Assembly: GCA_001972305.1 (NCBI GenBank)
Contig: BDDD01000919.1
Span: 401,715-465,714, forward strand
From: Cephalotus follicularis
Lineage: Eukaryota; Streptophyta; Magnoliopsida; Oxalidales; Cephalotaceae
Direction: 5' to 3'
DNA: 64,000 bases
A program made the translations under genes and the position numbers. The notes under the pieces were generated by a model. The model was not told the DNA's origin and searched no databases. It saw only the letters and a program-made list of their open reading frames with translations. Every line of letters starts with the position of its first letter. Positions within the stretch are counted from its first letter, which is position 1. Positions 1 through 64,000 of the stretch are shown here, piece by piece.

Positions 1-2611
1 AAAGGTTTTATCAGACCGAGTGTTTCTCCATAGGGAGCACCTGTCTTATTTGTTAAAAAGAAGGATAGATCGTTGCGAATGTGCATTGATTATCGGCAGC
101 TCAATAAGGTTTTTGTCAAGAACATGTACCCACTACTGCACATTGACGAATTGTTCAATCAATTAAGACGATCGCCAGTATTCTCCAAATTGGATTTAAG
201 ATCAGGGTATCATTAACTCAGAGTTAGAGCGGAAGACATTTCGAAGACAACTTTTAGGTCACGGTATGGACATTATGAGTTTGTGGTGATGCCGTTTGGG
301 GTGACTAATGCCCTTGCCGCATTCATGAGTTTGATGAATCGGGTATTTGATCCATATCTTGACCAATTCATTGTGGTCTTTATTGACGATATACTGGTGT
401 ATTCCAAATCTATGGAGGAACATAGAGGGCATTTGCACTTGGCTTTGCAGGTTTTGAGAGAGCACCGATTGTATGCCAAGTTTAACAAATGTGAATTTTG
501 GTTGTCATATGTGGTTTTTCTTGGTCACATTATTTTCTAGTGCCAATTTGTCGGTAGATCCAACCAAGATAGAAGCAATGAAGGGCTGAAAAGGACCGGC
601 GAATGTGATAAAAGTCCAGAGTTTTTTAGGCTTGGCGGGGTATTACCGCCGTTTTGTGGAGGGATTTTCGCGGATTGCCACACCTTTAACCTGATTGACG
701 CATAAACAGACAGTGTTTGTACAGGATGATGATTGTGAACGAAGTTTCCAAGAGTTGAAGCACCGTTTGATTTCTGCGCCGATTTCGGCCTCGCCAGAAG
801 GCAATGAAGGCTTTATTGTATATAGTGATTCATCAGGAAGTGGCTTGGGATGTGTTCTGATGCAGAATGGAAAGGTGATCGCGTATGCCTCAAGGAAGTT
901 GAAGCCTCATGAGGAGAATTATCCAACTCATGATCTCGAGTTGGCAGCGATAGTCTTTGCACTACGTAAATGGAGGCACTACTTGTATGGCACGAAGTTT
1001 GATGTGTATACCGATCACAAAAGTTTGAAGCACCTGTTCTCTCAGAAAGACTTGAATATGAGGCAACAAAGATGGATGGAATTGCTTAATGATAATAATT
1101 GTGAGATACAGTACCATCCAGGCAAAGCTAATGTGGTTGCAGACGCTTTAAGTCACCGATTAGCTTGCTTAACCATATCTCAGATTCAGGCGCGTCCATG
1201 GTTGTTGGACTGGATTAGAGAAGCCCAAGGTATGGATGGAAGCTTGCTTAAGATGGCATTGGATGGTCAAGGAGGATTGAAACCTGAATTCTCCATTCAG
1301 GGTGATGGATTGATTAGATATCAGGGCAGAGTTTGTGTTCCCAACAATAAAGAATTGAAGGATGAACTTTTGTCACAGGCCCATCACTCTAGTTTCTCAA
1401 TACATTCGGGGAGTACCAAGATGTACCGAGACTTGAAGCTCAACTACAGGTGGAGTAACATGAAAAGGGAGATAGTAGAATATGTTGCTTCTTGTCTGAC
1501 ATGTCAGTAAATCAAGGCAGAACACCAGAGACCAGTTGGATTGCTTCAACTGCTGCCTGTGGCACAGTGAAAATGGGAACACATAACAATGGATTTTGTA
1601 ACTAGGTTACCAAAGACAAGGACTAACAGTGATGCCATATGGGTCATCGTTGATCGCCTTACTAAATCTGCTCATTTTCTGACGATTAAAATCACTTATT
1701 CTCTTGAACGGTTAACGAAATTGTATGTTGCAGAGATTGTCAAACTCCACGGTGTACCAGTTAGTTTGGTGACCGACAGGGACCCCCGGTTCACATCGTG
1801 GTTTTGGAAGAAACTGCAAGCAGCTTTTGGTACCCAGTTGAGTTTCAGCATAACTTTTCATCCCTAGATTGGTTGTCAGTATGAGAGGACTATCCAGACC
1901 TTGGAGGACATGCTTCGGGCATGCGTGATGGATTGGGGTGGCAGTTGGGATGAACACCTGTCATTAGTAGAGTTCTCATACAACAACAGTTACCATTCAA
2001 GCATCAGAATGGCACCATTCGAGGATCTCTATGGACGAAAATGTAGAACCCCAATTTTTTGGTTTGAAATTGGTGAACAGAGTCTATTGGGACCAAAGCT
2101 GGTGCAAGAGACAACGGAGAAGGCCAAAATCATTAGAGAAAGGCTTCTGACAACCCAAAGTAGACAAAAGAGTTATGCTGATCTTCGCATGTGAGAGTTA
2201 GAGTTCGTCGTGGGAGATCATGTGTTCCTTAAGGTCTTACCGACCAAAGGAATCATGAGGTTCGGCAAGAAGGAGAAATTAGCCCCTTGATTCATAGGAC
2301 CTTTCGAGATCCTTAAGAGAGTAGGTGCAGTTGCCTATAGACTTGCCTTACCGCCCAGTTTATCGGATGCGCATAATGTCTTTCATGTCTTAATGCTAAA
2401 GAAGTACCATCCAAATCCTTCTCACGTGCTACAGTATAAGCCATTGGAGTTGAGGACGGACATGAGTTATGAAAAGGGACTTATCCAGATCCTTGACTGC
2501 CGAATTAAACAGTTAAGAAGCAAGGCTATTCCATTGGTAAAAGTGTTATGGCAGTATCATGGACTTGAAGAAGCCACATGGGAGCGTGAGCAAGAAATGA
2601 AAGCATTGTAA
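1..2611 (+). pseudogene. pol: Gypsy pol remnant: RT, RNase H, integrase, chromodomain
   Basis: RT occupies about 1-540 with the catalytic FIDD at about 379-390, in a different frame from what follows. RNase H starts near 800 ([10 protein letters not shown]) and includes the [10 protein letters not shown] motif. The integrase zinc-binding HHCC region ends at CLTCQ near 1508. The integrase core starts at 1589 with MDFVTRLP and includes VTDRDPRF. A chromodomain-like end (VLWQYHGLEEATWERE) finishes at the stop at 2611. From RNase H onward the frame is constant but carries stops near 1508, 1865, 2192 and 2287; RT also has stops near 33 and 214. Several stops are one C-to-T or G-to-A step from the expected Trp, Gln or Arg codon, as expected of an old methylated copy. 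It is not functional. Confidence 0.93.
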
Positions 2612-2653
2612 CCTCACTTGTTCTAACCTTAGAGAATCTCGGGACGAGATTTC

Positions 2654-2669
2654 TTTAAGGAGGGGAGGA
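2654..2669 (+). promoter_or_regulatory. Polypurine tract of the gypsy element
   Basis: A purine run (tttaaggaggggagga) lies directly before the LTR start. It is the expected primer site for plus-strand DNA synthesis and fixes the LTR boundary. Confidence 0.8.
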
Positions 2670-3379
2670 TCTAAGCCCTAGATTTTGTATAAATTATTTT
2701 TGTATTAAAAGATATTATATAATATTGGATAATGGCAAGTTGGGCTTGAGAATTGCCTTCTCTTTCTTGAGTCGAATTTGGACCATGGAAGAAATAGGGA
2801 TGTTGGGCCGGCCATTGTGAGTAAGGCGGTGTGAGCTGTGTTTCTAGAGTCTTCTGCCAATAAAAGAGATATTTATGGTAAAGTGGGACCGTGAGTGGCA
2901 TAATTCCAAAAAAGACAAAGGAAACACCTTTGTCTAGAGAGTTCGATACTCTCTTTGCTCTCAATTTATCTTCTTGTCTCCGAATCTAGAGGGAGACAGT
3001 GAGAGAGAAAATTTTAGAGAGAAAGCTCGGAGTGGAGCAAAGAAAGGATCGAATCGAGAATCCAGCAGTAAGTTCTTCCGAAGTCATAGCTGGACATCTA
3101 TTGAGGTAAGTTCTACTTATCTGCCTTGAGCTTATATATATACTGTTGTGAATGATAGCTATTGTGAACTGATGGATTGTATTGTCATGAATTGATGTGT
3201 TACACTGCTATAAATTGTTAGATATGGGTTAGAAGTATGGACTGAGGATTTATTAAGTTGTTGGAGTTAGAACCGACCATTGGAGCTTAAGACTCCCTTG
3301 GATCGAGCGATAGGTTGCCCGAATTGGACTTGAATTGTAGATGAGCTGTTTAACAACCATAGATTATCGTTTTGCTAAG

Positions 3380-3720
3380 TCCTTAGATCGTTGACGCCTC
3401 CAATTAGAGCGTTGGTGCTTTACTAGAGGCGTACCTCGGTACTAGAGGCATACCTCGTACTCGAAGGTAATACCTCAGTACTAGAAGGCAGACCTCGTAC
3501 ATGAGGGCAATTGTATTGTTACATCTTGTACCAGGGACCAGACCTCGGAGGAAGAGGTCAGTGCACCACAAGATTGCAGAGCAGACTTGTCCATGAGGCT
3601 GTAGAGAAGACTTACGCTACAAGGCTGCAGAGCAGACCTGCGCCTAGGTCGCAGAGAAAAGCAGACCAAAGCTAATAGCGTTAAATAGCAGAGTAGAGCA
3701 GACCTACGTTAATGGCTTAA
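3380..3720 (+). repeat. Minisatellite in LTR, ACCTCG-type units
   Basis: Imperfect units built around TAGAGGC(A)TACCTCG, then CAGACCTCGGAGG and GCAGAGCAGACCT, are repeated in tandem. Related CAGACCTCGGAGG units form the larger array at 12605-13050 in the solo LTR, so this is a variable internal array of one LTR family. Confidence 0.75.
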
Positions 3721-3765
3721 GTACTAATCTTTTAAGGGAATTGTATAGTTAGGAACCCTATGGGT

Positions 3766-3945
3766 CACCACAATTGAGATCACCCACAACTGAGATCACC
3801 GTATAGGTCACCACCGATAGAAATGACTGAAAAGGTCACCACCAATGGAGATGATCGAAAAGGTCACCACTGATTGAGATGATCGTAAATGTCACCTAAT
3901 GAGATGACCGCAAAAGTCACCAACCGAGATGACCGTGAGGGCTAT
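3766..3945 (+). repeat. Minisatellite in LTR, GGTCACCACC / GAGATGACCG units
   Basis: About seven imperfect units of 20-30 bases alternate GTCACC and GAGATGACCG-like words. The unit is distinct from the array immediately upstream. Confidence 0.75.
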
Positions 3946-3956
3946 TGATTGTGTAT

Positions 3957-4001
3957 GGATGTGTGTGTGTGTATGTGTATGTGTGTGTGTGTGTGTGTGT
4001 A
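3957..4001 (+). repeat. (TG)n microsatellite
   Basis: A nearly pure TG run with a few TA interruptions, inside the LTR. Confidence 0.9.
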
Positions 4002-4852
4002 TATATAAATATTGATTGTAAATGGATATATGTATATATGGTTATTGATTGTAATTGTAACCACGAGATCGTTGTCCTAAGAGATTAGCGTTATGGAAGG
4101 TCTGACCAGGTGAATATTCACCTTCTCTACTCTACTTATGAAGGTCACCCTAGTCTGCCAATAGGGTATTGTTTCTGTGTAGGACACCAAGAGTGCCTAG
4201 TCTGCTCTACCTCGGCAAGGAAGGCTAAGGAGAGTTTATATGTATCCTAGAATGACATTGATCATTATGGAAGATTCAGTGATCTGCCACCTCGGCAGAG
4301 GAGGCCGAGGAGGGCTCATATGTGCCCGAGATGATTTTGGTATGATATGGATGCTGAATGATGATGGAATCATATTGTTATGGTTATGGAATATTGTGGA
4401 TAATGACTCTGCGTTTATATGAATGGTTACGTTGTGCATCTCGCATGTCATGCATTCTCATGTTCTGCATATAGTAGTTCCTACACAATCATGGGTTACT
4501 GACCCATTCTCTGAATGGGTCAGGTTCAGGTGATGCAGCGTAATGACCAGATGGGAGAAATTGCAGAGCAGAGCTTCGTCAGCTGAGCAGTTCTGTACAG
4601 TCCACCTTGTATAATGGAAAGGGATGTTGTAATTATTATATTTGACTTGCTGGCTTGTGGCAAAGCTTGAATAAGACATTATTGTATACATTTGGGTTTA
4701 TCCACGCAAGTTATATAATTGTTAATTCCGCGTGCATGATTCTGATTTAAAGTTTTAAATTTATTACATATTTTGGATGATGGAAATGGATTGTATGGAT
4801 GGCATGACATGTGTCGGACCATGGGGTCCTTATCATGGTTCGGGGCATGACA

Positions 4853-5695
4853 ACCGTGGCCTAGGGTTTGGACCATGTCAACCATAGGTAAATCCACGAT
4901 AACTATAAATCTACGAACACGCTGAGACTATTGGAAGACCTCCCCGGAAAACCCTTTTCCAGTCTACCAGTGCTTGATCAGGACTATAAGTCTACAACGG
5001 TCACAGATGTTATAGAGCCTGTCACCCTCAATACGGATGTGAAGATCCCCTGTTGCGCACTCGCCCATACATCTTAATGCAGCTCCCACAAGGCCCAAAG
5101 ACAAACCTTTTGCCAACTCATGGCTAGAGCTGTGGAAGGTAGAAATCAAAGCCAGACGGTTACTACACAACGCATGCCAGCCGCTCATGTCTAAGGAAAC
5201 TATACAGGTCACGTATGGCCTACCAGTCACAATTGACTATACACTACCGAGACTATAGGAATCCTATTGACAAAGGTATTGACTCTCCAAATAGGTTTCC
5301 TATGGTGGGTTGGTTCAGTGTCATGCGTTCTAGCACGCACCCCGCATTAGCTTTAGGGTAAACTCAAATGGCAATGAGATAATCCATCCTCCACTGAACC
5401 CGAGAGCAAGCATAATATGGAAAGTTTGTCCAGTTCATCAATTGCCCTAAGAAAGTGATCCTATGACTTAGAACATTTTGTTATAAGGGAGTAAGGATCT
5501 CATTCTCATAACCTCCCAGGCACAAGATCCAACCCCTCGAACGACAGGGCACTATATGTGTATTCAGTTAATATAGTGATTAACTGATCCATGTCTATGG
5601 TTTGGGATATCTACATATAGCAGATGCCAATACTACTGTAATATACACAATAAAACATGAATGGAACTAAGAATGTATAGACTTAAGAGTGTGTC
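4853..5695. other. Unassigned repeat-like DNA, no gene seen
   Basis: The stretch between the first LTR and the MULE fragment has no open frame with a recognisable domain. The only reading frame of note (4964-5230, minus strand) resembles nothing I know and has no convincing start. The sequence looks like untranslated or LTR-type DNA of another element, but I cannot name it. Confidence 0.5.
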
Positions 5696-5699
5696 ATAT

Positions 5700-5932
5700 G
5701 TAAAATACATACGATGTAGCTACCTCGTGGCTTACAGGGACACCCTTATCTAACTGGCCAAACACTATGAGGACAAAATTAGGATTCAACCCACTTGGAA
5801 GCTAAGTGCATTTAAAAGCACCATACTTAGTGACTTTAACACTAAAGTGTCTCGGAGCACATGCTATATGATAAGAAAAAGAGCAAATGATGAGATTGAA
5901 GAGTCATATGAAGAGCAGTTCTTGAGATTGAG
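5700..5932 (+). pseudogene. MULE transposase, upstream fragment left of the solo LTR
   Basis: From about 5770 the frame reads AKHYEDKIRIQPTWKL, then a segment ending SYEEQFLRL at the insertion point, which is typical of the region before the catalytic core of MuDR/MULE transposases. The reading continues in frame at 14518 (RDYGKEIIRSNPG) once the solo LTR and one copy of its TTGAG duplication are subtracted. A short block rich in stops at 5700-5765 may hold the preceding residues. This fragment and the one at 14513-16485 are therefore one transposase gene. Confidence 0.8.
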
Positions 5933-6323
5933 TGTAAGCCCTGGATTTTAAATGTACAGAATTGTGTGTATCTTGCTTGTATTTATAGGGTATTGTACGG
6001 TATTGTTTGTACGGATGGCATGGATTGTATATGATATATATTATTTTCTACTTTATGATTGTTTATTGGTAGTAGGGGTTCAATAGAACCTAAAGCGTAG
6101 CTTTGAGATTTTTGTCCAAAAGAAGTCTATATATAGATCGGTTACCTCTTTCCATTCTCATTTTTCTTTTCTCATCTCCTATTCTAGAGAGAGTGAATTA
6201 GAGAGAGGAAGTGGGTGGAATCGAACAAGGAAGCAGTCGTTGGGATCATGGTGAAGTGTGGAACTTGAAGGAAGGATCGAATCAAGGTTCCAACAGCAAA
6301 TCCTCCCAGATCTGCATGTCGAC

Positions 6324-7325
6324 TGTTGACGTTTTAGTCTCAATCATAGTTTTGATGATAACATATTTGCTTTTAACAAGTTTATTTTATGTGCAAGATA
6401 CTTGATATATCAAAAAGACATTTTACATAAAAGACATCGACGCCATTGAAGGAAGACATCGATGCATTTAATGAACCAGGAGTTACAGGTGGTTATTCAT
6501 GAAAGACATCGATCCTTTTATCCAAAGGCATCGACGTCCTTAGCACCTAAAGTTACAGGTCATATTTCGCCAAAGACATCAATCCCTTTCAGAAAAGACA
6601 TCGACGTCTTTATCCCAGAAAGTTACAGGCAATTTTCATTCAAAGACATCGATCTATTTCAGAGAAGACATCGAATGTTTAACTCAAAGACATCGATCCC
6701 TTTACAAAGACATCGATGCGTTTATGCCAAAAAGTTACAGGTCATTTTTGAAGAAAATCATCGATCCATTTCTATGAAGACATCGAAGTCTAATCAAAAG
6801 ACATTGATCCCTTTACAAAGACATCGATGTGTTGCTCATAACTTTTGTGTTTCCAGAAAGGACATCGACGCCTATGAAAGACATTGATGTGTTGCTCATA
6901 TCTTCCAAGACTGGCGACAACTCCAGAAAAGTCATCAACGCCATTTATAGACATCGACGTCTTTCAACAACAATTACGCCCTGGATGCTCGCAACGGCTA
7001 GTTAATTGGTAAAGGCATCGACGCTTATCAAAGACATCGATGTCTTTGCTCCAACGGCTACATAACAGTGTTTACAACAAATCATCAGTTTTCAATTCAA
7101 AATCTCCATGATTTAAGCAACGGATACATGGATTGTTTGGCTATATAAATGAGGGTCCAAGGCTTCAGAAAAAATCAAGAAACAAAGAACACAAGCAATC
7201 AAGCAAAGTTTCAAAGTGCTCTTAGCTTCAAAGTTTTATTTTTTCTGAAGTTTCTTTCTGTAATTCTCTCTTGTTCTTTACTGTAAGCCAAACCTACTGA
7301 GAGGTTACATGGAACAAATCAGGTA
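6324..7325 (+). repeat. 5' LTR of the nested copia element, right end deleted
   Basis: The first 195 bases match the 3' LTR at 12010 almost exactly. The body holds the GACATCGA motif array (6424-7050), a TATA box (TATATAAA near 7142) and a leader rich in AAG/CAA. The LTR terminus seen at 12214-12251 is missing here, and gag sequence follows almost at once, so a deletion removed the LTR end and the PBS. Confidence 0.85.
6424..7050 (+). repeat. Array of about twenty GACATCGA(T/C) motifs in the LTR
   Basis: Words of the form (A)AGACATCGATCC, GACATCGACG(C/T)C and GACATCGATG recur about every 15-45 bases, with variable spacers such as AGTTACAGG. CATCGATG is an eight-base palindrome. The array ends about 90 bases before a TATA box. 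A long open frame (6462-6887) across it is only the translation of the repeats. Confidence 0.85.
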
Positions 7326-7340
7326 AAAGACGCTAAAATA

Positions 7341-8597
7341 AATATGCTAGTTAGAGAATATGAAATGTTCTCAATGAAAGAAAATGAAAATATTTCTAGT
7401 ATATTTGTTCGCTTTACAAATATTATAAACTCACTGCAATCTTTAAATAAGTGCTAGACTAACAGTGAGATGGTAAGAAAGATAATCAGGTGTCTACCAA
7501 AGAGTTGGATGCCTAAAGTCACTGCCATAGAGGAAACAAAGGACCTTAACACACTGCCACTTGAAGAACTTCTTGGATCACTCATGACACACAAAATGAC
7601 GATAAAAAATCATGATGATGAAGAACAAGACAAGAAGAAAAAGAAAGTCATAGCTTTCAAATTCTCTATAGTAGATTCAAGCGAAGAAGAGAGTGATGAT
7701 GAGATGGAATTAATAACAAGGAGATTCAAAAAATTCTTAGCAAAGAAGAAGTTTTGTAGCAAAAACCTCAAGAAGTCAACTCCTTCAAAATCTGAGATGA
7801 AGAAAGAAGAGATCATATGCTTCGAATGCAACAAATCCGGACACTACAAAAGTGAATGTCCGAGATTAAAGAAAGCCAAGGAAACAATCAAAAAGAAGAG
7901 AGCAATGCTAACTACATGGTCGGGCAGTGATGAATCCAGCTCTGAAGAAGAGGAGAACCAAGAAGTAGCATAATTGGCGTTGATGGCAATCGATGATCTC
8001 TATGAAGACGAAGATGAAAACGAGGTAAGTGAACTTCTTGAACTACTTGAACAGTTTAGTCTAGAAAATGCATCACTCAAAAAGACAATAAAAGCTGTCA
8101 ATAAAGAGAATGTTAGTCTAAAACATGAGATAGAATGCTTATCAAACAAGTCTTTAGATGATAAGATTATATCTCTTGAAAAAGAAAACGAAACACTTAA
8201 ATTAGAAGTTGATGCTCTTAAGAAAACTTTTTCAAAGTTTTCAAACAGTAGTGAAAAACTTGACAAACTTTTAGGTCTTCAAAGATGTGTTTTCAATAAA
8301 GTTGGCCCAGGTTATGATGAGATGAACAACGTTAAGCATTTTCAAAAATATATTGAAAAGAAAGATATTAAAAAGACCCCATCTAGTATAACTTGTAACT
8401 ATTGCAATAAAAATGGTCACACTACACACAACTGTTATCACAGCAAAAATGACATATGTAAGAGGAATAAATTTAAACAAAACATGTTCTATAGAAATCA
8501 AATGTTTAAGATAAGAACTATATGGGTTCCAAAAGGAACGTTTATCACTAACCCCCCTGGACCCAAAGCAACTTGGGTACCAAAGTCTTCAACTTAA
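7341..8597 (+). pseudogene. gag: Copia gag remnant (two CCHC knuckles, coiled coil)
   Basis: The frame starts within the gag core (VREYEMFSMKENENIS), is interrupted by stops at about 7454 and 7971, and continues in the same frame to 8597. It shows LPLEELLGSLMTH, a first zinc knuckle CFECNKSGHYKSEC near 7820, an acidic serine-rich tail, a Leu/Lys/Glu-rich probable coiled coil (about 8000-8260), and a second knuckle CNYCNKNGHTTHNC near 8395. The layout matches the gag of element B (45138-46812), so the two elements are related. The N-terminus is deleted. Confidence 0.88.
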
Positions 8598-11500
8598 ACT
8601 CATTTGTTTTGTAGATGTGCCTAAAGACATCATCAAAAAGGAATCGTTGGTACCTTGATAGCGGATGTTCCAAACACATGACGGGTAACAAAAGTCTTTT
8701 TTGTAACCTGGGAACCAAAAGACGGAGGAAACGTAACCTTTGGAGATAATGCAAAAGGACAAATCATTGGAACCGGATCCGTAGGTAACGAAAATATTAC
8801 TATACTAATGTATTGCATGTTAAAGGACTCAAACACAATCTCTTGAGCATAAGTCAATTATGTGACAAGAATTGTAGAGTTATTTTTGAAAATCTACATG
8901 TAGAGTCGTTGACAAAAACAATAATACCACTAAGTTTATAGGAAAAATAGAAGGCAATGTTTATGTAATAGACATAGATGATCTTCAAAATCAAAACGTT
9001 AAATGCCTAGTTTCATTAAACGAAGATAGTTGGATGTGGCATAGAAGGCTTGGACATATTAGTATGAGAACAATTTCAAAGATTTTAAAACATGACTTAG
9101 TTAAAGGTCTTCCCAAATTAAATTTTCAAAAAGATAAGGTTTGTGACGCTTGTCAACAAGGAAAACAAACTAGAACAAGTTTTAAGTCTATTAACATTGT
9201 CTCAACTACTAGGCCACTCGAACTACTTCATATGGATCTTTTTGGACCTATAAACATAAGAAGCTTAGGTGGTAAGTCTTATCCTTATGTTATTGTTGAT
9301 GACTACACTAGGTACACATGGGTTTTCTTTTTAGCACATAAAAGTGAAGTTTTTACATTCTTTACGAATTTTTGTAAACAAGTTCAAAAAGAAAAAGGAC
9401 TTCCTATTTTGAAAGTAAGAAGCGATCATGGTAAAGAGTTCGAAAATCACATTTTTGATAACTTTTGTATAGAAAATGGTTTTAAACATGAATTTTCAAC
9501 TCCTAGAACTCCTCAACAAAATGGTGTTGTTGAGAGGAGAAATAGAACCTTAGAAGAAATGACTAGAACCATGCTTTGCGAAAATAACCTTCCAAAATAT
9601 TTTTGGGCCGAAGCCACAAACACTGCATGTTACATTTTAAATAGAATATCAATAAGGTCAATTCTCAAAAAGACTTCATACGAGTTATGGAGAGAGAGAA
9701 AGCCTAACATCAGTCACTTCTGTGCCTTCGGATGTAAGTGTTTCATTCACAACAACGGAAAGAATCAACTTGGTAAGTTCGACTCAAAAGCGGATGAAGG
9801 TATATTTCTTGGATACTCTCTTACTAGTAGAGCTTATAGATGTTTTAATAAATGTACTTTGCTAGTCGAAGAGTCTATGCATATTGTCTTTGATGAGTCT
9901 ATTGATGTAAGTACATGTATGCAAGATGACATAGAATTTCATGAACCTTCTGAGAACGTTGATGTAGAATCTAAGAATAGCTACCAACAAGATCTTATAG
10001 AAAAGACCTCTAAAGTAGTTAAAGATCACCCACATGAATCCATAATTGGTAATATTCAACATGGTGTTATGACCAGGTCTAATGCTAATACTTGTAACTA
10101 TGTTACTTTTCTTTCTCACTTTGAGCCTAAGAACTTTGTAGAAGCTGAAAAAGATGAAAACTGTATAATAGCTATGCAAGAGGAGTTAAACCAGTTTGAA
10201 CGTAATAAGGTTTGGTTTCTAGTGCCTCGACCTAAGGATCATTCCGTGATAGGGACTAAATGGATCTTTAGAAATAAGTTGGATAATCAAAGAGTAATAG
10301 TTAGAAATAAAGCTAGACTAGTAGCTCAAGGTTATTCACAAGAAGAAGGTATAGATTATGATGAAACATATGCACCTGTTGCTAGATTAGAATCTATACA
10401 TTTGTTACTTGCATTTGCTTGTTTTAAAGATTTTAAATTATATCAAATGGATGTAAAAAGTGCCTTTTTGAATGGTCTTATAAAAGAAGAAGTATATGTG
10501 GAACAACCTCAACAAGGCTTTGTATGGTCTCAAACAAGCTCCTCGAGCTTGGTATGAGAGGTTAACTAATTTTTTGGTTGAAAATGATTTTAAACGTGAA
10601 AATGTTGATATAACACTTTTTACAAAATCAAAAGAAAATGATTTACAAGTAGTACAAATCTATGTTGATGATATTATTATCGGATCAACTAACGAATCTT
10701 TGTGCAAAGAGTTTTCTAACATTATGAAGTCAGAATTTGAAATGAGCATGATGGGAGAACTCAACTTCTTCCTTGGACTTCAAGTTAAGCAAACCAAAGA
10801 TGGAATCTTCATCAACCAAGCTAAGTATGTAAAGGAAATACTCAAAAAGTTTGGAATGGATAACTCAAAAACAAGTAAGACTCCTATAAGCACTTCTACA
10901 AACCTTGACAAGGACGAACAAGGTAAAACTGTTGATCAAAAGCTTTATAGAAGCATGATAGGTTCATTATTATATTTAACTGCTAGTAGACCCAATATTT
11001 TGTTTAGTGTTTGTTTGTGTGCACGTTTTCAATCAAACCCTAAAGAATCACACTTGTTTGCGGTTAAACGTATTCTGAAATACCTTGCATATACACCTAC
11101 TCTAGGTTTATGGTATTCTCGAGACTATAGTTTTGACCTACACTTATACTCGGATGCTGACTTTGGTGGTTATAAGGTTGATCGCAAGAGTACTAGTGGC
11201 TCATGCCAATACCTAGGGAGTATGCTTGTATCGTGGTTTAGTAAAAAGCAAAATTCTGTTGCTCTTTCTACCACCGAGGCAGAATATATTGCTATAGGTA
11301 GTTGCTCTGCACAGATTTTATGGCAAAAACAACAGTTGGTAGATTATGGTGTTTTTGTGAAACATGTACCTATAAAATGTGATAACACTAGTAGCATTTG
11401 TCTTGCTAAAAACCCTGTTCATCATTCGAAGACAAAACACATTGACATTAGGTATAACTTTTTAAGAGAACATGTTGAAAATGGAGATATTGAATTAGAA

Positions 11501-11605
11501 TATGTCTCTACGGATAAACAAATAGCTGACATTTTTACCAAACCTTTAGATGAAAATACCTTTTCTAAGTTTAGAAGAGAATTAGGTTTATGTGAGTTTG
11601 AATGA
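8598..11605 (+). pseudogene. pol: Copia pol remnant: protease, integrase, RT, RNase H
   Basis: Protease motif DSGCSKHMTG lies near 8657. Integrase starts near 9034 with [15 protein letters not shown] (HHCC), [16 protein letters not shown] and [11 protein letters not shown] for the catalytic DDE. RT begins near 10180 with the active site YVDDIIIGS near 10660. RNase H shows YSDADFGG and STTEAEYIA. The region before 9034 is frame-broken. Near 10510 a deletion with frameshift joins VEQP to [14 protein letters not shown], removing roughly fifteen residues. Both long parts are otherwise open, so the copy decayed relatively late. Confidence 0.93.
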
Positions 11606-11816
11606 ATGTTTATTTGTTTTCAATTGAATATGTGTTTGATTGTTTGTTCGTTTGAATTTGATTGTTTGTATTGTTTTTTTTTTTTTTTTGAAAACTAATG
11701 TTTATGTATGACATTCTGAGTTTGTTATACTTTGAATATTTTTTTGTTATTATGATGTTTTTGAATCTTGATGGTATATTGTTCTTATGATATCATGTGT
11801 CACATCCCTCTATTCT

Positions 11817-12009
11817 TAAGGGGGAGCTTACTTTTGCCTTTGTCTTTTTTATGCTATCCAAAAAGGGGGAGATAGCTTTAAAAATGAAAATTTTGCAGAT
11901 TTAGTAAGTTTTCTTATTTGCAGTTTTTCTTATTTGTTACTTTCAACACATATCATTCTTTTTTAATCTTTTATGCGCAAATTTTTCTCATCATCAAAAA
12001 TGGGGAGAT
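11817..12009 (+). promoter_or_regulatory. Three polypurine tracts before the 3' LTR
   Basis: Purine runs lie at 11817-11826 (TTAAGGGGGAG), 11860-11872 (AAAAAGGGGGAGA) and 11995-12009 (AAAAATGGGGAGAT). Only the last abuts the LTR. Element B shows the same multiplicity. Confidence 0.75.
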
Positions 12010-12251
12010 TGTTGACGTTTTAGTCTCAATTCTAGTTTTGATGATAACATATTTTCTTTTAACAAGTTTATTTTATGTGCAAGATACTTGATATATCAAA
12101 AAGACATTTTACGTAAAAGACATCGACGCCATTGAAGGAAGACATCGATGCCTTTAATGAACCAGGAGTTACAGGTGGTTATTCATGAAAGACATCGATC
12201 CTTTTATCCAAAGACCCCCTTGTATTTTGCAAGAGCAATCATTTTATTTCA
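12010..12251 (+). repeat. 3' LTR of the nested copia element, internally deleted
   Basis: It matches the 5' LTR from its first base to about 12212 and then jumps to an LTR terminus ending TTATTTCA, followed directly by the TCGAC duplication. The motif array and promoter region are therefore missing from this copy. Confidence 0.85.
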
Positions 12252-12604
12252 TCGACAATTTTGAGGTAGCTTCTACATATATGCTTTGAATCTCATATTG
12301 TGATGGAATTGCATGAGTATATGGTTATGGAATGATGTATATGGTAAATGGATGGGTTAGTTTGATTGTTGTGGTTTGTTACAGCTTTTAGATGGAATCA
12401 AAGGGAGACCGTGAGTTTGGGCGTTTTGAACCTAACTTCGTTTTTCCCTGGATTATTGAATTAAGAGTATGTGTTAGTGTTTTAAAGTTGTTTTCAACTT
12501 ACAATTGACCATTGGAACTTACAGCTTCCTCTTGATCAAATTTTAAAATGATTTAAATGGTTTTATTTTGAACTGCAAATTGTTAGCAACCGTTTTTCAT
12601 GTTA

Positions 12605-13050
12605 TGCTAAGGCAGAGCTCGGACAGTTGAAAGAAGAGCTCATAATGCTAAGGCAAAGCTCGGACAATTGAAGGCAGAGCTCCGAATGCCAGGGCAGACC
12701 TCGGAGGTAGAGATCAAAGCTCAAAGCTCTAAGTCAAACCTCAAGCTTGAAGGCAGGCCTTAGAGGTAGAGGTCAAAGGTAAAGATTATAGCTCAAAGCT
12801 CTAAGTCAGATCTCGGTGCTTGAAGGCAAATCTCAGAGGTAGAGGCCAGAGGTAGAGATCAGAGCTCAAAGCTCTAAGTCAGACCTCGGTGCTTGAAGGC
12901 AGACCTCGAAGGTAGAGGCCAGAGGTAGAGATCAGAGCTCAAAGCTCGAACTCAGACCTCGGTGCTTGAACGTAGACCTCAGAGGTAAAGGTCAGACCTT
13001 GGAGCAAAGAATCTATGGCAGAGCTCAGGAAGCTAAGGCAGACCTCGGAG
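12605..13050 (+). repeat. Minisatellite in the solo LTR (CAGACCTCGG units)
   Basis: Units of about 60-75 bases built from AAAGCTCTAAGTCAGACCTCG, GTGCTTGAAGGCAGACCTC and AGAGGTAGAGGTCAGAG repeat about six times with small changes. It corresponds to the shorter array at 3380-3720. Confidence 0.85.
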
Positions 13051-14512
13051 CAAAGGGTCGGCGCTTAGCGCCCTGTTCTCCACAAAACACACCGTTTTCA
13101 ATCCTTTTCAACCCCAAATGCTTTTAGCGTCAAATGGATTCCATAGGAAGCCTCCCTAAGGCCTTGTAGCCCATGTGAATCCTCTTTTAACACTATCAAC
13201 CTTCAAATCAATTTTCAAAATGAACTTTAAAGAGAAATTTCAATAAAAGAGTTTTATAAACATTAAAATAAATTTCAAAGAGGTTTTCAATAAATGGTTA
13301 GGATAGTTCAATTGGGATATTTGGACGTAAATATCCTAGTTGAGCCTCCTTTCCATTATTTTTATAATTTCGATAGGGACTAAGAATGGAAAACGGTTGG
13401 AAAATAAGTATGAAAAACGGTTACGAAAAACGGTCACGAAAAACGGTTTTGGCGGATGGATCCTATGTGATCCTTTATATTAGGTCCCTATCATTTAAAC
13501 CGTTATACGGTCATGGGTTACGGGTTCTCTATGACTTGCTATGACTGAGACTTGACGAGATAACTCATTCATAATCTTCATTTCCACCATGAAGGATTAT
13601 GGATATTAGGCCACATCGTACGAAAGTAAATAATCCTCCCTTTTTGGGTGGACCTACGGGGATTACCGCATTGTGGATGGATACGGTACAGAACAGACAA
13701 CGGGGAACATCTTTTAAGTACTAGCACCTTCGGGACTAGCATTACGGTACGGTATGGTTGATGTGGTCAGTGTTATCTCAGCTCCATACGGCTATGACAC
13801 GGAGAGTTTGTAGATGGTAAAAGTACTATCTCGGGCCAGAGAGACAGAGTAGTACTTAGACCTTACGGACTGTTTGCACCTATGACTGATTATGGATTGA
13901 ATTTGGAATGTCTGTAGACCTAGGGTCTTTTCTATGATTAGGGCTCGTTACGTACGCCACCACTTAGGGATGGCTGATGTACTAACGTTGTCCATAATTG
14001 GCATTCATGCATTTCACATGCCATGCATTTCACATGCCATGCATATAACTGTATAAACTGTACACTTCATTGCATATAGTATTACCTAAATGACTGTGTT
14101 TGGCTGACCCATTCTCGAAATTGGCATAACAACTAGGGTCGAGTATCGAGGACACCTCAGAGTGATCGGACCGGACTTCAAGACAAGGCTCCAGTTCCAG
14201 TTCCAGTTTAAGTTTAGTTCCTCTTGTACCTACCTTGTATAAGATTGATGTATAAGACTGTTGGTAAATGATGTTTGTAGTTCAGCTTTTGACCTGCTGG
14301 CTTGTGACAGTGCTTCAGATATATGTTGAGATGTATTATGTTGGGTTTATCTGTTGAAGTATTTGTACGATTATTTCCGCATGCACATTTATGTATTAAA
14401 GTTTTAAATTATAGCATATTTTGGATGTATGCTATGATGTTATACGGATGAATTGTACGGACGGTTGCCACGTGTCGGACTGTGGGACCTTCCTATGGTT
14501 CGGGGTGTGACA

Positions 14513-16485
14513 TTGAGAGATTATGGTAAAGAGATCATTAGAAGCAACCCAGGCAATACATTCATAATACAGATAGAGAGAGCATCAGGGGAGGAGTTTC
14601 CTAGATTCGAAAGGGTTTATGTCTGCTTCCATGGTTGCAAGGTTGGCTTCTTGACTGGTTGCAATCCATTTATCCATTTGGATGCATGCCATTTGAATAG
14701 GCCATGTAGGAACATGTAGCTTCTGGCAGTAGTGGCAATTGATGCCAATGATGATTTATTTCCATTAGCATATGGTATAGCAGAAGGAGAGACTAAGGAA
14801 ACATGGCGTTGGTTCATGGATTCGCTGTTGAATGACATTGGTCCAGTGGAGGAAAATGGGTGGACATTTATGTCATATCAACATAAGGTTAGTTTGTATT
14901 TGACATTGAATTTTCTTGTACTTTGTTTATACTTTCACTATAGACACACTACTAACCGTTTTTTTTGTCATTTGTGTGTTTCTTGTAGGGACTTATACCT
15001 GTTGGAGAGAGTTTGTTTGATAAGTCAATCACAAACCATGATGACCATAGATAGTGCCTCAGGCATATCTATGGCAACTTCAAGTGTTCATTCAAGGAAA
15101 AACTGTTGAAGGACCATCTCATGTTTGCTGCTATGACTAGTTAGAAGCAAGTGTTCATAGATAACATAGAGGCAATTAAGAGGTATAATCCTGAAGCGCA
15201 TGCTTATCTACACAAGATACACCCAAAGCATTGGTTCAGGCATGCATTTAGAGCAAGAGCCAAAACTAACTGCGCGGTAAACAATGTGGCTGAAAGCTTC
15301 AATACAATGATTTTGGAGGCAAGGGGACTGCCAATAATTTCTATAATGGAAGAAATCCGGAAAAAGCATATGGTGAGAATTCAAGAAAGGTACGCTGCAA
15401 TGGACATGTATGATGGCATTATCTGTCCAAAAATCAGGGGCAGATTGGAGCAATTGAAGCATGAAGCAAGGCTGCGGCAGTGTTTATGGGCTGGTAGAGA
15501 TAAATATGAAGTTGGGCAAGGGAGGGGACAATATGTGGTTGACTTGGGCTTGAAGACATGCTCTTGCTACATATATGACATAAGTGGGATTCCATGTGTG
15601 CATGTCATAAGCGCTATCATGTATGATGGAAGGAGGGTTGAAGATTATGTGCATGAGCATTACTCCAAAATAAAGTACTTGTTGGCTTATAAAATTGGTA
15701 TTGATCCTGTTAGAGGGCATGATGATTGGGAACATTAGGAAGAGAGGTATTGATGAGTCACCGAGGCTTGAAACTCTTGAAAGACAGTACAAGATCATCT
15801 CTTGCTCAAGGTGCAAGCAGGAAGGTCATAATAGGAGTACATGCAAGGAGCCAATTGGAGGTCCTTCAATAGTAAGTTGTTGTTTGTGTTTTTTCCATCA
15901 CATTTTATCATGTAAATTTCAAACTAATCATTTATTTTCTGCAGCAGGCTACAAAATTTGGTGTCACTGCTAGAAGGTCCACAACACCTCAGTCAGCTTC
16001 TCATGCTCCTAGCAGCAATTATGCAGCATCTCAACCATCAAGCACAAGTCGTGTAGCTTCTTAGCTTAGGAGGAGCACTAAGTCAACTTCTCAGCCAAGG
16101 AGGATAACCCAAACAGCTTCTCAGCCAGCCAGAGCCAACCAGACAGCTTCACAACCAACCAATACCACCCAGACAGCTTCACAACCAATCAAGACCACCC
16201 ACCCAACTTCGCAGCCACCTAGGAGAACACAACTAGCTTCTAAGCCATCTACGACCACACAACTAGCTTCTCAGCCAACCAGGATCACTAAACAAGCTTC
16301 TTAGCCATCTTGGACAATCCAACTAGCTTCTCAACCAGCCAGAACCACACAACCAGCTTGACAACGAACCAGGACCACCAGACCAACTTCACAGCCACCC
16401 AAGACCACCCAACCAGCTTCATAACCACCTAGAAGAAGCCAAAGAAACCTTAATCGACAAAGGCCAGCTCAGCCTACTGAATGAT
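14513..16485 (+). pseudogene. MULE (MuDR-type) transposase, main part, broken
   Basis: The frame runs from the TTGAG duplication through FHGCKVGFLTGCNPFIHLDACHL (first catalytic Asp region), a stop at 14717, and VAIDANDDLFPLAYGIAEGETKETW. A probable intron spans 14887-14988 (GT..AG). More stops follow near 15048 and 15142, then the C-terminal core 15151-15738 with a SWIM zinc finger (CSCYIYDISGIPCVH). After another stop comes a CCHC knuckle (CSRCKQEGHNRSTC, about 15810), a probable intron to about 15945, and a tail of about fifteen Ala-Ser-Gln-Pro-Thr-rich tandem units (15980-16480) with stops. Family features (MULE core, SWIM, knuckle) are clear; the gene is dead. Confidence 0.92.
15980..16480 (+). 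repeat. About 30-base coding minisatellite at the MULE tail
   Basis: Imperfect units of the type GCTTCTCAGCCAACCAGGAC plus about ten bases repeat in tandem and encode an ASQP(T/S)RTTQ-like unit. Several units carry TAG, TAA or TGA. It forms the low-complexity C-terminus of the transposase pseudogene. Confidence 0.85.
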
Positions 16486-16940
16486 GTTAAATATTCTATC
16501 TTTAAGTAGGAAATGATGTTAAGTGACAGACATATAACTTCTTTTTGGGTTTTGCATGTCACTTCTTTTTTACCACATCTATGGCATGATGGAAATTTGT
16601 TAATTTTTTGTAACTCACAATTTGTAGTTCTTTATTATAAGCAACAATTATTTGTATTCATGTTAACTTGTTGTTACTTTATGATATTAATTTATGCAGA
16701 TGAAAACATATTATCAGTAGACATTGTATTATCTTTGTGGGATTACATAATTGTGTATTACTATTGATATTATGATTACGGGATAATGAATCTGAACTTG
16801 TAGAAATTTAGTATACATGTGTTGTCACCGAAATTGAAATATATTCGAATAACTAAAAATCGAAACCGAAAAAATTGAAATATATTCTGTTTTTTTCCTC
16901 ATATTTTAGTTTTATTTGCAGTCTCAGAATCTACAAATGT

Positions 16941-17047
16941 GCTGCAATTAAATTGCAACACCAAGGTGCTGCAATTAAAATGCAGTACCTAGGTGCTGTA
17001 ATTAAATTCCAGCACCTAGGTGTTGTAAATTACGGCACTTGCCCTTG
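16941..17047. repeat. Four 27-base tandem units made of two palindromes
   Basis: Units start at 16941, 16968 and 16995, exactly 27 bases apart, with a decayed fourth from 17022. Each joins TGCAATTAAATTGCA (palindrome, best in unit 1) and ACCTAGGT (palindrome, best in units 2 and 3). It lies between the transposase pseudogene and the GRF pseudogene. Confidence 0.85.
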
Positions 17048-17319
17048 AGACAGCAAATTTTTTAAAATTAAAATTGGTAATAATGGATTTAACAAAAATG
17101 GAGCCCCTGTTATTAAGTAATGTTACTTTGTTGTGGTTTCATAAATTACATCACACACACACACGCAGCAACTATTAAGCAACAAGAACATGACTTGTCA
17201 AACATGGTTCATTAACAAACAACTTGTTCAATACAACCATCAATAGATTATATACCAAACCTGGAAAGAAAATACATAGACTAACTCATTACACTACAAT
17301 GCAACGCTAGCATCAACTC

Positions 17320-17742
17320 TTAATTCTTTGTAGACAACAGAATCGGTAGCATTAAAATGACAAACAGATTGCAAACAATGTTCATAACTACTAGCATCCT
17401 CACTGAATCTAGGGAGTTATCAAACATTTGCATCCTCCCAAACACCAAGTTGTTGTCATTCTTTAGATCCCTTATCGCTTCTGTTATACCATCCTCACAG
17501 TCATTCCCAATAGCACAACTCAATTGTCATCTCTTGCCTGTATCAGCAGCTACATTATTGGGTAAGCACCATCCCAAGAACCCAGCACCACAAAACTTGT
17601 CTTGATAGCAATAGTATAGCCTATTCTTGTTCTTCTCAGATTTTTTCACAATTTTGACAGCAGCTCGTACCCCACATCTACAAAATTTTGACGCATATCG
17701 TAATTCATCCCTCATTGCCTCGTTCACATTGGACGAAGACAT
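17320..17742 (-). pseudogene. GRF-type zinc finger protein, one in-frame stop
   Basis: Reading down from ATG at 17742 gives about 140 codons in one frame with a single TGA at 17527-17529. The N-terminal part has the GRF zinc finger pattern: CRCG, then NRLYYCYQDKFCGAGFLGWC. The C-terminal part after the stop is acidic and then ends in a hydrophobic stretch (MLVVMNIVCNLFVILMLPILL), a likely membrane anchor. Small plant proteins with this layout are common and of unknown function. It faces the MULE transposase tail-to-tail, so it may be cargo or a second gene of the same transposon (inference). Confidence 0.75.
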
Positions 17743-18009
17743 CTATACCCAGCATGAATTCAAAGTCAATTATATCATAAACAGACATACATTGTTTCAA
17801 ACGATACCACAGAAAACGAACCAAAATTTTTCCAAAGAAAACGTACCTTGATTTAGGACAAGATATTCCGCCACACAATATTACCGATCGATTTTTTTTT
17901 TTTTTTTTGCAAAAAACAGAGCAAAAAAACGAACGTACCTTCAACGTACCACAGAATCCAAAATTCCTAGTTGATTTTGGAGCAGATATTCCGTCTAGCA
18001 GATCAGACA

Positions 18010-18345
18010 ATATATTGCTATGTGGTTGATTTAGGATTTGTGATGAGTTTGATCATTTTTTAGGGTTCTTTTGCCCCAAATAGCCGAATCGTATGGGTTG
18101 GGTTTATTTTGATGGGTAGATGAGTTGGAGTCGGGTATTATGGGTTGGGAAAAACGTTGGGTTAGGTGATATGAGTATTAAACATGCCATGTCACACTTA
18201 ATAGTGATTTTGGATGGGAAATTGGACGAGGGGCAACGGTGATGAACAGGGATGAGTTTAGGGGCAATTTTGACATGAAAAAAATTCAGGGGCCGACTTG
18301 ACATAAGGTGCAAAGTTCAGGGGGTAATAATGGATTTAACCCTAT
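18010..18345. mobile_element. Candidate right terminal region of the MULE
   Basis: On the minus strand this stretch begins AGGGTTAAATCCATTATTAC and continues CCCCTGAACTTTGCACC, a typical layout for long MULE terminal inverted repeats. An 18-base core (GGTAATAATGGATTTAAC) also occurs directly at about 17073-17091. No matching left end is visible in the window, so the assignment is tentative. Confidence 0.5.
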
Positions 18346-18366
18346 GTTTATTAATACTATTAAGAT

Positions 18367-18390
18367 ATATATATATATATATATATAAAG
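18367..18390. repeat. (TA)n microsatellite
   Basis: About eleven uninterrupted TA units. Confidence 0.9.
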
Positions 18391-18584
18391 TTTGACTCTA
18401 TTAAAAAAGCCTAATATCAAGTTGAGGTAAAATAAGCTCAATATATATATCCTCATAAACTACAAAAACAAAAAAAAACAAAAATCCTTATTTTTTTTAA
18501 TAAAAAGAACATCATAATACTAAATATTAAAAGAATGTTTTTATCATTATTAATTCCACTAAAAATTGTTTGAAGCTTTTCCCT

Positions 18585-18616
18585 ATTAAAAAAAATTTCT
18601 AGCTTCGCCCCTGGCT
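18585..18616 (-). mobile_element. Possible DNA-transposon terminus (CAGGGGCG type)
   Basis: On the minus strand the sequence starts CAGGGGCGAAGCTAGAAATT, like the ends of many plant hAT-type elements. The partner end was not found. Confidence 0.4.
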
Positions 18617-18629
18617 ATAGCATTGACAA

Positions 18630-19806
18630 TAATAAAAAGCTGCTTATGAGTATGAACTAGACAATAAAATTCTTTGTATTAGTCTTGATAATGCTCAAAG
18701 TAATGACACAACTGTTAGATCATTGAAAAGTTTTTGCAATCCTATATTAGATGGTAAATTGTTTTACGTTAGATTTGTATATCATATCATGAATTTGATT
18801 GTTAAAGATGCTTTACAGATTGTTGACACACAAGTATCCATAATTAAGGATATTATTTCTTTCATAGATAATTCGAGTGTTAGAAAAGAAGATTTTAAAA
18901 AACAATTATGGTGACCGTAAGTTACAATATAAAGTTTTGGTCCATCATGTATCCCATATATGAAATTCAATGTATCAAATGTGTAGACGTGCTTATGAAT
19001 TTAGAGAGCCATAAATGCTACATTACGAAAAACTATGCGAGTGGAGTGCAATATGGCTTTACAATAATAATCGATGATGATTGGAAAATTTGTCTTTGTG
19101 CCACTAAGTTTTAGAAAAATTTAATAAGTTGACTACTATATTTTCTTGTTCTTATTATATTACCTCAAATTTAGTAATTGATAAATTGTAAGAAATCTAC
19201 TAGTGTTTTAGACTATGGAGGAAACCCCATTTTCGCTCTATTTGTGACAAAATTGAAGAAAAGTTCTGGAAATATTAAAAAATTATTTCACCTTTATTAT
19301 GTTTAGCTGCTATCCTAGATCCTCGGATTAGATTACGAGGTGTTTTATTCATTGTAGGCGTATATAGAAAATGAATGAGTCAAGACACTCCAGTAGAATT
19401 AGATGACAATGAGATAACTCACTTATTAAATTATGTATTTGATGTAAATATTATTAAATACGGTGATGAAAATCTACATCAACACCAATGTAGTAGTATT
19501 ATTGATTTTTTTTAATACGATTGCTTATGGACCTAGTGGTAGAAGTACAAGTAAAATTGGTAACAATAACGAACTACGAACATTACCTTCAAACCGATGT
19601 TATATTTATATCAAAGGAAGAGAATAAGGATCTTTTACAATGGTGAAAACAAAAAACAATCACTTATCAAGTTCCTTCTAAAATGATACGTGATCTACTA
19701 ACAACTTTTGTATTCACAGTAGCCTTAGAGTCTACTTTTTCTGCTAATGGCATGGTATCGGACGAAAGAAGAGATAATTTGAAATCACAATCTATGAAAG
19801 ATTGAA
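18630..19806 (+). pseudogene. hAT transposase remnant (RICESLEEPER-like)
   Basis: Fragments in the right order match hAT transposases: LDNAQSNDT near 18690, LFYVRFVYHIMNLIVKDAL (18760-18820), and a C-terminal dimerisation block near 19680-19790 with ALESTFSANGMVSDERR followed by LKSQSMK. Multiple stops and frameshifts separate them, so no product is expected. A GC-rich block near 20250-20400 may be the far end of the same element. Confidence 0.8.
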
Positions 19807-19809
19807 GAA

Positions 19810-21727
19810 TTAATCAATTTGAAGACAAAGATAGTGACAGTGACGGTTGAAAAAGGACCATGAATTTGAAGAGAAAAAAAAAGATGGAAAAACTCCTGTT
19901 TGGCAAGATTGTAAATTGTGAACGGTCAAAATGTGTAAAATAAAAAATTGTAACTCTTGGCCGGTAAGAGTATAAATTATGAACGACCAAAATATGTATC
20001 AAAATAATTGTTTTCAACACCCATCATGAATAAAATTGTTTCATATATTATTTGTTTCATATATTTTACGTATTAGGGTTAAATGTTTTTCAAATTATCT
20101 AGACTCAATGTCTTAATTAACATTTAACAAATTGACTCACAAGTTGTAAATTACTAAGCTCTTATAGTACTAGGCATTTTACAATGATGTAGAAAATAAA
20201 AATTAACTTTTATTATACAAATTGTAATTTAATTTTTATAAAGAAAAAACATGACTAGGCCTAGCCTGTCAAGGACCAGGCACAACGTGCCGTGGGCCCT
20301 AGACTGGATCGACTCTCTTAAGACCGGTCCATCAAAATGACGGGTTTGATAGGTTTGACCGTGCGCCGGCCCAATCCGGATCGATTCTATTCATAATCTA
20401 CATAAATAAAATATTAAATTTAACGATTAGATTTATAAAATATAATCATTAAATATAATAATTTAAATAACATAATACAATAATATTTGTGCTATGTCAA
20501 ATATATCCGTATTTCTCGTGTCTAAAAAAAGTTTAGAGTATGTGCTTGACAAATCCCATCAGATTTAGAATTCAACCTGATCTTACAATTAGCAATTTTC
20601 CTAATTCATTATAGTTTTGAGCTCAGTTTTCGTCATTTTACAATATAATAATGTTTATACAAGACTGAAAACAAGTAATAAGGCACTTCATAAGAGATTT
20701 TATGGTAGATATTTTGTAAACAAAAGAAAGGTTTACCATTAATGCTAAGATGAAAATGGTAATTAAAAGGTCATAATATCAATTCAAAATCCACCTGAAT
20801 AAATAGAGAAATCTACTTAATATTATAACAAAAAATTACCACTTATTTAGTTTGGGGTCAAAGTTTATCTACAACATGAAAAAGAAAAATCCAAATCTAT
20901 ACAACGGATTACTTATTCCATTTTGGAAAGTAAAACTTTAAACAATCTTAATTACCATAATCCCCACCCTTTCAGATTCCCTATTAGGATTGGGAGTATT
21001 AAGTATCATCATTATTATATAATATTTATATTTTGAGTCTTTTAAAAAATCATAACTTTCTCGCGTCACATCAACTTAACACTTTCCTTGCCAATGACAA
21101 CTAACGCAAAGTTGCTCACAAGCTACATTTGACGAGAGCCGCACACGACCCCCCCAGGTGGCGGCGTGTGAAGCGAGCGCGTGGCACTATCATGTTCGCA
21201 ACTTACCATTATGGGCTCTGATTTAAAAAAGTTTATATAATATTTCATTCGTTAGTAATATTTATATAATAATTTTAATCTGAGGTAAAATTTATTATTT
21301 TAATAATAACATATTAACCTTTTTATAAATTAATTGTCTCAATATTATATTAATAAATTTAATTAAAAGTAAAGATTTAAAGTGTTACATAAAAAATGAT
21401 ATAGATGATGCATCACTTAAATAATTATCACAAAAACCCTACGTTTATTTTTTATTTGTTATCTATTTTAATAACTGAAATTACCTCTTTTTTATCAATT
21501 ATATTATCACTTACTACTTAAAAAAAAATAGATTTTCACAATAAAATCCAAAAATTATAATAATATCAAACTAGTACAAAACAAAAATATTTTTTATTTA
21601 GCCACATCAAAGATGATATTTTTACTATTGAAGATAGTTTGTTTTGTCAATTAAATTACCAAAAAAAATGTTGTTTGTTACGATATTAATATATACTAGT
21701 TAAGAAAAAAAATACAAAGTAGAGACA
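19810..21727. other. AT-rich spacer, no gene seen
   Basis: Very AT-rich sequence with a GC-rich patch at 20250-20400 (possible hAT end) and another at 21110-21190. No open frame with recognisable content on either strand. Confidence 0.6.
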
Positions 21728-21732
21728 CTAAT

Positions 21733-21959
21733 TATTGTAAAATTAGGTAATATTAGTTAAAATTAGGCAAAAATTAGGTATAAATTACTATTCTAACAAC
21801 CATAATTACTATTCCAATAATCTCATAAACTCCTATAAATAAGAATGTAATATTAAGAAGAAATTAAGGAATTCATAATAAGAAATCTCTTATTCTCTCT
21901 CAATCTCTCTCTTTGTAGTATAATTTTCAATTGTTAGTTAATCCCACAAGTTTATAACA
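21733..21959 (+). repeat. 5' LTR of the split copia element
   Basis: About 227 bases. It is followed at once by CGTTATCAGCACGAG, the probable primer-binding region (21960-21974). It contains a TATAAATAAG box near 21833 and a TCTCTCAATCTCTCTC initiator-like stretch. Confidence 0.85.
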
Positions 21960-22458
21960 CGTTATCAGCACGAGACTATATCCAACTGAGATTTGAGGTA
22001 ATTTAAATTAGTTTCTCACATATATATGTATAACAAAGATGAAATGTTCTATCGATTGGTCGGAGTATCGCCTATGTGTGGAAACGTATATTATATATAT
22101 AACAAAGTTTCGCGATTTCATCGTTTGTACGGAGTACCGACGGCGTATGAAAACGTATGTCTCTATTATTACTTATATGTGTTGATCACCATATAAGTGG
22201 TGTGAAACATTATTATGATTTACTGTTCTTGAGATACCATTTGTCTACTGGAATTACCCGAGACTTAGTGGGAACCTATATGTTTAATACCTAACGGTAT
22301 CACCTTACGATGTATAGGTGAGAACTCGTTTACAGTTTTAAATATTTACATTATTTACTTTATGATCAATTTTAATTGTTGCAATTATCTAATATTTGAT
22401 CCATTTAGTAATGTAAGTAAGGATATTATCAGATATCTATATATATTTAATCTTGAAA

Positions 22459-22640
22459 ACGGTTATCATCACTTGAGGTGGTGACTTAGTGGTAGGAAGC
22501 CGCTCGTTCATACATGAGGTCTGGTGTTCAAGTTTCGGCAAGCCCCATTATGCTCAAGTGGTCTCATGCCCTGATTAAATAGGAGGGAAAGTGAGCGTGG
22601 CCTATGATTGCACCAATGAGGTCCCAATTTTTTTTTATTG
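22459..22640 (+). mobile_element. SINE-like insertion in the copia leader
   Basis: A tRNA-like head carries an A-box-like GTGACTTAGTGGTAGG (about 22481) and a B-box-like GTGTTCAAGTTTC (about 22530), spaced as in a Pol III promoter. A body follows and ends in a run of T (22629-22637). This layout fits a plant SINE with an oligo-T tail. I found no clear duplication at its ends. Confidence 0.55.
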
Positions 22641-22704
22641 CAGTAAACTTCGTTTATTTATTATGCTTAAATAACATTTATTTTGTCTTTTGATTCAGTA
22701 TAAA

Positions 22705-23772
22705 ATGGCAAACATTGAAAATCGAAAATTCATTGCCCTTGATATTTCTGGAAAGAATTATTTATCTTGGGTACTTGATGTGAAACTGCATTTGAGTGCT
22801 AAGAAATTAAGATACACAATGGAGGAAGAAAATGCAGCAACAAATGAGGAACGCGTCACTGCATTGATTTTCTTAAGGCATCATATTGATGATGGCCTGA
22901 AATATGAGTATCTAACTGTTGAAAATCCACTTGAATTATGGCAAAACCTAAATGATAGGTTTGAGCACTTGAAAGCTGTTGTACTACCAAAGGCATTGAA
23001 TGATGGGTCACAGCTACGATTTCAGGATTTTAAAACAGTTTCGGAATATAATTCCACGTTGTTTAAAATCGTATCACAATTAAAGATCTGTGGTGAAGTT
23101 ATCACCGAGGATATGTTGCTGGAGAAAATATATCGAACATTTCATGTATCCAGTGTGTTACTGCAACAACAGTATAGGTTGCACGGGTTCAAGAAATATC
23201 GTGAACTAATTGGATTTCATCTTATTGCGGAGCAAAATAATGAATTACTCCTGCAAAATCATGACAGTCGTCCAACTGGTTCAGCCAATTTACCAGAGGT
23301 AAATGCAACTTCGTTAGATTTTGGAGGACAAGGAAGAGGGCGTGGACGAGGACGTGGAAGAGGACGTGACAATGGAAGAAATCAAAATTTCTTGGGACCA
23401 CGTAATAATAATAGCATGAAATGGCAAAATCTGGATACAAGACAACGTCAAAAGTGGCGCAATCCTGGACAATTTAGCAATGCTGGACAAGCCCAAAGTA
23501 AAAAGGGTAATTGTAATCGATGTGGTATGGAAGGTCATTGGTACCATGCTTATCGCACAGTGAAGTATTAGGTAGACTTGTACCAAGCTTCTTTAAAAGA
23601 GAAAGGCAAACAAGTTGAAACAAATTTTATCGGTCATTGTAATCCTTTGGAAATTACACAATCAGACCTTGTTTCAATGGGTACAACTCATTTAGACATT
23701 GCTGATTTCTTAACTGATCCAAATGAGAAAATGGACCAAGTGATTGCCGACGAAGACTTCCATCTCGGTTGA
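22705..23772 (+). pseudogene. gag: Copia gag of the split element, one stop
   Basis: Starts MANIENRKFIALDISGKNYL, the usual start of this gag family. It contains LRFQDFKTVSEYNS and a (GR)n stretch near 23330. The zinc knuckle is CNRCGMEGHWYHAY, in which the final Cys has become Tyr. A TAG at 23569 interrupts the frame, which then continues to 23772 with ASLKEKGKQVETNFI. Loss of the knuckle Cys plus the stop argue that this gag no longer packages RNA normally. Confidence 0.9.
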
Positions 23773-23864
23773 TATTGTATGCTATTGTTTTAATGTTTAT
23801 CACTTTTGAAAAAAGTGTTTATAAAGTAATAAATATAACATAGTTATATTTATTAATAACATGT

Positions 23865-25521
23865 GTGTTTTTATCTATAGATCATCATACAATAGATATT
23901 GGAGATATATGCATAGCTGATAGTAAAACAACACACACAATACTTCATAATGAAAAATATTTTTCACATTTAACAATAACAAAGGCTAATGTTGGAACAA
24001 TTTCTGGTACATCAGACCTAATTGAAGGTTCTGGGATGACCAGCTTTGTATTATCAAATACAACACAAATGCGCATCACAGATGCTTTATATTCGACAAA
24101 GTTTAGAAAAAACTTACTTAATTTCAAAGATATTCACATTAATGGTTATCATATTGAAACCACAAATGAAAATGGTAAAGAATATTTTTACATCACTGGT
24201 AATGCTTCCGGCCGAAACCAAATATTGGAGAAACTCCCTAGACTTTCTTCTGGGCTATACATTATGAAAATTAGAGCAATTGAATCTCATAATGTTGTGG
24301 ATTCAAAAGTCATAGACTTAAAAGGGTTCATGATTTGGCATGAACGGCTAGGTCACCCAGGTGTGACAATGATGCGTCGAATAATTGAAAGTTCACATGG
24401 TCATCCACTTAAAAAGCATAAAATGCTATTGAATAATGATAATCATTGCGTTGCTTGTTCGCAAGGAAAACTCATTATAAGACCATTTACAACAAAAGTG
24501 GTTGTAGAATCTCCAAAATTCTTATATAGAATTCAAGGAGATATTTGTGAACCGATTAATCCACCATCTGAACCATTTCAGTATTTCATGGTCTTAATAG
24601 ATGCATCGACAAGATGGTCGCATGTATGCTTACTTTTAACTCGCAATGTTGCATTTGCAAGACTGTTGCCTCAAATAAATAAATTGCGAGCACAATTTTC
24701 AGATCATCCTATAAAGTCTATTCGGCTAGATAATACTGCTGAATTTTGTTTCAAAACATTTGATGAATATTGTATGGCAATAGGAATTGCCATTGAACAT
24801 CCTATTCCTCACGTACACACCCAAAATGGGTTAGCCGAATCTCTTATAAAGAGACTTCAATTGATTGCTCGTCATTTATTGATGAGGTCAAAGTTACCCA
24901 TTTTAGCTTGGGAACATGCGATATTGCATGCTGCGGCTCTTATACGTATAAGACCGACTGCATATCATAAATATTCTCCATTGCAACTTGTTCTTGGTCA
25001 AGAACCAAACATATCACACTTAAGAGTGATTGGATGTGCAATATATGTCCCTATTTCACCTCCTCAGCGGAGCAAGATGGGACCATAACGCAAACTTGGC
25101 GTTTATGTGAGATTTGATTCTCCATCAATTATAAGGTATCTTGAGCCATTAATAGGTGACATGTTTACTGCACATTATGCAGACTATCACTTTGATGAAT
25201 TGGTTTTTCCAGTGTTAGGGGGAGAAAAGATTTTATTGAAAAATGAAAATGAAAATTCATGGAAAGCATCAAGAATACATAATTTTGATCCACGTGCAAA
25301 TGAATGTGAACTACAAGTTCAAAGGATCATTAATTTGTCAAATATTGCTAATCAAATGCTAGATGCATTTAATAATGCTCAAAAAGTGGTAAAATCTTAT
25401 ATACCAGCTGTGAATGCTTCAGCAAGAATTGATACATCTAAAGCTAGTGAAAGATTAATCGATATATCAAAGTCTAAACCACAGTTAAAACGTGGTAGAC
25501 CAATTGGTGCTAAAGATATTG
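23865..25521 (+). pseudogene. pol: Copia pol, part 1: protease and integrase
   Basis: Protease region CIADSKTTHTIL near 23910. Integrase has WHERLGHP and CVACSQGK (HHCC), then RIQGDICEP, IRLDNTAEF (DNG changed to DNT) and HTQNGLAESL for the catalytic triad. A TAA at 25086 breaks the frame, which continues to LKRGRPIGAKDI, where the LTR element at 25522 begins. Reading resumes at 30876 (VPRKRK). Confidence 0.92.
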
Positions 25522-27773
25522 TGTCACGCCCGGACCCAGCCCCGCTGGAATCCGTCGCGCCCGCTACGAGGCCAAGTCTCCCATCAGAGACTCACCTCGT
25601 AGGTTCAGCAGAACAGAGATTCAGAAAATACATTTATAACAGAAAATTTCTTCAAAACATAAAGAAAACAGAAAAGTTTCTTGAAAAACTTGAAAATAAT
25701 TCTAACTCTTAAAATTTTACGAAAATCGGGCATGTAGTATTCATTTATAGGACTATGCCCCCTGTAAAGAAAAACACAGTTTATAAAAACACACTCCCGA
25801 AGGAGGAAACAGTTTGTAATGGGCTCAGCCCTCAACAGACCACACTCCCGAAGGAGGAAACCGTTTATAAAATGGGCTCAGCCCTCAGCAGATCACAATT
25901 TAAACAGAAAACAAGTAATGGGTTAGGCTCTGCCTCAACCGTATTAACAAAACTTAAAACTTGAATAGGGTTCAGCCCTTTTTAAATGAAAATAGAACAG
26001 TTATATAAACATATAAGTAATGCAGAATTTAAAACATTTATGCAATGATGGTATGCATATGTGACTCTGGTAGCATGCTCTTTTTGTGGTCTCACCTCAG
26101 CAGACAGACAGACTCCAGCTGACAAAGCGCAACAGACTAACCTGTCAGAACTAAAAACAGAAAACAGAGGAGATGGTTAGTCCACAGGACTAGTGAGATG
26201 GAACAAAAAGACTTCGCAGAGTTTTGCTCGCATATAAAATATCTTTGTAGAAAAGATATAACAAAATGTAAAACAGCTAAAACAGAATCAAAATACAGCA
26301 TCTGATTTATAAAACAGATATAAACTAACTTCAACAGAATATAAAATCAAAACCGATTTAAAAACCGGTATTTCCAGAAATCAGCAGAAAAACCCAGATC
26401 AGTTCTTTCAAACAGATTTAAATCCTCAGATTTTTCATACATATAAATGTAACAGAGTTTAAACATAAATATATAGAGATGCCATGGGTCTACTAGGTAA
26501 GGTTGATGCCTGGACCCCGTCGGGCTGAACGTCCAGCAGAAATAGTGGCAATGACACCGTCGTGTCAAAGCATCAGAACAGAAGGTCATACACGTGTAGA
26601 CAAGCCTCTCATGGGCATCAGATACATATATATACAATACCGAGACCACCATGCATCTAAACATATTTAACAGATTTCAGAAAACAGAATTTCAGATTTC
26701 AGAATTTCAGAATACAGAGACTCATCCGAGTCATCAAAACAGATTTAAACAGATAGAGGAAATCATTTTCCTCATCATATACAGATATACCAGAAAGTAG
26801 TGTCATAGTATGACTATAGCTGTGCGAGCATTTGAAAACAGTAAATGAAAGTTTCAGACATTAAAAACTTCAATAGATTTCATAACAGAAACAGATTCAG
26901 ATTCATTCAGATACGGAAAACAAAACGTAAAACGTTTCAAACATTCAAACCATTAAAAGAAACTCCATAGTAAAAAGGATAAAGAAAGGCATTCCACTCA
27001 CAGTACAGACGAGCGAGTCCCTCGACTGGTCGCCTCCATGGCCGACCACAAAGGCAGGATCCTCTGCCAACAGACAGACAGACAGATAGCAGACCATCAG
27101 AAGTCAAACAGACAACAGACTATCAGAACTTAAGCATGCACAAAACCGTGCAATGCGTTATGCAATGAAATACGTGCAGATGTCAGAAAACCATATCGAC
27201 CTATCCGATCGACAGAAACAGAAATCAGATTATTAAAAACATCCTTTAAACGTTCATTTTAAACATCCTTTCGAAAATATTAAAGTAAGTCCAAAATCAT
27301 TAAAGCTAGTCCAAGTGGTCGTCCAGGTTATCCAATTCGAGTCATATAAGCAATTTAAGTTCATATCCAACAGAAACAGATACAGAAATGCAGAAAACAG
27401 CGAAAACAGAACTAACGGAACAGAGTTCATAATTTACCGAAAATTGATGAAACTGAGCACCGAGTCAGAATCCCGCAGCGGAACTGGAACGGATCACATC
27501 ACCGCAGAGAACGGAGTCCCAAAACTGTCCGAAATTTCTCGCCGGAGGGTCGCCGGCGCGTGACAGCCACACACGTCGCCTGTCAGCCCCAGAAGTCGCA
27601 TCTGGAGCGCTGGACACCGGGTTATGCAGAAAACCATCAGAATAAAATCGTAAAAATTTAAATAATGCCATGATGCACATCATGAATGTCAGAAAACAGA
27701 TTAACAAACCGACAGACAGACAGAAGCCACGTAGGCTCACAGACACAGACCGTACAAGGACACGGATGTCACA
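25522..27773 (-). repeat. Left (3') LTR of the non-autonomous element
   Basis: About 2.25 kb from TGTCACGCCCGG to ACACGGATGTCACA. It matches the right LTR over about 25522-26305 and again at 27626-27773. It contains two to three tandem units of ACTCCCGAAGGAGGAAAC plus TGGGCTCAGCCCTC (25790-25960). Confidence 0.88.
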
Positions 27774-29289
27774 AACATATCCCCCTTAACAGAATTTCGT
27801 CCTCGAAAGTCGCAGAACTCCAAAGGTTGACAAAACAGAAGATCGAACTCATAGTAACTTTTCCACAATACAGAAATCAGATCATTAAAAACTTTCAACA
27901 ATCGCTTCTATACACATCAGAACCATTTACACATCACTATCAGATTTTGACACCAGAACCAGAAAAGTTTTCCTCTAAGCATAATTCATAAGGTATCTTG
28001 ACTCACAAAATTTTATCAATCAGAAACCTCAAATTCATTCATTAAACAGATCATGTCAAGACCTCAAGTCCTGAATACATATTCTTAACAGACATTTGAT
28101 CATAAATAAAACACTACGAACCTCGACATTACCAGATTCATAACCAGACAGAAACCGCAGAACACTTATAACAACTTGCTCTTATCAAGAGAATCATATC
28201 ACTAGAACTCGTAGCATTTCCATCATCTAGGAACTTCAATTCAACATAAAAATTCAATCATATCAGAACTTTAAACAGATACTAAAGATCTTTAACGGTT
28301 ATCAAATCAACAGAACTCATATTACAATCATCGATATCACATAGGCCTATCGAGAACCCTACGAACATATTACTACTTTACAGATCCTCATTTCCTATCA
28401 TCAAGTCTATCATATAACTTGCAGAGGTTAAAACTAAAGTCATCGAAATGCAACTCAAGTCAAATCAGATCATATAAGTAACCATTAACTTACTTCAAAG
28501 CAAGTCAGAAGAGTCTGTAAACAAAGGATTCTTATAGACCTCAAGGCCATAATACAGATTTATACCCTAATCATGTAGTAACCATCAAGCAGAAAGATTG
28601 AATCCCGAACTTCAATTTAACCTTATTCAAATAACCATACTCATTTTCTCGAGAGACGTTTCTCAATGAACTCCACATTATATCTTCTCGTACCACAATT
28701 TATAAAAGATACACAATCATAAAACTTTCCAGAATGATGGATCAATCAGATCAACTACTCGACGTTTACTGCACAGCAGAACATCACATTCATCAGAATA
28801 TATTGACTCCCAAACATATCCCCCTTAACAGGGAACTCCATCAAACAGAAAATCAGACACTGATCAGAACCTCATCAGAGACTTAATCACAATACCACAA
28901 AACAGATAATCATACTAAAACTCGAACCTTAAAATTTCAGAATTGAACATCTCTATCTTTATAGCCTCAGATATAACCAGTATTTTCAGCAACAGAATCA
29001 GACCTCAAAACATCAGTAGATACTTCAGATCTACCATATCAGAACAGGGGAATAGGGTGTGACACCCTAGCAACAAACTCTATTGCGACAGAGAAATCCA
29101 GAGCAGAAATCTCAGACATCAGAACATTTGGGTCGAGCCCAAACGCAAACTCTTCTACAAGATGATATCACTTGACCACAAGGCATGCTACCACACTTAT
29201 ACCAGAACTCAGAACTGAATGCCTACCAGAAATGCATGAGATGCAGATGAGTCTAGAGAATCAGAAAACCAAAAGCTCTGATACCAAAC
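27774..29289 (-). other. Internal region of the non-autonomous element, no gene
   Basis: About 1.5 kb rich in CAGAA/ATCAGA words. No open frame on either strand resembles gag or pol. A second copy of the PPT-like AACATATCCCCCTTAACAG occurs near 28813, about 1 kb from the one beside the LTR. Confidence 0.7.
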
Positions 29290-30870
29290 GGTCACGCCTG
29301 GACCCAGCCCCGCTGGAATCCGTCGCGCCCACTACTAGGCCAAGTCTCCCATCAGAGACTCACCTCGTAGGTTCAGCAGAACAGAGATTCAGAAAATACA
29401 TTTATAACAGAAAATTTCTTCAAAACATAAAGAAAACAGAAAAGTTTCTTGAAAAACTTGAAAAAAATTCTAACTCTTAAAATTTTACGAAAATCGGGCA
29501 TGTAGTATTCGTTTATAGGACTATGCCCCCTGTAAAAAAAAACACAGTTTATAAAAACACACTCTCGAAGGAGGAAAGAGTTTGTAATGGGCTCAGCCCT
29601 CAACAGACCACACTCCCGAAGGAGGAAACAGTTTATAAAATGGGCTCAGCCCTCAGCAGATCACAATTTAAACAGAAAACAAGTAATGGGTTGTGCTCTG
29701 CCTCAACCATATTAACAAAACTTAAAACTTGAATAGGGTTCAACCCTTTTTAAATGAAAACAGAACAGTTATATAAACATATAAGTAATGCAGAATTTAA
29801 AACATTTATGCAATGATGGTATGCATATGTGACTCTGGTAGCATGCTCTTTTTGTGGTCTCACCTCAGCAGACAGACAGACTCCAGCTGACAAAACGCAG
29901 CAGACTAACCTGTCAGAACTAAAAACAGAAAACAGAGGAGAGGGTTAGTCCACAGGACTAGTGAGATGGAACAAAAAGACTCCGTAGAGTTTTGCTCGCA
30001 TATAAAATATCTTTGTAGAAAAGATATAACAAAATGTAAAACAGCAAAAACAGAATCAAAATACAGCATCTGATTTATAAAANNNNNNNNNNNGGAGCAC
30101 GGATCTGGGGCGCGTTGGGTATGGCGCCGCCGCATTTGGCCGGAACGGCCGCGTTGACCGCGGCTGTCATTCGCCGGCGATCGACGTTCCCGACATCGTC
30201 ACGGGTCGAGGCCGGCACCGTTCGAACGGTCGCAACGCCAGGAGTCCGAATCTGGGCTTGCCTTGCCGTGATGACCACCGGAGACGCTGGAACAAAGGAA
30301 AACGTGGCCGGGAGAGAGAAGCTCACCGGGCCCAAACGACGCGGTTGCCGGCGTAGGGGAGGGGCTCGGCGTGCTCGGGACGATGAGGCGGTCCCATTGG
30401 TACCCTCGCCGGCGTCAGATCGGCACTGACGCCGACGGCAGAAGGCTGCTAGCAGAGAGAGACGGGAGAGAGGAGAGAGAGAGAGGGAGAGATGTGAGAG
30501 AGAGCGGGAGAGATGCGAGAAATGGCAAAAAATGCTAAAAAAACTTGCATTTCTTATAAATATATATAATCTTCACCATAACAGAAAGAGTTTTGTCCAG
30601 AATTTAACCGTTACGGACAGAAATTGGATGTTTAGGACATACCACTTGGCCTATTTTCCGAAATCAGCAGCAGTTTCAGAAAACATCATTTAATTTACAG
30701 AAAAGAAAAATCAATTTCTTATGCAGAAAACCATCAGAATAAAATCGTAAAAATTTAAATAATGCCATGATGCACATCATGAATGTCAGAAAACAGATTA
30801 ACAAACCGACAGAAAGACAGAAGCCACGTAGGCTCACAGACATAGACCGTACAAGGACACGGATGTCACA
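29290..30870 (-). repeat. Right (5') LTR with assembly gap
   Basis: Starts GGTCACGCCTGG (first T lost) and ends GGATGTCACA. Its first 790 bases match the left LTR, then 11 N (30083-30093), then a GC-rich block and an AG-rich run (30094-30520) with no counterpart in the left LTR, and finally the shared terminal part from about 30720. Confidence 0.85.
30083..30093. other. Assembly gap (11 N)
   Basis: Eleven consecutive N. The true missing length is unknown. Left of it the sequence follows the left LTR; right of it the sequence differs. Confidence 1.
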
Positions 30871-32740
30871 TATTGTGCCACGAAAACGAAAGGCAAATAA
30901 GTGTGGTGTACAAAACCCTGATATAGCATTAACAAAAGTAATGTGTTATTTCCAGAACCCACATTGACTTCGGAGAGAGTACAAAGCCCTGACGTGATTG
31001 TGGGATTTCAAAATCAAGAAGTCTCGATTAATTATGCACATAATGAACAAATATGGAATCGAGATGAGATTATAGTTAATGACAAGTTTGCCTATGTCGT
31101 TGCATTGAATATTTCAAATCCTGTTATGGATCATGAACCACAAAGTGTTGAACAATGTCAACAAAGAAATGATTGGCCAAAATGGAAAGATGCAATACAA
31201 GTAGAGTTGCAATCTTTGTCCAAACGAGAAGTATTTGGACCAATAATTCAAATACCAAATGGTGTAACCCTTGTTGGATTCAGATGGATATTTTTTCGAA
31301 AACGAAATGAGAAAAATGAAATTGTGAGATACAAAGCAAGGCTTGTAGCTCAAGAGTTCTCACAGAGACCATGTATTGATTACTAGGAAACATATTCTCC
31401 AGTTATTAATGGAATCACTTTTCGATTCCTAATTAGTATGGTTGCTTCGAAAGGACTTGAAACTCGGCTTATGGACGTAGTAACAACATACTTATATGGA
31501 TAACTTGATAGTGACATATATATGAGAATTCCTGATGGATTTAAAGTTCTTGAATCGAACAAATCTCGCCACATGTATTCAATTAAGCTACAACGTTCGT
31601 TGTATGGATTGAAACAATCTGGTCGAATGTAGTACAATCGACTAAGTGAATATTTAATCAAAGAAGGGTATACAAATGATCAAATATGTCCATATATTTT
31701 TATCAAAAAATCTAACGATGGATTTGCTATTATTGCAGTATATGTGGATGACTTAAATCTTGTAGCTACTTCTGAAGAACTTACAAATATTACGACCTAT
31801 TTAAATGATGATTTTGAAATGAAAGATCTTGGAAAAACAAAATTTTGTCTTGGTATACAGGTGGAGCACATATCATATGGGATATTCATCAATCAATCCA
31901 CATACACTGAAAAGGTTCTTAGTCAATTCAACATGGACAAAGCTTACCCTCTAAGCACTCCAATGGTCGTCCGATCTCTTGCTGTTAAGAATGATCCATT
32001 TCGTCCTCAAGAAAAAGAGGAAGAAATTCTTGGACCTGAAGTCCATTATCTTAGCGCAATTGGAGCACTATTGTATCTTACAAATTGCACAAGACCTGAT
32101 ATTGCATTTTCCGTTAATTTACTAGCAAGATATAGCTCTACACTAATAAGAATGCACTGGAATGAGATTAAACACATAATGCGCTATCTGCGTGGAAGCA
32201 CTGATATGGGTATATTTTATCCAAGAGGAACAAAATCAACATTGATTGGATATGCTGATGCAGGATACTTATCTGATCCACATAAAGCAAGATCACAAAC
32301 CGGTTATGTCTTTACCTTTTGTGACACTGCTATATCATGACGATCAACAAAACAGACAATGACAGCAACTTCTTCGAATCATTCAGAGATCCTTGCAATT
32401 CATGAAACAAGCCAAGAATGTATATGGTTGAGATCAATGATTCAACATATACAAGAATCGTGTGGACTATCTTCGATTAGAAATAATCCCACAGTATTAT
32501 ATGAAGATAATGCTGCTTGTATCACACAACTCAGAGGAGGATATCAAGGGTGATCGAACGAAACATATTTCACCAAAATTCTTCTACACCCATGAGCTTC
32601 AGACAAATGGTGATATTGATGTACAGCAAATCCGATCAAGTGACAATTTAGCGGGTTTATTTACGAAGGCATTACCAGGTACTACATCTAAGAAGCTCGG
32701 GCATAATATTGGGATAAGTCAGATTAAAGATCTTCATTAA
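30871..32740 (+). pseudogene. pol: Copia pol, part 2: RT and RNase H
   Basis: Resumes in the frame left at 25521, shifts frame near 30950, then shows RT: WPKWKDAIQVEL, VGFRWIF, RYKARLVAQEFSQ, a TAG at 31384, a TAA at 31501, SLYGLKQSGRM with a TAG at 31630, and the active site VYVDDLNLVAT at 31738. RNase H follows with LIGYADAGYLSDPHKA, a TGA at 32338, TSSNHSEILAIHE and YEDNAACI, then a frameshift near 32540. Several stops replace Trp or Gln codons, consistent with C-to-T decay. Confidence 0.92.
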
Positions 32741-32884
32741 TACGGTACAAGAACTTATGAAATTTTGCTTCAAGGGGAGACTGTACTATTTTTCCTTTAC
32801 AAATGTTTTTATCCCAATGAGTTTTTCCTAACAAAATTTTAACGAGACAGTCATAGTAATGTAGAATATAAATTCAAGGGGGAG

Positions 32885-33096
32885 TATTGTAAAATTAGGT
32901 AATATTAGTCAAAATTATGTATGAATTACTATTCCAACAACCATAATTAATATTCTAACAATCCCATAAACTCTTATAAATAAGAATGTAATATTAAGAA
33001 AATTAAATAATTCATAATAAAAAATCTCTTATTCTCTCTCAATCTCTCCTTATAGTATAATTTTTAATTATTAGTTAATACTACGCATTTATAACA
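32885..33096 (+). repeat. 3' LTR of the split copia element
   Basis: It follows the purine tract AAGGGGGAG at 32876 and ends TATAACA before the CTAAT duplication. It lies about 550 bases upstream of the eIF4G start codon, in the same orientation. Confidence 0.85.
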
Positions 33097-33101
33097 CTAA
33101 T

Positions 33102-33647
33102 AACAATAGTTGATATATAAACTTGAATAACAAATACTAATTGACGTATAATAAAACAAATAGGGAGAGAGAGTCACAAACGCGCGACTCATTCGATTTC
33201 GATCTCCTAAAAAACCTACAACACCTTTTGACCACAACCTCGCCGGTCACTATTATTATTATTATTTTATTTATTTTTTGGTTATAATTATCTAATCTCT
33301 CTAAATTTACTCTCCTACCAAAACTCACCTTTTTTTAAATTTTTATTTTTGTCTTCTCTCTAATTTATAATTTTTATTCTCTCTCTCTCCATTTCTATAT
33401 TGTGATGACCGCCCAATAAAACCCTAATTTCTCTCTCTACACTCTTCACTTCACAGGTAACCCTTGCTCTCCACCATCAAACCCTAAAAGTAATAATCAT
33501 CCTCATTAAATAGATTAAATTGAATAGCATATTTGAATCAATGTTTTGTGTTTTTTTCTCTAATTGCATTTATATGCGTGATCTGTGTGTGGTTGCAGGA
33601 TATTTGAACCAAAAAAGGGAAATTGGAGGATTTAAGGAAAGGGATAT
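33102..33647 (+). promoter_or_regulatory. eIF4G promoter and 5' UTR: telo-boxes, CT-rich leader, UTR intron
   Basis: Two telo-box motifs AAACCCTAA lie at 33419-33427 and 33479-33487. Telo-boxes are known to be enriched near the starts of plant genes for the translation machinery. CT-rich runs (33378-33390, 33430-33440) suggest the transcription start region. A 5'-UTR intron is likely at 33457-33598 (CAG/GTAACC to TTGCAG/GA). An ATT microsatellite lies at 33250-33285. The region has only about 300 bases between the copia LTR and the leader. Confidence 0.6.
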
Positions 33648-36600
33648 ATGTCCTTCAATCAATCAAGGCCCGATAAAAGCGAGTCACAAAACCGAAAATC
33701 AGGGCGATCCGCGAGCTTTAATCAGCAGCGGACCTCCTCAGCAGCTTACGGTGGTAAGGGTGCTGGCGCCGGGCCCGCCCCTTCGCCGTCTCTTTCCTCT
33801 AATCGAAGGTATTTATGCTAAAGCATGTTTCTTTTTATGTGGATTCTAGAGTTAGGGTTTCTATATTTCTTGGTCGGGTTCATTAATGATTTTGGAATGT
33901 TAATATAGTTTTAATAAGAAGTCTAACAATGCACAAGGAGGACAATCTAGGGTAACCACACCCCCCGTGGCCAATCCTTTGGAGTCTGCCCCTCGTAATC
34001 TGCAGAATGGAGCCCATGCACAATCCCAATTACATGGTATGATCGCATTTGCTCATCTTGATTTCCTATCTAGATTTTAAAGGATTGATATAATTGAGGA
34101 TGAACTTGATGAATTTTTGGTTTTGATGAAATAGGAGCATCTGATGCACCGTTTGTTAGCGCTGTTGCCAAGCCGAGTGAATCGACCGCCACTCAGAGAG
34201 GCACCCGTGCTGTTCCAAAGGCTCCAACTCCTCAATCTGCCGCCGTGAGTTCTGACAATACCGCCCCAACAACCCCAGTAAAGAGTATGGTTTCCTTCGA
34301 CTTGATGTACATACATGGTTGTAATCTATATTGCTCATAAGAATGCTGCTTGTGGTTTGGATTTATGGACAGTTTCCTTTTTCTGGTTGTAGATTTGATG
34401 TGTTGTTTTTGCTGATATAATTTTTTCTGATGCCTCAGCCCCAGGTGATGTATCTAAGGGGTTTGCTTTACAATTTGGATCCATAAGTTCAAGCCTCATG
34501 CAGGTACTGTTTTACTTGTTCATAAAGTTTTTTTTAGTGTTGCATGGTGCTCTATTTCATATCTTTTTTTTTTTAAAGATTTCAATTATATAGCAAAAGG
34601 CTTATGCTTCTATTAATTTTGTAGATTCCAGCTCGCACTAGCTCAGCTCCTCCGAATTTGGACGAGCAGAAGCGTGATCAGGTTTGCTTGTTTTTTCTTT
34701 CCCACCTGGCTGGTATGATTGATAATTGACTGTCTAATGAGGTTTCTGCACATCACCATAAACATTCACGAGTTAACTGGACACTTCAACTCTTTTTTTT
34801 CCAATCAGTATGAAATGTTGCATCACATGGAATTAAATTTGATATAAACATGATGGACGCCTTTTTTACTGAGTACTTCCCATCACGCTCATTCATTTTA
34901 CCCTTCATTTTGAAATTCCACTTGTTTTTCTGAATTACATATAATTGTTGACATTTTATGGCTGGTTTTGTGAGTATAATTAATGGATATGTATCTCACA
35001 TTGGTTTAATTTCTTATGTTGGCTTATGATTTGTGGATATTTATATTTTTTCTTACAAAGCTTCTATCCGACTTCTTCACTTACAGGCATGCCATGATTC
35101 TTTTAGGCCTGTGCCAAATTTGCCGACACCTTCTGCTTCTAAGCAGCAGTTGGCAAGGAAGGATGCTGGTACTGCAGACCAGTTTAATGCTGGGGAGGCT
35201 CATCCTTCTCTGAAAGCCAAAAAGGAGACTCAAGCCTTACTTGCACCGACTGTTAACCAAACACAGAAGCCTGTTCTTCCTATTCCTATAACTTCAATGC
35301 AAATGCAGTACCACCAGCCGCAGGTGCCGTTTGGTGGTCCCAACGCGCCTATTCAGACTCAAGGTGTGACAGCTACTTCACTTCAAATGCCGATGCAGAT
35401 GCCACTAACAATTGGAAATGCTCCCCAAGTGCAGCAGCCAATGTTTGTTCATCCATTGCAGCCTCAGGGAATTATGCATCAAAGCCAGAGTTTGGGTTTC
35501 ACAGCACAGATGGGCCCTCCCCAGTTAGTTGGCATGACTGCACAATATCCTCAACAACAGGGAGGGAATTTTGGTGGTCCTCGTAAGAACACTATCAAGA
35601 TTACTTATCCGGATACTCATGAAGAGCTGAGGCTGGATAAACGGACAGATGCTTATTCAGATGGTGGGTCAACGGTCCCGAGGTCTCATCCTAATATGCC
35701 TCAGTCTCAACAAATTCCGTCATTTGGTCCTCCTCATTCAATCAACTATTATCCCAATTCCTACAACCATGGTTCCGTATATTTTTCAGCTCCAAATTCT
35801 CTATCGTTACCCGGTGGCCAGGTAACACAAAATTCCCAAGCGCCGAGATTTAACTATCCAGTTAGCCAAGGTCCTCAAAATGTGGCATTCATGAACTCAT
35901 CAGCTGTTAATTCACTGCCTGTCAACAAGACCACAACTTCAAATGTTGAACATGCACGTGATGCACATAATGTAATCTCCTCTGCTATGGTAGGACCAAC
36001 ACAGGTGACAGTTAAGCTAGCTGCTGGTTCTATTGGAGAAAAGGCTGTAGAATCCTCTTTGTCAAATAGCTCAGCTGCTTTTGAAAAGGTTGGATCCTCT
36101 ATAACTGTAAGGCCATATGGGGAATCTGGGGTATCTCATCTCCATAGAAATTCGGAGACTTCACCTCAAAGCTCTTCACAACTGCCAAAAACTGGCAGTG
36201 AAGCATTGGCCTCCAAGTCATTGCCACAATCTGCAGCAGTTTCTGCTGCCGTCTCTGTTGAGAGCCAGGCATCTAGTTACCTGCCCTCTGCTTCAGCAGC
36301 TTTGTCTGAGGAGTCTGTGCCAGTTGCAACCAATTCTGAGGGGAGAAGAAAGGAGACTTTGAGTAGGTCAAACTCTATTAAAGATCATCAGAAGAAGTCT
36401 GTCAAGAAAGGACATGTCCAGCCTCAAAATCAGGTACTCTATGTACTTTGGTTGATTACCTATCATTTTATGTTGTTCTTTTTCTGACATACATCATGTT
36501 ATATTTCGTCGGCATCAATTCATATTTGTTCTGAACAGGTTGGTGGGCAATCTTCATCAACATCAATGTTGGCTTCACAGATTGCAGAACATGGCATATC

Positions 36601-39600
36601 AACCAACAGTGGAGTGTCTGAAGCTGTAGAAGCAAAAGCAAGTCTCCTTCCATCAGTAATTCATGAGGTTTTGATGGAATCAACTAGAGGTTCACTGTCA
36701 AATGTTTGTGCTCCAACTCTCCATGCTTCCGAGGCAAACGTTGACAGTACTAGGGAAGGCTTTGCTTGTGGTTCATCTGAAATTTATAATGCTAACATCG
36801 GAGTTGATGCCTCAGACAGTGTTCGACTTGATAAGCTAGATGATCTTTCCTCACCGAATGAACAAAAATCTGAAATTCTTGGAACAGAGGAGGGAGAAAT
36901 TAAATCTCCTGAAAGGCTGAAACAACATGACAAGAGTTCTACAGAATCAGCTACATCGAAACTTACAGTACTAGATAAGCAAACCGAACAACAGGAATCT
37001 GTTTCGAAGGAAATTATTATTGGCACTGAGGTTCCAACTTTAGAGTCTGCACTGGGCGTGATGGACGAACCTGTTAGTTGCTTCATAGCAGTTGACAAAA
37101 TCTCTGCTAACATGGATGTCTCCACAACTATGGATTCTACAGATGCTGAAAGTTCTGGTGATAGGGCCTCACCTTTGGATTCCTCTTTGAGAAGAAGTGT
37201 TTCCATGGTTAGTAACAAAGTTTCAGTTACAAAATCTGGAATATCAGGTCAGAAGTCTGCTCATGTTCCAGCCTCCAATCTTTCTCAAGCAACTGTGGAA
37301 CTTGACAGGGAACAGGACAGAGAAGGTGTGGATAGCACTGGTGGTCGTCTGTTTTCTGTTCCAGTTTCTGGTTCCAAGGATAAGCCTACTGTAGAAATGC
37401 ATAGGACAAAGAGTACTACAAAAGGGAAGAGGAATTTAAAAGAAATTCTTCAGAAGAAAGATGCTGAAGGGACGACTTCTGATCTTTATAATGCATATAA
37501 ACGTCCCGAGGAAAAGAAAGAAACTTTTGTGTCTTCAGAAATCACAGAAAGCACTTCTACTGTAAATTCAAATCAGACAGCTGCTGAAGCCCTCCTGATA
37601 GATGACCTAGTAAGCGAATTTGGTGTGCAAAATAAGGCCGAGCTAGATGATTGGGAAGATGTCGCTGACATTTCGACATTGAAACTGGAAGCTTTAGAAA
37701 ATGGGAAAAATGGAAATGAAAATATGGCCAAGAAGTATTCCAGAGATTTCCTCCTGAAATTTGCGGAGCAATGTACTGATCTTCCTGAAGGTTTTGAAAT
37801 TAGCTCTGATATAGGGGACATATTGAGGAGTGCTAATGCCAATGTTTCTCATCTTGGTGATCGTGATTTACACTCTAGTCCAGGAAGAGCGGTCGATAGG
37901 ACAGCAGTTGGATCTCGAATAGACCGTCGTGGGAGTGGTGTGCTTGATGATGACCGTTGGAATAAAGTACCTGGTCCTTTTGGTCCAGTGAGGGAAATGC
38001 GCCTGGATAGTGGTTATGGAGTCAATGCGGGTTTTCGGCCTGGACAAGTAGGCAACTATGGTGTTCTGAGGAATCCTCGTGCACAGTCTCCTGTGCAGTA
38101 TGTTGGAGGGATCCTGTCTGGGCCAATGCAATCCATTGGTTCTCAGGGAGGGTTGCAAAGAAACAACTCTGATGCTGACAGGTGGCAGCGTGCTTCTAAT
38201 TTTCAGCTGAAGGGTTTGATTCCTTCTCCACAGACTCCATTACAGATGATGCACAAAGCTGAGAAAAAGTACGAGGTGGGTAAAGTGACAGATGAGGAAC
38301 AGGCCAAGCAAAGGCAGTTGAAAGCTATATTAAACAAGTTAACTCCGCAAAACTTTGAAAAACTGTTTGAGCAAGTTAAAGCAGTGAATATTGACAATGC
38401 TGGCACTCTCACTGGTGTCATCTCACAGATTTTTGACAAAGCTTTGATGGAGCCTACGTTCTGTGAAATGTATGCCAATTTCTGCTATTATCTGGCTGGA
38501 GAGCTGCCTGATTTCAGTGAAGATAATGAAAAAATAACTTTCAAAAGGTTGCTTTTGAACAAATGCCAGGAGGAATTTGAGAGGGGTGAGAGAGAGCAAG
38601 AAGAAGCTAATAAAGCTGATGAAGAAGGTGAGATCAAACAGTCTGAAGAGGAAAGGGAAGAGAAGAGAGTTAAAGCGCGAAGAAGAATGTTGGGTAACAT
38701 TAGACTAATTGGGGAGTTGTACAAGAAGAAAATGCTGACAGAGAGAATAATGCATGAATGCATCAAGAAGTTGCTGGGTCAGTATCAGAATCCCGATGAA
38801 GAAGATGTTGAGTCTTTGTGCAAATTGATGAGCACTATTGGAGAGATGATTGACCATCCCAAGGCCAAGGAGCATATGGATGCATATTTTGACATGATGG
38901 CAAACCTATCAAACAACATGAAACTATCCTCTAGGGTTAGGTTCATGCTGAAGGATTCAATTGATCTAAGAAAGAATAAGTGGCAGCAGAGGAGGAAAGT
39001 AGAAGGGCCAAAAAAGATTGAAGAAGTGCACAGAGATGCTGCTCAAGAACGACAAGCACAAGTTGGTAGGCTTCCTCGCAATTCCAGCATGAATCCCTCA
39101 CCAAGAAGAGCACCTATGGATTTCAATCAAAGAGGTTCTATGTTAACATCCCCAAATGCCCAGCTGGGCAATTTCCGAGGGCTCCCCCCTCAGCTTCGTG
39201 GGTTTGGCACACAGGATATACGGTTTGAGGAAAGACAATCTTATGAGGCCAGGACCTTGTCAGTTCCCCTGCCACAAAGACCTGTTGGCGAGGATTCTAT
39301 CACCTTAGGTCCTCAAGGAGGTCTTGCTAGAGGAATGTCCATTAGAGGCCCACCGACAACGTCAAGCTCTGCATTAGCGGATATTCCTCCCAATCCTGGG
39401 GAGTCAAGGAGAATGGCAGCCGGTTTGAATGGTTTTGGTACCATTTCAGAGCGGAGCACTTACGGCCCCAGGGAAGATCCAATTCCGAGATATGTACCGG
39501 ACAGATTTCCAGTTCCTGCTGCTTATGACCAATTGAGTGTGCAAGACCGTAGTATTAATTATGTCAACAGAGACCCAAGGAATCCTGCAAGTAGCTTTGA

Positions 39601-41772
39601 TCGACCACTTCCAACCTCACCTCCCACAAGATTGCAGGGACCACCAGCTTCTACTCAAAATGTTCCTCCAGAAAAGGTGTGGCCAGAAGAACGCCTACGA
39701 GATATGTCAATGGCAGCAATAAAAGAATTTTACAGGTATCGTTTTTTTCATGCATTGTATTCATGCTGTTATTTCTCTTTAATCTGTATGTTTATATTTG
39801 TCTTTATAAAATTGTGAATCCATTCCAGGTTATCAATTATTCTTGGGGCCATTTATGTTTTTGTACCATCTTTACACTTGTTATCTACTGTTAAACATAT
39901 CATTTAAGTTTCTTCTTCTTATGATGAGTAGAGATATCAGAATGCCATGTCTTTGAATAATGGCTCCTCACAGATGTTTGGTGTATTTTCAGATATAGTT
40001 TGCGCAAAATGGAATTTGGACTTATATGTAATTATTATGCTTGTAGTACTTTTAGAGGCATGTATCGATTGATCTGGGAAAAACAATTAAGTAACCACTT
40101 GTCAACATTTGGGTTTGCAACAATTGATGAGATAATATTTGAAATATTATTATTGAGATGGCATAGTGATGAAACAATAATAGAGATTGTTTCTTCTCTC
40201 TTTTATTGTAGGCCTATGTTGTGTGACTATGTATGATGGTTCTCTGTTTGCCTTATCTTGACCTTTGTATATTCCTTTGTCCCCTTAGTGAATCAAGTCG
40301 GTCACTTAAAATAGTATGCTTAATCTGTCAAGAATTGAATTGATGACCGCTGTCCTAAATAGCTATTGTCTCATACACTGTATCAGATCCTTGGTGAGGA
40401 AATAAGCATTAGGCGCGAAGAGTTTAATTTTTTCTTGTCAAACCTGTTGCTGTGGTCTGATTCTTTGAAAGGGTTTGTCATACCTTCTTAGGTCAATAAG
40501 TTTGGAAAGGAAGTTGAAATGGGCTACAAGGCACCATATGTGTACCCATAGCAGCTGAAATTGAAATGATTACCGATTCAGTTTGGTTGAGGACAAATAA
40601 GGAAGTTGGGTTTGGTTAACTTCTCATCCTGGAACTTTTTAGTTTGGTGGAATTGGTTCTAAAGGAGTGAATTTGTCCAGATAGATTCCGTAACAACTCT
40701 TATAAATTTAGAAATTAAATGCTGTTTCTGTCTTCTTTATTTCGTTCTTTCATGTGCTTTCTGGAACAACAGTTCTTATTCCATCGTTCATATTCAAGAC
40801 CATCCAAGGTTTTCCATTAGCTGTTGAAAATACAGATTAAGCTTTTAGGTAATGCGTAATCTCAGGGGCTCTTTATTATGCAGACAGCTGTGTGGTCCAA
40901 AAGGTTACAAATTCCGCACAAATGTGGTTTTGATCAATGTTGTATAATAGAGTTGTGATAAATGACTCCTACAAAACATTTTATGAGATGCGTTGTTCTT
41001 TACAAGTAGTCTTAATACCTTGTATATAAATTTCTTGGAGCAAAGATGCAAGTTTTGAATAAATTTATCTTTGTACTTGCTAGTGATTTTAATTAAGCCA
41101 CCTTTCCACTCCCCTCTCCCTTTCTTTTCTCAGTGCCAGGGATGAGAAAGAAGTTGCCTTGTGCATCAAAGATTTGAATTCTCCAGGTTTCCATCCTTCG
41201 ATGATCTCTCTGTGGGTCATAGACTCATTTGAGAGAAAGGACATGGAAAGGGATCTCTTGGCTGCGCTACTTGTGAATCTTACAAGGTCACGGGATGGCG
41301 TATTGAGTCAGGGCCAGCTTATCAAAGGGTAGAAAACAGACATCACATTTTAATGATTAAATAATTTTATACAGCTTTTTACAACTTTGATTTATTTGTT
41401 TTGTTCAATTTTTAATATATCAAAAAACTCCATTGACCCAGGTTTGAATCTGTTCTCACTACTTTGGAGGATGCAGTGAATGATGCTCCAAAAGCGGCAG
41501 AATTTCTTGGCCAAATCTTTGCCAAAGCTGTTTTGGATAATGTGATTCCCATGAGGGAGATTGGGCGGTTGGTGTATGAAGGCGGAGAGGAGCCGGGCCA
41601 TCTTTTAGAAATTGGGCTTGCAGGTGATGTTCTTGGTAGCACCTTGGAGATGATTAAATTAGAGAAGGGAGAAACTGTCTTGAATGAGATTCGTACGAGT
41701 TCCAACTTACGATTGGAGGATTTCCGGCCTCCAAATCCTAACAGATCAAGGATATTAGAAAATTTTATTTAG
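33648..41772 (+). CDS. EIF4G: Eukaryotic translation initiation factor 4G (eIF4G)
   Basis: eIF4G is the scaffold of the cap-binding complex eIF4F, joining eIF4E, eIF4A, eIF3 and poly(A)-binding protein in the cytosol. The N-terminus MSFNQSRPDKSE is the usual plant start. Exons: 33648-33808, 33910-34036, 34135-34284, 34439-34503, 34625-34681, 35087-36433, 36539-39735, 41134-41328, 41442-41772, all with GT..AG introns. The product is about 1876 residues, normal for plant eIF4G. Residues to about 1000 are Ser/Gln/Pro-rich. The eIF4E-binding motif YSRDFLL lies near residue 1035, MIF4G at about 1225-1470 (from QLKAILNKLTPQNF), and MA3 from about 1702 to the end. By my count exon 2 is one base short of keeping frame (see findings). 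No in-frame stop elsewhere; it looks functional. Confidence 0.96.
39736..41133 (+). other. Large intron of eIF4G between MIF4G-side and MA3 exons
   Basis: About 1.4 kb from CAG/GTATCG to TTTCTCAG/TG, T-rich, with no recognisable inserted element or gene. Confidence 0.8.
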
Positions 41773-42662
41773 AGGATACTGATGCTCATTGTATCTTTTT
41801 AGAAGAAATTCATGCCCCTTGCTTAATAGGGTAATTTTATTAATTTGCAAGATATTTTGCCTTTTGGGGTGGGTTGGGATTTATATATGGGTTTCTTCTC
41901 GTTGTTTTAGTATTATATATTTCAAAATATTCACTGCAATGCAATTATGAAAGGTTCAAATTCAATTGAGCATAAAGTATTTTTCAGCCACCTCGTCTTA
42001 CGAATCGACTTAGTAAGTGCCCCCATCAACTTATGAATTGCTTGCCTCTCGTGTCATCTCGTAATTAATTTTTGTTTCTTTATTGTTTAGTGTCAGTTTC
42101 TATCATATGCTGAAAATGATGTCAATTTCATCTCATAATATGATATTTACGAATGGTATTTTTCAAGTTTAAATTTTGCTGCGCATTAAAAAATTCGATG
42201 CAGGAATGGAATGCACAACAAAACATCTTTGCATCTACGAATCTCAAAATCAGTACACCCTAAAATCCTGACATGTTAAGTTGTCAACATGTGCTTCTAA
42301 GCACATGCAAATAAGACATTAACCACTAATGCTCATGGGTTCTTAAGTATTATGGGATAATTTTCACTGATACCATAAAAAATTACTACAGGGCCTGAAA
42401 AATCATCAGTCCCGGCACTTAAGAGAAATATCAGCGACTGACCCGTTCTCAAGAGTGGTAATTATGAACGAGGGTTAGTGCTTAGAGGGTGATCCCAAAA
42501 TTTTTCATATATAATAGAATATTTATGCACTATCCTGGATGAATTATTGATTATTTATCATAATAATATTCTTTTTATGAACGTGATAATTTATAAATAA
42601 ATAAATAAACATATTTTTAAAATACATATATAACAAAGAAATAAATAATTCTTTTATCATTG
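41773..42662. other. eIF4G 3' UTR and spacer
   Basis: T-rich sequence follows the stop, consistent with a 3' UTR of 150-250 bases. The rest is AT-rich spacer up to the copia LTR. I see no gene. Confidence 0.6.
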
Positions 42663-42836
42663 TGTTAACGTACAAAAACATATTATGGTAGATTAGTCTT
42701 TCTATCAATGGAATATGAATACATTTATGTAATTAAGGAATATGAATATGTTTAAGTATAGGATTTACAATTACCTTGTAATTCTACTAGTATAAATATA
42801 CAAGGCCTCTTTTCAATCTTTGTTTTTCGGTTTTCA
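42663..42836 (+). repeat. 5' LTR of copia A
   Basis: About 174 bases, TGTTAACG to GGTTTTCA, with TATAAATATAC near 42791 as a likely TATA box. The PBS follows four bases later. Confidence 0.8.
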
Positions 42837-43392
42837 ATTTGGTATCAGAGCACCGATCTCGTATTGGAAATTTTTTCGGTGATTAGTGCCGCTGCCTTTT
42901 TCCTTCGTGTTTCTTGGAGGTTACCGACGGATTACCGATGCCTAAACAACTTTTGCAACGACAAAACAAACCCAGACTTGCTCCATTTCGACCTTTTTCT
43001 CGTCAACTGCACCTGTCGCCGTCCACGATTTTTTTTGGCGAGATTTAGTCCAAATGTGCCTGACAGTTGGACGTGTCAGCTATCGGTCATCCTTCGCCTG
43101 AAGTTTCACCGTCATAGGAGCTCCCACGCGCCGTCAACGTCAGGTTGCACTTCATTTGTTTTTTTGTAGATCTATGCCGACTCCGGTGGAATCAGCCTAC
43201 ATGCGCACCACCTTTGGAATCGCCGGCCTCTGAACTACAAAACCAAGTTGCTTTCACCGCTGCACTCACCGTCGCAGCCTCCGATCTATATCTCTGTTCC
43301 AGCTCTTTTTAGCAAGCAACTTGATTGGTTTGCCTAGCCTTTTGGAACCTTTTAGATTGTTTTTTATGGTATTTTTTACCTGATTTGTCAAT

Positions 43393-43918
43393 ATGTCTGA
43401 CAATGCAAGCAACGGGACCACCGGGGCCACTACTAGAGTTGTGACTACTGGGGTTCTTAACTCAAATCTCCATATTAGCCCTTTCAAATTTGATGGGGCT
43501 AATTATTTAACATGGTCGAAAGCCTCTATGTTATCTATAAGGACCCATAAGCTTGCATGATACCTGACTGAGGCAACTATGCATCGTACTAATGGCGATA
43601 AAGATGTTGAAGAGAAATGGTCGTTTGAGGATTCTATGGTTATGTATTGGCTTGTTCAATCCATCGAATCATCACTTAGCAAACAATACACAGCCTTGAA
43701 CACTGCTAAAGATGTCTGGGATACTATTGTTCAACAATACTCTAGAGAGAATAATTATGTTTGAAGCTATGATATCCACAATGAGTGTTTCGGATTTAGT
43801 CAGGGGGGCCTATCTCTAGTTGAATATTACTCTAAATTAACTTATATATGACAACAACTTGATTCTCATTGTAGCTTACAACTACAAATCCTACAGACGA
43901 TGTGGCATTTCAGAGGTA
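43393..43918 (+). pseudogene. gag: Copia A gag, part before element B
   Basis: ATG at 43393 starts MSDNASNGTTG, then ISPFKFDGANYLTWSKA, the usual copia gag start. Stops occur at 43558 and 43762 (with a probable frameshift). The reading is cut at 43918 by element B and resumes at 50178 with MDKLRVWDFLAGLNPEYDHV. Confidence 0.85.
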
Positions 43919-45082
43919 TATTGGCTTTTGCCACCCCTTTAAATGTGTCAAATAGTGATATTTCGATGATTAACAAAATTGAAATACTTGTATGCATATT
44001 TTGATATCTTACAAAATCATCTACTCACTTGATTTTATGTCCAAAGTATTGCAAAGTTTAAAGTTGCAGATTCAGGCAAAAACAGTCGACTGCCCATGAT
44101 GAACAGCCGACTGTTTAGGTTGAGTAGCCGACTGCCTGGGTTGAACAGCTGACTGGAATTTCAAAGAATCCCATAATCTGGAATTGTACTCCATCTAGCC
44201 GACTGTATTAGGGGTCTAGCCGACTGGCAAGACAAAACAGCCGACTGCCAAGGATCTCCAGCCGACTGTCAAGAAGTGCACATTTAGACCAGTAGCTTTT
44301 GAGAAATCCAATTTTCCAATAACAACCGACTAAAGCAGGGAAACAGCCGATTGTTTTGGCAAACAGTCGACTGTCAAGTTCATCCAGCCGACTGCCTTCA
44401 CCAACGGCTATAATCATAAATGCACAACAACTTCTCCAGCCGACTGCCAAGAAAATCCAGCCGTCTGGATTTGGTCTGAAGTTTAAAAATAGATCCGTTG
44501 AAGCATCTCTATATAAGAAAAAGTGAGGTATCATTAAAAAAAAGAGATAACAAGACAATACACATTTCTTCCAAGCAACTCAAGAGCAATCCTACACCTT
44601 TCAAATCAATACCGAAGCTTTGTTCAAGTATTTTAAAGCCTATCTTAGATAGCTATTGTTTGTAAGCCTTACTTAGCAATATCTAGCCTTTGAGAGGTTA
44701 TTGTAAACAACACAAAACATCTTTACAATCTTTTATTATATAAGGGGAGTGAACCCTTAGAGAGATAATCAAGGGGAGTGAACCCTTAGTAGGATTATCA
44801 TGGGAAGTGAACCCAAATTTTGTAAGGTGTTTTTCTTTGATTTTCACCCGCAATCCAAAATCAAAGGGTGCTAGTGGATTCTAGTGAAAACTCAAGGAGC
44901 TACGTTGGGAAAGTGGACGTAGGCAAGAGATTGGCCGAACCACTATAAAATTGTGTTTGCACTCTCTCTAACTCTATATCTCTTTACGTATTTAATTGTT
45001 CTTATATTCTTGTATGCTTGTTTCCGTAAGTATATTTCCGCAAATTATATATCTTTAGAAGGTTGCCTTATAAGGTTTTTCA
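43919..45082 (+). repeat. 5' LTR of element B
   Basis: About 1.16 kb. Layout: start TATTGGCTTTTG (TG changed to TA), motif array 44082-44470, TATA box TATATAAG at 44510, a transcribed part with three AAGGGGAGTGAACCCTTAG-like repeats (44740-44815), and end TTTTTCA. The 3' LTR is colinear with only small differences. Confidence 0.9.
44082..44470 (+). promoter_or_regulatory. CAGCCGACTG array in the 5' LTR (RCCGAC motifs)
   Basis: I count nine RCCGAC cores here (eight GCCGAC, one ACCGAC), plus CAGTCGACTG palindromes and decayed copies, with irregular spacers of about 10-60 bases. RCCGAC is the core of the DRE/CRT element bound by plant DREB/CBF factors. The array ends about 45 bases before the TATA box at 44510. 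That it confers cold or drought response is inference. Confidence 0.75.
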
Positions 45083-45137
45083 GTTGGTATCAGAGAGGTT
45101 ATTTCATAATTCTTAATTGTTAGAAATATAAAGATCC

Positions 45138-46812
45138 ATGACAACTTCTATGAATCAAAATGTAGGAGTAGAATGTTCCTCCATCTCTAGACCCCCATTC
45201 TTTGATGGAAACAATTATAGTTTTTGAAAAACTAGAATGAGAATATTTTTACAATCCTTAGACTATCAATTATGGCACATTATTATAAATGGTCTTAGGA
45301 TGCCCACAAGAACGATAGAAGGAGTAGTCTCTCTAAAACCCGAAAATGAATTTAACGATAATGATTTTAGAATGCTTCAATTAAATTAAAAATCTAAACA
45401 AGTTTTGTTTTGTGCCGTGGGTCCAAATGAGTTTAATCGTATTTCTTCTTGCGACACGACTAAAGAAATGTGGGACTTGTTAGAAGTTACGTATGAAGGT
45501 ACTAACCAAGTAAAGGAATCGAAGTATGCTTGTACATGAATACGAATTATTTTTGATGCATGACAATGAAAGTATTAGTGATATGTTTACTCGTTTTACT
45601 ATGATTATTAATTCTCTTAAAAATCTTGGAAAATCTTATTCTAACCAAGAACTTGTAAGGAAAATCTTAAGGTGCTTGCCAAAAAATTGGACTCCAAAGG
45701 TAACGGCAATTGAGGAAGCTAAGGATCTCTTAACTCTTCCACTTGAACAACTCCTAGGTTCCTTGATGACACATGAGACAACAATGAAGAATCATGAGCT
45801 TGTGGAAGTCAAAAAGAAGAAGACGATTGCCTTAAGAGCCTCGAGGGAAGAAAGTGAAAGTGATGAAGAAGGAGATATGACGCTTATAACTTCTCAATTC
45901 AAGAAGTTTCTAAAGAGTCAAAAAGGCAAAAAGGCCTTAAAAAAGAAATTCCCTCAAGAAGAAGAATCAAGAAAAAGGGAAGAGCCAACTTGTTATGAAT
46001 GCAAAAAGTCGGGTCACTTCAAAAACGAATGTCCAAATCTTAAAAAGAAAGCGCAATTCAAGAAGAAGGATGAATACTCAAAAAGGAAGAAAGCAATGGT
46101 AGCCACATGGGATGATAGCGATCCCTCAAGCTCCGAAGAAGGAAGTGATGAAGAGGTTGCAAACATTGATTTCATGGAAATTGAGGATGAGGATGAAAAT
46201 GAGGTAAATTTTACTTTTGATGAGTTGCAAAATGCATATGAGAACTTGTTTAACGAATATGAAAATGTTTGCTTGAGAAACAAGTCTCTAAAGAAAAATG
46301 CTATTTCAATGTCTAAAGAAATTGAAAATCTAAAGAGTGAAATTAGCAAATATATAAGCGAAATTGAATCTATAAAAAATGAGAAGAGTTACTATATGAA
46401 TGGGATTGACGTTTTAAATATTTCTTCAAAATTATCAATTGATTTTAAGGAAGAAAATGAGAAGCTAAAACTTGAAATTGATGCTTTGAAGAAAACTTTT
46501 ACTAAGTTTTCTAATAGTAGTGACAAGTTAGATAATCTTCTAAGACTTCAAAGGTGTGTATTTGACAAAGTCGGTCTCGACTATGAAGAAATGAATAATG
46601 TCAAACACTTTAATAATTTCATTGTTAAGAAAGTAGAGCCCAAAATTTCTTGCAACTATTGTGGTAGACTAGGACATATTTTCACTTCATGCTTCCATAG
46701 AAAGAATATTGGTAAAACTAAGAAAGTTTGGGTTCCCAAAGGAACCATTTTGACTAACCCTCAGACTCAAATTTATTTGGGTACCAAAAGTTTAAATTTC
46801 CTTACTTTGTAG
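45138..46812 (+). pseudogene. gag: Element B gag (two CCHC knuckles, coiled coil), lightly broken
   Basis: Starts MTTSMNQNVGVECSS at 45138 and FFDGNNY near 45205. Stops occur at 45226 and 45387, with a frameshift at about 45525. From 45526 the frame is open for 428 codons: LRCLPKNWTPKVTAIEEAKD, LPLEQLLGSLMTHE, knuckle CYECKKSGHFKNEC (about 45990), an acidic SSSEEGSDEE stretch, a long Lys/Glu/Asn-rich probable coiled coil (46200-46520), and a second knuckle CNYCGRLGHIFTSC (about 46652). Gag forms the particle and binds RNA. Confidence 0.9.
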
Positions 46813-47051
46813 GTGTGCTCGAAGGAAATGGTACTATGAAAACATCAAGCTAAATATGATCACAGTGAGCACATGAGTAGTAAGTGTTTTGGTAGTAAAT
46901 ATCATGATATTTGTTTGATTATGTGTTTTTGAATGTAATTATGTGATTAGATGTATATAAAATGTTTTTTGAACTCATGTTTTGCATCCAACATTAAGTT
47001 TTAACTCAATCATCAAATATCTAAATCACTATTAGTTAATAATAGCTGATT
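46813..47051 (+). other. Deletion junction where pol is missing
   Basis: Directly after gag the sequence still resembles the gag-pol junction of the element at 8600 (TTTGTAG.TGTGC), then becomes AT-rich without any protease, integrase or RT motif. Confidence 0.6.
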
Positions 47052-47104
47052 ATGGATTTTCAGATCAAAGAGAAACTCAAAATTTGCCTATTTCGAGTTT
47101 TGCA

Positions 47105-47284
47105 GATTCCAGCCGACTGGTGTCCTGATCCAGTCGACTGTCACATATCCAGCCGACTGGCTCAAAACAACAGTCGACTGTTGACACACGAATCAGTTTT
47201 TTATAAATGCGATTTTCCCCCTCTCTCTAAAACTCTCTTCTCCAAACCTAAACCTTCTCCGAAAATTCGCTCATACTAATTTTC
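47105..47284 (+). promoter_or_regulatory. Internal promoter candidate for the extra ORF of element B
   Basis: Four copies of the LTR motif (CAGCCGACTGG twice, CAGTCGACTG twice, 47110-47180) precede TATAAA at 47202-47207. A CT-rich leader and the ATG at 47285 follow. Motif array, then TATA, then CT-rich leader repeats the design of the LTR promoter. No experimental evidence is available. Confidence 0.55.
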
Positions 47285-48415
47285 ATGGCATCCAAGAAGA
47301 GGAAAAGCATGGGAACCAAGCAGAGAAGCTCAAATCCAGTAATCGATTTTGATGACGACCTTTTTCTCTCCAAGGAAAATGAAGAGAGGTATAATTCCGT
47401 CCTTAATTCAGTAAAGCTCCATAACGAAAAATGGTTAGATAGAGAGATTTTGATTAACAATATAGTTTCTATTAGGTCTTGGCTTGAACATTTGGGTTGG
47501 TTTGACTATTTGTGTTCATCTCACCTAATTTACCCTAGGTTAGTAAAACTTTTTTTTGTTAATCTTGAAAAAACCACTAGTTGTGTAGCAAAATCGTTTG
47601 TTCTTGGCAATGCTGTTGAAATTACCCTTGATTTTATTGCCGAAACTTTAGGTATTCCATGCACCGGTATCACTCACTTTAATGATATTGAAAAATCCGA
47701 TGCTTTGGAAATTTGCTTAGAACGGTCCGATTTCAATCCAATTATGACCGTTACTAGCAGCCACTTGCCCATTGCTACTTGCATACTCTTATTACTTGTC
47801 ACTAATACTTTGTTGCCTAGAGAGGGCTCGCATACACTACCATCTGAGCGAGACCTAAAATTAGTGGCTTGTATAAAAAATGGAACTCTTGTTAACCTTT
47901 CGTATCTCATAGTTAACAAAAATTTATCTAGATTACATCACCTTCCCTATCTTATGCTTATTAGTAGGGTTCTAGCTTCCCTAAACATTGGTATTGAGGA
48001 TGAACACAATGTCAAACCCAAAACTAAGCAATTAATAAACAAAGCCGGGCTTAAGAGTTGCAATATCAAGTTTGAAGATGGTTTATGGGTGAAGCAACAA
48101 GCGGTAGGGAGAGCACCCATGAAGGAACCGGATGTTGGTGTTGGTAGAGATAACGCGAAAGAAGAAGAAGAAGAAGATGATGGGGATCGATTTGAAATGA
48201 GGCCAAATGTTGAAGGAAGTAGTATTGGAGGTAGTAGACCTACCATGGAGTCACTTCAAGCAAGGATGGATTTAGTCCAAGCCAACATTGAATACATTAG
48301 AGGAAGAGTGGATCAAATCTATGATCGCCTCGATTCGCAAGATGCACAAATGGCCCAAGCGATCCAAATGCTCCAAAATGCCTACCCTCAACACCCACCT
48401 CTCGGATCATCTTGA
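47285..48415 (+). CDS. Extra ORF of element B, putative plant transposon protein
   Basis: An uninterrupted 376-codon frame with start context TTTTCATGG. The N-terminus is basic (MASKKRKSMGTKQR), a possible nuclear signal. The central part, RSWLEHLGWFDYL, IYPRLVKLFFVNLE, VEITLDFIAETLGIP and LPYLMLISRVL, resembles the putative plant transposon protein domain found in many uncharacterised plant proteins near retroelements. An acidic EEEEEDDGD stretch (about 295-305) precedes a C-terminal helical segment (MESLQARMDLVQANIEYIRG), a likely coiled coil. It has no protease, polymerase or integrase motif and no signal peptide. Its role is unknown; it might be structural or assist gag. It stays open although the neighbouring gag has decayed. 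Confidence 0.75.
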   Translation: MASKKRKSMGTKQRSSNPVIDFDDDLFLSKENEERYNSVLNSVKLHNEKWLDREILINNIVSIRSWLEHLGWFDYLCSSHLIYPRLVKLFFVNLEKTTSCVAKSFVLGNAVEITLDFIAETLGIPCTGITHFNDIEKSDALEICLERSDFNPIMTVTSSHLPIATCILLLLVTNTLLPREGSHTLPSERDLKLVACIKNGTLVNLSYLIVNKNLSRLHHLPYLMLISRVLASLNIGIEDEHNVKPKTKQLINKAGLKSCNIKFEDGLWVKQQAVGRAPMKEPDVGVGRDNAKEEEEEDDGDRFEMRPNVEGSSIGGSRPTMESLQARMDLVQANIEYIRGRVDQIYDRLDSQDAQMAQAIQMLQNAYPQHPPLGSS

Positions 48416-48686
48416 GCGACATTTCATGCATATCATGTTTTTCTTGTAGTGTGTGATGAAAATGAACTTGTAGTGAACTTGTAGTTTTATTGTGAGATGA
48501 TCTTGAAGTTGTGTAATGAATTTGCACTTTGATTATGTAATGAAATTTTTAGTGTGTTTACGAAATGGATGTGTTTTATAATGTGTTCTCCTAAATTTTC
48601 CATTCTACATTGTTGTCAATGATTAGTATTTCATCTCCCTAAATAATTAATCTCTTCATTGGAATTGAATTTGTGTACGCATTCGT

Positions 48687-49034
48687 TAAGGGGGAGCTTT
48701 GTTGCTCAAGCACTTTGTTAATGCTTAAACATATGCATTGATTAAGGGGGAGCTTCGTTAATTTTTTTTTGTTGTTTGACAAAAAGGGGGAGAGTTTATA
48801 TAGTGTAGTCAAATATATGATGTTGTCTTTTATTTAATTTGACTATGCATACAAAAAGGGGTAGAATTGTTTAAGTATGCATTATCCTATATGAAATGTG
48901 TTGCTCAGTCACTTTGAGAAATATTCTAGACTTGACTTACTGGAGTTTGGTTAATATTAGAGGACTTAAGTGATAAATTTGTCAAAATTATGCAAAATTA
49001 GTCTTGTTTTGTCAATCATCAAAAAGGGGGAGAT
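48687..49034 (+). promoter_or_regulatory. Five polypurine tracts before the 3' LTR of element B
   Basis: Purine tracts lie at 48687-48697, 48743-48753, 48781-48794, 48853-48862 and 49020-49034, each of the type AAAAAGGGGGAGA or TTAAGGGGGAGC. The last abuts the LTR and is the functional candidate. Confidence 0.75.
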
Positions 49035-50172
49035 TGTTGGCTTTTGCCACCCCTTTAAATGTGTTAAAGAGTGATATTTCGATGATTAATAAAAATGAAA
49101 TACTTGTATGCATATTTTGATATCTTACAAAATCATCTACTCACTTGATTTTATGTCCAAAGTATTGCAAAGTTTAAAGTTACAGATTCAGGCAAAAACA
49201 ACCGACTGCCCATGATGAACAACCGACTGTTTAGGTTGAGTCTCGCCTGGGTTGAAAAGCCGACTGGAATTTCAAAGAATCCCAGAATCTGGAATTGCAC
49301 TCCATCCAACCGATTGTATCAGGGGTCCAGCCGACTGCCAAGACAAAACAGCCGACTGCCAAGGATCTCCAGCCGACTGTCAAGAAGTGCACATTTAGAT
49401 CAGTAGCTTTTGGGAAATCCAATTTTCCCACAACAGCCGACTAAAGCAGGGAAACAGCCGACTGCCAAGTTCATTGAGTCGACTGCCTTCACCAATGGCT
49501 ATAATCATAAATGCACAACAACTTCTCCAGCCGACTGCTAAGAAAATCCAGCCAACTGGATTTGGTTTAAAAATAGATCCGTTGAAGCATCTCTATATAA
49601 GAAAAAGTGAGGTATCATTAAGAAAAAAAAAAGGGATAACAAGACAATACACATTTCTTCCAAGCAACTCAAGAGCAATCCTACACCTTTCAAATCAATA
49701 CCGAATCTTGGTTCAAGTATTTTAAAGCCTATCTTAGAGAGCTATTGTTTGTAAGCCTTACTTAGCAATATCCAACCTTTGAGAGGTTATTGTAAACAAC
49801 ACAAAACATCTTTACAATCTTTTATTGTATAAGGGGAGTGAACCCTTAGAGAGATAATCAAGGGGAGTGAACCTTAGTAGGATTATCACGGGAAGTGAAC
49901 CCAAATCTTGTAAGGTGTTTTTCTTTGATTTGCACCCGTAATCCAAAATCAAAGGGTGCTAGTGGATTCTAGTGGAAACTCAAGGAGCTACCTTAGGAAA
50001 GTGGGCGTAGGCAAGAGATTGGCCGAACCACTATAAAATTGTGTTTTCACTCTCTCTAACTCTATATCTCTTTACGTATTTAATTGTTATTAAATTATTG
50101 TATGCTTGTTTCCGTAAGTTTATTTTTCCGCAAATCATATATCTTTAGAATGTTGCCTTATAAGGTTTTTCA
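49035..50172 (+). repeat. 3' LTR of element B
   Basis: About 1.14 kb, TGTTGGCTTTTG to AAGGTTTTTCA, colinear with the 5' copy. Its motif array (49198-49560) also holds nine RCCGAC cores by my count, but in partly different positions, followed by the same TATATAAG near 49595. Confidence 0.9.
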
Positions 50173-53100
50173 AGGTACATGGATAAGCTTCGGGTATGGG
50201 ACTTCCTTGCAGGACTCAATCCAGAATATGATCATGTTCGGGTTCTGGCTCTTTGTAAGGATCCATTTCCTACATTGCAACAGGCTTATAACCTTATCCA
50301 TCATGAAGAGAGTCGCCGCTCTATTACGTTTCCTTTAGTTACTCTTGATCGATATGTTCTTGCTATTTCTCGGTCATCTGTTACTCCCAATGATCCTAAG
50401 AGTAACCTTACTAAAAAAGTTTGTGATTATGATAGGAAGTCGAGACATAGTAAGGAATTTTGTTGGAAGTTGTATGGGCGTCCTAAAGGACATGGAGGTA
50501 AATCGACTTCTGCTCGCTCACAGGTTCATATGTCTGAGGTATCAGATTGTTCTCCTATTTTTACTCTTGGCAATAGTGTAGCTTTCAATCCTAGTCAGAT
50601 TCTAGCACTTCAGCGAATGTTCTCTCAGCAACAACTTGGCACTTCCTCGACTAGTTCCTCCCCTTTTGGTCCCTCTAATGGCTCCTCCAACTTTGCAAAG
50701 TCAGGTATAACTCCTAGTGCTTTTAGTGCTTCCCTGTCTTCTAGTCTTTCTTGGCTATTGGACTCTGGGGCAAACGAACACATGACTAGCTCGCCAAAGT
50801 TATTTAATTCCTATATCTTTTAATCTGGTAAGGATAAAATTAGAGTTGCCAATGGTTCTTTATCATCCATTTCAGGAAAAGGGTCTGTCTCTTTTACGCC
50901 TACTATATCATTGAACTCTGTACTTCATGTTCCTAATATTTGTGCCAATCTTATTTCAATCTTCCTTTTAACCTTGGAACTAAATTGTTGAATCATTTTT
51001 TTATCTTATCACCGTGTTTTTTAGGAGCTGGGAATGGGGAAATTGATTGGCTTTGGTAGATTACGTGATGAACTTTACTATCTAGATCCTCCTCTTGCTT
51101 TTGCTCATGTTACAAGGATGGATAATAGTCTCTTACACCAATGACACCAAAGATTGGGTCATCTCTATTTTAGAGTTTTATCCATTTTATTTTCGTAACT
51201 AACAAAGGGTTGTAATGAGAAGTTCGTTTGTGATGTCTATGAACTTGCGAAACATACGTGCTCTCACTATCCTTCGAGTTAGTACTATTCCTTTTCAAGT
51301 TATACATTCTGACTTATGGGGTCCTTCTAGAACTGTATCTCGTGATGGATTTAAGTATTTTGTTTCTTTTATTGATAATTGCACTCGTCTTACTTGGGTC
51401 TACCTTCTCCATACTAAAAATAAGGCATTTGCTTGTTTCAAATCTTACCATGCTATGATCCATACTCAGTTTAATGCTAAAGTTCAAATCCTTCGTAGTG
51501 ATAATGGTACTGAATACATAGATGGAAAATTTTGTACTTATCTAGATGAGAATGGTATAATTCACCAAACCTCTTGTGTCCGTACCCCTGAACAAAATGG
51601 TATCCCATAAAGGAAAAATAGACACCTTTTAAAGGTCACTAGCTGAATTATATTCTCTATGAGTGTTCCTAAATCTTATTCGGCAGATGCAGATGCAATG
51701 CAAACTGCTTCTTATTTGATTAATAGGATTCCATCTAGTGTACTTGATTTCAAAATACCTATATCACTTTTACCAGATGCTTCTCTTGTCTCATATCTCC
51801 TACCAAAGGTCTTTGGTTGTGTTTGTTTTATTCATAATTCTTCTCCTTCTTGTGACAAACTTAATCCTAGAGCTCTACGTTGTGTCTTCCTTGGCTATTT
51901 CGCATCCCAGAAGGGACACAAGTGTTACCATCCCTCTTCTCGCAAACTCTTTGTTACCATGGATGTCACCTTTTTGAAAAAGGGTAATTCTTTTAGTCAT
52001 CTCTTCATGAGGAGAATCATATTGAGCATGCAGTTTTTTTCACCTATTACAAGCCATATTATTGAGGAAGAGATTCCCTCTAACTCATCTTTGATTAATG
52101 ATACTACTTATGTTGAGGGGGGAATGAGAATTATAGCAAGGGGGAGAGTGAAAAAAGTGTTGCAGAAGAGGATGTAAGAGCAACCCAGACACAAGTAGGA
52201 AAGGACTTAATCACTTATTCCTGAAGAAAGGGAAAGAATCAGATAGAAAAGTGCATTCATGTGCACCCAGAGCAATTGACAACCTTGGACTAAGATCCAT
52301 CTCCATCTCCATCTCCTTTGGTGTCAGGTAATGTTAATCCTTCTATGAATGACTTAAATAAACTTATTGCTCGTAGGAAAGGAGTTAGAGCTTGTACTCA
52401 ACATTCTATTTCTAACTTTGTGTCTTACAAAAGGTTGTATTCTACATATCGTGCTTTTCTTTCTTCCTGATCCTCTGTGTCTATTCCGCATGGTTGGAAA
52501 AAAACCATTACAGATCCAAAATTGAAGAATTTCAAGGTAGAGGAAATGTCAGCTTTGAAAAAGAATGATACAAGGGAGTTAGTTTCTTTACCAGCTGTAA
52601 AGAAGACAGTGGGATGCAAATGAGTATTTATTATAAAACAAAAAGCATATGGAACTATGGAGAGATTCAAAGTTCGTTTGGTTGCAAAGGGTTTCACTCA
52701 AACATACGGAATTGATTACCAAGAAACATTTGCTCTTGTAGCAAAAAATGAATTCTGTAATGATGCTTCTCTCTTGTGCTGTAAACCTTTGATGGAATCT
52801 ACAACAGTTAGATGTAAAAAACTGCATTTCTTCATAGAGAGCTTGAGGAAGAGGCATATATGGATATTCCTCTTGGTTTTCCATCTCAGCTAACTGAAGG
52901 AAAGGTATGCAAACTGAAGAAAGCCCTGTATGGATTGAAGCAGATTCCAAGAGCCTGGTTTGGTAGATTTCGCAAGGCTATGCTAGAGTTCGGATATAAA
53001 CAAAGTCAAGCCGATCACACTATGTTAAACGAGTCAGAGAAAGAATTACAATCCTTATTGTTAACGTTGATGACATAGTAGTGACAAGCAATGATGAGGC

Positions 53101-54044
53101 AGAAGTATCCAAGCTCAAATTTCACTTAGCCAAGGAATTTGAGATCAAAGACTTGGGTCCACTAAAATATTTTCTTGTGATTGAGGTGGCTAGATCAAAT
53201 AATAACATTTTTTATCTCCCAAAGAAAGTATGTACTTGAACTTTGGATTGTAGACCTGTAGATTCTTTTATTGAGGCAAACCATCACTTATGTAGTTGCA
53301 AACCTACAAATTCTTCTGATGAGGTTGATCATCGTCTTTGTGATGGAGGTGGTGATTCAGTTGATAAGGAGAGACATTAGAGACTGGTAGGAAGATTGAT
53401 ATATTTGTCTCATACTAGGCCTTATATTACTTATTCAGTAGGTATTGTTAATCAATTTATGCATGATCCACGAACACTTCACTTTGAAGCTTGTATTGAC
53501 TTTTGAGATATTTGAAGTTTGCTCCAGGCAAAGGGATCTTGTTTTCTCGATATGGTCATATGAAGTTAGAAGCCTATACTTATACAGATTAAGCAGGTTC
53601 TAAAGTAGATAGAAGATCCACTTCTGGATATTGTATTTTTATGGGTAGCAATCTAGTTATTTGGAGAAGCAAAAAGCAAACAGTAATATCAAGATCTAGT
53701 GCAAAAGCAGAATAAAGAGCAATGGTAAAGGGAGTTTGCGAATTGATATGGCTTAAAAGACTTTTGAATTATCTGAGAATAACGCATAAAAGCTCTATAA
53801 GACTTTTTTGTGATAATAAGAGGTGATCAACATTACACACAGTCCAATCCAATACAACAGAATGAAACACATTGAGATTGATAGATTTTTTATCAGAGAG
53901 AAGTTAGACCAGAATGTTATTTACACTCCCTTTGTGAAATCAAATGATCAGTAAACTGATGTATTAACGAGAGCATTGAGCTCTACAATTTTTCATCCTC
54001 TTGTTTACAAGTTAGGAATACAAGATATCTACGCATTAACTTGA
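50173..54044 (+). pseudogene. pol: Copia A gag end and pol: protease, integrase, RT, RNase H
   Basis: Gag continues (LAGLNPEYDHVRVLAL), with a knuckle-like remnant near 50430. Protease WLLDSGANEHMTS lies near 50750. Integrase: IHSDLWGPSRT (51305), ILRSDNGTEY (51490) and PEQNGIP followed by a stop at 51608. [20 protein letters not shown] (52675), [15 protein letters not shown] (52920) and an active site NVDD near 53064, with Asn for the usual Tyr. RNase H traces lie near 53590-53720. Many stops and frameshifts; it is not functional. Confidence 0.9.
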
Positions 54045-54051
54045 GGAAGAG

Positions 54052-54221
54052 TGTTGTACATAAACATATTAGGATAGATTAATCTTTTTATCTATGAAAT
54101 ATGAATGCATTTAAGAATAATATTATGTAATTAAAGAATATGAATATTTTTAAGAATAGAATTCAAAATTACCTTGAAGATAAACCAAAAACACTTTTCA
54201 ATCTTTATTTTTCAGTTTCCA
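54052..54221 (+). repeat. 3' LTR of copia A
   Basis: TGTTGTACATAAACATATTAGG to TTTTCAGTTTCCA, about 170 bases, diverged from the 5' copy by scattered substitutions and a short insertion. Confidence 0.8.
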
Positions 54222-54690
54222 AGTCTTTACGAAACGCTTAGATAATCTGTTATTGACAATGAAATGTTCATGACAAACAATCATCTATTCATTTGTTCCC
54301 ATTAGATTTGTAATTTATTAACATTTAATAGATACAATATGAAAATTGATCATTTCGTCCGGCCCTGGGTGCTGACCGTCATCAAAATGTCCAAAAATTT
54401 TAATAGAGAATTCAAAAATCTTATTTCTATATCAAAACTTTGATTAGTTTCTACAATAAAAATAAATTTCTTTCATATAACAATTTAATACATGTAATAA
54501 CAACCAAAATAATATTCATATTTTATGTATAATCTGGGGGTTGGGGTGGATTTTGGAGTCGAATCTAGTTCCACCAATACAATCAGACATGCCCAATATG
54601 TTCTAGATCAAGTCAAATAAGAAATAAAGAAACCCCTTTCCATCAATATAATCTATCAAGCAACAAATTCTGTAAACAAAATACAAAAAA
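54222..54690. other. Spacer and metacaspase 3' UTR
   Basis: AT-rich, no gene. The part next to 54690 should hold the 3' UTR of the minus-strand metacaspase. Confidence 0.6.
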
Positions 54691-57600
54691 TCATAGGTGG
54701 AAAGGTTTACTATACACATCAAATGGCTCGCAGGCAGTCAACTGTGGCTCCTGTCAAATAAAAAAAAAACAGAAAATTCAGGTACTAGTAATATGCATAA
54801 AAATAAAAACTTCGAAAACAACTAGACTTCTAACAATTAACTTGTTTCATAAACTATGTGATGCATTCTCGTGTTTACATAGTGTGACTGGCAAGTTGCA
54901 AGCAATATTTGTTTCTAAATTTTCAGGTTAAATTCCCAAGCCAAGGAACTCCCCTAGATTCCTAAGTTGACCTTAACTCTGACACTTTCAATAACAGTGA
55001 GTTTATTTTTTTACTCCTTTTATCCGCCTCTGTGTAGTCACAAGAAAACTTATACATGGCAACATTACAAGTTTCAATCATGCAGAACCGTACACCACAT
55101 GAAAGCATCGGTAGGAAATTTTCTTGTTTGAAGAGAGTATCATGGACCATACATCCCCCTTGAAACAGAAGCAAACGGTGAGCGGGGGCTGCGGCAGAAA
55201 CCTATGTTTGTCTACATCATTGATCAGTATCAGCACCCATGTAACAATACTATATATATAACCAGGCGAGCCTGTACCTGTCTGAGTCCACCACTAAGAC
55301 TGCCTCCTGTCAAAAGCATCGTCAGGAGAGATGTCACAGCACCACCGCCAAGGTCATTACCCGTATTTCGGATGGTAGTACGCATTGAATTGAGCATGCT
55401 TCCATATGTAGTTGCATGTCCACGCTCAATAGCTTGGATGAAACAAAAAGTCATGGCACCTGTAGACGTAATCTTTGAGAGAGCCTGCTCGCAAGACGCA
55501 TTTAAAATTTTATTATAGTATTTTAGTAGTATGAAAAAGCCTGATGAGTATTGAAACTGACCAAAACGATGTAATGAGGTTTTGATAAACTTACAGAAGT
55601 ATCAGCAGATGTCTGATCATCATCACAACCACTGAATGAAATGACTTCTCCGCCACTAGTTCCTTTCCATAAACCTGATCGTGGACGATGGTCCTCCCAT
55701 ACATATTGTCCACTCCTATTGCCAATAATGAGATACCCACAGTAAAAACTGACTTTGAAAATTGTCTAACACAAGAAATAATTCAAAGAGGGAGAAACAT
55801 ATTGGGATCATCTTGTAAGAGCAACAAAAGGCAATTTGTTAAAATTACAAATCTGCCCGTTCCTAACTCAAGAATGTATCGGTATCAGGAGATTGTTCAT
55901 GGAATCTTAATATATAGTCACATAAAAGTTCACATCGTGAAGAGCTGATGAAAGAATCACCTAATAACAACAGCCCACACACGCAACATCTTCCCCACAC
56001 CCCCACCCATGGCAATAAAAAAAAAAGGTTCCGGATATCAGTTACGTTCATCACAGGGACCCAAAATCACAATGGAAGTCTTGTATTTCCTAAGAATAAA
56101 AACCAAGAAATCTATTATGGCCTATGAACCTTTTTCTTTTCGAATTTTTCTCAACGAGGACATAACCAATATTAACAACTAACCTGTTCATCCTACAAAG
56201 GAATGGTAAATCCAGTACAGTACCACTATGGCAAGCATCAATTATTGCATGAAGCTTAGCCCCGAGAGGAAGAGGCCTAACGATCGTTGCATTTATCTCA
56301 TCATCAACAATCATACCCTGAGTTTCAAAGTCCAGGGGACAAAGAGTTTCATCGAATCCATCAACTTCGTCACCATTATAGTTTCTTTGCCGGGAACCAT
56401 GCCCTGAATAGTGAAACAGCAGGGAATCTCCCGATTGAGATCCTTGTACAAGCCAATATAATGCCATCCTCATGTTCTGTTTAGTTGGAAGTCTGTAGGG
56501 ATCAGTTTCTTCTTCTGCATTTCAAATAATTGTTAATAATTAAACCAAAAAAATGTGATACACTTCAGCCTAATAGATCCAAAAAGTGAACCTATTTGTA
56601 AAACATTTAAAATTTCATTTGCAGTTAGGAGTCAGCAAGAAAGTGTAATCATGGACTTCTCTAGAAAACTCAATGAGAAAAAAAAAAAAAAAAAAAATTA
56701 TAACCACATACACTCAAACGATAAAGCAACTTTATCTTTAACACACCAAGAAAAAGTTTGTTTCACGGACTTTAGGTTGCTAAGAAAGTGGCAATACTTT
56801 TTTGGTCTCCCGTTAAGTATTGTTCCAACTCCAAACAATCATAAAATTCCAAGCTCATTCATTCTTCCTAATTTTTCTCTGCCTTCTGGGTGTTCACTTT
56901 GACTTCACTGAATTTTTAACTCCAAGTTGGGGAACCAATGACGAAGGAAATCCAGCAATACAGGGGGAAACAGATGTAGGTAATAAACTTGCTAGATTAT
57001 CCCAAATCAGCCATAACACTCTAGCTTTATTCTGCTGATTGACAAAGGTAAGCAAACATAAACTAATAAGAGATGTCCTTTATGCATGTCAGTGTACGCA
57101 ACTTTTAATTATCATACCTATGATCAATATTCCATAAATTTAACAGTTAGATTTAATGTTCCATTTATATAGATCATGCATATAAATTTTCAGGTCAATG
57201 AAATATTTCTAACTAATTCATCTTCATGTATTTATTTAGTCCATTATATAATTTTGTCATATACCATCAAAGAGTAGCTTATTCAATATCTATAGATATC
57301 CAATTGATGTGAAAAGTTATATGCATGATTTACATAGATAGAAGATTCAAAACAAATGTTGGATTTATATAGATAAACATTAAATGTAACTGTTGAATTT
57401 ATAAAATATTAATCGTAGTATGCTAATTAAAAGAGTTAATGTATGGTATGTTTCAGTTTCTTTAACCCTTACATTATTAATTGTGAGCATCGCCATAAAG
57501 GGAATGCAGTTCCATTATTCGGGATTCTCAAGGAGTAGCTTTTAGAATTCCATATATTGAAGAACACCAAGACTTCTTGTGTTAAAGCTTGCTAGCACTA

Positions 57601-58737
57601 TTGTGCATTCAACAAACTTGAATCACATTTCATGAAGCAAAATTGTGATGTAGTTGGGAGAAGCGATGGGCAGGTTTTACTTAGATTTGCTATGGAAGCC
57701 TAAGTTTCATAGAGGGAAACAGAGGGAAAAGAGCGAAGGTTGCTTAAACAATTAAAACCTTTATTTAGTTCAAGGAGAACTTGAAAAAGCCAAAGGCTAA
57801 ATTCCATTAATCAAAATAAGAAGTCTGTAGTATAACTCCTGCATCATATTGGCAAATTTAAGTCTCTCAACAGTAGGCTATCGCAAAGATTGGCAGCCAC
57901 ATCTTAGCACCAAAATCCTAGTCACACCGAACTGCCACCTTGAGTTTGAGAGAGATGTTAACGCGATAAACATGTTGACTTGGATATGATCATGTGTATC
58001 AACTTCGTCCAGTTGTAGAATTATAGGTAGCAATTACCTGTATATTTGATTTTATTACTTATCTTGCATAATGGCTGGTACCCCTCTCATGTATTGTAGT
58101 ACAAGATTCTTCTTTTCTTCTTTTGTTCAATACACAACAACACCAATGGAAGAGATTGGTCCCCCAAATCACAAAGTTAACTAGATACCATATTTACGCA
58201 TTCTACAACAAAGAACTTGTAAATTTCACAACTATGTTCAATATTTCTCTAATTTTGAACTTACCATAACAAAACAAGCTCTATTTAATATAAACCACGA
58301 ATGATCAAATCACTAAAAGAAAAAAGAAAAAAGAAAAAAACAGGGGGAGAGAAGTTACCAGTGAGCATGAGAATGGAAGCTTCCGGGAACTGAAATTTGT
58401 TGATGAGAAGATAACGCATGCACTTGGCGTCGTTGATGCAGCCCTTGAGCTCGTGCCTCGAGTACCTGTACGATATCCCGCAGATCACGGCCTTCTTCCT
58501 CCCGTGGGCGTTGGGCGGCGGTCCAGGCGGCGCGTGGTTGTAAGGCGAGGGAGACGGAGGTGGGACGTTGGTCGAATGGGGGGCGCTGCGAGGGTCAGCG
58601 ATGTGAGTGACGGCCTGGCAGATGGCGCAGCGGATTGATCGGGCACCCGGCGGCAGCTGCAAGGAAGTCCGGCAGGTGGAGCAGTTCACCAGCATCAATG
58701 ACGCCGGATTGTGTCCGTACATGTTTGGCGGGTACAT
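54691..58737 (-). CDS. MC1: Type I metacaspase (AMC1-like), five exons
   Basis: Metacaspases are plant cysteine proteases that cut after Arg or Lys; AMC1-type members act in regulated cell death. Exons on the minus strand: 58737-58359, 56514-56184, 55715-55595, 55484-55278, 54750-54691, all GT..AG and in phase, giving 365 residues, the usual family size. The N-terminus MYPPNMYG is followed by an LSD1-type zinc finger (CSTCRTSLQLPPGARSIRC) and a proline-rich linker, as in type I. The p20 region starts KKAVICGISYRYSRHELKGC. The catalytic His is in FHYSGHGS and the catalytic Cys in DACHSG. The end EPQLTACEPFDVYSKPF is the family terminus. No stop or frameshift; it should be functional. Confidence 0.96.
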
Positions 58738-58862
58738 GGGGATTCAGGGGTATAACTGGAACAAAATCAGATTTGCAGTTTTGATTGGAACCAAGAAGGG
58801 GACGAACAAAGAAAAAAAAAAAAGAAACAAGCCAATCATAGAAATTATTAGGACTATTTTCT

Positions 58863-58871
58863 TTTATATAA
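58863..58871 (-). promoter_or_regulatory. TATA box candidate of the metacaspase gene
   Basis: On the minus strand TATATAAAAG lies about 130 bases upstream of the ATG, giving a plausible leader length. A poly-purine stretch lies between. Confidence 0.5.
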
Positions 58872-58879
58872 TATCTGTT

Positions 58880-59229
58880 TTTTTTATAAGATTAGTTCTT
58901 GGGTCCATCTCATTAAATGTTAATAGTTAGTTGAAGGAATGGGCTCAATCACTCGCGTGGAAGAAACCGAAAGAGGTAAATTTAAAGAGATGGGTGTGGG
59001 AAGTATTTAATTAAAGGTTGACCGAAAACATAAGGATGACAGGTGAAGTTCGGTGACAACTAAAAAGCCTTGTTTTTTACGATAGAAGTTCGTGGTAAAA
59101 AGATAATTTCATTCCTCCTTAAATTTAGATTTAAACAATTCGTTTTGCAAACATATATGGTTATTATGTTAATTTATATATAGATCATATATATTAATTT
59201 TTTATGTGAAAAAAATCTATCTATATACA
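58880..59229. other. Metacaspase upstream region, no gene
   Basis: AT-rich sequence up to the gypsy LTR. No gene or clear motif beyond the TATA candidate. Confidence 0.5.
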
Positions 59230-59993
59230 TAACGACACGTGTCCTACGCAGACGTAGTCAAGTGTCTAGGAGCATTAAAACTTACATGTGTATGGGTCAG
59301 AGGAAACTTATTAACTAAAGCTAGAGAAGCAGGTGAAGACATTCTCTTCGGCCTCCTTGGTTGCATTACAGAGGACGTCCTCCTCGGTTCCAGTGTCGAG
59401 GACCTCCTCCTCGACTGCATCGCAGAAGACTTCTTCCTCGGTAGCATTGCAGATGACCTAATGCTTCAAGCGCCAGCCCTTGAAGAAACTCTCGACGTTA
59501 AAGACCTTGAAGCGGATAAGATACCAGAGGACCTCTCTTTCCTCGTCCTCCCCAGGATGAGGCCATAAAATCAGCCTACATTCTAGGGATTCACCTCTTC
59601 AAACATGAAAAGATAAGATATGATAAACGTCTTATAGGGAATGTACCACCGAATCCCGCGGAGATCAAGGAAAATGTCCGAGATCCTCAGCATTTCCTTA
59701 GGGGCACAACAACCACCTCTGATTTACACGCTCAGGCAGTTACAAACCAACACTATAAATACCAGTTTCACAGTCAAAACAAAGGTCAGCCATTTTTACT
59801 CTCAAAAGAACCTTATTTTCTCTGTGCAGTGCCTAACTTGAGCGTCGGAGTGTCCTCAGGAGAACAACCTCCTGGACCTTCAACAAGTTTGCTTACCTTG
59901 TGCAGACCGTTCTTCTCAGGCATTTTTTTGAGCGTTTCCATTAACAAATCAAAACCCTCCACGTAGAGTACTGTTGAAAGAAGGTTTTTTGCA
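59230..59993 (+). repeat. 5' LTR of the Tat/Athila-like element
   Basis: It contains ACACGTGTCC (G-box) near its left end and a run of about 30-base units around GAGGAC(C/G)TCCTCCTCG (59335-59460). A TATA box CTATAAATACC lies near 59753. The end is TTTTGCA before the PBS. The left boundary is not fixed by a duplication. Confidence 0.6.
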
Positions 59994-60044
59994 TTAATAG
60001 TTGGCGCCGTCTGTAGGAAGCGCAGCAAAAAGCCATCAAGAATC

Positions 60045-61592
60045 ATGCCTCCGAGAAAGAATATCAACAACCAGTCTGGAGCCACCAGCAACCGACAACA
60101 GGAGATCCCACCTCCTCCTCCTCCTAAAGCTGGTCAAATTGCGGCTCCGGAATAAGCTCTCGTCAATCAGCTCCTCCAAGGAATGGAGCGCCTCACAAAC
60201 TTATTGGCAACCAATCTAGCCAACCAGGGCCAGGCTGGACCTGCCCGAACAAATGACCGAGGACAAAGCGGTCTTGACAGGCCAATGGTGGAGATTGGAC
60301 ACCCCAGAGGTGCCAGGTGAAACCCGCCGAGGGGAGAGAGACTCCCCCCGAGGAGGTCAGAGGACAATATTCCCCTAGGGAGGAGACCTAAGATCAATGT
60401 ATCTCAGAGGGCAGAGTTCTCAACTACCCGAGATCAGCCCAACGATCCCAGAAGAGTGCATCCTGAGCACCATGCCATGGAGGTGGATCCCCAAGGGGAA
60501 GCCATGGGGGCAAAGGATGCACGAGCGCGATCCAATGCCCCACGCAGAGCAGGAACGGTCCAGGGGAGCAGGGTAGACCGTGCGGCCACACTGGCCGGGG
60601 AGTCACGAGTCTTTGGTAGGGCCAGGAACATGGAGGATGTGGAGCAAGCAATGAATAGAAGGCTTGCTACGCACCTACATCCAAACAATGTTGGTGCACC
60701 AAGCCTCGAATGCCACACCTTGTCGAGGATTCCCGGCAACATTAACTGGTGCAGCCCAGTCGTGGTATTTCACCCTGGCTAAGGGTTCGGTGGAGAATTT
60801 CGATCAGTTTATGGAATTGTTCGTAACCAAGTTCCTCAACAGTACTATGCAGAGGAGGAACTCTACCCATTTGATCAATGTGGTACAGGGAAGAGATGAG
60901 TCACTAAGAGATTACCTTACCAGATTCAACAGGGAGTCTCTCACAGTAAAAGACCTGGAGCCATCATTCGTCATGGCAGTGGCTTGAGGAACAACTCGTC
61001 CTTTACTTTCTCTCTTTTGAAGAAACCCGCATTGGACATGGCAGGCCTGCTGAAGAGAGCAAAAAAATATGTCAATGCCGATGAAGATATGGCGGCTAGG
61101 AAACAAAAAACACCATGGTCGGGCCATCAGGAGGAGAAAGGGGAGCATTCACGAAATGCTCCCGGAAGAAAGAGAAGAGGAAGGAGAGGTCAGAACTGTC
61201 CAAGGAAGACCTCATGCACAAACTCTCCAGGAGAGAGGACTCACCCAGGGGAGGGGCACCTATCCCATTCTACAACAACTTCGCCCCCCTCCTGGACACA
61301 CACAAAAGAATACTTGTTGTGGAGAAGGATAAGGTCCCCATCCAATGGCCTGAAAAGATGATGTCCCTAGTAGAGAAGAGGGAAGTGGAAAAATATTACC
61401 GGTACCATCGTGACCACGGCCACGATACCGAGGAGTGCAGGCAATTGAAGAATCAGATTGAGGACCTGATTCAGAAGGGTCACCTGCGCAAGTATGTGGA
61501 CAGAGATGCTCCCCAGGGAAGAAGGGAGCAAAGGAGAGAAGAGGCTCCTCGACAACAACAGGAGTAGCAGCAACAGGAACCCAGGGGTGTTA
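60045..61592 (+). pseudogene. gag: Gypsy gag remnant
   Basis: ATG at 60045 (MPPRKNINNQSGATS). The coding signal moves through all three frames: a Retrotrans_gag block GAAQSWYFTLAKGSVENFDQF..RDYLTRFNRE (about 60750-60960), KKYVNADEDM (about 61062), then YHRDHGHDTEECRQLKNQIE and LIQKGHLRKYV (about 61400-61500), which is characteristic of Tat-type gag. Stops and at least three frameshifts make it dead. The reading ends at the LTR insertion at 61593. Confidence 0.85.
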
Positions 61593-62224
61593 TGTAACGC
61601 CCCAAACCCCAAGGGTCAACCCCCAAGGTTTGACGCGCTACTAACAGTATCATTCATTTAATATTCAGCGGAAATTAAAACCTTTCAACAATATAATAAT
61701 GCATGCGAATAAAACCAATTAAATATCATTTGCGTGGATAAACCCAGTGTTATACAATACTGTTCATAAAAGGCTCTGCCACATGTCTGCAGGTCAAGAA
61801 AAACAATATTCAAAATATAAATAAGTCGGTCGTCGATCTGCTGTGGAGGAGACTCACCCGGGGCTTCAATCCTCGGCTAGCTGCGAAGCTCCACCTGTAC
61901 CTGACCCATTACATTAAAATGCAATGGGTCAGCGACCACTGGTCGTGTAGGAACTACAACCCACTCATGCATGGAGATGCAGATGTAGCAGGCAATATGC
62001 AATGCAAATGAGAGATGCAATATATATAACAGTATAATCCAATCAATGAACAGTCAAAGACAGTATCACACAAACATATACAAGCAGAGGAGAATAAATG
62101 TGCATGCCTGCATAATCCTTAGCATCATTATTATCCTTTATTCCCGGACTACTCTACTCGAATCATACATAAAATCATATCACAGAGGAGTCTAGTCCGG
62201 TCATCCTATGGTCGGGTCAGTATA

Positions 62225-62470
62225 CATGGTTCACCTTTAGGATCACCAGCCCGTGGAATTCTCCTCCGGTTCACCTCCTGAGCGGTTCACCCTTTGCTCA
62301 CCTGCTCGCGGTTCACCCCTTGGATCACCAGCCTTGGCGGAATTCACCCTTAGGTTCACCATTGGCGGTTCGCCCGAGGATCACCTGCCTCGCGGAGTTC
62401 ACCCTGTAGGTTCACCTGCTTGGCGGAATTCTCCCCTGTTGGGCTCACCAGCTCGGACCATTTATCTAAA
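62225..62470. repeat. GGTTCACC minisatellite in the minus-strand LTR
   Basis: About ten imperfect units of 20-25 bases built from GGTTCACC, GGATCACC and GCGGAATTC. It occupies a place like that of the GTCACC array at 3766-3945. Confidence 0.8.
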
Positions 62471-62944
62471 TCTTTTCCTCACTTATTTCCCTTTCCTTTT
62501 TCTTTGGCTTCCTTACGCCATTCCTTAAGTCAGACCAGGGCTCACCATTGTGCAGGGCACTTCCCTTGCACAAGGTTCGCCTCAGCACGTGCATGACGCA
62601 TGCAAGACCTCATTCACTTCTTAATTATTTGCACGAGTATTTTCATGTGTCAATTCCCTTATCCTCAAGTATTAGTCAGGGCGCATGCATGCTTAATTTA
62701 CCCTTAAATTCCTTTCCTCAATGGAAGCAGGTAAAGCCACTCTTCATCATATATCATTCGCCAGGGGACACTTACACATACATGTCCCACTGTTCTTATC
62801 CTACTTCCCATTTAATTCCCTTTTCCCACAATTACAGCTCTCAGCCTTTTTGTCCACTGACTGACGCGTTAAACATCAGTTCAATCACTCGTGATATTGG
62901 CTTCTTAAAGACTCGTGGCTGAGCACAATTAAATATATATATAT

Positions 62945-64000
62945 GTACCAAAACGCATGGCTACAGTGCATAACAAGCAGGGCACGTACTGTAGCGCTCT
63001 GGCAGGACGTGTAGCGCCAGGACACGTGCGGGAAGGAGTATGGTGTGCACAGGCCATCTCGGACGCATATATATACACATATGTTTACATTTGAGCGTCT
63101 TCTCCTCTGGAACACAGACAGGGGCTGTGCTTGACGCATAACCAACACATGGTAGAGAAGAGCTTGCCTGCATGGCGAGGACGCAGGCATGGTTGGGCAC
63201 CACCTCGGCATGCTCGGCGCATGCATGATTGGCTGCACCCATGCTCGGACGCATGTAAGGCAGTGGAGGGCTCGGCAAATACGCATGGCAGAGGACGATG
63301 GTGTCCCCTGCACTTGGTCCCTGGCACCTAGACGCTCCCCAGGTGCATGCATGGCAGAGGAGAGCTTGCTGGCGCTTATGTTTCATATATAGGCATTGTC
63401 AAAGGAAGGCTCAGAGGTTGTGCTCAGCGCTCGGCGCCGCAACAGAGGAGGCCGTGCGCCTTGGCAGAGGAGCACCATGATGCATGTATGGCAGAGGACA
63501 GTGGTTGGGCGCCTACGTCGCACGCAGAGAACGCATGCACGGGACGCATGGAGGTATACAGTGAGGAGTCCACCGCCATTTCATGCACGGGAAGCATGCT
63601 AAATAGTGTTCATGGCACCTTGGACGCATGCTTGTTCGGTAAGACGCTTCCTCTGCACCTGAGCACGATGGGTATCTCGCTCATAGGTTCCTCTGATACA
63701 TGCCCATCTCGGCGTCTGGTGGGGAATGACGTGCTCTGATACATAACAGAAGATGATTTAGCATACACCACCATTGGACGAGTGGCAGAGAAGAGCCATA
63801 CATGAGTGGAGAGCTCTAGCGGTCGACTTGCAATGCTGGGGACGCATGCAGTCAGTGAGGAGCTCGACATCTACGGCGTTAATGGCAGAGGAGGGCTCTT
63901 CACACAGGTGTGTCCTCGGCGTACAATTTGGGATGCATAGTACGGTGGCATCCTCGGCGCCATGACAGTGGAGAGCCATAGATGGCAATGGCACCTTGGA
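62945..64000. repeat. CGCATGCATGGCAGAGGA-type dispersed array
   Basis: Words GACGCATG, CATGGCAGAGGA and GGGCTCGGC recur every 40-90 bases to the window end. Several overlapping frames of 60-155 codons here are by-products of the repeats and are not genes. Confidence 0.7.

Follow-up and report, generated by a model that had tools for sequence, protein, structure and literature searches.

Is a copia-type element that lacks pol, and carries an intact open reading frame (ORF) beside gag, a defined kind of retrotransposon or the relic of one rearranged insertion? The question is raised by element B (43919-50172), which lies in a 64,000-nucleotide stretch of Cephalotus follicularis DNA, referred to here as the window. 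The first-pass annotation had regarded it as a gag-plus-novel-protein class that borrows pol, with the ORF in pol's place; it proposed a count of colinear copies and a comparison of dN/dS, and held that the lack of any other copy, or an ORF known only as a separate host gene, would indicate a one-off event. The reading that we favor, at a probability of roughly 0.8, places element B in an ancient non-autonomous lineage of many copies, whose ancestor was a sirevirus-like Ty1/copia element with the order LTR-gag-pol-accessory ORF-LTR. The features of element B are listed below.

43914-43918, unstranded: target-site duplication AGGTA, left copy
43919-45082, + strand: 5' LTR with 8 (A/G)CCGACTG repeat boxes, starting with TA rather than TG
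44881-44987, + strand: block shared with the LTR of L063, a pol-bearing, sirevirus-like locus; the first ~70 bp are 90% identical
45085-45096, + strand: primer binding site, TGGTATCAGAG..
45138-46812, + strand: gag, 5' part broken in the window copy; open frame 45526-46812, 428 codons
46813-46907, + strand: junction at the site of the missing pol
46908-47100, + strand: first part of the linker, in which 46908-46946 is alignable with linker sequence 3' of pol in pol-bearing loci
47105-47185, + strand: further repeat boxes of the LTR type, 5' of the ORF (CAGCCGACTG, CAGTCGACTG)
47285-48415, + strand: accessory ORF, 376 codons, PF20167 (Transposase_32)
48689-49034, + strand: region with four AGGGGGAG polypurine tracts, at 48689, 48745, 48785 and 49025
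49035-50172, + strand: 3' LTR with 8 (A/G)CCGACTG boxes, starting with TG
50173-50177, unstranded: target-site duplication AGGTA, right copy

The LTRs, AGGTA duplication, primer binding site, gag and purine tracts first ascribed to element B were all located. The two LTRs are 91.9% identical (BLAST), with a K2P divergence of 0.051 over 1131 aligned bases, and the TGGTATCAGAG motif at 45085 is presumably complementary to the initiator-Met tRNA. A Pfam scan of the gag frame 45526-46812 reveals Retrotran_gag_2 (1.7e-15) and a zinc knuckle (1.3e-5), and a second CCHC knuckle is visible by eye. The 5' part of gag contains 2 in-frame stops downstream of the ATG at 45138, and the reading frame shifts upstream of 45526. 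Probing with the integrase and RT/RNase H of element A yields no match between the LTRs, in agreement with the reported absence of integrase, RT and RNase H. A stretch 3' of the gag stop that appears by eye to be a plausible protease remnant is not significant in local alignment (z -0.1 versus shuffles).

A broken gag is what would be expected of a decaying copia copy that suffered a one-off internal deletion or rearrangement, and a survey of the same 1.58-Gb plant genome bears directly on this explanation. The ORF search gave 111 matching rows from the best 109 scored of 12,090 first-look candidates, and the survey set comprises 41 distinct ORF-bearing copies, both figures including the window; among the rows, L009 is the window itself, L024 equals L040 and L032 equals L039. 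Gag is joined to the spacer and ORF, without pol, in 40 of the 41 copies, the exception being L023, which has no visible gag, and no pol match lies beside the ORF in any of the 41. Among 30 ORF loci (window included) taken with at most 1.5 kb of flanking sequence, the order gag-spacer-ORF occurs in 29 and a pol match in 0. Five longer loci, two of them already among the 30, contain no pol between their LTRs when matches shorter than 40 are excluded, and L056 has none either. Additionally, L039 is a second complete copy with its own duplication, CCTCG. The survey thus refutes a one-off deletion, to which we assign next to no probability, and confirms that element B is real and not a single accident; the data support a defined multi-copy pol-less family in which gag and the ORF are colinear.

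The family was also approached from gag, through nine loci picked by hand from 98 gag-search rows on contigs absent from the ORF list (16 contigs, counted by hand, are common to both lists). Seven of the nine are gag-spacer-ORF, one (L061) is gag-only, a sign that some copies at least can do without the ORF, and one (L062) is rearranged, with a pol match of 36% identity located past an LTR piece. An 8.1-kb LTR pair on C3989, considered as a pol-bearing candidate, proved to be of the pol-less type, its gag interrupted in the 5' part by an insertion of ~2.9 kb.

The contrast of a decayed gag with an intact ORF, drawn in the first-pass annotation, holds for the window copy and not for the family. 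In-frame stops per codon are equal in the copies compared (ORF 38/14,230, gag 32/11,967), and net dN/dS between subfamilies is 0.08-0.12 for the ORF and 0.11-0.28 for gag, where the gag values involving the third subfamily are based on 21-22% of gag; two wrong frames used as controls give 0.7-3.8. Insertions and frameshifts do not enter the stop counts, trees or dN/dS, from all of which L024 and L032 were left out. The dN/dS groups were set by hand, with L031 placed in the window clade after the gag tree and L060 in subfamily 2 after the ORF tree, and they exclude L035, L061 and L062. Estimated from these substitutions, the ratios show purifying selection between subfamilies on both gag and the ORF, and gag decay is a feature of the window copy only.

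Where this selection acted depends on when pol was lost. The 12 copies compared (9/9 and 3/3), from three subfamilies, all have a similar junction over the lost pol, and a single loss of pol before the subfamilies split would mean that selection acted in the pol-less lineage. Alternatively, pol-less copies may have been made repeatedly from hidden low-copy pol-bearing masters, for instance by reverse transcription of pol-spliced RNA, with selection acting in the masters. Splicing would be expected to leave the same junction in every copy and is reported for the Bagy2 env-like gene (PMC7264820), and such masters could be missed since scoring in each genome search was confined to the top candidates. 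However, pol was seen beside the ORF in none of the 41 copies and in just one of the nine gag-first loci, the rearranged L062, and most copies fall into the same groups in the gag tree as in the ORF tree, L018, L031 and L060 being discordant. We therefore consider hidden masters unlikely and retain a single early loss as the probable course.

The origin of the ORF follows from its product and its neighbors. Its protein matches PF20167 with E 6.2e-16 and 59.2 bits against a gathering cut-off of 45, so that it is an accessory protein of a known family and not a novel one; the multi-copy pol-less gag-ORF class stands, and its proposed novelty of protein does not. Of ten RT loci, beginning with element A, five have a homologue of 22-27% identity 3' of pol; three of these five were scanned, all three exceeding the PF20167 cut-off, and fragments of a homologue are visible by eye in two others, L047 and L049. 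In all six loci tested from this set of ten, the post-pol linker can be aligned with the spacer 46908-46946, with scores reached by 0-7 of 500 Markov shuffles, although the match is short and AT-rich and, for L047, one of 100 or more plain shuffles scored higher. The ORF is thus the accessory ORF of sirevirus-like copias, sitting in the 3' linker rather than in pol's place. Its position directly 3' of gag in element B might suggest a host gene captured in place of pol, but in this genome pol-bearing copias carry homologues 3' of pol, which also contradicts an existence as a separate host gene only, and a PF20167 profile search behaves as for a repeat family (the best 150 of 13,073 first-look candidates scored, 150/150 over the cut-off); capture is scarcely credible.

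The protein itself consists of a basic N-terminus, the PF20167 domain, an acidic stretch and a coiled-coil-like C-terminal helix. A single-sequence AlphaFold model is poor (mean pLDDT 39.8) and fairly confident in the C-terminal helix 321-366 only, and a sequence search against solved structures gives no match at E ≤ 10. The ORF occupies the position of the sirevirus 'envelope-like' gene with repeat boxes upstream, and hydropathy alone gives a single borderline hydrophobic stretch in the window copy (KD 1.81); these features would suit a genuine envelope or movement protein, the family then being a defective agent of viral type and not an ordinary retrotransposon. In contrast, the other 4 of 5 proteins tested (one partial) have no 19-residue window above 1.6, and a basic N-terminus together with a coiled-coil-like helix at the C-terminus suggests an intracellular, perhaps nuclear, protein; an envelope or movement function is quite improbable.

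Sireviruses, in the parts of PMC2829016 and PMC3599292 drawn on here, are marked by polypurine octamers, an AT/TG site, an inverted repeat and palindromic boxes, and include members with an envelope-like gene. Element B resembles them in its four AGGGGGAG tracts, several in the post-ORF linker and the last 10 bp 5' of the 3' LTR; in the attachment site, where this last tract (49025) runs through AT into the TG of the 3' LTR (AGGGGGAG-AT-TG at 49025-49036); in an inverted repeat at the terminal polypurine tract (score 27 versus a best of 25 in 300 plain shuffles); and in boxes in the LTR and before the 3' ORF. On the + strand, (A/G)CCGACTG occurs 8 + 8 times in the LTRs, twice upstream of the ORF and twice elsewhere in the window. 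Element B differs in lacking pol and in its box core, TCGA (CAGTCGACTG) instead of the usual CGG-CCG, a core given for all but Tnd-1 in that portion of PMC2829016. No C-rich run is visible by eye at the element B LTR end; the C-rich integrase signal is described there for 17 sireviruses, not all. The sirevirus-like assignment is read from gag, the ORF and cis motifs in an element that has no RT. Because a PF20167 ORF follows pol in some copias and these marks are present, pol was probably deleted while the 3' ORF stayed.

Gag-only and RT/integrase-less copias have already been published. In the relevant parts of the reports, barley RLC_Giselle is a copia without RT and integrase, with a potentially intact gag and thought to depend on RLC_Inga (PMC5738225), and TR-GAG elements have LTRs and gag without pol, one having been seen transposing in Arabidopsis ddm1 (PMC8704663). 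Element B is like the former in lacking RT/integrase and in having a proposed autonomous copia partner, and like the latter in possessing LTRs and GAG without pol domains; TR-GAG elements have a single GAG ORF, whereas element B carries a second conserved ORF under purifying selection. Sunflower Athila elements, as described in part of PMC11728184, also carry a sense 3' PF20167 ORF, with a predicted nuclear signal, but are gypsy rather than copia.

Borrowing of pol, as first proposed, is the natural reading of such a family. Since selection has kept gag and the accessory ORF in a family without copying enzymes, it probably spreads by borrowed ones. Element B RNA would be coated by its own Gag, with protease, RT, RNase H and integrase supplied in trans by pol-bearing sireviruses, presumably those that have the polypurine/attachment sequence and LTR block in common with it; a pol-bearing element has 96% identity with it over the 28 bp that immediately precede the 3' LTR. 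In a search via the element A RT, no close match to the element B gag or ORF turned up in a pol-bearing element: the pol-bearing relatives found are about 48-57% identical to element B in gag and about 25% in the ORF, a distance that singles out no helper.

The PF20167 ORF may have been kept, although pol can be borrowed, because its protein has a cis role, exerted on the particle, on the cDNA or on its fate in the nucleus or under silencing. We tentatively propose, at slightly less than even odds, a stable sirevirus satellite lineage that discarded all enzymes while selection kept exactly two proteins, Gag and PF20167. If so, the PF20167 protein would serve its own particle or cDNA in cis, in a way that does not depend on pol, and match Gag in importance for spread. 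What the 'envelope-like' accessory genes do for plant retrotransposons has yet to be settled, and a lineage that borrows every enzyme yet conserves such a gene would separate its role from pol and narrow it to something that the element must itself bring. The family would be intermediate between full sireviruses and gag-only elements, and L061, a TR-GAG-like derivative, may represent the next step of reduction.

Between the LTRs of element B, the pol-less copia element at 43919-50172 of the window, no integrase or reverse transcriptase (RT) match was found when these two were probed for, and the anatomy proposed in the first-pass annotation holds:

43919-45082 and 49035-50172, LTRs, with AGGTA flanking each outer side
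45085, primer site
45526-46812, gag, a 428-codon frame with a copia gag match
47285-48415, accessory ORF of 376 codons, with a PF20167 (Transposase_32) match of 59.2 bits (cut-off 45)

The LTRs diverge from each other by 0.051 (K2P), which places the insertion approximately 2 million years ago if the rice-derived rate of 1.3e-8 per site per year holds for this plant. Element B is inserted in another copia, as judged by eye from its left and right flanks, which together form a single gag.

A search of the C. follicularis genome (1.58 Gb, 9746 contigs) with the ORF protein returned at least 111 matching rows (109 scored of 12,090 first-look candidates), and the gag protein search at least 98 scored of 23,422 first-look candidates. 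In 29 of 30 ORF loci, the window included and flanks of up to 1.5 kb read, gag is directly joined to the spacer and the ORF; gag is not seen within these flanks in the exception, L023, and is only partly left in L013 and L019. None of the 30 loci has a pol match within the same flanks. Five longer loci, two of which are already among the 30, display the gag-spacer-ORF order with LTR sequence on both sides, and the pol matches in two of the five (L042 and L043) lie outside their LTRs. L039, one of the five, is a complete copy with its own CCTCG duplication, and L056, found via its LTRs, retains the order with an insertion in gag. Nine further loci were selected by their gag match from contigs missing in the ORF match list; seven have gag, spacer and ORF without a pol match (three of the seven were read over ~0.9 kb only), and the other two are L061, which is gag-only, and L062, which is rearranged and has a foreign integrase match beyond an LTR piece. 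In 14 of the 16 contigs common to both match lists (hand comparison), 475-546 bp separate the gag end from the ORF start; in contigs C264 and C713 over 60 kb lies between the gag match and the ORF match, which thus belong to different copies. In total, the proposed multi-copy class is represented by 41 distinct ORF-bearing copies (38 of the alignment set, window included, plus L064-L066), and element B belongs to a family and is not an accident.

Copies lacking the ORF can exist, as shown by L061, a gag-only derivative of the family: positions 1-4501 contain gag, the 3' spacer and an LTR in order, with neither an ORF nor a pol match, and form two units in tandem with one LTR common to both. 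At 451-9992 of L042, a pol-less copy of subfamily 2 sits within the RT of another copia, whose RT matches stop and restart at residue 176 on either side; the 5' LTR of this pol-less copy is split by a further 2.1-kb insertion.

Pol-bearing relatives were searched with the RT of element A, the pol-bearing copia of the window, and ten loci were read, the first being element A itself. A homologue of the element B ORF (22-27% identity) lies within 1.5 kb after pol in five of the ten, and fragments are visible by eye in two more (L047 and L049); the three of the five that were scanned score 50-76 bits for PF20167. The ORF was initially thought to occupy the place of pol, but these homologues indicate that it is in its usual place, between pol and the 3' LTR. 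The spacer at 46908-46946 is alignable with the post-pol linker in all six loci tested (of the ten), with scores reached by 0-7 of 500 Markov shuffles, although this alignment covers a short, AT-rich stretch, the six loci are mutually related and the L047 score was surpassed when plain shuffles were used. Pol was most likely lost between the gag stop and ~46907. The stretch across the missing pol is alike in 9/9 printed copies, which represent subfamilies 2 and 3 as well as the window clade, and in a further 3/3; this fits a single ancestral loss.

To compare selection, 37 of the 38 ORF copies were assigned to four groups with the aid of trees, the codon columns of the window served as reference, and within-group differences were subtracted from between-group differences to give net values. 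The net dN/dS of the ORF between groups is 0.08-0.12 (net dS up to 0.69), and third positions take 62-72% of the net changes. For gag it is 0.11-0.28, with 0.11, 0.15 and 0.20 in the three pairs that leave out subfamily 3; for the pairs that include it, the values come from the final 21-22% of gag, in which the subtraction by codon position fails. Within groups, dN/dS is mostly below 1 (ORF, 0.16-0.43; gag, 0.11-0.76), and a wrong-frame control yields net values of 0.7-3.8. In-frame stops, counted without frameshifts in copies mostly picked as best ORF matches, are equally rare in the ORF (38/14,230 codons) and gag (32/11,967), and by hand count no stop is present in 40 of the 111 rows from the genome search with the ORF or in 43 of the 98 from the search with gag, 20 of these 43 having open gag frames of 556-580 codons. 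The claim that gag has decayed and the ORF has not is thus correct for the element B copy, in which two in-frame stops and a change of frame break the 5' part of gag, whereas in the family the ORF is conserved and gag decays no faster. The gag and ORF trees are concordant for most copies; L018, L031 and L060 are placed differently, a hint of exchange by recombination between subfamilies.

In sireviruses, as described in PMC2829016, the 3' LTR is preceded at a distance of exactly 10 bp by AGGGGGAG, of which several more copies occur, mostly after the envelope-like gene; the attachment site is AT/TG, the last tract is bordered by an inverted repeat, and the LTR carries palindromic repeat boxes, which in some elements are also present where the envelope-like gene starts. 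3' of its ORF, element B has four AGGGGGAG octamers, the last at 49025, followed by AT and then TG at 49035; the inverted repeat at this tract scores 27, and none of 300 plain shuffles scores above 25. Of the 20 (A/G)CCGACTG boxes in the window, 18 are in element B (16 in the LTRs and two before the ORF), but their core is TCGA, whereas it is CGG-CCG in all but one element of PMC2829016. A pol-bearing relative on contig C21 (L053, L063) has the layout of element B with a different box; over the 28 bp of terminal tract and attachment site it matches element B at 96%, and an LTR block is common to both. Element A (6321-12213) is a sirevirus-type gag-pol copia that has AGGGGGAG tracts at two places downstream of pol (11819 and 11864) and a matching terminal repeat found for 207 bp only; no PF20167 homologue was found within 1.5 kb after its pol.

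The anatomy, the between-subfamily selection and the sequence that the copies share where pol is missing are direct observations, and a mechanism may be proposed from them. After a probable single loss of pol in the ancestor of the family, RNA from the 5' LTR would yield Gag, which would package its own RNA; pol-bearing sireviruses that share the tract and attachment sequences would supply the pol enzymes, and a separate ORF transcript may be driven or marked by the repeat boxes upstream of the ORF. Because gag and the ORF are conserved although pol could be borrowed, the RNA or cDNA of the element itself is the probable target of both proteins. Elements of related kinds are known: transposition of a TR-GAG element, which has gag only, was observed in Arabidopsis (PMC8704663), and barley RLC_Giselle, without RT and integrase but with a potentially intact gag, is thought to depend on RLC_Inga (PMC5738225); Inga is one of those listed as having boxes at their envelope-like gene (PMC2829016). 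In sunflower, PF20167 was reported from an Athila accessory ORF on the 3' side (PMC11728184). No description of a pol-less copia family in which selection maintains gag and a PF20167 ORF was found in searches of open-licence PMC papers.

In the ORF protein, the N-terminus is basic, and the PF20167 domain is followed by an acidic stretch and a C-terminal helix of coiled-coil-like character. Of five proteins tested by hydropathy, the window copy has a transmembrane segment that is borderline at best and the other four have none, which, with this layout, makes a nuclear or particle-associated protein more likely than a true envelope. A 4.2-kb repeat in L054 (reverse complement, 3721-7879) and L055 (4918-9000), 92% identical between the two, has neither a sirevirus tract nor a primer site; it contains a 413-codon PF20167 ORF of 94 bits (the best among the genome matches scored is 102) and, in antisense orientation ~2 kb further downstream, a hAT-like transposase ORF recognized by eye. 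PF20167 may be common to retrotransposons and a DNA transposon family.
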